Assembly: GCA_017608305.1 (NCBI GenBank)
Contig: JAFCGC010000010.1
Coordinates: forward strand, 1 to 39,299
Direction of reading: 5' to 3'
Source of the DNA: Candidatus Pacearchaeota archaeon
Lineage (GTDB): Archaea > Nanobdellota > Nanobdellia > Pacearchaeales > GW2011-AR1
Length of the DNA: 39,299 bases
Notes under the pieces: model-generated
What the model saw: the letters and a program-made list of their open reading frames with translations, nothing else
The model's database searches: none
Told to the model about the DNA's origin: nothing
Shown: piece after piece, positions 1-39,299 of the stretch
Layout of the letters: each line of letters opens with the position of its first letter
Position numbering within the stretch: position 1 is the first letter of the stretch
Made by a program: the position numbers and the translations under genes

Positions 1-1
1 A

Positions 2-607
2 ATTTTACAAATTCCTTCAGACGCAAAAGAAGGAATATATTATATTGAATTCAGAGTTTATGATGATGATTCTATCTATGAGACTGAAGAAAATGATAAG
101 GCATTATTTAAAGTTCAACTTACAATAAAAGGAAGTTGCTCAGACACTCCAGATCAAGGTTCTGAAGAAGTGTTTGTTGATGCTATTTTAGAGTCTGGAG
201 GACAAGCAGGACAAGAGCTTGTGGTTAAAGTGACTGTTACAAATACAGGAGATGAACTTATAGGATATGAATTAGGTGCAGAATCTTATGAAGATTGGGC
301 TACTCTAACTGAAATAAGTCCAAGATCTTTAGTATTAGATGCAGGAGATTCAAAAGAATCATTATTCACTTTTGAAGTAAATAAAAATGTAGAAGGAGAA
401 AAAGTCTTTAATATAAAAATTACTTCAGGAGGAGACCTCATAACAATAAAACCTGCTTCGGTTTTGATTGAGAAGAGAGGAGGAGGATTTGGAATCACAG
501 GAGCTGCAATCTCTGAAGATAACTGGTATTTGTGGGGAATTGGATTACTAAATATAATCCTAGTAATAATTATTATAATTGTAGCAGTAAGAGTTGCAAG
601 GAGATAA
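2..607 (+). CDS. Membrane-anchored surface protein, C-terminal part (partial at left edge)
   Basis: The reading frame is open from the first bases, so this is the 3' end of a longer gene and the GTG at 170 is not its start. The visible ~200 residues look like a beta-sandwich of the CARDB/APHP type often found in archaeal surface proteins: alternating strands, and phrases such as VKVTVTNTGDELIGYEL typical of such domains. The end has a short GITGAA segment, a transmembrane helix rich in isoleucine, and a basic tail ending RVARR. This motif-helix-basic-tail layout resembles substrates of archaeosortases, and an archaeosortase-like gene follows 70 bp downstream. The domain name is by resemblance only, and the sorting signal is inference. 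Confidence 0.75.
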   Translation: MLQIPSDAKEGIYYIEFRVYDDDSIYETEENDKALFKVQLTIKGSCSDTPDQGSEEVFVDAILESGGQAGQELVVKVTVTNTGDELIGYELGAESYEDWATLTEISPRSLVLDAGDSKESLFTFEVNKNVEGEKVFNIKITSGGDLITIKPASVLIEKRGGGFGITGAAISEDNWYLWGIGLLNIILVIIIIIVAVRVARR

Positions 608-677
608 TTTTTCTTCTTAGAAATATCTTTATTTTTTTAATATTAAACTATTTAAATAGATTTTTACTATAAATTAT

Positions 678-1214
678 ATGAAGAGAAAAAGAGGAGGATT
701 TGAAAATCTTATACTTAGATATTTGATTCTTTTGTTGGTAGGATTGCCTAATCTAGGAATTTTTTATGTTATTTTTACTCCTTTAACTCTTTATCCTGTT
801 TACTTTTTACTGAGTATATTTTTTGATGTTTCTTTAATAGGAAATGTTATGCTCATAGAGAGATGCTTTTCAATTGAATTAATTGATGCTTGTATTGCAG
901 GATCTGCTTATTATTTATTAACAATTCTTAATTTATCGACGCCAAACATAAAAATTCCAAAAAGAATTAAAATGTTGTTATGGGCTTTTGCAGCTTTTTT
1001 ATTTATTAACATTCTCAGAATTTTATTATTAGGCTTATTATCTATTTCAGAGTCTCCACTTTTTAATTTTACCCATGAATTTTTTTGGTATTTTGTTAGC
1101 ATAGTTATGGTTATTGGAATCTGGTTCGCAGAAGTAAAATTATTTAAAATAAAAGACATACCTTTTTATTCAGACTTAAAAGTATTACATAAAAAATCTT
1201 TCATGAAGAAATAA
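678..1214 (+). CDS. Archaeosortase/exosortase-like membrane protease-transpeptidase
   Basis: A 178-residue multi-pass membrane protein. The spacing of three residues matches the Cys-Arg-His triad of exosortases and archaeosortases: Cys72 in DACIAGSAYYLL, Arg114 in NILRILLLG and His133 in FTHEFFWYF, each at the edge of a hydrophobic segment. Family members cut surface proteins at a C-terminal signal and are thought to attach a lipid. The length is near that of the shortest family members. A TATA-like TATTTAAATAG at about 648-658 gives it its own promoter, and DedA follows after one base. Its likely partner is the anchored protein immediately upstream. It could also be an inactive relative. Confidence 0.75.
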   Translation: MKRKRGGFENLILRYLILLLVGLPNLGIFYVIFTPLTLYPVYFLLSIFFDVSLIGNVMLIERCFSIELIDACIAGSAYYLLTILNLSTPNIKIPKRIKMLLWAFAAFLFINILRILLLGLLSISESPLFNFTHEFFWYFVSIVMVIGIWFAEVKLFKIKDIPFYSDLKVLHKKSFMKK

Positions 1215-1215
1215 A

Positions 1216-1842
1216 ATGTTATTTGAATTATTCACCCAACTAGTAGATTATGTTCTTTTAATCATAAAAGAGTTAGGATATATGGGAATTTTTTTAGGCA
1301 TGACCATTGAAAGTTCTTTTTTTCCTTTTCCTAGTGAGGCTATTTTAATTCCTGCTGGAGCTTTAGTGGCTCAAGGAGAAATGTCTTTTTTATGGGTGTT
1401 TGTTGCAGGTTTACTTGGAACTATTGCCGGAGCCCTTATTAATTTCTTTTTAGCATTATATTTAGGAAGAGCGGCTGTAGATAAGATTGTAGCAAAATAT
1501 GGAAAAGTATTATTTCTCAATAAAAGAAAACTAGAAAAATCAGATGCTTATTTTAAAAAACATGGAGAAATCACAACCTTTGTCGGAAGGCTTATTCCTT
1601 TAATTAGGCAATTAATCTCGATTCCTGCCGGATTTTCTAAAATGAATGTTTTTAAGTTTATTTTTTATACTGCTTTAGGAGCTGGAATTTGGGTTTTTAT
1701 TCTTATTTATACAGGATATTTATTTGGAAACAATCTTGAATGGATATATAACAACATAAAATTAATCTCCCTGATTTTACTTTGGTTTAGTCTATTAATA
1801 GTAATTATTTATGTTTGGAGAAGGAGAAAAAGATCAACTTAA
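1216..1842 (+). CDS. DedA family membrane protein
   Basis: The 208-residue protein has the DedA (SNARE-associated/VTT) signatures: an acidic-proline motif ESSFFPFPSE near residues 31-40, a glycine-rich segment (GLLGTIAGALINF) and the conserved FVGRLIPLIRQLISIPAG loop, followed by hydrophobic segments and a basic C-terminus. DedA proteins are undecaprenyl- or polyprenyl-phosphate and phospholipid translocases or flippases in characterised cases. Here it starts one base after the archaeosortase-like gene and is probably cotranscribed, fitting a role in lipid-carrier recycling at the cell surface (inference). Its 3' end overlaps the convergent gene on the other strand by 9 bp. Confidence 0.92.
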   Translation: MLFELFTQLVDYVLLIIKELGYMGIFLGMTIESSFFPFPSEAILIPAGALVAQGEMSFLWVFVAGLLGTIAGALINFFLALYLGRAAVDKIVAKYGKVLFLNKRKLEKSDAYFKKHGEITTFVGRLIPLIRQLISIPAGFSKMNVFKFIFYTALGAGIWVFILIYTGYLFGNNLEWIYNNIKLISLILLWFSLLIVIIYVWRRRKRST

Positions 1843-2463
1843 AACCTGATTAGCTTTAACTAAAGTTTCAACCATAAATCTTTCTGTTACTTTTAATACT
1901 TCACAATTATTAACATATAAATCATAACATGCAGGACCAACCCTTTCTATGTAGGTTTTATCTCCTTGCTTAACATCTAAATACATGTATCTTGATTCTT
2001 CATCACAACCAGCCTCTTCATCGATTATTATTGTAGATCCAATCACTTCATAGAGATTAATTAAGTTTGCTAGGCCAATAATTCCATCTCCATCACAATT
2101 AAATTCTTCACTAATATTAATTGAAATCCCTTTTAAAGTTATAAGTTCTCCATTAAAAGGAATGATGTCTAATTTTCTTGGATCATTTCTTATATAAAAA
2201 TTATATTCTGTTTCTTTACCTTCATGCATAACAGGTAGAGATGTTCTATAAAATATTAATTCCCCCTCCTTAACAACATTGCCAGTTATTCCCTTGTACT
2301 CAAAATTCCTTACAGAATTTATAAAAACAAAACTAAAAGCAACAAGGACCACAACTATAGCAAATACTAAAAAAACTCTTTTTAAAATTTTATTATGTTG
2401 GAAACCTTCTTTTTTCCCAATATCTTCTTCGCCTTCTTTTTTCTCATCACTTTTTTCTTCCAT
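1834..2463 (-). CDS. Single-pass membrane protein, cysteine-containing, unknown function
   Basis: The 209-residue protein has an acidic/lysine-rich cytoplasmic N-terminus (about 25 residues), one membrane helix (about residues 28-50), a KGITGNVV segment just outside, and a mostly beta-type extracellular domain with four cysteines (in EFNCDG, AGCDEE, PACYDLY and NNCEVL) likely forming disulfides. It is not a family I can name. It is a paralogue of the next gene (2495-3076): both share the layout and a C-terminal block with a PAC motif and a late cysteine followed by a similar helix. The two genes lie 31 bp apart and are probably one operon. Confidence 0.8.
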   Translation of the reverse strand: MEEKSDEKKEGEEDIGKKEGFQHNKILKRVFLVFAIVVVLVAFSFVFINSVRNFEYKGITGNVVKEGELIFYRTSLPVMHEGKETEYNFYIRNDPRKLDIIPFNGELITLKGISINISEEFNCDGDGIIGLANLINLYEVIGSTIIIDEEAGCDEESRYMYLDVKQGDKTYIERVGPACYDLYVNNCEVLKVTERFMVETLVKANQVLS

Positions 2464-2494
2464 ATTATATTTTCTATTCCTCTCTTTATAAAAT

Positions 2495-3076
2495 TTATTG
2501 TGTTATTTTAAATACTTTAAATAAAAATTCATCTGTTACTTGGGTTAGATTTTCTTCAAGCCCTTGAATAAACACACAACTCTGATTTTGAATTATATTA
2601 AAGGTTTCTGCTTTTTTAATGATTATAAAATTATCTTCACAGGTTTTAATAGGAAGATTATCCTCACATTCTTCTTCATCTAAACAAGCAGGCTGTATTC
2701 TTTCAACTATTGGATTTATTCTTGGATCTAGATTTCTATAAATTTCTAGTTTTGCCTCCTCACTTTCTGAAAAAACATACAGAGGTTTTTTAAAATAAGA
2801 ATCAAGAGGATTTATTATTCCTCCAACTCTTTCCACTTCATTAGGATTATACTTAAAAGCAAATTTCAAATTCCCCTGGTCTACAAACCAAAAATTATTT
2901 TGTCTAATAAATTCAAATCCATTATAATCTACTTTATTTTCTTCTGAATATCCTTGACCCCTAAAAGAGTAACCCAACACACTAAAAAACATGATTAAAA
3001 TCAAGACTCCCCCAACTAGGAGTTGTTTTGTACGTTGACTCTTTTCCCTGTCGCTTGGTAAATTTATTTTTCTCAT
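2495..3076 (-). CDS. Single-pass membrane protein, paralogue of neighbour
   Basis: 193 residues: a short basic cytoplasmic tail, one membrane helix (about residues 20-37) and an extracellular domain. The domain has a conserved RIQPACLDEEEC segment and later cysteines in IKTCEDN and NQSCVF. Length, topology and the C-terminal cysteine block match the gene at 1834-2463, so this looks like a tandem duplication that has diverged. A TATA-like TTTTTATATTAAAT on this strand at about 3092-3105 precedes the ATG. Function unknown; a disulfide-stabilised extracellular assembly role is only a guess. Confidence 0.8.
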   Translation of the reverse strand: MRKINLPSDREKSQRTKQLLVGGVLILIMFFSVLGYSFRGQGYSEENKVDYNGFEFIRQNNFWFVDQGNLKFAFKYNPNEVERVGGIINPLDSYFKKPLYVFSESEEAKLEIYRNLDPRINPIVERIQPACLDEEECEDNLPIKTCEDNFIIIKKAETFNIIQNQSCVFIQGLEENLTQVTDEFLFKVFKITQ

Positions 3077-3113
3077 ATTAGTGGATTAAAGAAATTTAAT
3101 ATAAAAACTTTTG

Positions 3114-3908
3114 CTAATCAAACAAGGGGTTTCTCAAATTTCCATCTTTATCTTTGTAAAATTTTCCAAATATTAAATGTTCACACTTAACTTTAGTATT
3201 ACAATAAACTTCAAATCCTTCTTCTTCTGCCTTTGTGCAGAAATATATATCATCTCCAGATTTTTTCCCTCCAGGAAGATCTAGTAAACCATATTTAATT
3301 TTTTCAAAAACCCTTCTTTTCAAAAGCATACATCCTGCAGAAGGAAATTTTACTCTAATTAATTTCCCACTTTTAACTTCTTCTTCTGTTAAATGTCTTC
3401 TTAGGTCTTTATGAGACTTAACACTTGGAGGAAAATTTGTTTTTTTGGAGATTGCTTCAAATTCTTCAGGAGTTATATAACACCAAGCAACAGGCCTTAA
3501 TTTTTGTTCACCATCAATAACAAAATAATTATTATAAATCCCACTGACAATGTCTTTATTATTTTCTAATAAATCCTTAATTATTGTTTTAGGAGCAATA
3601 ACATCTGAATCCATCATCAATACATAATCATAATTATTTTCCAAGGCATAATTTAAAATTATATTTCTACTACTAACAAGCCTTAATTTGTTTATTTCTT
3701 CTGAAGTATCATCTTTAATTAAAATTATTTTTTCTTGGTCAAAATCTTTTTCTAATTTATCAAAAAATTCATTTCCTCTAGAATTATCCACAATTAAGAT
3801 ATCATAATTATCATAATCTAGTTCTTGTAAGCTCTCTATAAATTCCTTGATACAATAATCCATTGCATAATAGCAAGGGGCACCAACAAGAATTTTTGGA
3901 TTTTCCAT
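3114..3908 (-). CDS. Glycosyltransferase family 2 (GT-A fold)
   Basis: 264 residues with a GT-A nucleotide-binding N-terminus (KILVGAPCYYAMDYCIKEF, then ILIVDNS) and a DxD metal site D100-S101-D102 in VLMMDSDVIAP. A later acceptor-side region contains GGKKSGDDIYFCTKAEEEGF, where the Asp pair is in the usual place of the catalytic base. There is no membrane segment, so it acts in the cytoplasm with a nucleotide sugar. The neighbouring S-layer and surface proteins make N-glycan or surface glycan synthesis plausible. A TATA-like AATTTATAAATTT lies about 25-30 bp upstream. The exact donor and acceptor cannot be read from the sequence. Confidence 0.88.
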   Translation of the reverse strand: MENPKILVGAPCYYAMDYCIKEFIESLQELDYDNYDILIVDNSRGNEFFDKLEKDFDQEKIILIKDDTSEEINKLRLVSSRNIILNYALENNYDYVLMMDSDVIAPKTIIKDLLENNKDIVSGIYNNYFVIDGEQKLRPVAWCYITPEEFEAISKKTNFPPSVKSHKDLRRHLTEEEVKSGKLIRVKFPSAGCMLLKRRVFEKIKYGLLDLPGGKKSGDDIYFCTKAEEEGFEVYCNTKVKCEHLIFGKFYKDKDGNLRNPLFD

Positions 3909-3962
3909 ATGATTCTTTCTGTTTTGAAATTTATAAATTTTTAGAGTCTAGACTAAAACCTT

Positions 3963-3990
3963 AAAAAAAAAGAAAGAAAAAAATAAATTT
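3963..3990 (-). terminator. Oligo-T terminator of the S-layer gene
   Basis: Downstream of the S-layer stop codon, the transcribed strand reads as two long T tracts broken by single C residues. This is the form of archaeal intrinsic terminators and is unusually strong for this window, matching a highly expressed gene. No stem-loop precedes it. Confidence 0.6.
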
Positions 3991-4004
3991 TGGATTACTC
4001 TGTT

Positions 4005-6488
4005 TTACGCAGTTGTCTCAGTTGTGACAAGAGTAGCACTTGTTGATGAAGTACCTTTGTACTCTTTACCTGTGTCAACTACATTGTGAGTTAGGTAAGT
4101 CGCAGCGTTTGAAGTGTCTGCAGCATTGTAACCAGCAACTAGTAATGCGGTTTTTCCAGTGTAGAATTTATCTGCTACACCCTTAAGTAAGAATTCACCT
4201 GCACCAACACCAGTCTCGGTTGTCCATGCTTCACCACAATAAGCTCCACCTATAACAGTAGCAGCAGCTGAGTTAATACAACTTCCTCCAACAATAATTA
4301 GGTTCTTTGCACCTACACTTCCTACTTCAGTATCTTTAATGTAGATGTCTCCTAGTTTTGTTGATGTTGTTGTTCCTGCTGTTCCTCCACTAATGACAGA
4401 ATCTGCTTCAGTCAACAATACTTCCGAATATGTTTCTGAATCTCCTGTTGGATAATATATTTCTACATAATCCTCGTCACCTTTGGTATAGTGTACAATT
4501 CTTGTAGCTACACTATCATTTGTTAGGTAAGTCTCATAAGCACCATCTGCAATAACTTCATTTTCTTTACCATTTGGTCCACCTGTTCCAACATTTCCTA
4601 CTTCTGACACTGTATATTTATTATCACTTGTATCGTCTAGAGTAAAGTTAAATTCATAACCATTAAGTAAGACGTCGTCTTTATCTTCACTATACATCCA
4701 TAGATGATAAGTGTCATTACAACCTCCTACAGGAACAGTTCCATTTGTAAGATTAATCATTCCTTTAATTTCAGAATTACCTTCATAAGGTAAGATTATT
4801 CCTAATCCTCCCTTTGTAAATACTGAAAAGAAGTTCACATTACTACTTCCATTAAGACTAACAGCTTTTTCTCCACCAGATGTATAATTAACAGTACTAA
4901 TTGTTAATGTTACTTGTCCAATACTACAAGTATCTCCTGTTGTTTTCTCTTCACAAACTTTTGTCCATGTAGTTCCATCATACTTAGAGATATCTGTCTC
5001 ATTTCTTCCAGCTGTTTTATCTTGAGTTATTGTAGCTTTCAATAAATAAGACTCTGCTTCTCCAGTTACATTATATGTAGCAGGAAAATATTTGTGCACA
5101 TCACCAGTAGAATTTGATTGGTGGAAAGTAATTGAATCACTATCATGTGAAGTAGCTAAACGGTTTTCAGAATCTTCTCCAATTCCGATAAAAGCTCCAC
5201 CTGCATCACCATACAGAATTCCAATTGGGACAGTTCCATCCTTAATAGGAACTCTTAATTCAAATTTTTGGTCATCTGATTTTTCAAGAGTAATTTTTTC
5301 TTCTTCTGATCTTATTAAATTATTCATGCTAAATTTAACAGCTTCAAAACCTGGCATTACAAGTTCATAATCCGGAGTAATAAATGCTTCCTCTTCTGCT
5401 CTCCACTCAATTTCTATTTTGTCAAGTTTTTCAACACCTGATGCTGTTGTTCCTTTGTAAATTCTTGCAACAACTCCTTCAACAGCCTCATCATTAAGCT
5501 CTATTTCACCTCCTCCAGTAACTAGTTCTAGTTTACCAGATCCAATACTGAAAGTAGATGTACCTAATTCTCCAGATACTTCTAATTTACTTATATCTCT
5601 AACTCCTAGATAATATCCATCACCTAAACTATAACTTTGTCCAGTTTGTAATTTACCACTTGTAGGGACAACATCTCCATTTATTGTATATTTTACTTCA
5701 TCTGAGTCCATCCAAGCAACACTTACTTCATAGCTTTTGTCTCCTACAGCCACAGTTACTGTTTCATCTTCATTAACTGTTGCTGAATTAGCTGAATCAA
5801 GTAAAGTCATTGTTCCTGTAACACTTGTTGAGGTTCCATTGTCTAAATCAGATATATAATAGGTTTTACCTAATAATACTATATCACTACCTTCTATGTC
5901 TTCTAAATCTCCATCAGAATCAACATCTGATTCAGCATCTTGTAAAAAGTCATAAGTATAGTTCATAATAAATGTATTTGATTTTATATGGAAACCAACT
6001 GTTGGTGTTTTTAGGTCTGCTCCAATAAGACTTTCATAATCAGAATCTCTGAAATGTGTAAGTGCTGGAGAACCTAATGTTATTTTTTGTTCAAATTTGA
6101 ACTCATCATTATCATCAGCAACATAAGTCCCATCTGCAAGTAGAGTAGATAGATCATCTTCGGATATAGTTCCAGTAAATGTCTTCCAAGTATCGCCAAT
6201 ATTTAGCTTATCACTAGTTTTTTGCAGAATAACATAATCTCCTGTAGCAGTTGTGCTTGATTCTGAGCCAGTACTGCTCATGTAAGATTGTAGGTCTGAT
6301 CCTAGATTTGCTATTGCAGCAGCATCCATAGCACCAGGGCCTGTACCTTCAACAATTGCCACATCTGCGCTTCCTCCAACAATAAATGGTGCTGGATAAT
6401 TAGCAGCAGCAACTGGGGCAGCAATACTCATACCAGCTAACAAAAGACTACTTGCGATCGCTGAGATCTTTTTAAAATTAAATTTCAT
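4005..6488 (-). CDS. S-layer protein
   Basis: 827 residues. The start is a clear Sec signal peptide (basic MKFNFKK, hydrophobic core, cleavage after about residue 28) followed by NYPAPFIVGGSADVAIVEG, the entry typical of the S_layer_N family. The last ~110 residues match S_layer_C: NLIIVGGSCINSAAA, a C-x-G-E-A-W segment and LLVAGYNAADTSNAATYL. Together these are the hallmarks of the Methanococcus-type S-layer family. There is no C-terminal membrane helix. The ATG is preceded by a near-perfect Shine-Dalgarno (AAAGGAGGTCA), rare in this window, and by a 23-codon leader ORF whose stop overlaps the ATG. It is probably the major cell-surface lattice protein and strongly expressed. Confidence 0.93.
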   Translation of the reverse strand: MKFNFKKISAIASSLLLAGMSIAAPVAAANYPAPFIVGGSADVAIVEGTGPGAMDAAAIANLGSDLQSYMSSTGSESSTTATGDYVILQKTSDKLNIGDTWKTFTGTISEDDLSTLLADGTYVADDNDEFKFEQKITLGSPALTHFRDSDYESLIGADLKTPTVGFHIKSNTFIMNYTYDFLQDAESDVDSDGDLEDIEGSDIVLLGKTYYISDLDNGTSTSVTGTMTLLDSANSATVNEDETVTVAVGDKSYEVSVAWMDSDEVKYTINGDVVPTSGKLQTGQSYSLGDGYYLGVRDISKLEVSGELGTSTFSIGSGKLELVTGGGEIELNDEAVEGVVARIYKGTTASGVEKLDKIEIEWRAEEEAFITPDYELVMPGFEAVKFSMNNLIRSEEEKITLEKSDDQKFELRVPIKDGTVPIGILYGDAGGAFIGIGEDSENRLATSHDSDSITFHQSNSTGDVHKYFPATYNVTGEAESYLLKATITQDKTAGRNETDISKYDGTTWTKVCEEKTTGDTCSIGQVTLTISTVNYTSGGEKAVSLNGSSNVNFFSVFTKGGLGIILPYEGNSEIKGMINLTNGTVPVGGCNDTYHLWMYSEDKDDVLLNGYEFNFTLDDTSDNKYTVSEVGNVGTGGPNGKENEVIADGAYETYLTNDSVATRIVHYTKGDEDYVEIYYPTGDSETYSEVLLTEADSVISGGTAGTTTSTKLGDIYIKDTEVGSVGAKNLIIVGGSCINSAAATVIGGAYCGEAWTTETGVGAGEFLLKGVADKFYTGKTALLVAGYNAADTSNAATYLTHNVVDTGKEYKGTSSTSATLVTTETTA

Positions 6489-6556
6489 ATTTTTGACCTC
6501 CTTTCAACTCTGTAAGCCAATACATTCGAATAATCAGACTTTGTCCTCTTTTTCAT
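6485..6556 (-). CDS. Leader ORF, 23 codons, overlapping the S-layer start
   Basis: A short frame starts at an ATG preceded by GAGG at good spacing and encodes MKKRTKSDYSNVLAYRVERR followed by SKI and TGA. The TGA shares bases with the S-layer ATG (ATATGA). The S-layer Shine-Dalgarno lies inside this ORF, so translating ribosomes would cross it. This is the arrangement of a translationally coupled leader peptide. The peptide is strongly basic. A perfect GTTGTC-TAT-GACAAC hairpin (6570-6584) lies just upstream of its ribosome site. The ORF is read directly; whether it is translated is inference. Confidence 0.45.
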   Translation of the reverse strand: MKKRTKSDYSNVLAYRVERRSKI

Positions 6557-6718
6557 ATATTAACCTCTTGTTGTCTATGACAACTCCCCATCATCCTAAT
6601 AGCATAGGGTAGACTATCTGTTTGATGAGCATGAATATCTGTTTTGCAATATTGAGTGTGTTGTACATTTTAAAACCCTATTAGAACCCCGAAGGGTATT
6701 TTTGAGAGCCCAATTTTC

Positions 6719-6796
6719 TTTATAAAGGTTACATATAGATTTTTCCTCTATATATGTAAAACAGAGGAATATTAAGGTTTTATTTATAAAGGTTAC
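6719..6796 (-). promoter_or_regulatory. Duplicated TATA-type promoter of the S-layer gene
   Basis: The 14-bp sequence GTAACCTTTATAAA (this strand) occurs twice, at 6719-6732 and 6783-6796, each joining a possible BRE to a TATA box. An inverted repeat TCCTCT...AGAGGA (6744-6768) lies between them. Either copy would give a leader of roughly 200 nt or more. Within that leader is ACCC-TTCG-GGGT (6686-6697), a stem with a UUCG tetraloop. Two promoters for one S-layer gene would fit high or switchable expression. Start sites are not known. Confidence 0.5.
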
Positions 6797-6919
6797 GGTG
6801 TCACTAATGTATTAATACACATGTAGATTTTCTTATAAAACACAACATTTATTAACATAGAGTAATTAATACTAATATATATTATATAAGAACATATAAG
6901 TACAAAATAGATGTTTCAG

Positions 6920-6949
6920 ATATATGTTAAGAAATGACATATATAAATA
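6920..6949 (+). promoter_or_regulatory. Promoter of the winged-helix gene with overlapping inverted repeat
   Basis: TATATAAATA at 6940-6949 is the best TATA box for the rightward gene. The inverted repeat ATATATGT...ACATATAT (6920-6927 and 6937-6944) overlaps it and could be an operator. Transcription would begin near 6970-6975, giving a leader of about 190 nt that contains the tandem repeats. The rest of the 6557-7160 gene-free stretch is AT-rich DNA with the S-layer promoters, this promoter and the repeats; I see no other gene in it. Confidence 0.45.
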
Positions 6950-7015
6950 ACAAAGGAAATGAACATTATTGGAGGCACCAAGAAAGGTTCCTTTGGTTGC
7001 TGGATTCATAAACTG

Positions 7016-7100
7016 TGAGGTTTTATCTGAATTCATAGAGAGTTGATCTGAGGTTTTATCTGAATTCATAGAGAGTTGATCTGAGGTTTTATCTGAATTC
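7016..7100 (+). repeat. 33-bp tandem direct repeats (two full copies, one partial)
   Basis: Two identical 33-bp units (7016-7048 and 7049-7081) are followed by the first 19 bp of a third (7082-7100). Each starts TGAGGTTTTATCTGAATTC. The AGGTTTTAT core is the same sequence that forms the ribosome-binding region just upstream of the ATG at 7161. The repeats contain in-frame stops and are not coding. They lie in the predicted leader of the winged-helix gene. Confidence 0.9.
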
Positions 7101-7103
7101 TTC

Positions 7104-7160
7104 GGAGGCAACATGAAAGATTCAGGGATGCTGGATCTAAAACCCGCAGGAGGTTTTATT
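7104..7160 (+). promoter_or_regulatory. Ribosome-binding region with hairpin and two candidate starts
   Basis: GGAGG at 7104-7108 precedes an ATG at 7113 by four bases. AGGAGG at 7148-7153 precedes the in-frame ATG at 7161 by seven. The second site lies in an inverted repeat AAAACC-CGCAGGA-GGTTTT (7139-7157), so the hairpin would partly hide it. The same cassette (GGAGGC, about 22-27 bases, GCTGGAT, an A-rich run, AGGTTTTAT) occurs degenerately at 6971-7026 and again at 11155-11215. Confidence 0.5.
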
Positions 7161-7514
7161 ATGGTACAAACAAAGACACGTGAGATAACAATAAGAGAAT
7201 CTAAAGGAGTGTTTTCTTTACTTAAAAAATCTGGAGTCTCAAAAAAAGAATATGATTTTGAAGGAATTTCAGCTTTAAGACAGCTTTTGAGTAATGAAAA
7301 AGCAAGGATTTTACATGCCATAAAACAACAAAAACCAAGATCTATCTATGATTTAGCTAAAAAATTAGATAGAGGGTTTAAATCTGTGAATGATGATGTG
7401 AAACTATTAGAGAGATTTGGATTTATTGACCTTATTGAAGAAAAAACCAAAAATCGTACAAGATTAAGACCTGAAATAATAGTAGATACTATTACAATTC
7501 ATGTAAAAGTATGA
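7161..7514 (+). CDS. Winged-helix DNA-binding protein (HVO_A0114-like)
   Basis: 117 residues from the ATG at 7161, chosen for its seven-base spacing from AGGAGG. An in-frame ATG at 7113 also has a Shine-Dalgarno and would add 16 residues. Positions 35-95 read as a winged helix: SNEKARILHAIKQQKP, then SIYDLAKKLDRGFKSVNDDV as the recognition helix, LLERFGFIDL, and a wing before strands at the end. This resembles the archaeal HVO_A0114 family of putative DNA-binding proteins, some annotated as antitoxins, but no toxin gene is adjacent. It is divergent from the S-layer gene and could regulate it or itself (inference). Confidence 0.75.
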   Translation: MVQTKTREITIRESKGVFSLLKKSGVSKKEYDFEGISALRQLLSNEKARILHAIKQQKPRSIYDLAKKLDRGFKSVNDDVKLLERFGFIDLIEEKTKNRTRLRPEIIVDTITIHVKV

Positions 7515-7515
7515 T

Positions 7516-8058
7516 TTAGCTATAAACTCTAAAAGTGATTTTAATTTCTTTTGGTAACTCTTGTATTGCTCCTCTAGAAGTAGAGGTAATATTTCCTTGT
7601 TCAAGCTTAATAATCTCTTCTTCATAAGAAATTATCCTGAGTTCATAGGCTTTTAAGGGCCTATTTTCTCCTATTTGCCAACTTTCTTGAATAATTTCCC
7701 TTAAATCAGTTTCTAACACATCACAGGAATTTCTTTGATCAGCACATTGTTCATTATTATAACACCTAAATAATAGTTTATTTATTGATAAATACTCAAA
7801 ATTACCTGAATCTTGACAATCTGTTGTATATTGTAAAAAACTATGAATAAAGTCTTTGACTTCATAGCTATCTACAGCTGAATCATCTGGGTTTCTTAGT
7901 GAAAATCCTAGTAAAATCAATAAAATAACAGATACTATGATGATTATCAACACAAATCCTATCATCTCTTCTTGCGAGCGTTTTGACCTTGGCAATTTAT
8001 TTCTTATCCCTTTCAATGTCAAGGCGCGAGTTGCCTTTTTATCCCTTATTTTTACCAT
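7516..8058 (-). CDS. Pilin-like secreted protein
   Basis: 180 residues. A basic ~27-residue head ends KRSQEEMIGFVLIIIIV, a class III (type IV pilin-like) signal with a charged cleavage site followed directly by a long hydrophobic helix. The extracellular part contains four cysteines (in TDCQD, FRCYN, EQCAD and NSCDV). Its ATG overlaps the end of the upstream gene by 7 bp, so the two are translated together. The head is longer than in most pilins. I recognise the signal type, not the family. Confidence 0.72.
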   Translation of the reverse strand: MVKIRDKKATRALTLKGIRNKLPRSKRSQEEMIGFVLIIIIVSVILLILLGFSLRNPDDSAVDSYEVKDFIHSFLQYTTDCQDSGNFEYLSINKLLFRCYNNEQCADQRNSCDVLETDLREIIQESWQIGENRPLKAYELRIISYEEEIIKLEQGNITSTSRGAIQELPKEIKITFRVYS

Positions 8059-8567
8059 GTTTTCTCATAACTTATCATTAATTTAGCTAATTCACATTTA
8101 TCATAATATTCTTCACCATTTCCTTGTTTGCTGCATAAAGCAACAAAAGTAGAAGCATCTGTTCCCACAACATTTTCTGAAATCAATCTTATTGTATTGC
8201 AGTCAGGGTAATTTCCAAGATTACATAATTTATTTCCACTTGTTTTTGGATAAATTTTTCTTATTTCTATGTTTGAAATGCCCCAAAAACTATCATAGTT
8301 TTGAATATGTTGTTTTAACATCATTACTTTATCTGCATCAATACAAACTGCTTCTCCATAATTAAATGAATTTCCGCAAGAAAATTCAGGAGAATCTGCT
8401 AATTTTGAGGCTAATAATACTGCATTTTTTTCTTCAAGCAAAGATGAAGATTCTTTTAAATCAGAGAATTTAAATCCAAAAACAAACATCCCAACTAATA
8501 CAAAAAATAAAGTAACTGCTAGTAACATAAATGCTGTTTGCTGGATTTTTAGTTGTGCTTTTTTCAT
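8052..8567 (-). CDS. Pilin-like secreted protein
   Basis: 171 residues. The N-terminus is MKKAQLKIQQTAFMLLAVTL, a short basic head, a small residue before Gln, and then one hydrophobic helix, as in class III signals. The rest carries six cysteines, including FSCGNS, AVCIDA, KLCNLG and YPDCNT, suggesting disulfides. The downstream pilin-like gene overlaps it by 7 bp. An 88-bp gap carrying the three-way inverted repeat element separates it from the upstream pilin-like gene. It is probably a minor pilin or pseudopilin, with partners among the neighbouring genes. No assembly ATPase is in the window. Confidence 0.7.
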   Translation of the reverse strand: MKKAQLKIQQTAFMLLAVTLFFVLVGMFVFGFKFSDLKESSSLLEEKNAVLLASKLADSPEFSCGNSFNYGEAVCIDADKVMMLKQHIQNYDSFWGISNIEIRKIYPKTSGNKLCNLGNYPDCNTIRLISENVVGTDASTFVALCSKQGNGEEYYDKCELAKLMISYEKTW

Positions 8568-8576
8568 TTTCTTTTT

Positions 8577-8657
8577 TTATTCTGGTTTGGGAACCTTTAG
8601 GCGTTTTTCTAAAACGTCTTTAACGGAATTTCTAATTCCAGTTTCTAAAAGGTTCAT
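8577..8657 (-). other. Structured intergenic element with a 26-codon ORF
   Basis: The gap between two pilin-like genes folds into nested inverted repeats. The outer arms GAACCTTTAG (8591-8600) and CTAAAAGGTTC (8645-8655) enclose two hairpins: CGTTTT/AAAACG (8602-8616) and GGAATT/AATTCC (8625-8639). On the transcribed strand both hairpins have an AGA triloop. The same stretch has a 26-codon frame (ATG at 8657, TAA at 8577-8579) encoding MNLLETGIRNSVKDVLEKRL plus six more residues. The structure seems the stronger explanation, as an RNA element or mobile palindrome. Both readings are tentative. Confidence 0.4.
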
Positions 8658-8666
8658 TTTCCATAG

Positions 8667-9584
8667 TTAATATATTCTACAATCTGCAATATAATTGTCT
8701 TCTTTTATTTTATCTACAAGATTCTTAATATAAGCAAGATTTGCAGAGCTTTCTAGATTATTTGTTAAGCTGCTCAATTCTAGTAAATTTAGATTTGAAG
8801 TACATCCTGTTCTTGAGACAAAATTAGCTTTGTCTCTGTATAAAAGAGCTAATTGATTTGTCCTCTGCATTAGTCTTTTTAATTGACATTCATAAATATC
8901 TGGAGAGGAAAATATGGCAGCATACATCAAAGCATTTGTTTCAAAATACACTCTTTTTTCTTTTTTATTTAAATAACCTAAATTATAATTAACAATTATT
9001 TCACAATTTGAATTTGATTCAAAACAAACTTTTATACTCTCATCAGGACAATCTTTTGTTAGTAAATTTTTTTGATTTAAACTTTCTAGCTCTTCTTTAA
9101 TCTCTTCAGGAGCATTAGAAAAACAATATTTTTTTTCTGCAGGACTTAGGTAAATTAAATCAGCAACTTTAAAGGGAAATGCAAAAGGTTTAGAAAAAAT
9201 ATAAAAATTTTTACCTTCAGCAGGATTTTCTGTAAAAAGATATTTATTATAAAAAACCACATCTAAGTCTGTTTCAACCCATTTGTTAAAACTTTTTTGA
9301 GAAACTTGGAGTATTTGTTTCCCAAAAATATTATCTTCTTCACATTTGGCATAAATTCTGCTCTCTATAGGCATTGTAAGAGTGCTGGTTTTTGCAGACT
9401 CAACACTTGTTGCAAAAGGAGTTAGTAAAATACCTATTTCTTTTCCTGTCCTAACACTCTGTTCAGTGTCTCCTACATTTATGAATTTTACTGCAGCATA
9501 AATTGCTAAAAACAAAATAAAAGCACCAACAATAATTGCAAAAAGCCAACTAAAGGATATTTGCAATGCACCCCTCTTTTTCAT
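8667..9584 (-). CDS. Pilin-like secreted protein, large
   Basis: 305 residues from the ATG at 9584. A GTG at 9641 would add 19 residues, but a TATA-like ATATTTAAAC at about 9607-9617 lies between the two, so the mRNA should begin after it. The start MKKRGALQISFSWLFAIIVG is a class III signal: KRG, a cleavage site, then a hydrophobic helix. The large extracellular domain has several cysteines (including YAKCEED, KYCFSN, KDCPDE and SNCEIIVNYN). Its head resembles that of the next upstream gene (MNKRGQIKLSFGMIFSIIL), so they are probably related subunits. Confidence 0.72.
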   Translation of the reverse strand: MKKRGALQISFSWLFAIIVGAFILFLAIYAAVKFINVGDTEQSVRTGKEIGILLTPFATSVESAKTSTLTMPIESRIYAKCEEDNIFGKQILQVSQKSFNKWVETDLDVVFYNKYLFTENPAEGKNFYIFSKPFAFPFKVADLIYLSPAEKKYCFSNAPEEIKEELESLNQKNLLTKDCPDESIKVCFESNSNCEIIVNYNLGYLNKKEKRVYFETNALMYAAIFSSPDIYECQLKRLMQRTNQLALLYRDKANFVSRTGCTSNLNLLELSSLTNNLESSANLAYIKNLVDKIKEDNYIADCRIY

Positions 9585-9753
9585 GAAAAAAATAAGAAAA
9601 CTTAGTTTAAATATTTCTCCATCCACCTCCCCAACCTCCACCCTAATTTATTATCTAACAAACAAGATCCTCTATTAATCAAAATTTTATCATAGTTACT
9701 CCTGAATTTTTATATTAATTATTTAGAAATATCGAATACGTAAGCATGAGCAA

Positions 9754-10179
9754 TCACTTACTTATTGTAACAAGCGCTTCATCAAATTCTTTTTGTAAGA
9801 TCATATTTATTTTTCCATCTATATTTGCAATACATAATTTTTCATTTCCTGCAAGAGTTTTTTCAATATCTAAATGTTCAAAATTATAAGGCTCTGGATA
9901 TTCCTCTAACATAAATAAAACATTTTCATAATCGTCTACAAAACAAATTGCTTGTATTTTTGTAGGTAACCTATATTCAAAAGGCTGAGAAGCTTGTGAA
10001 GACCGCCACACATTATTGATTTCATTTTGTAATTTCTCTTTAAATTTTGCTATTTCAACTTCATCCCTAAATTCAAGAAATTTTTTAATTGCATAAAAAG
10101 CAAATATAATAAAAGCAATTATTAAAATAATTGAAAAGATCATTCCAAAAGAAAGTTTTATTTGGCCTCTTTTATTCAT
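9754..10179 (-). CDS. Small pilin-like protein
   Basis: 141 residues starting MNKRGQIKLSFGMIFSIIL, a near-ideal archaeal class III signal with cleavage expected between Gly5 and Gln6. A hydrophobic helix follows to about residue 33, then a small domain with two cysteines (AICFVDD and KLCIAN). A TATA-like ATTTATAAATATA about 20-30 bp upstream implies a leaderless mRNA. It is the smallest of the pilin-like set and the best candidate for a structural pilin here, but abundance cannot be judged from the sequence. Confidence 0.73.
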   Translation of the reverse strand: MNKRGQIKLSFGMIFSIILIIAFIIFAFYAIKKFLEFRDEVEIAKFKEKLQNEINNVWRSSQASQPFEYRLPTKIQAICFVDDYENVLFMLEEYPEPYNFEHLDIEKTLAGNEKLCIANIDGKINMILQKEFDEALVTISK

Positions 10180-10210
10180 ATCTTAATGAAATAGGTTTAT
10201 ATTTATAAAT

Positions 10211-11047
10211 CTACTTTTTACTTATTGCAAGAACAATTAACATTAAAGTTAAAATTATAAGGAGCACTAAAGTGATTAAAAGAGCAATTTTCCAATCTAT
10301 TTTTTCTATTAAAGATTTTTCTTTTTCCGGAGTTGTTTCTGCTGATTCAATAAACCAATAATCTTGGTTTGAATCTTCTTCTCCAAAATCTAAATAATTA
10401 TCTGAGCTATCTCCGGGTGTTGATTTTTCATCAATTTCTAAATCTCTTTCTTCTGAAAATCCAATATTTCCATTAACATCAACACATTTTATTTTCCATT
10501 CATATTCTCCTTCCCTAAGGTTTTCTTCAAATTCATGCTCAATCCCTGTTTCAGGATTTTCATGTCTTTCTTCTTCATCCCCATCAATTATTAAAACACA
10601 ATAATCAATTTCAGAATCATCAGTTACAGTATACTCAAAATACACTCTCTTAGAATTTTTACTAGTTTCAATTTTTTCATCATCTTCTGGATCATCAAGT
10701 TCAATTACAGGAGCAATTACATCTATTACACCGTTTGATTTTAAAATTTCAATTAAAAGAGTTATATCACTAATATCAATGTCACCTTTTTCATTTACAT
10801 TTCCATATTCTATTGGGTTTGGTGCATCACCATTAAAATACAAATAATCTCTTAAAAATTCATAATCCTCCATGTCAACATCATTATCTCCATCTACATC
10901 TCCTTGTAATGGATTAACAATTGTAGTTTTTTCTTCATAATATTTTACTTTATCAAAATCTATTCCTGGACTAATTTGCGCTCCAACAATTCCTGATAAA
11001 AGCACTAATCCAAGTACTAAAGCCATGAATGTTTTTGTTTGTATCAT
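10211..11047 (-). CDS. Dockerin-containing surface protein with C-terminal anchor
   Basis: 278 residues from the ATG at 11047; the upstream ATG at 11065 lies too close to the TATA box to be likely. Order: signal peptide (about 1-23), type I dockerin with two calcium-loop repeats (GDVDGDNDVDMEDYEFLRDY and GNVNEKGDIDISDITLLIEI), an Ig/FN3-like domain with two cysteines, an acidic linker, one membrane helix and the end ISKK. Dockerins bind cohesins on partner proteins. Signal peptide and dockerin are almost the same as those of the large gene at 26360, even at DNA level. It probably tethers a cohesin-bearing partner to the membrane; no cohesin was recognised here. Confidence 0.8.
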   Translation of the reverse strand: MIQTKTFMALVLGLVLLSGIVGAQISPGIDFDKVKYYEEKTTIVNPLQGDVDGDNDVDMEDYEFLRDYLYFNGDAPNPIEYGNVNEKGDIDISDITLLIEILKSNGVIDVIAPVIELDDPEDDEKIETSKNSKRVYFEYTVTDDSEIDYCVLIIDGDEEERHENPETGIEHEFEENLREGEYEWKIKCVDVNGNIGFSEERDLEIDEKSTPGDSSDNYLDFGEEDSNQDYWFIESAETTPEKEKSLIEKIDWKIALLITLVLLIILTLMLIVLAISKK

Positions 11048-11116
11048 TTTTAACTTAATGTGCAAACAAATTTAGGGTATTTAAATCTTCCTATTTGTAA
11101 CTACTTCAGAATAACA
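11048..11116 (-). promoter_or_regulatory. Promoter shared in sequence with the second dockerin gene
   Basis: Read on this strand, the stretch contains TGTTATTCTGAAGT, a TATA-like GATTTAAATAC about 30 bp before the ATG, and CTAAATTTGTTTGCA. The same string with few changes precedes the dockerin gene at 26360, so the two promoters are duplicates and the genes may be co-regulated. Confidence 0.6.
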
Positions 11117-11154
11117 GCATATTAGAAAAAAATGATTTTTTATCCAAATTCCTA

Positions 11155-11215
11155 GGAGGCTAGTAAAAATTTGGTTTTGGTCGCTGGATTCATAAAAACC
11201 CGCTGGAGGTTTTTA
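11155..11215 (+). repeat. Isolated copy of the winged-helix leader cassette; terminator-like hairpin
   Basis: GGAGGC, then TTTTGGTCGCTGGATTCATA, then an inverted repeat AAAAACC-CGCTGGA-GGTTTTT (11194-11214). The order matches the sequences at 6971-7026 and 7104-7160, but no start codon follows here. The hairpin ends one base after the stop of the leftward 747-residue gene and is followed by T-rich sequence on neither side for long, so it may be a terminator, a dispersed repeat, or both. Confidence 0.55.
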
Positions 11216-13459
11216 TTAAAAGACATCAAAAGGTCTTATAATCATACTACATTCATTAAAATTAGGTTGGTTATCATATTCATCTTTACATTTGATATAA
11301 TAATTTTGATTACTTTTCCATTCTATATAGTGTTCTACTTCTTCTAAGACTTTCATGTCTGAGCCCTCTTCAAAAGAATAATCACAATCTATATTAGAAT
11401 AAACACATTCTGCTTTTTCATTTGTAATTATTTTTAGATTTGTATCTTCTTTATATGCCCTTGTTATTATTGGTTGTTCTGTGTCTGATTCAACACTAAA
11501 TTCTAAAGTTTCTTCATCTGCATTTCCTCCAAGATCAACACATCTTATAGTATAATCATAATCTCCTTCTTCTAACCACAGATTTTGTAAGTGTTCATAA
11601 GAATCTGTTTCATAAAATTTTACATAATTATTTTCTGATTCATCAGATTCTTTATAATAACAAGTTGCTTCTCCTTCTTTATATCCTGCAGATGTTTCTA
11701 CTTCTAAACTTACTTTTATTATTTCTGTTGAATCTTTTATTGTACCATTTGGAAGAACATTGTCAATAACAAGAGGTTTAGTTCCAATTAAAGTGAACTC
11801 TGTACTTTCTGAATTTTCATTTGATTCTTTATCTTCACATCTAAAATAAAATTTATTTTCTTGACTATCTTTTATTCCTTCTAAGGTTGTTGAACATTTG
11901 TATAACATTTGCGCATTCATTTGAAAAAGACCAAGATTACACAACATTGAAGTTTCCATATTTTCATAACTCTTATCATCATGACTCCATTTACATTGTG
12001 CAGGTTCATTGACATAAGCATCTAAATCAATAGAACTTTCTCCATGTGCAATAGGTGTATTATCCAAAATACTTGTTGTCACAATTACAGGAGCAGTTGT
12101 GTCAGGCCCTTTTTGAACACAATATTTAAACACAAAATTTCCAACATTAGTGTTTTCATTTGCATCTGAACATCTAACATAAATTTCATATTCTCCATCA
12201 TTTTGAACTTCAATTCCTTCTGTTTCTAAAGCACTTGTTCCAGGCAAACTCATTGTAAAACTGTGGTTATATAATGATAAACCATTACTAAAGAAAAAAC
12301 CCATTTCTTCAAAATCTTGTTTTCTTATTATGTCGAGTTTACATTTTCCAGGTTCATTTAATTGGATTCCAAATGAAAAAGGGCTAAACGCAGGTACACA
12401 TCCTGTTGTTGAATCTGTGTACTCTATTTCCACACCCCTATCTTGTTTATTAGGAAAAACAATTCCTGCAGGATTATATCTGTACTTTTCTAATAAGACA
12501 TTTTCAAATGCTTCTATTTGAGGAGGGTCAATATCATTTCTATTAATCCAAACACATTTTTCTTCTTCTGTTCCTGGATTAATTATTTCACAGCCTTGCC
12601 CTAGAGCTCGGCACTGATATTCTGAACAAGGAAGATCTCCTTGTTTATTACACTCTTCACATTTGTTTCCTTTTGTTTGAGCATCCCAAGGTTTACAATT
12701 AAAACTTACTATTTCTTCTGCGTCTCTTTTATAGGTTATCAAAAAAATCACAACACTCACTCCTGCTCCTGCAGCAAGACCCCCCCACTCACTTGATAAA
12801 AACTTTCCAATACTTCCAAATTTTTCACTTAAAACTCCACCTGTTTTAAATAAATTATAAGATGTTTTTCCAGCAAAAAATCCAAGCCCAATTGATTTAG
12901 ACATAGCATCGACTAAGTTTTCATCTCCAATCCATCCAAATGCATATCTTATTCCTTGATAAATTGAAAAAGCATAACCTGCATTCATCAAAATCTGCAA
13001 CGATGTTGTTTTTGCTGTTTGCCAGCCAGTTTTTCCTTTTAATTCTTTTATTAAATTTTTGTCAATTACTTTTTCTAAAGACATTCCATCTTTGCCTGTT
13101 TCAAGAAACCACTCCCCATTTTTTTCTAAATAAAGTTCTCCTTCAAATACGCGATACCCCTCTTCTTCAAGTATTGCTTTTGCACCAAATGGTCCTCCGC
13201 CTGTAGTGGTTAGAGCCCGTTGATGTTCATAAGGAGTAAAAGTAAATGTGGGTTTTGGAGTAGTAGGCATTTGACCTGCAACTTTTATTGTTTTATCTAA
13301 AACAACTGGACCTGAAAAAAAATCAACAGTTTCTTCAGAATCTTTTGCACTAACAATTTCTACCTCACTACTAAGAGCATAACTAATTGCAATAATTCCT
13401 ATTATTAAAATTATTATTTGGCTTAAAGCCATTCCTCCCTTTTTTTTGTCACCTCTCAT
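11216..13459 (-). CDS. Cysteine-rich surface protein, C-terminal half of module (split form)
   Basis: 747 residues. The N-terminus MRGDKKKGGMALSQIIILII is a class III-like signal. Residues 150-245 contain hydrophobic, glycine-rich segments, then SFNCKPWDA opens a cysteine-rich knot and a series of Ig-like domains with repeated phrases such as YVRCSDANENTN and YTIRCVDLGGN. From residue ~250 to the end it aligns by eye with residues ~738-1244 of the protein at 16480-20214, including LGQGCEI and the RAY...ITNE...C ending. It is the split counterpart of that fusion. Function unknown; a pilus-associated or adhesin role is inference. Confidence 0.75.
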   Translation of the reverse strand: MRGDKKKGGMALSQIIILIIGIIAISYALSSEVEIVSAKDSEETVDFFSGPVVLDKTIKVAGQMPTTPKPTFTFTPYEHQRALTTTGGGPFGAKAILEEEGYRVFEGELYLEKNGEWFLETGKDGMSLEKVIDKNLIKELKGKTGWQTAKTTSLQILMNAGYAFSIYQGIRYAFGWIGDENLVDAMSKSIGLGFFAGKTSYNLFKTGGVLSEKFGSIGKFLSSEWGGLAAGAGVSVVIFLITYKRDAEEIVSFNCKPWDAQTKGNKCEECNKQGDLPCSEYQCRALGQGCEIINPGTEEEKCVWINRNDIDPPQIEAFENVLLEKYRYNPAGIVFPNKQDRGVEIEYTDSTTGCVPAFSPFSFGIQLNEPGKCKLDIIRKQDFEEMGFFFSNGLSLYNHSFTMSLPGTSALETEGIEVQNDGEYEIYVRCSDANENTNVGNFVFKYCVQKGPDTTAPVIVTTSILDNTPIAHGESSIDLDAYVNEPAQCKWSHDDKSYENMETSMLCNLGLFQMNAQMLYKCSTTLEGIKDSQENKFYFRCEDKESNENSESTEFTLIGTKPLVIDNVLPNGTIKDSTEIIKVSLEVETSAGYKEGEATCYYKESDESENNYVKFYETDSYEHLQNLWLEEGDYDYTIRCVDLGGNADEETLEFSVESDTEQPIITRAYKEDTNLKIITNEKAECVYSNIDCDYSFEEGSDMKVLEEVEHYIEWKSNQNYYIKCKDEYDNQPNFNECSMIIRPFDVF

Positions 13460-13469
13460 TTTTATTTTT

Positions 13470-13859
13470 TTATTTTTTTAAATATAAGACAGAATATTTT
13501 CCTATGCCTTCCCAGTTATATTTAGCAGGTTTGTATGTTGCTGGACTCCAACTAAAAAATCTTTTACACCACTCACCAAGATCACAAACATCTAATTTAT
13601 CTATGCTTCCTTGTGAACAAAGTCCTTTTACATAATAAGGCAAATCTCCATTCATATCAACATGAAACATCACACTACCATCCTCCAGATATTTTCTATG
13701 TGTGCCTTGAGCAATTTTAACTCCTTTTTTGTTTGTAATTCCAATTTCATCAGAAACATTAGAAATCTCTTTATAAACTTCAGAACACCCATTTAAGCAT
13801 CCTAAACTTGCAAGTGTTAATAACCCTGTTCCTACAATAGTTCTCATTGTTTTTCCCAT
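13470..13859 (-). CDS. Small lipoprotein-like secreted protein
   Basis: 129 residues from the ATG at 13859. The in-frame ATG at 13898 lies upstream of a TATA-like ATTTAAATAT (13881-13890) and is rejected. The N-terminus MGKTMRTIVGTGLLTLASLG is followed by CLNGC, so a lipobox-like LNGC could be lipidated. Later segments carry further cysteines (GLCSQG, DVCDLG and EWCKRFF). I know no matching family. It sits between the two halves of the split cysteine-rich protein, where the paralogous fused gene has nothing, and it has its own promoter. Whether DPANN cells modify such lipoboxes is uncertain. Confidence 0.65.
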   Translation of the reverse strand: MGKTMRTIVGTGLLTLASLGCLNGCSEVYKEISNVSDEIGITNKKGVKIAQGTHRKYLEDGSVMFHVDMNGDLPYYVKGLCSQGSIDKLDVCDLGEWCKRFFSWSPATYKPAKYNWEGIGKYSVLYLKK

Positions 13860-13910
13860 GTTTGTTTCACAGTTTTGTTCATATTTAAATGTTACCATTT
13901 TATAATTACA

Positions 13911-15590
13911 CTACTGTCTTTTCAATAAATCCTCCCATTTATCATATCCTTCTTGACCAATATAATTTTTACTACTTCCACAATCTCCTAAGGAAATACA
14001 TAGATTTTTTTTAGTTTGCTGCCACCCATCTGTTATTAACCAACAATTTCCTATTTCATTTTCACAATCAGACATATCTTTGTCAGGTTTATCTCCTGCC
14101 CAATCAGACCTATAAGTAACTGTGCCTTGAGCATTTGCTAAACTGCAAATTTCTTCTGCATCACCTTCTTGCCAAAAATCAAATCCAGGAGCATATTTTG
14201 GAATACAAGAAAACACAAAATAATCTTTTGAATTATAAGATGAAGCAATTAGTCTGTCAGCAATTCCAGTTACCTCTCCATCATATTCCCAAGTATTAAA
14301 CCACTCTTCACTAATATCTTCATTATCTATAATCATTTCATTTAATTTTTCTATGTCTCCATCACTTAATCCTTCTTTTAAATTTCCACTATTAACCCAT
14401 TGACAATCTCTTTTATCTATATTTTCACAATCCTTTTTTTCATCTTGAGCAAAACAATCTTCCCACATGTTTACTCTGCAAGCAGATGTTGAAAAATCAT
14501 CAAGATCTGATTCAACACAGACTTCTTGTCTAAAATCTGCACACGGTTCAACAGTTATATCTCCATTGTAGCACACTAATCTAAAATGTCGACTTCCAGG
14601 TAGATTCTTATCTGCGCCTGCTGCATCAGCACACCAAGTTTCTCCATGCTCATAAGGTTCTCCGTTATATTCACAACTCAGGTCTTCACAAATATAATCT
14701 CCATAAGTTGGATTAGATCCTCTTTCTGTTTTTTTACAAGTACTTCCTTGAAAATAATCACAATTTCCACAACTTCTTGCACCTGCAGAATCTAAATTGC
14801 ATATTTTTGATGAATCTTCAATTTCAGCCCAATAATTTGGATCATTTTGTCTTTTAGCATCATAGATGTTTGCTAAATTACCACAACTATCTAAAAAGAA
14901 AACTTCATCTCTTCCCTCAACACAAGTTGTTTCTTTACTCTTTCCACAATTTGTTGCTAGTTTCTCATCAGAACATAATTTTCCTTCATAAAATCTCACA
15001 GAAGTAACAGGATCTGATTCTGAATCAAATTGTTCTAAAATATTTGTTGGAGTACTAATTTCCATTTCCTGACATTGTTTTTTTGTAGTAAATGTACAAG
15101 TTTTTTCAAATTCCTTTTCAAACACACATGCTCCTTTTGCTCTTGGACTTGCACTAGCAATACATTGGATTTCACTTGAAACATCTGTTCTAAAAATTGT
15201 TTCTAAACCATAGAGTGCAGTCAATCTCTTACATCTTGTTTGTGTAACAAATGCTGCTTGATCCCCTATTAAACAACAACCTAATTTACATTGTGAAATA
15301 TCTTCTGGTTCATCGTCTTTCCAAAATCCTCCTGCATCTTCGCATGTTTTTTGAGGTGTATTTTCCATACAGTCTCCTTCTTCAGGATTAATACAAGTAC
15401 CAAGTTTACAATAACTAGTAGATTCACATGAAGTCGGAGCTGTTCTATAACTTGAATCACATTTTGCTTCTGGTTCATTCATACACCAAACTCCTCCAAT
15501 AGTTTTTTCACAACAATAAGAAACTTCAGCAGCACCTACTAAACTAATGAGAAAAATTCCAAAAACAAAAACTAATAATTTATTTTTCAT
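13911..15590 (-). CDS. Very cysteine-rich secreted protein, N-terminal half of module (split form)
   Basis: 559 residues: a signal peptide (cleaved near AAEVSYCC), then an extracellular part with about 41 cysteines by my count, arranged in repeats of the form C-x(n)-GG-x-W-x(n)-C-x3-CC and DLSCEYNG...GETWC. It aligns with residues ~50-470 of the 1244-residue protein, sharing DLSCEYNG and LCISLGDCG..NYIG. It stops soon after the last motif. There is no anchor of its own, so it must be secreted or held by partners. The disulfide load implies oxidative folding outside the cell. The following genes at 13470 and 11216 complete the module. Confidence 0.75.
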   Translation of the reverse strand: MKNKLLVFVFGIFLISLVGAAEVSYCCEKTIGGVWCMNEPEAKCDSSYRTAPTSCESTSYCKLGTCINPEEGDCMENTPQKTCEDAGGFWKDDEPEDISQCKLGCCLIGDQAAFVTQTRCKRLTALYGLETIFRTDVSSEIQCIASASPRAKGACVFEKEFEKTCTFTTKKQCQEMEISTPTNILEQFDSESDPVTSVRFYEGKLCSDEKLATNCGKSKETTCVEGRDEVFFLDSCGNLANIYDAKRQNDPNYWAEIEDSSKICNLDSAGARSCGNCDYFQGSTCKKTERGSNPTYGDYICEDLSCEYNGEPYEHGETWCADAAGADKNLPGSRHFRLVCYNGDITVEPCADFRQEVCVESDLDDFSTSACRVNMWEDCFAQDEKKDCENIDKRDCQWVNSGNLKEGLSDGDIEKLNEMIIDNEDISEEWFNTWEYDGEVTGIADRLIASSYNSKDYFVFSCIPKYAPGFDFWQEGDAEEICSLANAQGTVTYRSDWAGDKPDKDMSDCENEIGNCWLITDGWQQTKKNLCISLGDCGSSKNYIGQEGYDKWEDLLKRQ

Positions 15591-15612
15591 TTTTTTTATT
15601 CTGGTTTTGTCT

Positions 15613-15631
15613 AATCTTTTTTAAAAAGATT
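15613..15631. promoter_or_regulatory. Perfect 19-bp palindrome between pilin-like and cysteine-rich genes
   Basis: AATCTTTTT-T-AAAAAGATT lies 15 bp downstream of the pilin-like stop and about 23 bp before the next ATG on the minus strand. As RNA it could pair fully, so it may be an attenuator, a processing site or a weak terminator tuning the ratio of pilin to cysteine-rich protein. Confidence 0.4.
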
Positions 15632-15640
15632 ATTTTTATT

Positions 15641-16444
15641 TTAACCATATCCCGGAGGCCATGCAAAACTCCTTGATGCAAATTGAAATTTATTTAAATT
15701 ATTTCTATCAGTTAAAATATAAATTATACTCCCTTCTGTTTGTTTTAATTTTTCAACCTTTAAATCATGATAAGCATTCATGTAAAGAGTTGTTTCAGCA
15801 TCACCATAATTTGCTTCCCAATTTAAAATACTGTTAGCAATACTGACTAATTCATAAATATTATTGTTAACAATCACATCAAAAGAATCATGTGTTTCTG
15901 TATTTTCTTTTGACAAAGTCATTGGATAATTTAGTTTAACAAGAATTCTTTTTGGAATCAATTCAACTTTAATATCCCCTTGTTTTAAATTAACTTGGTA
16001 ATTTCTATTTTCATAACTTTCTTTTAAAGAATTTAAACACTCTTTGGCTTTTTTCTGAATATTGTTTTTAATTTCTTCTTCTATGTGATTGTCTAAGAGA
16101 GGTTGTTGCATTACACAAGCTTTGTGATATTCATTAGTATAGCAAAGATATTCTATTCTTTTTCCATTATACATAATATAGTGTGGAGGGTTTATACTTC
16201 CTCCTTGAAGGGCTAATTCTTCTATACTGTTCTTAATATCTGGTTCAAGACAATCTTGAAGATATGCAGAAGGATTTTTAGTCTCTACTCCTATTGTTGA
16301 TTTTATTTCTGGATAAAACATATAAATCAAAATTCCAAGAGCAACAATTACAATTGCAATTATGATAAAAATTGTTACTTGTCCCTCTTTGTTTTGACCA
16401 ATTTTGGGCAAAGCAGACCGAATTTGTGAGAGTCTTTTGCTCAT
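15641..16444 (-). CDS. Pilin-like protein, module copy 2
   Basis: 267 residues. A 24-residue head ends NKEGQVTIFIIIAIVIVALG, a class III signal with cleavage expected between Gly and Gln. The extracellular domain has paired cysteines (QDCLEPD, YLCYTNEYHKAC and KECLNS) and the end FASRSFAWPPGYG. It is a clear paralogue of the protein at 20216-21004: the same GQVTIFIII, the CLE, LCY and C..Q.P segments, and the PPG end. Each copy immediately precedes a cysteine-rich protein, suggesting the two act as a pair. The family is unnamed as far as I know. The spacing to the next gene is 50 bp. Confidence 0.78.
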   Translation of the reverse strand: MSKRLSQIRSALPKIGQNKEGQVTIFIIIAIVIVALGILIYMFYPEIKSTIGVETKNPSAYLQDCLEPDIKNSIEELALQGGSINPPHYIMYNGKRIEYLCYTNEYHKACVMQQPLLDNHIEEEIKNNIQKKAKECLNSLKESYENRNYQVNLKQGDIKVELIPKRILVKLNYPMTLSKENTETHDSFDVIVNNNIYELVSIANSILNWEANYGDAETTLYMNAYHDLKVEKLKQTEGSIIYILTDRNNLNKFQFASRSFAWPPGYG

Positions 16445-16479
16445 ATTTATTCTATGTTTTTCTAATTTATAAATTTACT

Positions 16480-19400
16480 TTATGTTGAAGGTTTTATGAT
16501 GATTGCACAATCTGAATTTACATTATCCCAAGCATCTCCACATTTTACATAATAGGTTTTTTTAGTATTCCAATCTGCAAAATGTTCATTTGAAAAACCA
16601 ATAGTCATTTTTGTTGAATTTTCAAAATTAAATGGATTACATCTATCATAATCATTATAATAACATTGAGCTAATTCATCTGTAATTAGTTTTAATTCCC
16701 CCAAATAATTATAAGCCCTAACAATTCTTGGGCCTGTGAAATCAACTTCTATTGTAAAACTTATATCCTTGTAAACAGTATTTCCTGCTTTGTCTTCACA
16801 TTTAATTGGAAAATTATAATTTCCAGCCATTTTATCTGCGAGAAATTGTGTGTGGATATTTGAATTTGTTTCTTGTAAGGGAACATTTAAATCTCTTGTC
16901 CAATAACAAATAGCCTCACCATTATCTGCTCCTCCAGAAGTTTCAACACTCATTTCAACAGAAACAGGTTCAAAACCTTCTTTAATAGTTTCCCCCATAT
17001 TAATTGATTGGGTTTCATATTTGATTTCCACAGAATCTATGGATAATTCACTTTCTGATACATGTAATGTATAAGGAAAATCATCTTTGTTTTTGTTTCT
17101 ATTCAAATCTTCTGATTCCCATGGCTTGTCTTTACATTTTATATAAAAATTATTTTCTCCTTGAAATAAATCTGTGAGAGTTGTATTACAAGGCCATCCA
17201 AAATCTTCTTGATCATCTAATTGGATTTTACACCCAAAACTATAAGGCATAGCATTATAATCTGTTCCAGCAACCAAATCATATTTACATTCTGCAGGCT
17301 CATTTATCCACATTTTAAAATCTGTTTCTGTTTCTCCATATTTTAAATAATCATTATTTTTTGGTTTAAACACAGTTAAAGAATGATCAACTACTGTTTC
17401 ATCTGGTCCATCGTGCAAGCAAAAATTAACTATATATTCATCAATATTAAAATTCGCAGGTTTTTGACCATCTTTACATCTTACATATATTTTTACATCT
17501 CCAAAAAATCCATCCTTAACATTTCCTTCAACATCATAAGGATCTAAACTATCTACACTAATTCCTTTAATTTCAAAACTATGATTTATTGTGAATAGAT
17601 TTTCTTCAAGAGGAAAGTTTTCAACCATTTCTTCATAATCTGGACTTGAAGGCCTTTCAAAACTAAATTTACATTGTGCAGCTTCATTTGTATTGAGAGT
17701 AAATTTAAGTTTTGTAAATTCTTGAACACATCCTCCCCCTTGTTTTGTTATTTTAACACTTTTTGTTTGCTTGTTTGTAAAATCATATCCAGGAGTTAAA
17801 ATGTTTCCAGGAATAATTATTGGAGGATCTGTTTCATATTCCATTGCCTCACAAATTGGATGATCTGTATTTTCATTTAAAATTTCACAAGTTTGTCCCA
17901 AGCTTTCACATTTATATCTTGTACAAGGAAAAAGATCATTTTCATGGCATCTAGAACAATCTTCTCCTCCTCCAGGTGCTGTCCAAGCAAGGCATTTAAA
18001 TGAAACCTTGTATTCTTTTGTTTCTGCTCCCCCTAAAATAAATGAAAAAAGAAAAGTAAGTGCCACCAATACAATTGCAGGAGTCCAAGATCCAAAAATT
18101 CCTATTTTTGCTAAAATTGCAAAAGCCCCACTAGCTCCTCCTGTTAAAGTTATGACTGTCGCAGCAACAGGATCTGCAACCCCAAACCATTGCGCAAGCT
18201 TATGTCCAACAAACATTCCTATTGCAGCACCTAATGCAGCTGTTCCAATAGCCCCAATAGTTATTGCAACTGAACCAGGAGCAGAACCTGTTCCAAAAAT
18301 TGCTGCACTTTTCATCATTATTGTATTTGTTCCTATTACTGTGCTAGTTATTGAAGGAGTAATAATGCTCAAAGCTCCAATCAAAGTTCCTGTTCCACCA
18401 ACAATTTTTCCTAGAAGTTTAAGAGCTTTTTTATTTCCATACTCTAAATCACTTGGTCCTGCACTAGTGGATCCTGCTTCCCAGATAAAACCTTGCCGAT
18501 TTATGTTTTGGGGTTTTACAAATTGTCCTTCTACAGAATCTGCATATTTTTCAAAACCTCCTAATTGAACTTTTTCAAAACTTTTTGCAAAGTATTTTCC
18601 ATTTTCACAATAACCAGAACGAGCACATTTGAAAAATAATTGATTTTTAAAAATCATAAAAATAGTTGTTGGAATCTCAATACCCTTAAAAGGATCTATT
18701 AGTTTGTTTCCTTCACAATATTCTTGGCATTTTGTTTCTTGAATTTTATTAAATAATTCAAAAATAGAAGTGGATTTTTTTTCATGTTCTACTTTAATAT
18801 TGTTTGTGCCTTCACCAATATAATTTACATAGCTTCCACAATCTCCTAAAGAAACACATAAATTATTCATTTTTTCTGCAAAAACTGGTTTTTCACAATT
18901 ACAATTTGCTTCACAATCCCAATCATCAAGCCTATTTTTTTTCAAATAAGTAACAATACATTCTTGGTTTGCTATTGCACAAAGACTATCGTCTATTTCA
19001 TCTCTTAAATTAGCTCCTTTTGGATAAGCAGGAACACAAGTTTTAAATTGAAAATATTGATCAACATAAACATCTTCAACTTTACAGTGAGAATTAGCTT
19101 GACAAGAATTTATGTTTTCTTGATTATCAACTAATTTTGCATTTTCTCCTTCTCCTTGAACTTCTTGTAAAGGCCCATAACCCATACATCTACTTGCTTC
19201 ATTTACAACACACGATGCTGTTGAAAATTTTTTATTTCCTTCTTTTATAACATGTTCACTGCAAATAAAATTTCTTTGTTCCCCACATCGATCTATTTCA
19301 AATTCTCCATTAAGGCAATGAGCTAGCCAGTGTTCACTTCCAACCACATCTTTTCCATCCCCAATAAATCCTTCATAAACACACCAACTTTCTCCATTAA

Positions 19401-20214
19401 GATAGGTTTTTCCATTATATTCACAACTTAGATCCTTACAAATAGGATTTCCATCAATTAATTCACAAGCACTTTTTCCCTGTGTACATTTTTTATAAAT
19501 AGATTCTTTATTATTGTAGTTATCAAAATTATAAATATGAATTTCCCCATTTGCACAACCTTGATGATGGCCTTTTTCATAACCTGTTTCTAAAATAGGA
19601 TTAGAACAAAAAATATCTTTGTAAAAACTTCCCCCTTCTCGAATACATTGTTTTTTAGTTTTAAATCTGCAGGCATTTTCTTCATAAACACAAGCTCCTT
19701 CTTGTTCTCCTGATCCTAAACTTATGCATTCATATTCTGTTTCAATATCCCTAAAATCTTTATCTATTCCTTTTACTTGAGAAAGATATTCACATTCTTT
19801 TTCATTTTTAAATTTAAATTTATTTCCTAGGACACAACATCCTTTTTGGCATTCTTGGATTAAACAATCACTGCCTTGTTTCCAAACCCCACCTCTTTCT
19901 TCACAGATTTTTCTTGGAACCCCTAAATCACAACTTCCTTGAATTTCATCAATACAACATCCTTTTTTGCAATTATTTGTATATTCACATGTTGTTTCTG
20001 CTAGAGCAACAGCACATTCCTCTGGATTGGTAGATAAAACATCCTGGCAGGTTTCAGGGCAACAATTCATAGGTGGAATTTCTTCATCAGCAGAAACAAT
20101 CCCTATTTGTTCAATTGTGAATAATTTGATTAAATAACTATTTGAGGGAGCCAAGCTCATTACTAATAAAAGTTGCACAAAAACTAAAACCAAAATACCA
20201 ATACTTTTTTTCAT
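16480..20214 (-). CDS. Large cysteine-rich surface protein (fused form of module)
   Basis: 1244 residues. Signal peptide (1-41), then a cysteine-rich region (about 50-540) with repeated CC motifs, DLSCEYNG at ~262 and LCVSLGDCG at ~452. A hydrophobic, Gly/Ala/Ile-rich stretch (about 600-730) has several possible membrane segments. A second cysteine region starts with SFKCLAW at ~738 and leads into Ig-like domains ending RAYNYLGELKLITDELAQC. The first half matches the 559-residue gene and the second half the 747-residue gene, so this is the fused version. It follows the pilin-like gene by one base and is translated with it. Architecture suggests a membrane-embedded surface assembly; function unknown. 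Confidence 0.8.
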   Translation of the reverse strand: MKKSIGILVLVFVQLLLVMSLAPSNSYLIKLFTIEQIGIVSADEEIPPMNCCPETCQDVLSTNPEECAVALAETTCEYTNNCKKGCCIDEIQGSCDLGVPRKICEERGGVWKQGSDCLIQECQKGCCVLGNKFKFKNEKECEYLSQVKGIDKDFRDIETEYECISLGSGEQEGACVYEENACRFKTKKQCIREGGSFYKDIFCSNPILETGYEKGHHQGCANGEIHIYNFDNYNNKESIYKKCTQGKSACELIDGNPICKDLSCEYNGKTYLNGESWCVYEGFIGDGKDVVGSEHWLAHCLNGEFEIDRCGEQRNFICSEHVIKEGNKKFSTASCVVNEASRCMGYGPLQEVQGEGENAKLVDNQENINSCQANSHCKVEDVYVDQYFQFKTCVPAYPKGANLRDEIDDSLCAIANQECIVTYLKKNRLDDWDCEANCNCEKPVFAEKMNNLCVSLGDCGSYVNYIGEGTNNIKVEHEKKSTSIFELFNKIQETKCQEYCEGNKLIDPFKGIEIPTTIFMIFKNQLFFKCARSGYCENGKYFAKSFEKVQLGGFEKYADSVEGQFVKPQNINRQGFIWEAGSTSAGPSDLEYGNKKALKLLGKIVGGTGTLIGALSIITPSITSTVIGTNTIMMKSAAIFGTGSAPGSVAITIGAIGTAALGAAIGMFVGHKLAQWFGVADPVAATVITLTGGASGAFAILAKIGIFGSWTPAIVLVALTFLFSFILGGAETKEYKVSFKCLAWTAPGGGEDCSRCHENDLFPCTRYKCESLGQTCEILNENTDHPICEAMEYETDPPIIIPGNILTPGYDFTNKQTKSVKITKQGGGCVQEFTKLKFTLNTNEAAQCKFSFERPSSPDYEEMVENFPLEENLFTINHSFEIKGISVDSLDPYDVEGNVKDGFFGDVKIYVRCKDGQKPANFNIDEYIVNFCLHDGPDETVVDHSLTVFKPKNNDYLKYGETETDFKMWINEPAECKYDLVAGTDYNAMPYSFGCKIQLDDQEDFGWPCNTTLTDLFQGENNFYIKCKDKPWESEDLNRNKNKDDFPYTLHVSESELSIDSVEIKYETQSINMGETIKEGFEPVSVEMSVETSGGADNGEAICYWTRDLNVPLQETNSNIHTQFLADKMAGNYNFPIKCEDKAGNTVYKDISFTIEVDFTGPRIVRAYNYLGELKLITDELAQCYYNDYDRCNPFNFENSTKMTIGFSNEHFADWNTKKTYYVKCGDAWDNVNSDCAIIIKPST

Positions 20215-20215
20215 T

Positions 20216-21004
20216 TTAAAATCCTGGAGGAATTACACACCCTCTTATAGCAAATCTAAATTTAGTTGAACTATCTTCATGTTTTAAAGTATAAATTATA
20301 GAAGAATCACTTGTTCTGTGTTTGTCTATGCTCCATTCAGGATAAAGTAACATATATCCTACATATTCAAAATGACAAAATCTTGCTTCTTGATTAACAA
20401 CTTCTTGAGCAAGATCTATTAGCCCGTAGAGTTTACTAGGAAAACTAATTTTAAACTCATTTTGTTTTGTGGTTTCTCCATGGTTTGTAAGAGAAATTTC
20501 AGCATTAATATCAATTTCTATTTTATTTGGGTCTAATCTAAGGTCAAAATTTCTATATCTTGAATCAACTACTTCCCATTGATTTTCTAAACTTTTTCCT
20601 AATTCAGTAAAACATTCTTCAACTTCTTGAGAAATATAGTCTTTCATTTGGCCCTCTACATGTTGCATTAACATTGGTTCTTGATTTATACAAGGATAAT
20701 AATAGTTTTTATTATAACATAAATAAGAAATATCTTTGTAGATTCCTTCTTGCTCAAATTTAAATGTTTTGTAAAGCTCAGGTTCTGAAGTTCCTCCTTG
20801 GATTGCAATGTTTTTTTCAGCCTCTTTTATTTTGTCTTCTAGACATATTGTTAAAAAACTAGGTGAATTTGTTTTTTTTGAACTACCCCCCATTGAAGAA
20901 GGCAAGTCACTTCTAAAAAATATAAATAATAAAGCAATTCCAACTATAATCACCCCAATGATTATGAAAATTGTAACCTGTCCTTTCAAATTTTTATTTA
21001 TCAT
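20216..21004 (-). CDS. Pilin-like protein, module copy 1
   Basis: 262 residues beginning MINKNLKGQVTIFIIIGVII, a class III signal cut between Gly8 and Gln9, followed by one hydrophobic helix. The extracellular domain contains TICLEDKIKEAEKNIAIQGG, LCYNKNYYYPC, EECFTELGK and the ending RGCVIPPGF. It is a paralogue of the protein at 15641. Its ATG overlaps the TGA of a 47-codon upstream gene (ATGA), and its stop is one base from the large cysteine-rich gene, so the three form a tight operon. It could be a minor pilin that anchors the cysteine-rich partner (inference). Confidence 0.78.
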   Translation of the reverse strand: MINKNLKGQVTIFIIIGVIIVGIALLFIFFRSDLPSSMGGSSKKTNSPSFLTICLEDKIKEAEKNIAIQGGTSEPELYKTFKFEQEGIYKDISYLCYNKNYYYPCINQEPMLMQHVEGQMKDYISQEVEECFTELGKSLENQWEVVDSRYRNFDLRLDPNKIEIDINAEISLTNHGETTKQNEFKISFPSKLYGLIDLAQEVVNQEARFCHFEYVGYMLLYPEWSIDKHRTSDSSIIYTLKHEDSSTKFRFAIRGCVIPPGF

Positions 21005-21144
21005 TTTTTGTTCCTCTGTTTTTTTAATAATTCAATTAATGCTTTATTTAAAGAAATAGAACGAGGAATAGTGTTTTTCCATTTTTCCCAAATCTCTTCT
21101 GGAATTTCTAGTAGAAACTTCTTAATCACCCTCTTTTTGCCCAT
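21001..21144 (-). CDS. Small ribbon-helix-helix-like protein heading the surface operon
   Basis: 47 residues, beginning MGKKRVIKKFLLEIPEEIWE. The order is a basic strand ending FLLEIP, helix EEIWEKWKNTI and helix SLNKALIELLKKQ, which fits a ribbon-helix-helix DNA-binding protein of the Arc/CopG type, at the short end of that family. The TGA overlaps the ATG of the pilin-like gene. Palindromes lie in its promoter directly upstream, as expected for an autoregulator. It could instead be a small structural peptide; the fold is inferred from pattern only. Confidence 0.6.
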   Translation of the reverse strand: MGKKRVIKKFLLEIPEEIWEKWKNTIPRSISLNKALIELLKKQRNKK

Positions 21145-21202
21145 TTACTAAGTAATGCTTATCTTTTATTACTATTAGTAAATATTACTTATTATTTAAA
21201 TG
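21145..21202 (-). promoter_or_regulatory. Promoter and palindromic operator candidates of the surface operon
   Basis: TTACTATTAGTAA (21169-21181) is a 6+1+6 palindrome and TTACTAAGTAA (21145-21155) is a near copy touching the ATG. A further TTACTTATTA lies beside them. A TATA-like CATTTAAATAAT on this strand (21191-21202) places the start site near 21170, within the palindrome. Binding there would block transcription, consistent with autoregulation by the ribbon-helix-helix-like product. Confidence 0.55.
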
Positions 21203-21344
21203 TTTTGAAAAATAGGGGAAATAAAATAATAATTACCTGATTGTTTAGTTAGTTTTTTAAATAGTATTCTGTTTAGATTCAGTATTGGGAAAGAGGGATT
21301 ATCTATGGTGGAGAAAAGAATCCCAAAATAGATTGCACAACAAA

Positions 21345-21923
21345 ATGAAAGAGCCAAAGATCTTGAAAACAACTTCTAATCAGGACGTGTTGCACAATAT
21401 TGTCAGAATAGTTTATGCTATTTTCCTTGTGCTAATTTTTCTCTTTTATGTCATAGAAAATGAATCTCCAGGCCTTAATGTATTCACCAATATTCTAGGA
21501 GAATGGCTAGGAATGCTATGGGCATTGCTTATTCCTCTTGTTATCCCTTTTAAAAAACTTAAGTGGAGACTTGTCACCTTTTTTCCACTAGTAATAATTG
21601 GGATGTTTATTGCAGAAAAGATTAAAGTATATCATGATTTTGAGGGACTCATTCTAATTTTCTACGCTATTATTTTTCTTATTTTCATTATAATTAGTCA
21701 TTTTTTATTTAGATTTCTTAAAAAATGGAATACTAAAAAATTAAACTGGACTATTCTTATTGTATTGATTTTAGCCATAACTTTTATGTTTATTCCAATT
21801 TACTCTGGTTTAATTGAAGCAAAACAGTATGCAGAATATGCAGCAGAATCTATTGCAAAGCTTAACTCCTCTTTTCAAAAACAAAAAACCAGAGGATTAT
21901 TTAATCTTCAGTTTCAACCCTAG
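21345..21923 (+). CDS. Multi-pass membrane protein, unknown function
   Basis: 192 residues from the ATG at 21345; an in-frame TTG at 21285 would add 20 polar residues and is less likely. There are about four hydrophobic segments (VRIVYAIFLVLIFLFYVI, LGMLWALLIPLVIPF, LVTFFPLVIIGMFIA and two close ones after residue 105), a basic loop FRFLKKWNTKKLNW, and a soluble end. No motif was recognised. It is divergent from the surface operon, sharing the control region 21145-21344, and its last 23 bp overlap the end of PCNA on the other strand. A TATA-like TTTTTTAAATAG lies at about 21250-21261. Confidence 0.65.
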   Translation: MKEPKILKTTSNQDVLHNIVRIVYAIFLVLIFLFYVIENESPGLNVFTNILGEWLGMLWALLIPLVIPFKKLKWRLVTFFPLVIIGMFIAEKIKVYHDFEGLILIFYAIIFLIFIIISHFLFRFLKKWNTKKLNWTILIVLILAITFMFIPIYSGLIEAKQYAEYAAESIAKLNSSFQKQKTRGLFNLQFQP

Positions 21924-22626
21924 GAGCTAGAATAAAGTTTAACTCAATTCCTGGAGTTTTAATATTCATCTTTAAAGGATGATCATTTGCAAAATTTAAA
22001 ACTGTTTTTTCACAGAGTTTTGAAGCCTTGATAAATTTTATTAAATATTCTAAACTATATTTAGACCTACAGTTTTCTGCTTGAATACTTGCTTCATCCC
22101 CTGAAAATTCAGATCTAGCAGAATTTAAACTCCTAGCTTCAATTATAAATTTGTTTTCTTCAATAACAAAAGAACAAGCATCAGCAACAACAGAACAATC
22201 CTCTACTGAATCTATAAGGTCAACAGAATTTAATTCAACTCGTGAACTAAAATCTAAATTTGGCATTTCTTTATCTTCAGATTCTATCTCAATCAGATTA
22301 AGACTAAAATTTCTCTTTATTCTATCTTGAATTAATATATTTAAGAGATTGTCTCTTTTTTCTAGAATCAAAGAACTTCCAGAGCCACATCTTTTTAAAA
22401 TTCTTTTTAGGCTATCTAAATTAATTCCTAATACTTCTGGATCTGTTTCAAATTGGGAAAAAGCACTTTTAGGAGCTTTGAACTCGACCATAGCAACATT
22501 TGCAGGATCTATTGCAGTTATTGATAGCCCATACTCACTAACTTTAATTCTCACCTCTGTAACCAACTCTGAAATAATATCTACAGCCTTAGATAATAGA
22601 GTCGGATTTTCTAGTTTTAACAACAT
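21901..22626 (-). CDS. pcn: DNA polymerase sliding clamp (PCNA)
   Basis: 241 residues from the ATG at 22626; the TTG three codons earlier is rejected. This is the ring-forming clamp that tethers DNA polymerase, FEN1 and ligase. Signs include ENPTLLSKAVDIISELVTEV at the start, SEYGLSITAIDPANVAMVEF, the DLIDSVEDCSVVADACSF second-domain entry, and the C-terminal LNFILAPRVETED, where the strand before the tail docks partner PIP boxes. Length is normal for a homotrimeric archaeal clamp. It is transcribed divergently from the primase operon, which groups replication genes here. Confidence 0.96.
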   Translation of the reverse strand: MLLKLENPTLLSKAVDIISELVTEVRIKVSEYGLSITAIDPANVAMVEFKAPKSAFSQFETDPEVLGINLDSLKRILKRCGSGSSLILEKRDNLLNILIQDRIKRNFSLNLIEIESEDKEMPNLDFSSRVELNSVDLIDSVEDCSVVADACSFVIEENKFIIEARSLNSARSEFSGDEASIQAENCRSKYSLEYLIKFIKASKLCEKTVLNFANDHPLKMNIKTPGIELNFILAPRVETED

Positions 22627-22711
22627 ATTTACCAAAACACCATTTATCTTTTAAGCATTATTATGATTAAGTATAGGGTATTTATTTAAACTTTGCCTAA
22701 TTGATTGTAAA

Positions 22712-23116
22712 ATGTTAAATCAAATAAAAATAAAAACAAATCAGAGACAAGAAGTAATAAATATAACCGGGAAAGTTAAAGAAATTGTTAAAAAATCTGA
22801 AATTGAAAAAGGAATTTGTGTGGTTTATATACCCCACACAACAGCAGGAATTTTAATAAATGAAAATCCTGATTCTGGAGTTCGTGAAGATATTCCAACA
22901 GTTCTTGAGAGGCTAATTCCAAGTAAGGGCGAATACAAGCATAATTGTATTGATGATAATGCTCATGCCCATGTAAAAGCCACTCTTATTGGTCCAAATG
23001 AAACAATAATTATTGAACAAGGAAAATTAGTTCTTGGAACTTATCAATCTATTGCGTTAGCTGAATTTGATGGCCCCAGGACAAGAACAGTTTATGTTAA
23101 AATAATCAAGGAATAA
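22712..23116 (+). CDS. yjbQ: YjbQ (UPF0047) family protein
   Basis: 134 residues, the normal length for this small beta-barrel family. The conserved VYIPHTTAGILINENPD, HNCIDDNAHAHVKA and GTYQSIALAEFDGPRTRTV blocks are all present, including the histidines thought to bind metal. Relatives have been linked to thiamine phosphate synthase activity, but the physiological role is not settled. It leads the operon with primase, whose ATG follows the stop by one base. A TATA-like TATTTATTTAAAC lies about 20-30 bp upstream of the ATG. Confidence 0.93.
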   Translation: MLNQIKIKTNQRQEVINITGKVKEIVKKSEIEKGICVVYIPHTTAGILINENPDSGVREDIPTVLERLIPSKGEYKHNCIDDNAHAHVKATLIGPNETIIIEQGKLVLGTYQSIALAEFDGPRTRTVYVKIIKE

Positions 23117-23117
23117 A

Positions 23118-24410
23118 ATGGGAAATGGAATTTCACATAAAGAAACACGCATACGAAATTTAACTAACTTATATTATTCTAGACCTGAAATACAAAAAAT
23201 CATTTTTGAGTTTTCAGAAAACAGAGAAATTTCACCAAGATATTTTGAAGGATTTGGGAAAAGACCTGATTCTTTTCAATATGTAGGAGATATTTTTCAG
23301 TTAGTAAAAAAAGGTGCAACGAGTTTTCATTGTTCTGAAGAACTTTGGGAAGATCCTCTTAAAATTTCCACAGAAATGAATGAAGAACAAGCAAATAAAT
23401 TAAGAATCGGGTGGGACTTGGTGATTGATATTGATAGTAAATATATTGATTATAGTAAAATTTCTGCCGAAATAATAATTGATATGTTGAAATTTCATGG
23501 GATTAAAAATATTGGAATTAAATTTAGTGGAAGTAAGGGATTTCACATAATTGTTCCTTGGAAGGCTTTTCCTAAAGTGATCAATGATGTACAAACATCT
23601 GATAAATTTCCTGAATGGGCAAGAATTTTGACTAATTATCTCACAGAACAAACAAAAAATAAATTAATTGAAAGAGTTTCAAGTCTGACAAAACCGAGTA
23701 AATATATTAAGGATTTTCAAGCACCAAAAGAAGTAATGCCTGACCTTATTCTTGTTTCTCCAAGGCATTTGTTTAGGGCCCCATATAGTCTTCATGAAAA
23801 AACAGCTCTAGCAAGTATTGTTTTAGATCAAGATCAAATAGCGAATTTTGAACTAAAAGATGCAGATCCAATGAAAATAACTCAAATAAAAAATTTTATG
23901 CCAGATTCAATAGAAGGAGAAGCAAAAGAATTACTCATGCAGGCTCTTGATTGGTATAATCAAAATAATCCTGAACAAGAAAAAACCAAAAAATCAGGAG
24001 AATTTAAACCAATTAAACTTTCAAATTTATCTGAGCAAAATTTTCCTCCTTGCGTGAAAAATATTTTAAAAGGAATTTCAGATGGAAGAAAAAGAGCTTT
24101 ATTTGTTTTAATTAATTTATTTCGTTCTGTTGGAATGGATAGAGAGGAATTAGAAAAAAGAATAGAAGATTGGAATAAAAAAAATGAAGTGCCTATAAAA
24201 CAAGGTTACATAAAAAGCCAGCTTAGTTGGAGTTTTAGAAAAACCCCAATTCTCCCTCAAAATTGTAAAGAATTTTATAAGGGGATAGGAGTTTGTGACC
24301 CAGATACCTTATGCAGCAAAATAAAAAATCCTGTAAATTATGTTGTGAGAAAATCCTTTAATGGAAACATAAAGCAGAAAACTAAAGATAATTTTAAAAA
24401 CAAGTCTTGA
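23118..24410 (+). CDS. priS: DNA primase, PriS fused to a PriL-type iron-sulfur domain
   Basis: 430 residues. It makes RNA/DNA primers for replication. The catalytic part shows the DID metal site (Asp104, Asp106 in LVIDIDSK), SGSKGFHIIVPW (137-148) and the RHLFRAPYSLHEKT block (216-229). After ~300 residues comes a second domain with FPPCVKNIL (Cys312), QNCKEF (Cys383), GVCDPD (Cys393) and TLCSKI (Cys399). These four cysteines are spaced like the 4Fe-4S ligands of the large subunit PriL. Normally the two subunits are separate; a one-chain primase of this kind is known from Nanoarchaeum, which supports the DPANN placement. Confidence 0.92.
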   Translation: MGNGISHKETRIRNLTNLYYSRPEIQKIIFEFSENREISPRYFEGFGKRPDSFQYVGDIFQLVKKGATSFHCSEELWEDPLKISTEMNEEQANKLRIGWDLVIDIDSKYIDYSKISAEIIIDMLKFHGIKNIGIKFSGSKGFHIIVPWKAFPKVINDVQTSDKFPEWARILTNYLTEQTKNKLIERVSSLTKPSKYIKDFQAPKEVMPDLILVSPRHLFRAPYSLHEKTALASIVLDQDQIANFELKDADPMKITQIKNFMPDSIEGEAKELLMQALDWYNQNNPEQEKTKKSGEFKPIKLSNLSEQNFPPCVKNILKGISDGRKRALFVLINLFRSVGMDREELEKRIEDWNKKNEVPIKQGYIKSQLSWSFRKTPILPQNCKEFYKGIGVCDPDTLCSKIKNPVNYVVRKSFNGNIKQKTKDNFKNKS

Positions 24411-24421
24411 TTAATTATATA

Positions 24422-26230
24422 ATGAAAAAAAGAGTGTTCATATTCATTTTTCTTTTATTAGCTTTGATTCCTTTTTTAGTTGCAGATGAAAATGAAATAA
24501 CAATTTCTGAAGAAACCGATGAAGATGATAAAGTAGAGAAAGCATATGATTGTTTAAAAGATAAAATAGAAGATAGAGAATGTGATGATTTATCTTTAGA
24601 AGAACAAATTTTTTCTTTATTGGCAGTTGGTAAATGTAGGAGTGAGGTTAATGATGATTCTAAAAGTGATGAATGTTGGCCAAAATCTGGATGTAAAATA
24701 AAAACAACAGCCCAAGCAATTTTAGCTTTAAAAGGAGATAGTAAAGCAGAAGAATGGTTAATCTCTCAAAATACAACTACTTCAGATCTTAACTGGTATT
24801 TACAAATTGATAGTTCAGAGCCTACAACTTGCACAATTCAATACACAGGATCTTCTAGTACAATAAATATAGGAGAAGATAAAAAAATAAACTCTGCTGC
24901 AGGAAGTTGTTTGCCTTTGTCTTCAGGAGATTATTGGTTTAGAATTCTTCCTTCTTGCTATGATGAAGAATTTGAAATTTCTTGCAATCAAGGATTTTAT
25001 TCAAACCTCTTGTTTAAAAAATCTGATTCACCTACAATTCATGTTTCAGAAAAAACTAATTCTGCTTCTGCAGAAGGATCAACCACTGAAAAAATAAATT
25101 CTTATTGCTTTGGAAATAGTGCTTCTTGTGATTATGAAGGAAGTTTATGGGCAGCACTTGTTTTAGATAAAGAGGATTATGATGTCACTGCTTTTTATCC
25201 TTATTTAATTACAATGGCAGAAGAATCTGACAATGAAAAATATCTTCCAGAAGCGTTTTTATATGCTTTATTAGGAGATGTATATAGAAATGATTTATTG
25301 ATGAAGCAAAAAACAGAAGGGTGGTGGTCTGAGTCAGGAAATAAATATTATGATACTGCTTTAGCATTATACCCTATTTCTGATGAACCTTTAGAAAAAC
25401 AAAAAACTCAAGAATGGCTTTTAGGTGCTCAGGATGATGATGGGTGTTGGCAAGGAAATATTCTTAACACAGCTTTTTTGTTGCACTCTCTTTGGCCAAG
25501 AGCCACTTCAGGAGGAAATGGTGATGGGGACGATGAAGATTGTGAAGATAAAGGTTATTATTGTTTAACAAAATTAGATTGTGAGGGGTTAGATGGAACA
25601 GAGATGGGATTCGGAGGATGTTCAGGAGCACAAGTTTGTTGTGATGAGGATAAACCTCTTTCAAGTTGTTCAGAATTAAATGGAGATGTTTGCAATTCAG
25701 GCGAAAGATGTGTTGGAGGGAGACAAGAAGAAGTTGCTGATGATTTAAGTTCTGGAGAAATTTGCTGTGTTGGAGGAAGATGTGAAGAATCAAGCACACC
25801 CACAACTTCAGAGTGTGAAGATAATGGTGGTATTTGTGAAGATTTTTGTAGAGATGGATATGAAACAAATTTTCTTTATGATTGTGGTTCTGATGATTTT
25901 TGTTGTATGAAAGAGACAAAAAAATCAAGTTATATTTGGATTTGGATTTTAATTATACTTATCATTTTAGTAGTTGTTGGAATAATGTTTAAAGATAAAT
26001 TAAGAAGATTTTGGTTTAAACTTAAATCTAAGTTTGGTGGATCAAGGCCAGGACCAGGGCCAGGAGGGCCTTTTTTTGCTCCGCCTCCTTCATCAACAAT
26101 GCCGATAAGAAGAGCTCCTAGAAGAATAATGCCTCCAAGAAGAAGAGCTCCTGCAAGAAGGCCACCGGCTAGAAAAAAACCAACTGATTTTGACAATGTT
26201 CTCAAAAAACTAAAAGAGATTGGGGGATGA
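24422..26230 (+). CDS. Anchored surface protein with alpha-toroid-like and cysteine-rich domains
   Basis: 602 residues from the ATG at 24422. A signal peptide is followed by helical repeats like the terpenoid-cyclase/alpha-2-macroglobulin toroid (TTAQAILALKG, SLWAALVLDKEDYDVTAFYP, EWLLGAQDDDGCWQGN, LNTAFLLHSLWP). Next come three short cysteine modules of the form C-x6-C-x(3-5)-C...CC (about residues 370-500), a membrane helix, and a cytoplasmic tail rich in Pro and Arg (RRAPRRIMPPRRRAPARRPP). No thioester motif was seen. It lies 11 bp after primase and is probably read from the same mRNA. The basic proline tail is unusual and could bind nucleic acid or a partner. Confidence 0.72.
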   Translation: MKKRVFIFIFLLLALIPFLVADENEITISEETDEDDKVEKAYDCLKDKIEDRECDDLSLEEQIFSLLAVGKCRSEVNDDSKSDECWPKSGCKIKTTAQAILALKGDSKAEEWLISQNTTTSDLNWYLQIDSSEPTTCTIQYTGSSSTINIGEDKKINSAAGSCLPLSSGDYWFRILPSCYDEEFEISCNQGFYSNLLFKKSDSPTIHVSEKTNSASAEGSTTEKINSYCFGNSASCDYEGSLWAALVLDKEDYDVTAFYPYLITMAEESDNEKYLPEAFLYALLGDVYRNDLLMKQKTEGWWSESGNKYYDTALALYPISDEPLEKQKTQEWLLGAQDDDGCWQGNILNTAFLLHSLWPRATSGGNGDGDDEDCEDKGYYCLTKLDCEGLDGTEMGFGGCSGAQVCCDEDKPLSSCSELNGDVCNSGERCVGGRQEEVADDLSSGEICCVGGRCEESSTPTTSECEDNGGICEDFCRDGYETNFLYDCGSDDFCCMKETKKSSYIWIWILIILIILVVVGIMFKDKLRRFWFKLKSKFGGSRPGPGPGGPFFAPPPSSTMPIRRAPRRIMPPRRRAPARRPPARKKPTDFDNVLKKLKEIGG

Positions 26231-26289
26231 ATTTTCTAAATAATTCATTTCTATAATAGGTATTGGTAATCTTTCCAAGTAACCCAAAA

Positions 26290-26359
26290 GATGTTATTCT
26301 GAAGTGATGACAAATAGAAAGTTTTAAATACACTAAATTTGTTTGCAAATCAAGTTAAA
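26290..26359 (+). promoter_or_regulatory. Promoter of the large dockerin gene
   Basis: TGTTATTCTGAAGT is followed by a TATA-like GTTTTAAATAC and CTAAATTTGTTTGCA, matching the promoter of the dockerin gene at 10211-11047 almost base for base. The start site should fall within a few bases of the ATG at 26360, so the mRNA has a very short leader or none. Confidence 0.6.
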
Positions 26360-29300
26360 ATGATGCAAACAAAAACATTTTTGGCCTTAATCCTCGGGTT
26401 AGTTCTTTTTTCAGGGATAATTGGGGGACAAACTGGTTTAGGATTAGATAGTGGCAAGAAAAAACTTGATCCAGAAGATTTTTTAAGTTCACATCTCCAA
26501 GGAGATGTAGATGGAGATAATGATGTTGATATGGATGATTATGAATTTTTAAGAGATTATTTGTATTTTAATGGTGATGCACCAAATCCATTAGAATTTG
26601 GAAATGTTAATGAAAAAGGGGATATTGATATTAGTGATATAACTCTTTTAATTGAAATTCTTAAGGAAAACAATGCCCCAATATTTACAGCTACACCTGC
26701 AATTCCCTCTTCTATACTAGAAGGACAATCTCATGTTTTTAAAGTTCAAGTATATGATGCAGATGGAGATCCAATAGAAATTAAATGGTATTTGGATTCA
26801 GAATTGGTATCTACTACTAACGAATATAATTTTACTTCAGATTATGCTGGGGTTTACACCATAAAAGTGGTTATCTCAGACGGGGAATTAAGTAATTTTC
26901 TTGAATTTAATGTGAGGGTGGGTAAGCAAACTAGGATAATGCAGGCAATATATGGTTGTCAAGACTTAGATGTGGAAAATAGAGCTTATAGTCTACAAAA
27001 TGACATAACAACATCTGGAACTTGTTTTGTAGTAAAAGCTAATAATATTTTATTGGATTTAAATGGGCATAGTATTACTGGCGATGGTTCTGGGCAAGGA
27101 GTTTATATTAGAATCTATAATGAGGCAACTATTAAGAATGGTTTAATATCAAATTTTGCAGAAGGAATCAAAATAGATAATTCGGACGATAACATTATAG
27201 AAAATAATACAATTGAACATAACAGACACCAAGGAATTTATATTTTTAGGGGTGAAAACAATGAAATATTTCAAAATCATATCCAGTATAATACCGAGGA
27301 TTATGGGTCTGCGGAGATTGAATTAGATGGTTCTGATAACAATCTTATTGAAAACAACAAGGTTGAAAATGGAGCTAAATTTGGGATACAAATATTTGGT
27401 TCAAATAATAATATTTTAAGAAACAATCATGTTGGAAATAATGCGTGGCTTGGAATTGATTTAAATGTAGCTTCTGATAATTTTGTACAAAATAATGTTA
27501 TTGAAAAGAATGGTGCATATGGGATCTATCTCGGTGGTGGAAATACACGAGAAAATAAAAATAATATTATTCATGGGAATACTATTCTTCAAAATAATAA
27601 GGGGGGGATTATATTAACTAGTGCAGATAATTATCTTAATATTATAACTTCTAACATAATTGATAATAATTATGGAAATGGTATTGAGCTAAGTGCAAAA
27701 AATGAGAATGAGATTTCAAAAAATATTATAAAGGATAATTCTATTTTGGATAATTGGGAGGCAGGAATTTTTATCTCTGGAAATGGAGCCATAGGTAATT
27801 TGGTTGGTAATAACCAAATTGAAAGACAAGATTATGGAATTTATTTTGATGCAAGTTCAAATAATATAGAATCTAATTCTATTAAGGGTAATGAAATTGG
27901 AATTTTTTTTGAAGATATTTCTGAATCAAACATCCTTTCTGGAAATTATATTGAGAACAACCTTATAGGGGTTGCCCTCGATGACAAGGATAACCAAAAC
28001 AATCTTTTTTATAATAATGTTTTTAATAATCCTCAAAATTTTGAGATAGAAGATGATAGTATCAATTTATGGAATACAGGAAGAACTTCAGGGACAAACA
28101 TCATCGGAGGTTCTTATCTTGGTGGAAATTATTGGGCAAACCCTAATGGCACAGGTTTCTCTGAAACATGTGAAGATGATAACCACGATGGAATATGCGA
28201 CATTAATTATATTTTGGATCAAAATAATATAGATTATCTCCCTTTGACCTACCCCCCTTTAGATGAAGATCCAATGTTTTGTAACTTCCCAGACAATGGA
28301 AATTTAGAAATTAATATTGATGATATAGATGTAATTAAAGGTTTTGGAGATAATGATGAGTGGTTTCCTCTTGACCAAGTTGAAATAGAAGTAGAAATAG
28401 AAAATAATGGGGACGAAGAAATAGAAAATATTGAAGTTGAATGGGGTTTATACAATAAAGGAACAAATGAATTTATAATGGATGATGAAGAAGATGAGTT
28501 TGATCTTGGGGGTGGAAAGGATAAAGAATTAGTAATAAACTTTAAGCTAGATGATATTGATGAATTAAAAGATGGGGATTGGGTATTTTATGTTTGGGCT
28601 ACTGGAGAAGATGATGAGTTTAATGAAGATAAAACTTGTGCAAGTGATTCAGAAAATGTAGAAATTATAATTGAAGATGATTTTGTTATATTGGATAATA
28701 TAACAATCACCCCAGAAATAGTAAGAGCTGGTGAAGAAATAAAGATAACCGCAGATGTTTGGAATATTGGGGATGATGATCAAGATGATGTATATGCGAG
28801 AATTACTAATCAAAAGTTAGGTATAGACCAGCGGATAAATATTGGTGATGTAGATGCTTTTGAAAGTGAAGAATTAAATTCTATCATAGAAATTCCCTTA
28901 GAAGCCATAGAAGGAACCTATATTTTTGACTTAGATGTATATGATGAAGATAATAATGTTTATGAGAATGATTTTAATTATGGTGAAGCTAAGTTTTTTG
29001 TTCCTATTTTAGTTGAAAGATCTAAACCACTTATTATTGAAAGCATTGTTTACCCCTCTTGGAATAATGGAAGTATAAGAACCGCAGATGTGGATTTCGT
29101 CGGTGTTCCAACAGAAATTGCTATGAAAATAAATATCTCTATGCAAGGTAAATTGATGTTTAACTTTTATGATTCTTTTAATCCTGAAGCAAAGTTAGGT
29201 GGGGGAGGACCTTTTTATAACTTTGAAGATGATATACTTTTATTAAGAGAGGATAATGGTGGGATTCCAGGAGGAGTATTAGAATCTTTGAATAATCCTT

Positions 29301-29785
29301 TTGTTTTGAATAATAAAAATTATGTTATAACTGAAAATGAATATTCTACAGGAGAGTATTGGATAACTGTACAAGGTGATTCTGTGGGTAGACCAATTAA
29401 TCATATTTATGATGGTGTTCCAAGTGCTGGTGCTAATATTCCTTGGCCAGGAAGTCCAAAATATTTTTCTGAAGGTAAATGGAATAATTATATTTATGGA
29501 AGCTTTGCTTCAGAATTATATGTCGTTTCGAATTTTGAAATTGAACCTTTAAGGGGAGATTTTAATGGAGACGGAATTATAGATTTATCAGATATTGACT
29601 TTTTAATTGCTTTTTTATATTATGGTGGACCAGAACCAACACATTATGAATTAGGAGATGTTACTGGTGATGCAAGTGTTGATATCTCTGATGTTGTTTA
29701 TTTGATTAGTTATGTTTACTATGGTGGTCCTGCACCTATCCCTTTGGAAACTCAATCTCTCAAAAATCAATTTCAATTCTTGTAG
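26360..29785 (+). CDS. Large surface protein with a right-handed beta-helix and dockerins at both ends
   Basis: 1141 residues from the ATG at 26360; the TTG at 26339 would precede the expected start site. Order: signal peptide; type I dockerin (two DxDxDxD loops, ~45-100); PKD-like domain (~105-190); a long parallel beta-helix of NosD type with dozens of NNI/NNx turns (~200-640), ending CEDDNHDGICDINYILDQNN; CARDB-like domains with acidic loops (~660-930); another beta domain; and a second dockerin (RGDFNGDGIIDLSDIDFLIA...GDVTGDASVDISDVVYLI). Such helices often bind or process polysaccharides. No membrane anchor is visible, so the dockerins may hold it to cohesin proteins. Confidence 0.82.
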   Translation: MMQTKTFLALILGLVLFSGIIGGQTGLGLDSGKKKLDPEDFLSSHLQGDVDGDNDVDMDDYEFLRDYLYFNGDAPNPLEFGNVNEKGDIDISDITLLIEILKENNAPIFTATPAIPSSILEGQSHVFKVQVYDADGDPIEIKWYLDSELVSTTNEYNFTSDYAGVYTIKVVISDGELSNFLEFNVRVGKQTRIMQAIYGCQDLDVENRAYSLQNDITTSGTCFVVKANNILLDLNGHSITGDGSGQGVYIRIYNEATIKNGLISNFAEGIKIDNSDDNIIENNTIEHNRHQGIYIFRGENNEIFQNHIQYNTEDYGSAEIELDGSDNNLIENNKVENGAKFGIQIFGSNNNILRNNHVGNNAWLGIDLNVASDNFVQNNVIEKNGAYGIYLGGGNTRENKNNIIHGNTILQNNKGGIILTSADNYLNIITSNIIDNNYGNGIELSAKNENEISKNIIKDNSILDNWEAGIFISGNGAIGNLVGNNQIERQDYGIYFDASSNNIESNSIKGNEIGIFFEDISESNILSGNYIENNLIGVALDDKDNQNNLFYNNVFNNPQNFEIEDDSINLWNTGRTSGTNIIGGSYLGGNYWANPNGTGFSETCEDDNHDGICDINYILDQNNIDYLPLTYPPLDEDPMFCNFPDNGNLEINIDDIDVIKGFGDNDEWFPLDQVEIEVEIENNGDEEIENIEVEWGLYNKGTNEFIMDDEEDEFDLGGGKDKELVINFKLDDIDELKDGDWVFYVWATGEDDEFNEDKTCASDSENVEIIIEDDFVILDNITITPEIVRAGEEIKITADVWNIGDDDQDDVYARITNQKLGIDQRINIGDVDAFESEELNSIIEIPLEAIEGTYIFDLDVYDEDNNVYENDFNYGEAKFFVPILVERSKPLIIESIVYPSWNNGSIRTADVDFVGVPTEIAMKINISMQGKLMFNFYDSFNPEAKLGGGGPFYNFEDDILLLREDNGGIPGGVLESLNNPFVLNNKNYVITENEYSTGEYWITVQGDSVGRPINHIYDGVPSAGANIPWPGSPKYFSEGKWNNYIYGSFASELYVVSNFEIEPLRGDFNGDGIIDLSDIDFLIAFLYYGGPEPTHYELGDVTGDASVDISDVVYLISYVYYGGPAPIPLETQSLKNQFQFL

Positions 29786-29813
29786 AGGCCCAAACCTACA
29801 ATAGAGATTTTTT
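29780..29813 (+). terminator. Hairpin plus T-tract after the large dockerin gene
   Basis: TTGTAG and CTACAA (29780-29785 and 29796-29801) can pair around a ten-base loop, with TTTTTT at 29808-29813. The first arm includes the stop codon. This fits an intrinsic terminator separating the dockerin gene from the regulator gene. Confidence 0.5.
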
Positions 29814-29851
29814 ACTTGAACAAAAATTCACCGCATGAATCAAGAATTATT

Positions 29852-30280
29852 ATGAAAAAAGAAAAAGCAATAAAATTAGATGAATTAGATTTAAAGATTT
29901 TAAAAAGTCTTTCTGAAAATGCAAGAAAACCAATAATTGATATTGCTCAAGAAACAAAATCAACAGTAAGAATTGCAACTTATAGAATAAAACAACTATT
30001 AAAGAAAAAAATAATCTTAGGATTTAAGATTGCTTTGAACTATGAACTTTTAGGAATTAAATTTTATAAAACATTCATTTATTTAGACAATCCAAAAAAA
30101 GAAAAAATAAAGTCTCTTTTGGATTTTTTAGCTTTTCAAAAAAACACAATTCATAATGTAAGAGTTTTGGGTAATTGGGATCTTGAACCAGAATTTGAGG
30201 TTTACTCAGAACAAGAATTTGACAAAATCCTTAACAGTCTAAAAAACAATTTTTCAGACATAATAAAAAAATTGAGATAA
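29852..30280 (+). CDS. Lrp/AsnC family transcription regulator
   Basis: 142 residues from the ATG at 29852; a TTG at 29816 would add 12. The N-terminal helix-turn-helix reads KLDELDLKILKSLSENARKP, then IIDIAQETKSTVRIATYRIK as the DNA-reading part, and KKKIILGFKIALNYELLGI as the wing and linker. The rest is an alpha-beta domain in the place of the RAM ligand/assembly domain (FYKTFIYLDNP, HNVRVLGNWDLEPEFEVYSE). The length is normal. Such proteins act as dimers or octamers sensing amino acids or state. Its targets may include the surface genes on either side, but no operator was identified. Confidence 0.85.
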   Translation: MKKEKAIKLDELDLKILKSLSENARKPIIDIAQETKSTVRIATYRIKQLLKKKIILGFKIALNYELLGIKFYKTFIYLDNPKKEKIKSLLDFLAFQKNTIHNVRVLGNWDLEPEFEVYSEQEFDKILNSLKNNFSDIIKKLR

Positions 30281-30350
30281 TTACAATTTCAAAAGAACAT
30301 AAATTTGTTTATTTCTAAAAATTTATTAACCCTTTTTTCCTTAATAAAAC

Positions 30351-31649
30351 ATGAAAAAGATTTTAATATTAATCGGTTTGTTATTTTTATTCCCTCTTGT
30401 TTCTGCAGTTAGTATTGAGATAAATGAAGAGTATAGTCAAGGAGAAACTCTTCTTGCAGAAATTTCTGGAAATTTTGTAAATTCTTTCTCAAAAGACAAT
30501 ATAGTTTTTTATAAAAGACACATGGATATACCCATAAATTTTGAGGTTTCCAAAATAGAAAACAAATATTATGTTTATGCTTCTCTTTTAGGAAAAACTC
30601 CAGATAATTATTCTATTTCTTTGGAAAATATAAAATATGTAAAAGCCGGAAAAACTCTTGAAGAAGATATTAGTAAAGCATTTATTATAACAAATAAAAC
30701 AGCAGATTTTACAATAACTCCAGGCTTTGTAATAACTAATGATGATTTTTCTGTAAATGTTTATAATTTACAAGACTCTGAAATAACAGTTGATATTTCA
30801 ATAGACCCTGAAACTATTGAAGAAGGTCTTTTTGCTTCATTACTTGAAGAAGATTCAGGTGAATCTCTAAGTTCTATAGATATCTTATCAGATCAAACAA
30901 AAAAAATAAATTTTAATGTAGGAGATATAAATGAATCCAAAATAAGAACAATCGAATTCAAATCTGAAAACACAAGATATAATTTTCCTGCTTATGTTTA
31001 CACTAATGAAACAAAGACAAAAGAGAAAAAAGAAAGTTACAGGTTTGAGCCTAAAGAATTAAATCTTTCTATGGCAACAGACTCTAGCAAGAACATTATT
31101 TTTTATTTATATAATAATGGGGACTTTGATTTAGAAGATATAGATTTAGAAATTTCAAGTAGTTTAGATCCTTATGTTTCACTTTCTATTGAGGAAATAG
31201 ATAAATTAGAAGAAGGAGAAAGTGTTAAACTTGAATTGTTTTTAGATTCTTCTGAAAATGCAGGAATTTTTGAAGGGGATATAAAAGCAAAAACAAATGA
31301 AAGTCTTTATACTTATCTAGATCTCACTCTTAATTTTGTGAAAGATTATGTACCTCTTGAGGAAGATGAATTAAATATAACAGATCCTGCAAAAACTCAG
31401 ACTTGCGAAGAAGTTAGTGGAACAATTTGTAAAGAAGATGAAAAATGCAGTGAACCAACTATTTATTTAGATGATAATTGTTGTTTAGCAACTTGTGAAA
31501 AACCAGATTCAGGCTCATCAGGAAAAATAATAGGTTGGTCAATAGTAATAGCAGTTATTGTTTTTGTACTCTGGTTTTTAAAGAACAAATATAGTAGGAC
31601 TAGAAGAAATTTTAATTTATTGAATATTGCTAAAGGAAGAAGGTATTAA
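30351..31649 (+). CDS. Type I membrane surface protein with cysteine module
   Basis: 432 residues: signal peptide (1-19, ending FPLVSA), three or more beta-sandwich domains (the last resembling the CARDB/NEW3 type, around LYNNGDFDLEDIDLEI), then a cysteine module CEEVSGTICKEDEKCSEPTI with a later CC and C, one membrane helix (IIGWSIVIAVIVFVLWFL) and a basic tail. The cysteine module matches those before the helix of the protein at 24422. It probably displays folded domains on the surface. A TATA-like AAATTTATTAACC at about 30318-30330 lies upstream, near an almost leaderless ATG. No enzyme signature was seen. Confidence 0.75.
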   Translation: MKKILILIGLLFLFPLVSAVSIEINEEYSQGETLLAEISGNFVNSFSKDNIVFYKRHMDIPINFEVSKIENKYYVYASLLGKTPDNYSISLENIKYVKAGKTLEEDISKAFIITNKTADFTITPGFVITNDDFSVNVYNLQDSEITVDISIDPETIEEGLFASLLEEDSGESLSSIDILSDQTKKINFNVGDINESKIRTIEFKSENTRYNFPAYVYTNETKTKEKKESYRFEPKELNLSMATDSSKNIIFYLYNNGDFDLEDIDLEISSSLDPYVSLSIEEIDKLEEGESVKLELFLDSSENAGIFEGDIKAKTNESLYTYLDLTLNFVKDYVPLEEDELNITDPAKTQTCEEVSGTICKEDEKCSEPTIYLDDNCCLATCEKPDSGSSGKIIGWSIVIAVIVFVLWFLKNKYSRTRRNFNLLNIAKGRRY

Positions 31650-31673
31650 TCTTTAAAAAAATACAACATTCCT

Positions 31674-31891
31674 TCAAATGTCTTTTTTAACTGTTTCTGC
31701 ATGCTTTTTTGATAATTCTACAGCTTGTTCGTAATTAATGTTTTTTCCTTTATGTTTATATTGATTTCTATTAGCTGTTGGAGTTATTCCTACTATCTTC
31801 TCCAAATTTTTCAATAAGAGTAAAGTCCTGCATCATATTTTCCTCCACATCCTCCCGTACCATTAAATCCATCTAGACCCATTTTTCTCAT
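31674..31891 (-). pseudogene. Small gene interrupted by an apparent one-base frameshift
   Basis: An ATG at 31891, with AGAGGA at good spacing, opens a frame MRKMGLDGFNGTGGCGGKYD ending at TGA after 26 codons (31811). Immediately after, in the frame two bases later, an uninterrupted stretch continues LKNLEKIVGITPTANRNQYK and ends in TGA at 31674. One extra T in TATTGAAAAA near 31813 would join them into a 72-residue protein. It may be a real pseudogene, programmed frameshifting or a sequencing error. Alternatively an ATG at about 31831 in the third frame has GGAGG upstream but ends after 21 codons. No family recognised. Confidence 0.5.
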
Positions 31892-31938
31892 AATTTAATC
31901 CTCTTTTAGATATTTATAAATTTTTATATATTAGGATA

Positions 31939-32262
31939 TTAATTGAAATTTTTTTTGTTCAATAAATAATCTGCAATTGCTGTTATGAAAAGACCTTCAT
32001 CTTTCGGAGGTCCAAGATGATATGGGATTTCGGCTATTCTGTAAACTTCTTTATCATAAGCCATAAATTCTAGAAGTTTATTAACTTTTTTTCGAATATC
32101 TTTTGAGATTTTTTTATTTGCTCTTGCTAATATGTTTTCTCTTTTAGATTTAGGAATATTTTTCATCCTAGATATATTTTTTGCTATATCTTCATATCCT
32201 TGAAAATCAATCTCTAGTTCAACTGCAACCAAAGGAATAGAATTAACTTCTTTATTTATCAT
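31939..32262 (-). CDS. Conserved-looking small protein, unknown function
   Basis: 107 residues, soluble, mainly helical. Notable segments are YEDIAKNISRMKNIPKSKRE, a basic helix, and the ending YHLGPPKDEGLFITAIADYL. It overlaps the upstream gene (32252-32698) by 11 bp, so it belongs to the operon with that gene and the HhH protein. There are no cysteines or metal motif, and I cannot name a family. Confidence 0.65.
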   Translation of the reverse strand: MINKEVNSIPLVAVELEIDFQGYEDIAKNISRMKNIPKSKRENILARANKKISKDIRKKVNKLLEFMAYDKEVYRIAEIPYHLGPPKDEGLFITAIADYLLNKKNFN

Positions 32263-32698
32263 TTTTTTTCTTTTCTAATACTTCTCTTAGTTTTCTTTCC
32301 AAAATAATTTTTTCATTTTGTAAAACCCGAGCAACTTCATCATATTGATGCAATCTTCTTGCGATTTCATTTACAACTTCATTTAAATTATTATTTTGAA
32401 GAGTTATATTTTCTGGAGATACAATTTCTATATGTGCAGGCATATATCTAAATATTAAACCCAGGAGCTGCATAATGTTTTCAACTTCAATTTCTATTTC
32501 AGCATAAGTTGTATAGAGGTCTTTTTGATCTTTTACTAATTTAGTTTCATGGATCTTTTTATTTTCAACTTTAACCCCCTTTTCTTCATTGATTTTATTA
32601 ATTAAATCTTCTAGAGTTTTAACTAAATGTTCTGGAGGTCTTCCAAGTATTTCCAATATAAGAGAAGCCCTTATTTTTTTCCCTTCATCCAAACTCAT
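32252..32698 (-). CDS. Soluble helical/ACT-like protein, unknown function
   Basis: 148 residues. An alpha-beta part (KKIRASLILEILGRPPEHLV, TLEDLINKINEE, then YTTYAEIEIEVENIMQLLGL and MPAHIEIVSPENI) is followed by a coiled-coil-like basic helix (ARVLQNEKIILERKLREVLE). The order resembles a ferredoxin-like or ACT-type fold, but no ligand motif is visible. I believe similar proteins are widespread in DPANN genomes, without known function. It overlaps both neighbours (14 bp and 11 bp), so translation is coupled. Confidence 0.7.
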   Translation of the reverse strand: MSLDEGKKIRASLILEILGRPPEHLVKTLEDLINKINEEKGVKVENKKIHETKLVKDQKDLYTTYAEIEIEVENIMQLLGLIFRYMPAHIEIVSPENITLQNNNLNEVVNEIARRLHQYDEVARVLQNEKIILERKLREVLEKKKNDK

Positions 32699-33263
32699 TT
32701 TCTTTATATTTTTGTTTTTTTAATAAAAATAAAATACCAATTAATATGCCAAAGACAACAAATCCCCACATAAACAAGGTACTTTTATTTAAAATTCTTT
32801 TCTCATCCTGAGTTTTTATAGTTTGTGGAGTTAGAGCAATTATTTCTGGAGTAGGAGGCTCAGGATCTTCATTTTGATTTATTTTATCATCCTTTCCCTC
32901 ACCCCCTTCAGAATCATTAATATTATCTGGATTCTCCTTAACTTGATCATTTTTCTCTTCTTTATCTTCAAGCGATTCATTTTCTTTATTTTCTATTTCT
33001 TCTTCAACACAAGCAAGGCCCTGGTCTTTTATTTTATTTAAAGTAATTTCACCAATTCCATAAACATCAATAAGGTCATCAACAGAATCAAAAGGTCTTG
33101 CATTAATTATTGCTTCTGCTTTGACAACACCTATACCATATAATTCATCAAGCTCTTCTGTGCTAGCAGTATTAATATCAATTTGCCCTTCTTGACAAGA
33201 TGCAGAAATATTATTAATTAAGATAATTACTAGAATAAAAACCAACACCATAATTTTATTCAT
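32685..33263 (-). CDS. Membrane-anchored helix-hairpin-helix (ComEA-like) protein
   Basis: 192 residues: signal peptide (1-22), then a double helix-hairpin-helix unit (QIDINTASTEELDELYGIGV, AEAIINARPFDSVDDLIDVY, GIGEITLNKIKDQGLACVE) like ComEA, which binds DNA without sequence preference. An acidic Glu/Asp/Asn linker of ~60 residues and a C-terminal membrane helix follow. A DNA-binding unit tethered outside the cell would fit DNA capture, useful to a cell with reduced biosynthesis (inference). Two cysteines (in ASCQEG and GLACVE) flank the unit and could form a disulfide. It leads the operon 33263-31939. Confidence 0.82.
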   Translation of the reverse strand: MNKIMVLVFILVIILINNISASCQEGQIDINTASTEELDELYGIGVVKAEAIINARPFDSVDDLIDVYGIGEITLNKIKDQGLACVEEEIENKENESLEDKEEKNDQVKENPDNINDSEGGEGKDDKINQNEDPEPPTPEIIALTPQTIKTQDEKRILNKSTLFMWGFVVFGILIGILFLLKKQKYKENEFG

Positions 33264-33302
33264 AATATTTTTTGGGATTAGATTAATTTAAGTTTTATTG
33301 CA

Positions 33303-33722
33303 CTAAACACCATGCTTCTTTTTAAAATCAACATATTCTATACTACCGCGTTTTTTACCTTTTTTTGCAATTAAAATTTCACTAAAAATTTTATTCTTCA
33401 ATAACCACTTACATTTTTCTTTTTCAGATTTATCAAGCCAGCCATTTGCCTTAACTTCAACACCTCTAAACTTATACCCCTTATCAACTATTGCCATTGA
33501 TGCACTAAAATCAGGAAAACCAGTACCAATTGATAATGCTCTTAAAAAAGGATTATATTTTCTTTTTGCAGGAATAATTTTATTGGCTTCAAGATCAACA
33601 TTGTTTGTCCATTTGTCAACAATCCATCCTTGAGATTCTAAATCTTTTCTAATTTTTGCTTCAAATCTAACTCCTGCAGCCCTATTTTTTTTACCTTGAA
33701 CTCTTTTTTTCTTTGTTTCCAT
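33303..33722 (-). CDS. PD-(D/E)XK nuclease-like protein
   Basis: 139 residues with the core pattern of restriction-endonuclease-like folds: Glu21 in RFEAKIRKDLESQGW, Asp71 in GTGFPDFSASMAI, and Glu89-Val-Lys91 in FRGVEVKANGWL, followed by a helix and a strand (LKNKIFSEILIAKK). The spacing and the GFPDF/EVKANG motifs support a Holliday-junction-resolvase- or VRR-type fold. It starts with a very basic stretch (KKKRVQGKKNR). No methyltransferase is nearby, so a housekeeping repair or recombination role is likelier than restriction. The exact family is not certain. Confidence 0.7.
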   Translation of the reverse strand: METKKKRVQGKKNRAAGVRFEAKIRKDLESQGWIVDKWTNNVDLEANKIIPAKRKYNPFLRALSIGTGFPDFSASMAIVDKGYKFRGVEVKANGWLDKSEKEKCKWLLKNKIFSEILIAKKGKKRGSIEYVDFKKKHGV

Positions 33723-33752
33723 AAAAAGGAGAATTATTTGATCTATAAAAAA

Positions 33753-33917
33753 CTAACTTCTAAAGCGATTAAATATTAATCCAATAGCAATAACTACTAA
33801 AATAACTGGAAGCCAAGGAAGGTTAATTGTCCAATAACCTAATTCACTAAAAAGCCATACCAGTGCAAAAACTAGTAATATTATTGCTAACACAGGAAAT
33901 TTTGGTTTTGTTGTCAT
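33753..33917 (-). CDS. Small two-helix membrane protein
   Basis: 54 residues starting MTTKPKFPVLAIILLVFALV, with a short loop SELGYWTINLPWLP and a second helix ending NRFRS. The pattern (helix, Gly/Trp/Pro loop, helix, basic end) resembles the two-helix domain found in LiaF/LiaI-like and DUF5668 proteins. The frame lies cleanly in the gap between its neighbours, starts with ATG and ends with TAG. Small size limits certainty. The function is unknown. Confidence 0.6.
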   Translation of the reverse strand: MTTKPKFPVLAIILLVFALVWLFSELGYWTINLPWLPVILVVIAIGLIFNRFRS

Positions 33918-33952
33918 TATAAAGAAAAATTTTTATTGTTTTTAAAATTATC

Positions 33953-34246
33953 TTAGGGCAGTCCTGTAGCCATAGTTATAGCAGAAACATATGTTCCAAG
34001 TTTTGAATTACACTTGCCACAATAAACATTTTTTACGAGGCTTACAGAGAAATCATCAACTTTTGGCCTTCCAGGAATAAATCTTTTTTCATTTGGACAG
34101 TGGTATGCTGTTTCAGAACAACCTTTCTTAGAGCATTCATAAAATTCCACACCATTTAGGTTATCCCAATCCGCCTTTTTAAAATTGTGTTTATGACTTC
34201 TTTTGCCAGGAATATCTTTTAGTTTATCATAAAGTTTTAAGGTCAT
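33953..34246 (-). CDS. Small zinc-ribbon-like protein
   Basis: 97 residues. Two cysteine pairs look like metal ligands: YECSKKGCSETAYHCPN (C-x4-C, with further His and Cys) and YCGKCNSKLG (C-x2-C) near the end. The N-terminus is basic. This is the layout of a zinc ribbon, but I cannot assign a family or partner. It has its own TATA-like promoter (AATATATTTTATAAATC region) on the minus strand between 34247 and 34300. Confidence 0.6.
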   Translation of the reverse strand: MTLKLYDKLKDIPGKRSHKHNFKKADWDNLNGVEFYECSKKGCSETAYHCPNEKRFIPGRPKVDDFSVSLVKNVYCGKCNSKLGTYVSAITMATGLP

Positions 34247-34300
34247 TTATTAAATCTAGAATTAAGGTTTTTAATACTTTTATATTGTAAAAAATATATT

Positions 34301-34486
34301 TTATAAATCCCGAGCCTGAAGAGTTCTTCTCCCATTAGCCTCGGCTCTTTTAATAGCCTCTGTTAACATCTCTTCAACTTTTCTTTCCATAGCTGTTCCA
34401 ACTTCTTCAGCAACACTACTTACAGCATTTTTTTTATCTAATTCCTTCACTACTTTTTTAATGTTTGATTTTACAATCAATGCCAT
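34301..34486 (-). CDS. DUF1931-type histone-fold protein
   Basis: 61 residues: MALIVKSNIKKVVKELDKKN at the start and AEANGRRTLQARDL at the end, with a histone-fold middle helix (VEEMLTEAIKRAE). The RRT..ARD end is the second loop and last helix start of the histone fold, as in the DUF1931 family common in DPANN. It probably binds DNA as a dimer. It follows the toxin gene by three bases, so it appears to be part of the toxin-antitoxin operon, which is unusual. Confidence 0.82.
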   Translation of the reverse strand: MALIVKSNIKKVVKELDKKNAVSSVAEEVGTAMERKVEEMLTEAIKRAEANGRRTLQARDL

Positions 34487-34489
34487 TTT

Positions 34490-34771
34490 TTAGTTTTTAG
34501 GCCTCCACTTATATACTTTATCATGGTGATCAAAGTAATAAATAATTATCATTTTACTTACATGATCTATTTTGAAAACAAGGACAAAATGTTTATCAAT
34601 ATGCACCCTATTAAATGTTTGTAAAGGTTTTTTTAAAAATTTATAATCATGATTAGGATTTTTCCTTATTTTTTCAATCTTTTTATCTATGATCTTCAAT
34701 TGAGTTTGATTTTTCTTTGTTAATTTACTAAATATCACATCAACTTCTTTTTTTACCTCTAAGCGATACAT
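34490..34771 (-). CDS. RelE/ParE-family toxin
   Basis: 93 residues with the fold order of RelE/ParE proteins: basic start YRLEVKKEVDVIFSKLTKKN, helices IDKKIEKIRKNPNHDYKFLK, then strands RVHIDKHFVLVFKI and IIIYYFDHHDKVYKW. The LVFKI...YYFDHHDKVY strand pair is typical. RelE-type members cut mRNA on the ribosome; ParE-type inhibit gyrase; which applies cannot be told here. It starts one base after the antitoxin stop, so the pair is coupled. Confidence 0.85.
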   Translation of the reverse strand: MYRLEVKKEVDVIFSKLTKKNQTQLKIIDKKIEKIRKNPNHDYKFLKKPLQTFNRVHIDKHFVLVFKIDHVSKMIIIYYFDHHDKVYKWRPKN

Positions 34772-34772
34772 T

Positions 34773-35006
34773 TTATTTTAATCCATATCTTTTAGAGAAA
34801 TCTTTAATCCTAATGGTTTTTTGTTTTTCAATTTCTTTAATCTTTTTTATGAATTCAGAACGTAATTCAGGTTCACCTTCTTGTTCAATATATTTACTAA
34901 CTACTATTTCTATGGCTTCTCCTTTATCTTTAAGACCGTGTCTAGCTTTGACTATATTTAAAACCCTATTAGTATTTTCGTCTATTTTTACAAGAGCATT
35001 TACCAT
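34773..35006 (-). CDS. DUF2683-like antitoxin (ribbon-helix-helix)
   Basis: 77 residues. ALVKIDENTNRVLNIVKARH and GLKDKGEAIEIVVSKYIEQE form a ribbon-helix-helix-like N-terminus, followed by PELRSEFIKKIKEIEKQKTI and IKDFSKRYGLK, a tail typical of the DUF2683 family paired with RelE-like toxins. It would neutralise the toxin and repress its own promoter. The perfect palindrome 35017-35031 lies just upstream. Gene order antitoxin-then-toxin is normal for type II systems. Confidence 0.85.
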   Translation of the reverse strand: MVNALVKIDENTNRVLNIVKARHGLKDKGEAIEIVVSKYIEQEGEPELRSEFIKKIKEIEKQKTIRIKDFSKRYGLK

Positions 35007-35016
35007 CTTATTTATC

Positions 35017-35048
35017 CTTAGTTGAACTAAGTCAAACTTATTTATAAA
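35017..35048 (-). promoter_or_regulatory. Promoter with palindromic operator of the toxin-antitoxin operon
   Basis: A perfect palindrome CTTAGTT-G-AACTAAG (35017-35031) lies between a TATA-like TTTATAAATAAG (on this strand, about 35037-35048) and the antitoxin ATG. The start site should fall inside or beside the palindrome. This is the classical position of an operator for an autoregulating antitoxin. Confidence 0.65.
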
Positions 35049-35076
35049 TGTTTTGGTTAATGAGAATTATTTTTCT

Positions 35077-36567
35077 TTATTTCGCTTGATTTAGTAATTT
35101 AATTATTTTATCAACACCTGTGGTAAGAATTAATGTAGCTAGCCTAGGTCCTTTAGATTTGTTGATTATAACCCTATAAGCAGCATTAAAAAATTCAGTG
35201 TTTGTCATACCAATTTCTTGCGAAATTTCGTAAAAATTATTAAATAATTCTTTCTCTGTGTGTTTTTTCTTTCCATTTAAAACACTCTTTAACCTCATCA
35301 TAGCTTTTTTTTCTTTTGCAGTTAATTTTATTTGAATTTTTGTTTGCACTTCAAATTTCATATCTTCTTCTGCATATTTTTCTAACCAATTTTTAACTCT
35401 CTCTGCTCTAGCTTTATCTTTTGCCTCTATTTTTTTGCCTGTTTGAATAAGGTTTATAAGATGTCTAAAACTTGACTTTTCGGATTTTTTCTTAGAAATT
35501 TTACCCACTTGAGATAATTCATAAATTCTTTTTTCCCATTTGTTTACTTTTTTTTCATAATATTTGGTTTCTAGTTTATCATAATCTTCATATATTTTAA
35601 TTACATCATTATCAAAACTTATTTGAAAACCTGTTTTTGGTTTTGTCCCAACAAATAAATATCTTAAAAGTTCAGGCTCATAAATTTCTAAAACATCATT
35701 AATAGTAAGGGCGTTTCCAGAAGATCCTGAAAATTCAGCCCCACCTTTTATTTTTATCCAATCATAAAAAACATACATAGGGGAATCATACTCATAAATT
35801 TCTTTTACAATTTCTCTGCCTGTTGTAAAACTTCCTCCCTTAACACTTAAATCAATTCCCCCAGGTTCAAAATCAACTTTTTCATAAAACCATCTCATTG
35901 GCCAATCAACTCTCCAAGGAGCCTTAACAATGCCTTTTTTTCTAATATCAATTTTGTCTTTATGACCACACTTACATTCATACTCTACCTCATACCCTTT
36001 AGCACTAATAATTTTTGTAGAATCTTTTTTACATTTTTCACAAAAAACCATTATAGGATACCAGTCTTTTGCTAATGGTTCTTTTCTGTATTTATTTAGA
36101 ATTTTTATAATTTCTTTACGTTTATCAATTGCAATCTTTATCAAATCAGCGTATTTACATTTTTTATTCATAATACTTTGCTGAATAAATTCAGGTTTAA
36201 CCCCCACTTTTGGTAATTGTCCTTCAAATTGTCCTTCAAGGAATCTTGCATAACTTTTTTTCTTACTAAAAGGAGAAGGAAAATCACTCACAGACATTCC
36301 AATATATTTTTCATAAGATTTAGGTATATTTGCAGGAACTTTTCTAAATCTATCAAAATCATCCCAAGAATAAATAAATCTTGTTTTTTTACCTTTGTCT
36401 CTTAAGGCTCTTATGACTAATTCTGTTGTTATTACATCTCTAAAATTCCCAATATGAACTGTTCCAGAAAGTCCTGTTCCAGAGGCACAAGTATAAACTT
36501 TTTTCCTTGGATTTTTCTTTATTATTTGATCTGCAATTTGATCTGCCCAATAAAACTTTTCTGTCAT
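35077..36567 (-). CDS. lysS: Lysyl-tRNA synthetase, class I
   Basis: 496 residues, near the usual archaeal class I length. It charges tRNA-Lys. Motifs include HIGN at 38-41 (the HIGH signature), a CEKC...CKCGH zinc-binding-like segment (176-202), the WPMRW catalytic-core block, and GSSGN (281-285) in place of KMSKS, as is usual for class I LysRS. A C-terminal helical anticodon-binding part follows. It is the archaeal and spirochaete form, not the class II enzyme of most bacteria. It shares a short divergent promoter region (36568-36617) with ThpR. Confidence 0.96.
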   Translation of the reverse strand: MTEKFYWADQIADQIIKKNPRKKVYTCASGTGLSGTVHIGNFRDVITTELVIRALRDKGKKTRFIYSWDDFDRFRKVPANIPKSYEKYIGMSVSDFPSPFSKKKSYARFLEGQFEGQLPKVGVKPEFIQQSIMNKKCKYADLIKIAIDKRKEIIKILNKYRKEPLAKDWYPIMVFCEKCKKDSTKIISAKGYEVEYECKCGHKDKIDIRKKGIVKAPWRVDWPMRWFYEKVDFEPGGIDLSVKGGSFTTGREIVKEIYEYDSPMYVFYDWIKIKGGAEFSGSSGNALTINDVLEIYEPELLRYLFVGTKPKTGFQISFDNDVIKIYEDYDKLETKYYEKKVNKWEKRIYELSQVGKISKKKSEKSSFRHLINLIQTGKKIEAKDKARAERVKNWLEKYAEEDMKFEVQTKIQIKLTAKEKKAMMRLKSVLNGKKKHTEKELFNNFYEISQEIGMTNTEFFNAAYRVIINKSKGPRLATLILTTGVDKIIKLLNQAK

Positions 36568-36617
36568 AATTATTCAAGTAAATAAATCTTTATAAATTAT
36601 TTGACTTTTTTTATTAA

Positions 36618-37154
36618 ATGAAGTATTATATAGGACATCTAGCAGGAACAAAACTCCAGAAAACATGCAAAACTTTTTTTAATGAACTATCTAGTAAATT
36701 TAACCTAGAAGGGGTTATTAAAAAAGAGAGGATGCCCCATATTACTCTTAAAGCTGCTTTTGAGAGAGAATATATAAATGATATAGAAACATATCTAGAA
36801 AATTTTTGTAATGAAACTTGTTCTTCTACTTTTCTTATAAATAAATTTGGAAATTTTGGAAAAGACATTATTTTTTTAGATACAATCCCCTCAGAAATAA
36901 TGAAAATAACCTTTGAGAGATTCTTAAAGGGATTAAGGGACTTACCAAATATTTCTTTTGGAGAATTTGATACCCCGAATAAACATTTGCACATTACTTT
37001 AATGAAAAATAAAGAATTAGGAAATAAATTTAATGAAATTCAGGAATATGTTTCTGGTTTAAATCTTTCTATTTATTCTGGATTTAATAATATAACTCTT
37101 TTTAAAAAACAAGGAAATAAAATTTTAATTCATAAAACTTATCCTCTTCTATAA
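36618..37154 (+). CDS. thpR: 2H phosphoesterase (ThpR-like RNA 2',3'-cyclic phosphodiesterase)
   Basis: 178 residues, the family length. The two H-x-T motifs are PHITLK (His41, Thr43) and HLHITLMK (His125, Thr127), in the order and distance expected for the 2H fold. ThpR members open 2',3'-cyclic phosphates of RNA and can join tRNA halves in vitro. Its 3' end overlaps RNase HI by 16 bp on the other strand. A TATA-like TTTATAAATTATTT about 20-30 bp upstream serves it. Confidence 0.88.
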   Translation: MKYYIGHLAGTKLQKTCKTFFNELSSKFNLEGVIKKERMPHITLKAAFEREYINDIETYLENFCNETCSSTFLINKFGNFGKDIIFLDTIPSEIMKITFERFLKGLRDLPNISFGEFDTPNKHLHITLMKNKELGNKFNEIQEYVSGLNLSIYSGFNNITLFKKQGNKILIHKTYPLL

Positions 37155-37567
37155 ATTTTCCTAAAACCCCTTTTGTTTAATTCCTCATTAGCCAAAGCAT
37201 CTGCAACTTGTTGAAATTTATTCCACCGACTAACATGTAAATACCTTATTTTTTTAAAATTATCTTGTAGTTTTTGGACCTTACAAAATAATTCTCTTAA
37301 TTTTTCATTTTTCACCCTATATTTACCTAAAAGTTGTTTGACTACAAGTTCTGAATCAAGAAGACATGTAACTTCTTTTTTTGTAAATTTAGACGATAAT
37401 TCAAGAGCTTTAATTAGGGCTTCATATTCTGCAATGTTGTTTGTTACTCTTCTTCCAATAAAAGCACTATATCTAGTAAGGATCTTGCCCTCTTTTCTAA
37501 CAATAACTCCTATTGCTCCTGGTCCTGGATTTCCACGTGCTCCGCCATCTGAGTTGGTGTAGATCAT
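37139..37567 (-). CDS. rnhA: Ribonuclease HI
   Basis: 142 residues. Catalytic acids are in place: Asp7 in TNSDGGARGNPGPGAIG, Glu47 in NNIAEYEALIKAL, Asp71 in CLLDSELVVKQLL and Asp123 in VADALANEEL. The last part, HVSRWNKFQQVADALANEEL, is the usual final helix. It removes RNA from RNA:DNA hybrids, such as primers and R-loops. There is no extra domain, so it is a minimal enzyme. The acylphosphatase gene upstream is 12 bp away. Confidence 0.95.
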   Translation of the reverse strand: MIYTNSDGGARGNPGPGAIGVIVRKEGKILTRYSAFIGRRVTNNIAEYEALIKALELSSKFTKKEVTCLLDSELVVKQLLGKYRVKNEKLRELFCKVQKLQDNFKKIRYLHVSRWNKFQQVADALANEELNKRGFRKIYRRG

Positions 37568-37579
37568 TTTCCTCTTTTC

Positions 37580-37855
37580 TTAAAAGTGTAATATTTTAAA
37601 TGACTTAAGATCTTGAAATCTTTCAGGTTTAATATCAATTTTTTTTATTTGAGAATGACGTGGGCCTTTTTCACATAATTTAATCATTTTATTAACATCA
37701 TCAACATTTCCTTCAAGAAAAACCTCAATTCTTCCATCTTCTAGGTTTCTCACAAAACCCTTAACATTATAACGCTCAGCATTTTCTTTAATAAATCCCC
37801 TAAAAAACACCCCTTGCACTGTTCCATGAATATAAACCCTCACTGTTTTTTTCAT
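37580..37855 (-). CDS. acyP: Acylphosphatase
   Basis: 91 residues, exactly the family size. The phosphate-binding loop GTVQGVFFRGF with Arg19 and the catalytic Asn37 in GFVRNLEDGRIEV are both present. It hydrolyses the carboxyl-phosphate bond of acyl phosphates in the cytoplasm. It probably shares an mRNA with RNase HI, with little to suggest a functional link. Confidence 0.95.
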   Translation of the reverse strand: MKKTVRVYIHGTVQGVFFRGFIKENAERYNVKGFVRNLEDGRIEVFLEGNVDDVNKMIKLCEKGPRHSQIKKIDIKPERFQDLKSFKILHF

Positions 37856-37872
37856 ACTATAGAAAGTTTGGG

Positions 37873-37952
37873 CTAGTTTATTAATTTTATTAGTATAGAA
37901 TTATCTTGATATCTTACTCCTTCTAATAAGAGGTAAACCCCTGTTTCTTCAT
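37873..37952 (-). other. Possible tiny frameshifted ORF between trmY and acyP
   Basis: After a TATA-like TTTAAATAAG near 37974-37983, an ATG (37952) starts a frame that ends after nine codons. One extra G in the GGGG run would give a 26-codon frame starting MKKQGVYLLLEGVRYQDNSI and ending at 37873. It is too short to trust and may be chance. The rest of the 132-bp gap shows nothing else. Confidence 0.2.
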
Positions 37953-37987
37953 TTTTTTTAATCTTATTTTTACTTATTTAAAGCTTA

Positions 37988-38569
37988 TTAAAGATTTCTC
38001 CGATCCAACTCATTATTCACAATTGCAACTGTTTGAGAAGCAAAATACATTTTTGGGCCAACAGTGACAGAAGTTGCAATTGATTTTAATCTTTTTAGCT
38101 CTTTTTTAGGCAATCCATCATGATCTCCTAAAATAAACACACAATTTTCTGAAATATTGGCTTTTCTAATATCTTCTCCTTTTTTATCTAAAATAAAAAT
38201 TTCATTATCTTTACTTAACTTTTCAACAACTCCTAAAAAAGATTTTTTCTCAATAAAACACCCAGGAAAAACTTCTCGTTTTTCACCTTCTTTATATTTG
38301 TAGAGAAGTTTTTGAATAATTTTAGCAACATCTTTTTTTGAAATAGGTGTTTCATCTTTAACTCTTATCTCAATATGTTTTGGTGGATCAGGCATTCCAT
38401 AAAAAACAAAATGAAAAATAATGTCTTTTCTAAAATCATGACTAAGAAAAATTCCTTGAATTAATGAATGAATTGCTATGTCCATTCTTCCAGCTTTCAT
38501 TAAGTTGCCTTGACTAAGTGCTTTGCCAGATGTACTTGCTGACTTTGAAAAATATATGAAATGTTTCAT
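37988..38569 (-). CDS. trmY: tRNA (pseudouridine-54 N1) methyltransferase TrmY
   Basis: 193 residues with the SPOUT-family signatures of TrmY: MKHFIYFSKSASTSGKALSQ at the start, GRMDIAIHSLIQGIFLSHDF, FHFVFYGMPDPPKHIEI, and the knotted SAM-binding end CVFILGDHDGLPKKELKRL, with TSVTVGPKMYFASQTVAIVN. It methylates pseudouridine 54 of archaeal tRNA to 1-methylpseudouridine. The length is normal for archaea. The tyrosine recombinase gene upstream ends one base before its ATG, so the two are probably cotranscribed. Confidence 0.95.
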   Translation of the reverse strand: MKHFIYFSKSASTSGKALSQGNLMKAGRMDIAIHSLIQGIFLSHDFRKDIIFHFVFYGMPDPPKHIEIRVKDETPISKKDVAKIIQKLLYKYKEGEKREVFPGCFIEKKSFLGVVEKLSKDNEIFILDKKGEDIRKANISENCVFILGDHDGLPKKELKRLKSIATSVTVGPKMYFASQTVAIVNNELDRRNL

Positions 38570-38570
38570 T

Positions 38571-39239
38571 TTATAAGTTATCCAAAGGAGACTTTATATT
38601 CTTTATTGAAGCTTGTGAAATTTGTGTGTAAATTTGAGTTGTTTTAATTGAAGAATGCCCAAGAAGTTTTTGAATTATTCTTAAATCTGTACCTGATTCA
38701 AGTAAATGAGTTGCAAAAGAATGCCTTAACAAATGGGGATAAACTCTTTTTTCAATATTAGCTTTTTTTGAAGCATTTTCAACTATTTTGGCTATTGTTT
38801 TTTTAGTAAGTTTTCCTCCCCTATTTGAAGGAAAAAAGATATCTTCTTTTAAAAGGTGATTATATGATTTTAATTCGTTGTTAATTGATTCTGGAATTTT
38901 AACAAACCTATCTTTTTTTCCTTTTCCTAAATTAATTTTTATTAATTTTGATTCAAAATCAAAATTTTGTTTTTTTAAATTAGTTATTTCAGAAACCCTA
39001 AGCCCACAACCATAAAGAAGCTTAAGTATTAAATTATGTTTAATATTTTTAGTATGATTTATCATTTTTTTTATTTCATTAGGCTCTAAAATCTCTGGAA
39101 GTTTATTATTTCTTTTTGGATTAGGAATATCTAATTTTTGATTCAAAATATTCTTGAAAAAATACTTTAATGCAAATATTTTATGTCTTACTGACGAAGG
39201 GTCTTGGTTTTTTAAGGAAAACAACACAAATTTCTTCAC
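38571..39239 (-). CDS. Tyrosine recombinase (XerA/XerC-like), N-terminus uncertain
   Basis: 222 residues from a GTG at 39239. The catalytic set is complete: Arg81 (CGLRVSEI), Lys in [11 protein letters not shown], His169-x-x-Arg172 ([18 protein letters not shown]), His195 (LLGHSSIKT) and Tyr204 (QIYTQIS). It resembles archaeal XerA, which resolves chromosome dimers, more than a viral integrase. The SAM-like N-terminal domain is short: full members are nearer 280 residues. Upstream, in-frame residues continue 11 codons to a TGA, and an ATG at 39294 lies in another frame, so a frameshift or an alternative start near the window edge is possible. Confidence 0.85.
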
Positions 39240-39299
39240 ACTTTCCTTATTAATGTCTTTGTCTTCTACAAATTCCTGTATTCAGAAGAGACATATGTC

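Follow-up and report, generated by a model that had tools for sequence, protein, structure and literature searches.

A structured leader RNA with a predicted pseudoknot, conserved ahead of S-layer protein genes in an archaeal family

The S-layer gene and its predicted leader

The window, that is, the whole stretch of 39,299 nucleotides analysed here (contig JAFCGC010000010.1 of the Candidatus Pacearchaeota assembly GCA_017608305.1, which comprises 720 kb in 40 contigs), carries on its minus strand, at 4005..6488, a gene for an S-layer protein of 827 amino acids. Its product matches the Pfam family PF05124 (S_layer_C) with 33.7 bits (cut-off 23.9) and is a member of that family, and homologues of the gene were found in 159 of the 180 genomes of the archaeal family. 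The S-layer protein is often the most abundant protein of an archaeal cell, and little is known about how its synthesis is tuned post-transcriptionally. The relatives compared are, where named, Candidatus Pacearchaeota or Nanoarchaeota MAGs; homologues of the S-layer family were also met on contigs labelled as a Methanohalobium MAG (L098) and an Ectothiorhodospiraceae MAG (L102), where mis-binning is probable. Beside the S-layer promoter lies a divergent gene for a winged-helix regulator (7113-7514, plus strand; Pfam HVO_A0114, 63.1 bits), which is a possible transcriptional regulator. A 33-bp tandem repeat in 2.6 identical copies (TGAGGTTTTATCTGAATTCATAGAGAGTTGATC) occupies 7016-7100, immediately upstream of this gene, and a row of small proteins with hydrophobic N-terminal segments (MNKRGQIKLSFGMIFSIIL type) is encoded at 7516-10179 on the minus strand; judged by eye, these resemble proteins of the pilin type or with class III signals.

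All leader features described below lie on the minus strand. The predicted promoter has a TATA box (TTTATAAA, 6719..6726), the first T of which is 29 nt ahead of a hairpin, P1 (ACCC-UUCG-GGGU, 6686..6697), recognised from its sequence and hairpin score. P1 stands where the transcript is predicted to begin, at the distance from the TATA box that would be expected of an archaeal transcript start. Among 33 leaders chosen for this count, 32 passed; P1 starts 28-31 nt past the TATA box in 28 of the 32, and 23 of the 32 reach a P1 hairpin score of at least 12, compared with 156 of 960 shuffles. From these distances we infer that transcription starts at P1 or a few bases from it, and we lean slightly towards the view that 6700-6489 forms a structured 5′ UTR on the S-layer mRNA.

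Within this segment, a 5′ strand AUAGGGU (6675..6681) is predicted to pair with 6610-6604, the ACCCUAU stretch (6604..6610) in the loop of the hairpin P3, forming a pseudoknot. P3 itself (6587..6629) consists of the pairings 6629-6623 with 6593-6587 and 6618-6613 with 6603-6598, which are backed by the covariance model R1 and by covariation. It is followed by P4, a perfect GUUGUC-AUA-GACAAC hairpin (6570..6584) backed by covariation in relatives, by a lineage-specific insertion (6514..6566) predicted to fold into a hairpin P5 (6566-6552 with 6530-6514), and by the Shine-Dalgarno (SD) sequence of the S-layer gene (AAAGGAGGU, 6496..6504), whose core UGAAAGGAGGU is almost invariant among the S-layer leaders of the relatives.

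Comparative support for the fold and its gene specificity

For the comparison, 82 leaders were taken in which the S-layer match reached the N terminus, and the 230 nt ahead of the start codon were read. L009 and L042 were left out because their upstream DNA was too short, giving 80 leaders; L005 was also omitted from the sets of 79 used for folding and for comparing reading frames with shuffles. Many leaders have one order of elements in common, namely TATA box, P1, (U)CUAUAGGG, P3, P4, UAUAGAG..UGAAAGGAGGU and ATG. P3 carries CCCUAU in its hairpin loop, which pairs with the upstream AUAGGG strand as a pseudoknot, and P4 is a hairpin of the GUUGUC-AUA-GACAAC type, among whose loops UUCG types occur, as is expected if stability matters. 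A further pairing near the SD, between UUCUAUA and UAUAGAG, was a candidate found by eye and was rejected; many leaders have UAUACAG instead.

A pseudoknot-plus-hairpin score of at least 36 was reached by 30 of the 80 leaders versus two of 800 dinucleotide shuffles. Covariation was scored in a MAFFT alignment (A1) of 26 leaders picked for compact linkers, from which the window and the relative G007 were deliberately excluded. Its 19 named pairs were paired in 89.1% of the cells, 17 of them showed two-sided changes, and the covariation score of 0.422 (0.247 in shuffles) was reached by none of 500 shuffles. Sliding the 3′ partners by one base lowered the pairing to 38-46%, leaving a sharp peak at slide 0. 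A second set of 18 held-out leaders (A3), aligned without structure, was independent of model fitting, though not of detection by model R1, through which its members had been found; there 91.4% of the cells were paired and the covariation score was 0.449 versus 0.300 in shuffles, again with none of 500 reaching it. The P4 helix stood out in both sets, being paired in 99.4% of the cells in the 26 leaders and in 99.1% in the 18. Two-sided changes appeared in all 19 pairs among the 56 model-fitted matches, an alignment that leans towards the model.

For the pseudoknot count, 55 of these 56 matches were used (one was a duplicate locus), and L010, L020 and L035, model matches without a CCCUAU-type loop, were dropped for the missing motif. 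In 44 of the resulting 52 leaders an exact complement of the 6-nt loop was present upstream, versus 3.1 expected, and outside A1 it was present in 22 of 26 versus 1.3 expected; the exact partner was missing in the other eight of the 52. The three leaders with changed loops (CCCCAU, CCCCAC and CCCUGU) all had the matching changed partner. Predicted folding was more stable than the mean of a leader's own shuffles in 79 of 79 cases, by 9.4 kcal/mol on average (a difference of -9.4 kcal/mol). The accessibility of the SD was only slightly higher than in shuffles (0.43 versus 0.36). Comparison thus shows that the predicted fold, running from P1 through the pseudoknot with P3 and P4 to the SD, is conserved before S-layer genes across much of the archaeal family, and that this conserved RNA element is real is hardly in doubt.

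Model R1, which did not include the window's leader, finds it at 6631..6531 with 48.2 bits (E 2.3e-9); because of the insertion, the SD part forms a separate, weak R1 match. The 9-bp core of P5 can also pair in G007 through G-U replacements, as judged by eye, and L003, L057 and L079 have different hairpins at the place of P5.

At E <= 0.01, R1 matches were present in 110 of the 181 genomes of the family. All 54 matches of at least 48 bits in these genomes lie ahead of S-layer genes, two of the 54 having been assigned from pieces of 39 and 12 residues at the ends of contigs. With E <= 1e-5 as the limit, 62 of 200 genomes of the order had a match, of which one does not belong to the family; in a sample of the class, with a limit of E <= 1e-9, it was 27 of 378 genomes, including two that are not of the family. 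Weaker matches (below about 46 bits) precede genes for secreted proteins, FtsZ-type genes and a few more S-layer genes, the weaker S-layer leaders including those of G007, G088 and G143. A general leader of highly expressed genes was considered and rejected: the weak matches have mainly the 3′ hairpin and SD in common, and the strong ones belong to S-layer genes only. The hairpin-plus-SD ends of L189, L190 and L164 stand ahead of FtsZ-type genes; the one at L190 was identified as Pfam Tubulin/FtsZ, and those at L189 and L164 were assigned by eye. Another leader-like motif, CAUAGUUAURCGURUAAC...GUAUAAC followed by a hairpin and an SD, was noticed in L170 (G000:C33:10205-10289), L165, L168, L169 and L188. 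It precedes genes for secreted-looking proteins, and one copy is in the window's genome; four of 181 genomes have one match each to the strict pattern, and the reversed-pattern control gave none.

Two further sets of structured S-layer leaders, types B and C, were distinguished in other subclades, where the architecture is different. Type C (n=7) has, by eye, a loop pseudoknot of a similar kind, with two-sided changes in nine pairs that no shuffle out of 300 matched. The consensus of type B (n=13) is less certain, with three pairs and 37 of 300 shuffles; here RNAalifold pairs a CUUCCUC/CUCCUC stretch with the SD. In L011, L012, L016, L021, L024, L026, L047, L055, L059, L069 and other type B leaders the same stretch can alternatively pair with a local GAGG.

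Proposed role of the leader RNA

The folded leader probably controls the amount of S-layer protein made. As its main role we propose stabilisation of the mRNA and enhancement of its translation, a reading to which we give neither more nor less than even weight. The 5′-terminal hairpin P1 and the compact stack of pseudoknot, P3 and P4 would shield the mRNA from decay that depends on its 5′ end, and the fold would give the strong SD a defined setting that supports strong initiation; the mRNA of this abundant surface protein would then last long and be translated at a high rate. An RNase J family protein is encoded in the window's genome, scoring 387.7 bits to TIGR00649, just below the cut-off of 400.

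Leaders of the ompA type are bacterial mRNA stabilisers that protect from RNase J or RNase E, and bacterial S-layer mRNAs of the Lactobacillus slpA type have a long structured untranslated leader. The S-layer leader described here is like that of slpA in being long, structured, untranslated and attached to an S-layer gene, a likeness of general form only, and unlike it in that the fold is defined by covariation, and in archaea. RNase J and 5′ roadblocks are described for bacteria (PMC3997798). Bacterial 5′-terminal stem-loop or roadblock stabilisers resemble our leader in having a hairpin at the predicted 5′ end and a compact structure before the SD, and the resemblance extends to the gene, which presumably encodes an abundant surface protein, and to the presence of an RNase J homologue. 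Unlike them, the RNA in the window is archaeal and adds a conserved loop pseudoknot, and a stabilising role would here be an extrapolation. In Sulfolobus vectors, archaeal 5′ UTRs, two of S-layer genes among those tested, have served to raise expression (PMC11627041).

Speaking against the stabiliser are the leaders in which the exact pseudoknot partner (eight of 52) or the CCCUAU-type loop (three model matches) is missing, the small margin by which SD accessibility exceeds shuffles, and the enrichment of SD-crossing uORFs described below. The conservation of the AUAGGG/CCCUAU sequence, moreover, exceeds what a purely mechanical role needs, which hints at recognition. The main rival of the stabiliser, suggested by this strong conservation of the pseudoknot strands, is a regulatory switch, in which the pseudoknot domain would bind a metabolite, an ion or a protein, or sense temperature, and thereby alter access to the SD or mRNA decay. 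A core that is both pseudoknotted and sequence-conserved and that stands before one type of gene only speaks for such a switch, as does the anti-SD-like stretch of type B, which can pair either locally or with the SD and would be more in keeping with a switch than with a stabiliser. Candidate cis-regulatory motifs, both in Rfam and in the 104-motif survey (PMC2864571), resemble the leader in being short, covarying, often pseudoknotted and placed before one gene family. Against a switch, no Rfam 15 family matched at the gathering threshold in the window or at the loci of 16 relatives, and the best match below threshold within 6400-6900 had an E of 0.53 and lay on the opposite strand. Moreover, no conserved helix or alternative fold masking the SD was found in type A leaders, whose SD is slightly more open than in shuffles, and the P4 loop is variable. 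We regard a switch as rather doubtful and retain the stabilising and enhancing role as the preferred reading.

Small reading frames ahead of the S-layer start

An earlier note on this DNA had proposed that ribosomes on a leader frame could couple or attenuate S-layer synthesis, and its description of the locus was accurate. A 23-codon frame (uORF2, 6485..6556, MKKRTKSDYSNVLAYRVERRSKI) is present with a weak SD-like GAGGU of its own (6563..6567, 6 nt ahead of the ATG), its stop codon TGA (6487-6485) and the S-layer ATG (6488-6486) overlap in the sequence ATGA, the S-layer SD (6504-6496) lies inside it, and the perfect 6-bp hairpin now called P4 (6584-6570) precedes it. A conserved element that includes this hairpin does lie between the promoter and the S-layer start; what is conserved in it, however, is RNA structure and not the frame. 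A similar frame was found only in G007 (L004); elsewhere it is broken, the outcome that the note itself had named as counting against its proposal. The frame sits in the insertion between P4 and the SD that was met elsewhere only in G007 (71% DNA identity). The residues LAYRVERR common to the two peptides map to the 3′ arm of P5 and the SD. A second frame of 25 codons (uORF1, 6591..6668, MYNTLNIAKQIFMLIKQIVYPMLLG) is likewise common only to G007, from which it differs by 6/5/9 changes at the three codon positions, giving no clear coding signal.

Coupling or attenuation by these frames, with ribosomes that cross P4, P5 and the SD opening or blocking the S-layer start, would agree with the exact stop-start overlap at 6488-6485 and with the fact that both frames are open in G007 despite indels. 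Across the 80 leaders, an ATG-started frame crosses the SD in the same register in 28, with unrelated peptides and different starts and lengths; an ATGA overlap like that of the window occurs in five, and in 52 the register has no ATG at all. The 28 frames (of 79 leaders) nevertheless exceed the 14.0 ± 3.1 seen in shuffles, and 17 of 79 reach at least 17 codons versus 6.3 ± 2.1 in dinucleotide shuffles with the 50 nt beside the SD fixed, these shuffles ignoring relatedness and structure. A stop-free motif on the SD side was tried as the whole explanation and rejected, since the excess remains with these 50 nt fixed. By comparison, a frame of at least 10 codons in the uORF2 register appears in about 8 of 79 shuffled leaders. 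Other, held-out leaders gave 7 of 24 SD-crossing frames versus 1.9 ± 1.3, although a second frame was enriched there too. ATG is somewhat commoner in the leader frame than in shuffles, and stops are rarer only at codons 5-16 (0.047 versus 0.075) and not at codons 17-45, the depleted codons coinciding with the conserved P4 and SD motifs. In one genus several leaders have no stop over more than 50 codons of the uORF2 register, which would suit a translated frame, yet the close pair L156/L157 has two synonymous and nine nonsynonymous changed codons in 55. In the predicted fold of the window the AUG of uORF2 is buried (unpaired probability 0.04-0.13, that is, 87-96% paired), and of its GAGGU the first G is mostly unpaired and the next bases are paired. 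No terminator-like site was found within 6400-6900, so transcriptional attenuation is not indicated.

The 80 leaders and the close pair rule out the leader ORF as the conserved element, although the excess of frames at the class level is not fully explained. Judged by these comparisons, no uORF peptide is conserved and uORF2 alone is unremarkable, whereas the P4 hairpin is beyond chance; an open frame may in itself be under selection. We incline a little towards uORF2 being a by-product of the hairpin of the lineage-specific insertion and not a working part, and consider coupling or attenuation unlikely. Attenuation by leader peptides of the ermCL type (PMC10219788) involves, as here, a short ORF that precedes the gene and overlaps its start, and differs in that the S-layer leaders have neither a conserved peptide nor a conserved frame. 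As SD-crossing uORFs are commoner than the shuffles predict, lineage-specific effects on translation are kept in play, and the uORFs may have them. A variant that we hold to be quite improbable is a switch that senses translation, with AUAGGG serving as a pseudoknot strand and, in addition, as a weak signal at which lineage-variable uORFs start. Ribosomes on a uORF would melt P3 and P4 and alter S-layer initiation, and thus dosage; the peptide would be irrelevant and only the crossing of the SD would count, so that SD-crossing frames would be enriched without a conserved peptide. That the uORF has no role and the leader merely carries a good SD is highly improbable: short frames are frequent in AT-rich leaders, but covariation, the pseudoknot and the gene specificity argue strongly against a functionless leader, and the half of this reading that concerns the leader is already refuted, only the half that concerns the uORF surviving.

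In the main text of the 104-motif survey (PMC2864571) the terms S-layer, surface layer and Nanoarchaeum are absent, and no S-layer leader RNA of Pacearchaeota or DPANN was found in the literature searched, most subscription journals lying outside it. As a structured leader RNA the S-layer leader is new, although its general kind is known. It also carries a caution, in that a uORF predicted in one genome alone can be a side effect of a conserved RNA structure. Being covarying, pseudoknotted and tied to this one gene across a family of uncultured symbiont-type archaea, the leader offers a concrete RNA to probe and to transplant, and can mark S-layer genes in genomes yet to come.

Follow-up and report, generated by a model that had tools for sequence, protein, structure and literature searches.

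A duplicated operon for a putative surface complex stapled by disulfides in Pacearchaeota and their DPANN relatives

Here, we analyzed a surface-gene cluster of a tiny, uncultured pacearchaeon and propose that, on balance, this operon, which Pacearchaeota share with other DPANN archaea related to them, builds a membrane-anchored, disulfide-stapled adhesion or contact complex. The window, that is, the whole stretch of DNA that was analyzed, comprises 39,299 nucleotides of contig JAFCGC010000010.1 (assembly GCA_017608305.1). No description of the cluster was found in annotation or in the literature searched, which lay mostly outside subscription journals. Its genes are located on the minus strand in a conserved order, pil1–AB–pil2–A–B, plus p141-p324-p171-p180. 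The five ORFs that a sequence-only reading had placed at 11216-21144 were all confirmed at their coordinates; this interval was right for the ORFs and too narrow for the cluster, as it also encloses a 142-aa gene and the conserved set continues beyond 11216 to p180, whose far end is at 7516.

The first unit consists of pil1 (20216..21004, 262 aa), a single-pass membrane protein with the class-III-like N-terminus KGQVTIF, and its partner AB (16480..20214, 1244 aa), a fused, predicted disulfide-rich surface protein that contains 66 cysteines (AF2 pLDDT 72.4). The second unit contains pil2 (15641..16444, 267 aa) and two split-off halves, the A protein (13911..15590, 559 aa) with its own signal sequence and the B protein (11216..13459, 747 aa) with its own N-terminal membrane segment. 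The two halves are separated by the 142-aa gene (13470..13898), whose product has an N-terminus like a lipoprotein signal; it represents a lineage-specific insertion, and of the loci fetched, L049, from a close relative, was the sole other one to carry it. Next to B is a gene for a 284-aa secreted protein (10211..11065) that carries a membrane anchor at its C-terminus and has weak matches of the dockerin-like and Ig-like type. No counterpart of this protein was present in the other fetched loci and it is thus outside the conserved set; no cohesin partner for dockerin-like domains was found. The remaining members encode p141 (9754..10179), a small class-III-like membrane protein, its membrane-protein paralogue p324 (8667..9641), whose true start is probably an internal ATG at about 9584, and two further small class-III-like membrane proteins, p171 (8052..8567, 6 Cys) and p180 (7516..8058), the latter with a [KR][GAS]QxE motif.

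Sequence comparison of the two units clearly indicated their common origin. The two pil proteins could be aligned over 261 columns with 32% identity (E=6e-42), so that their reading as paralogues was borne out. Residues 25-468 of the 1244-aa protein matched the 559-aa protein (29% identity, E=6e-52) and residues 632-1242 matched the 747-aa protein (31% identity, E=4e-68). By these E-values, the similarity is far above chance, and the halves follow the same order. It was therefore correct to regard the large protein as two separable parts, fused in one unit and split in the other. Residues ~480-630, which form the joining stretch, fell outside the pairwise alignments; they are variable and in part hydrophobic.

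A further feature of these proteins is the number of their cysteines. The A domain of AB (18787..20076, residues ~47-476, delimited by alignment to the 559-aa protein) has 41 cysteines past the N-terminal segment, and the same number, close to what had been estimated, was counted in the A protein, whose family has 43 Cys columns. The B domain (16489..18003, residues ~738-1242) and the B protein have 21 each. The typical number is 43 in the A half and 21 in the B half, both odd, and fused totals are even. With A/B boundaries set by us, the first 25-30 residues removed and sets made up of related sequences rather than independent draws, the total was even in 33/35, 47/54 and 34/41 fused proteins, the A part was odd in 31/35 and 21/27 of them and the B part in 35/35 and 24/27, while odd counts were found in 27/31 and 31/37 split A proteins and in 24/29 and 14/20 split B proteins. 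Cytosolic neighbours, used as a control, had no parity bias (primase, 11 odd and 10 even; PCNA, 11 odd and 12 even). The cysteine counts of A and B are therefore constrained, a new finding of this analysis.

Cysteines were also lost strictly in pairs: columns 829-932 and 95-122 were co-lost in 15/15 cases each, and columns 86-117 in 19/19. Together, the odd A, the odd B, the even fused total and the paired loss make it very likely that an odd number of disulfides, most simply one, links A with B. The odd cysteines that are left over never vary, so that co-loss did not point to the bridging ones; they are probably located close to the end of A and in a cluster of seven cysteines where B begins. 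By the same reasoning, A and B of the split form are probably a covalent heterodimer, although the split forms might instead form homodimers through the odd cysteine. About 32 disulfide bonds would be expected in the giant AB protein; the heavy disulfide bonding outside the cell that had been supposed from the A protein is supported by this analysis. A point against is that VKOR, the expected disulfide-forming enzyme, was found in only 35/111 relatives and not in this genome; Thioredoxin_4 was present in 40/56.

No family match was found for A in Pfam, NCBIfam or PDB sequence searches. For B, the AF2 model had a pLDDT of mostly 75-93 and Foldseek matched it to tandem Ig/cadherin chains with E-values down to 5e-12, at low whole-chain TM-scores; weak Big_13 matches were detected in 9/35 AB members. 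As modeled, B is a chain of tandem Ig-like beta-sandwich domains. Ig-like domains are common among surface proteins; no known adhesin was found to match AB closely. A and B are joined by a hydrophobic, Gly-rich region (18010..18432, residues ~595-735) with about four hydrophobic segments, modeled by AF2 as helices with low confidence. Most fused copies have retained these segments, and split B has retained part of them. This stretch would anchor AB in the membrane. The topology derived from hydrophobicity gave inconsistent segment counts, and counting all weak segments could put split B on the wrong side.

The cluster was kept in 40 fetched loci of relatives. A pil gene was located within 150 bp upstream of fused AB in 30/35 copies, and within 1.5 kb in four more; hence, the proposed pairing of pilin-like and Cys-rich genes holds in related genomes. 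As the halves are also significantly similar to the fused protein, neither of the outcomes named as refuting the sequence-only reading was seen. In most Pacearchaeota genomes checked, the operon sits between a gene that we take from its sequence to be the PCNA sliding clamp (21901..22635, minus strand), the conserved upstream flank, and an S-layer gene (S_layer_C; 4005..6488, minus strand), with an HVO_A0114-like HTH transcription regulator (7113..7514, plus strand) as a further conserved flank. Other orders of the class have a two-unit version in which both giant genes are fused, with the same p genes. The trees of A, B and pil each separated unit 1 from unit 2, and the split was mostly limited to unit 2 of a single family (f1). 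The fused form is ancestral and the split derived, the duplication predates the split, and the operon is vertically inherited. A recent tandem copy was ruled out by the old duplication seen in the trees, and a mobile element by the fixed neighbours.

The N-termini of the small proteins resemble those of pilins, and it is possible, if rather unlikely, that these six proteins act as minor pilins in priming a type IV pilus, in which case AB or A plus B would be a tip adhesin like PilY1 that the genome's own machine carries outward. A class-III-type start, [KR]x?[GASN]Q ahead of the helix, with predicted cleavage, was present in 97/98 pil members, and [KR]x?[GAS]Q in 28/28 p180, 26/31 p171 and 25/31 p141 proteins. 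At the sequence level, the N-terminal membrane helix was more conserved than the outer domain in p141 (identity 0.64 vs 0.36), p324 (0.60 vs 0.40), p171 (0.57 vs 0.42) and p180 (0.60 vs 0.33). In addition, a prepilin-type peptidase was present in 71/76, the ATPase in 109/111 and the TadC-like protein in 105/111 relatives. However, the pilus machine also occurs in relatives without detectable AB, and here the secretion ATPase and TadC-like protein were absent among window ORFs and cluster families and located elsewhere in the genome, on contigs C13 and C35; in this respect, the cluster departs from an archaeal type IV pilus operon. Glu was never found at position +5 of mature pil in the scored pil1 and pil2 members, the residue being F, W, Y or others. 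The pil1 model (pLDDT 92.6) has a helix at 7-31, a low-confidence break at 38-41 and then an alpha/beta domain, for which Foldseek gave no match in PDB at E<=0.001. In this model, the outer domain lacks both a pilin fold and a continuous alpha1, so that "pilin-like" fits only the N-terminal motif and the membrane helix. The pil, p141, p324, p171 and p180 proteins had no family in Pfam, NCBIfam or PDB sequence searches, and a Pilin_N search of the genome pointed, below the cut-off, to the separate pilus locus alone. The several hydrophobic segments within AB itself would not be expected of a tip protein that is released, and no Pfam match to DUF2341 or another PilY-type domain was found in the window proteins or in 35 AB members.

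It is also conceivable, at a lower probability, that the operon builds a structural envelope component by which the S-layer is anchored or spaced, and that it plays no part in contact with other cells. The S-layer gene is next door in 13 and the regulator in 16 of the 18 loci with p171/p180, and near-universal presence in the family together with vertical inheritance would be expected for a core structure. On the other hand, duplicate units and the low AB identity among relatives of the family (often 30-45%, vs 49-80% for PCNA) fit an exposed, changing surface better, and no S-layer neighbour was detected in the other-order loci by a weak single-sequence search of short flanks. Very improbable, in our view, is a membrane-active device whose Gly-rich middle inserts into a partner membrane as a bridge or pore. 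The position of the hydrophobic segments between two large outer domains would suit it, but ordinary membrane anchoring explains the same pattern, the segments are missing in some copies (L060 and one of two in L053), and the AF2 confidence is low in this region. We likewise give very little credence to the broad version in which the operon is an undescribed contact organelle, class-wide in DPANN archaea, whose A-B middle spans or enters the partner membrane and whose fission in one lineage gave a disulfide-linked two-chain form.

Several known systems offer partial likenesses. Makarova et al. (2016; PMC4858521) described Clade 1 type IV pilus loci of archaea with predicted minor pilins and "PilY-like" DUF2341 proteins, and proposed that such products act as minor pilins and tip adhesins. 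These loci resemble our cluster in having small proteins with class-III-type starts beside large secreted proteins, whereas the cluster lacks the ATPase, TadC, the peptidase and DUF2341, and differs in the internal hydrophobic segments and ~32 expected disulfides of AB and in the non-pilin outer domain of pil. In Pyrobaculum and Thermoproteus, almost all pilus components are described as carrying multiple conserved cysteines, for which disulfide formation is expected (PMC4858521); this is a separate lineage, alike by description, and homology is not claimed. Bacterial PilY1 with FimU-PilVWXE, where small class-III-type proteins are paired with a giant partner, serves as a working analogy, but no sequence or Pfam relation was found, and our cluster differs in its duplicated unit and in the splitting of the giant protein into two. 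We know of no internal membrane segments in PilY1. Ig-like surface proteins (Big_13, DUF4625, cadherin/Ig chains) share with B the weak Big_13 matches and the tandem Ig structure, whereas each B stands apart by its 21 conserved cysteines and by its link to a unique Cys-rich A.

In the adhesion or contact complex that we favour, each of two paralogous units would pair a single-pass pil with a giant protein that runs from the Cys-rich A domain through the hydrophobic Gly-rich membrane stretch to the Ig-like modules of B, and the set would be completed by p141, p324, p171 and p180, small membrane proteins whose N-termini are alike. The small proteins may be processed by the genome's own prepilin-type peptidase. 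In unit 2 of family f1, gene fission would have given a covalent two-chain A+B. The most likely function is that the complex reaches through the S-layer and sticks to or contacts other cells; we infer adhesion and host contact on this basis, and the roles in a pilus tip, as an adhesin or in host contact suggested by the sequence-only reading would be of the same conditional kind.

DPANN archaea, whose genomes are small, rely on other cells when grown in culture, and to our knowledge the mechanism by which they attach to their partners is largely unknown. Most of their strongly reduced genomes that were examined have retained the operon, at a constant position by PCNA and often by an S-layer gene. 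It provides named genes and a sharp prediction, the A-B disulfide, that could be addressed by recombinant protein without cultivation, and the Cys-parity test offers a simple detector of covalent links between domains or gene-split proteins in uncultured organisms.

The five genes that the sequence-only reading had proposed as two related units were all confirmed, in their proposed positions, as open reading frames of the window. Unit 1 consists of pil1 (262 aa) and AB, a fused cysteine-rich surface protein of 1244 aa, and unit 2 of pil2 (267 aa) and the split genes A (559 aa) and B (747 aa). The paralogy claimed for the two pilin-like genes was borne out by BLASTP (pil2 versus pil1: 32%, E=6e-42), and the 559-aa and 747-aa proteins both matched the 1244-aa protein, at 29% (E=6e-52) and 31% (E=4e-68), respectively.

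The window represents contig C22 of a 720-kb genome that is ~84% complete. The 1244-aa protein had relatives in 82 of 111 genomes, nearly all of the same family and most of the same order. The named relatives found by profile were labelled mostly Pacearchaeota, with some Nanoarchaeota and some Woesearchaeota, and on this basis the host is inferred to be a pacearchaeon-like member of the DPANN archaea. In all, 40 regions of relatives were retrieved, some truncated by contig ends. Most shared the order pil1 - AB - pil2 - A - variable stretch - B - variable stretch - p141 - p324 - p171 - p180, the last four being small membrane-protein genes; AB was mostly 1070-1400 aa long, A ~480-680 aa and B ~680-1000 aa. 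The adjacency of pilin-like and cysteine-rich genes was also kept: a pil gene preceded fused AB in 30 of 35 cases and split A in 21 of 31 at a distance of no more than 150 bp, and most of the other copies had one within 1.5 kb. PCNA/primase flank the cluster upstream; downstream, an HTH regulator and an S-layer protein occur in 16 and 13, respectively, of the 18 loci with p171/p180.

Some variation was observed in this layout. Three loci (L038 3691-17155, L178 and L177) have a third pil-AB unit, and in L064 (10182-12682) pil2 and A are encoded on the strand opposite to that of unit 1, suggesting that the pair was inverted locally. The ORFs inserted between split A and B differ by relative (13470-13898 in the window; also L048, L056 and L068) and span up to ~6.5 kb in L048, with A and B still close together. 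Also in the window, two secreted proteins (10211-11065 and 26339-29785) have similar N-termini and dockerin-like domains, the latter also NosD/beta-helix, and no cohesin for them was found in the genome. A 607-aa protein adjoining primase (24407-26230), with 30 Cys, a C-terminal membrane segment and no Pfam family, has relatives in 11 loci.

In genomes drawn from the phylum, a profile search gave matches in 219 of 279 (E≤0.001); many weak ones may merely reflect Ig-like or Cys-rich similarity, and therefore only strong full-length matches were counted. Twenty regions of this kind, chiefly from other orders, have the cluster as well, usually in a version with two fused AB genes together with pil genes, p324, p171 and p180. 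The earlier observation is sound and reaches wider than its claim.

Cysteines were counted after removal of the N-terminal 25-30 residues. In the first collection, the total was even in 33/35 fused proteins, with odd numbers in the A part (31/35) and B part (35/35); split A and B were odd in 27/31 and 24/29. A second collection, with overlaps removed, gave fused even 47/54, split A odd 31/37 and split B odd 14/20, and other orders gave fused even 34/41, A odd 21/27 and B odd 24/27. The controls conformed to expectation: primase and PCNA were mixed (odd/even 11/10 and 11/12), while the outer parts of the small proteins were mostly even (pil 97/98, p171 31/31, p141 29/31, p180 26/28, p324 32/36). 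Columns with Cys in at least half of the split proteins number 43 in A and 21 in B. Loss of cysteine columns is strictly pairwise, for example in 829-932 (15/15), 95-122 (15/15) and 86-117 (19/19), with further co-lost pairs at 51-76, 1192-1236 and 434-438. The simplest reading is that all cysteines are paired and that disulfides, odd in number and most simply just one, join A to B. Homodimers using the odd cysteines of split A and split B would fit the split forms alone, but fit the fused proteins less simply. We strongly infer an A-B disulfide, which would be interchain in the split form. These surface proteins look fully oxidised even though no VKOR was found in this genome and only 35/111 relatives have one.

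The trees of A, B and pil were quick and midpoint-rooted, with many weak forks. In all three, units 1 and 2 formed corresponding groups with few exceptions, which indicates that pil, A and B have been co-inherited from an ancient duplication onwards. Besides the split genes, the unit-2 group contained three that are fused (L051, L057 and L055) and basal fused copies from other families; since AB also occurs as fused pairs in other orders, it is simplest to regard the fused form as ancestral and the split form as derived. The split possibly arose repeatedly (L058, L181), or a single time followed by re-fusion. In L055, both fused AB genes (4449-8324 and 9336-12956) are almost identical in their N-terminal segment and differ elsewhere, which suggests recombination or copying between units.

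AF2 modelled pil1 (pLDDT 92.6, 67 homologues) as a membrane helix (7-31), a break and an alpha/beta domain, with no PDB match at E≤0.001. For AB residues 45-1244 the pLDDT was 72.4 (A mostly 70-89, B mostly 75-93, middle low), and Foldseek matched B to tandem Ig and cadherin chains (E down to 5e-12) with the low TM-scores expected of flexible domain chains. The fused middle holds about four moderately hydrophobic, Gly-rich segments; split B has a new N-terminal membrane segment followed by ~1-3 of them. Many relatives' fused AB and split B begin K-x-G-x-x-x-x-[E/Q] ahead of the first hydrophobic helix (e.g. L033 4346, L067 9822), resembling a class III signal in which +5 is E/Q; this pattern is missing from the window's AB, and the window's B has Q.

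The term pilin applies at the class-III-type start alone: pil lacks E at +5 and the pil1 model is not a pilin fold. For these reasons, and because AB has hydrophobic segments in its interior and no DUF2341 and the cluster contains no pilus machinery genes, it was not filed as a type IV pilus. A less likely rival reading is that it acts partly as a minor-pilin/adhesin set. This alternative draws on the class-III-type starts of the small proteins, the membrane helix conserved above the outer domain in p141, p324, p171 and p180, the related N-terminal segments of these families in profile comparison (p141 and p324 over their length), and the single prepilin-type peptidase and pilus machine of nearly all relatives. 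The genome's own machine locus, which includes separate pilin-like genes, is on contig C13 (L080, 34000-44661: ATPase, two TadC-like proteins and five pilin-like genes, one of them keeping glutamate at +5, QVWVE), and L082 has a similar set. Makarova et al. (2016; PMC4858521) described archaeal pilus loci in which several minor pilins accompany large proteins that were proposed to be PilY-like adhesins; beside these, the present cluster would be no more than an orphan variant. Support is good for the cluster's structure, conservation and cysteine pattern, and a function in adhesion or host contact is plausible, with roughly an even chance of being correct.
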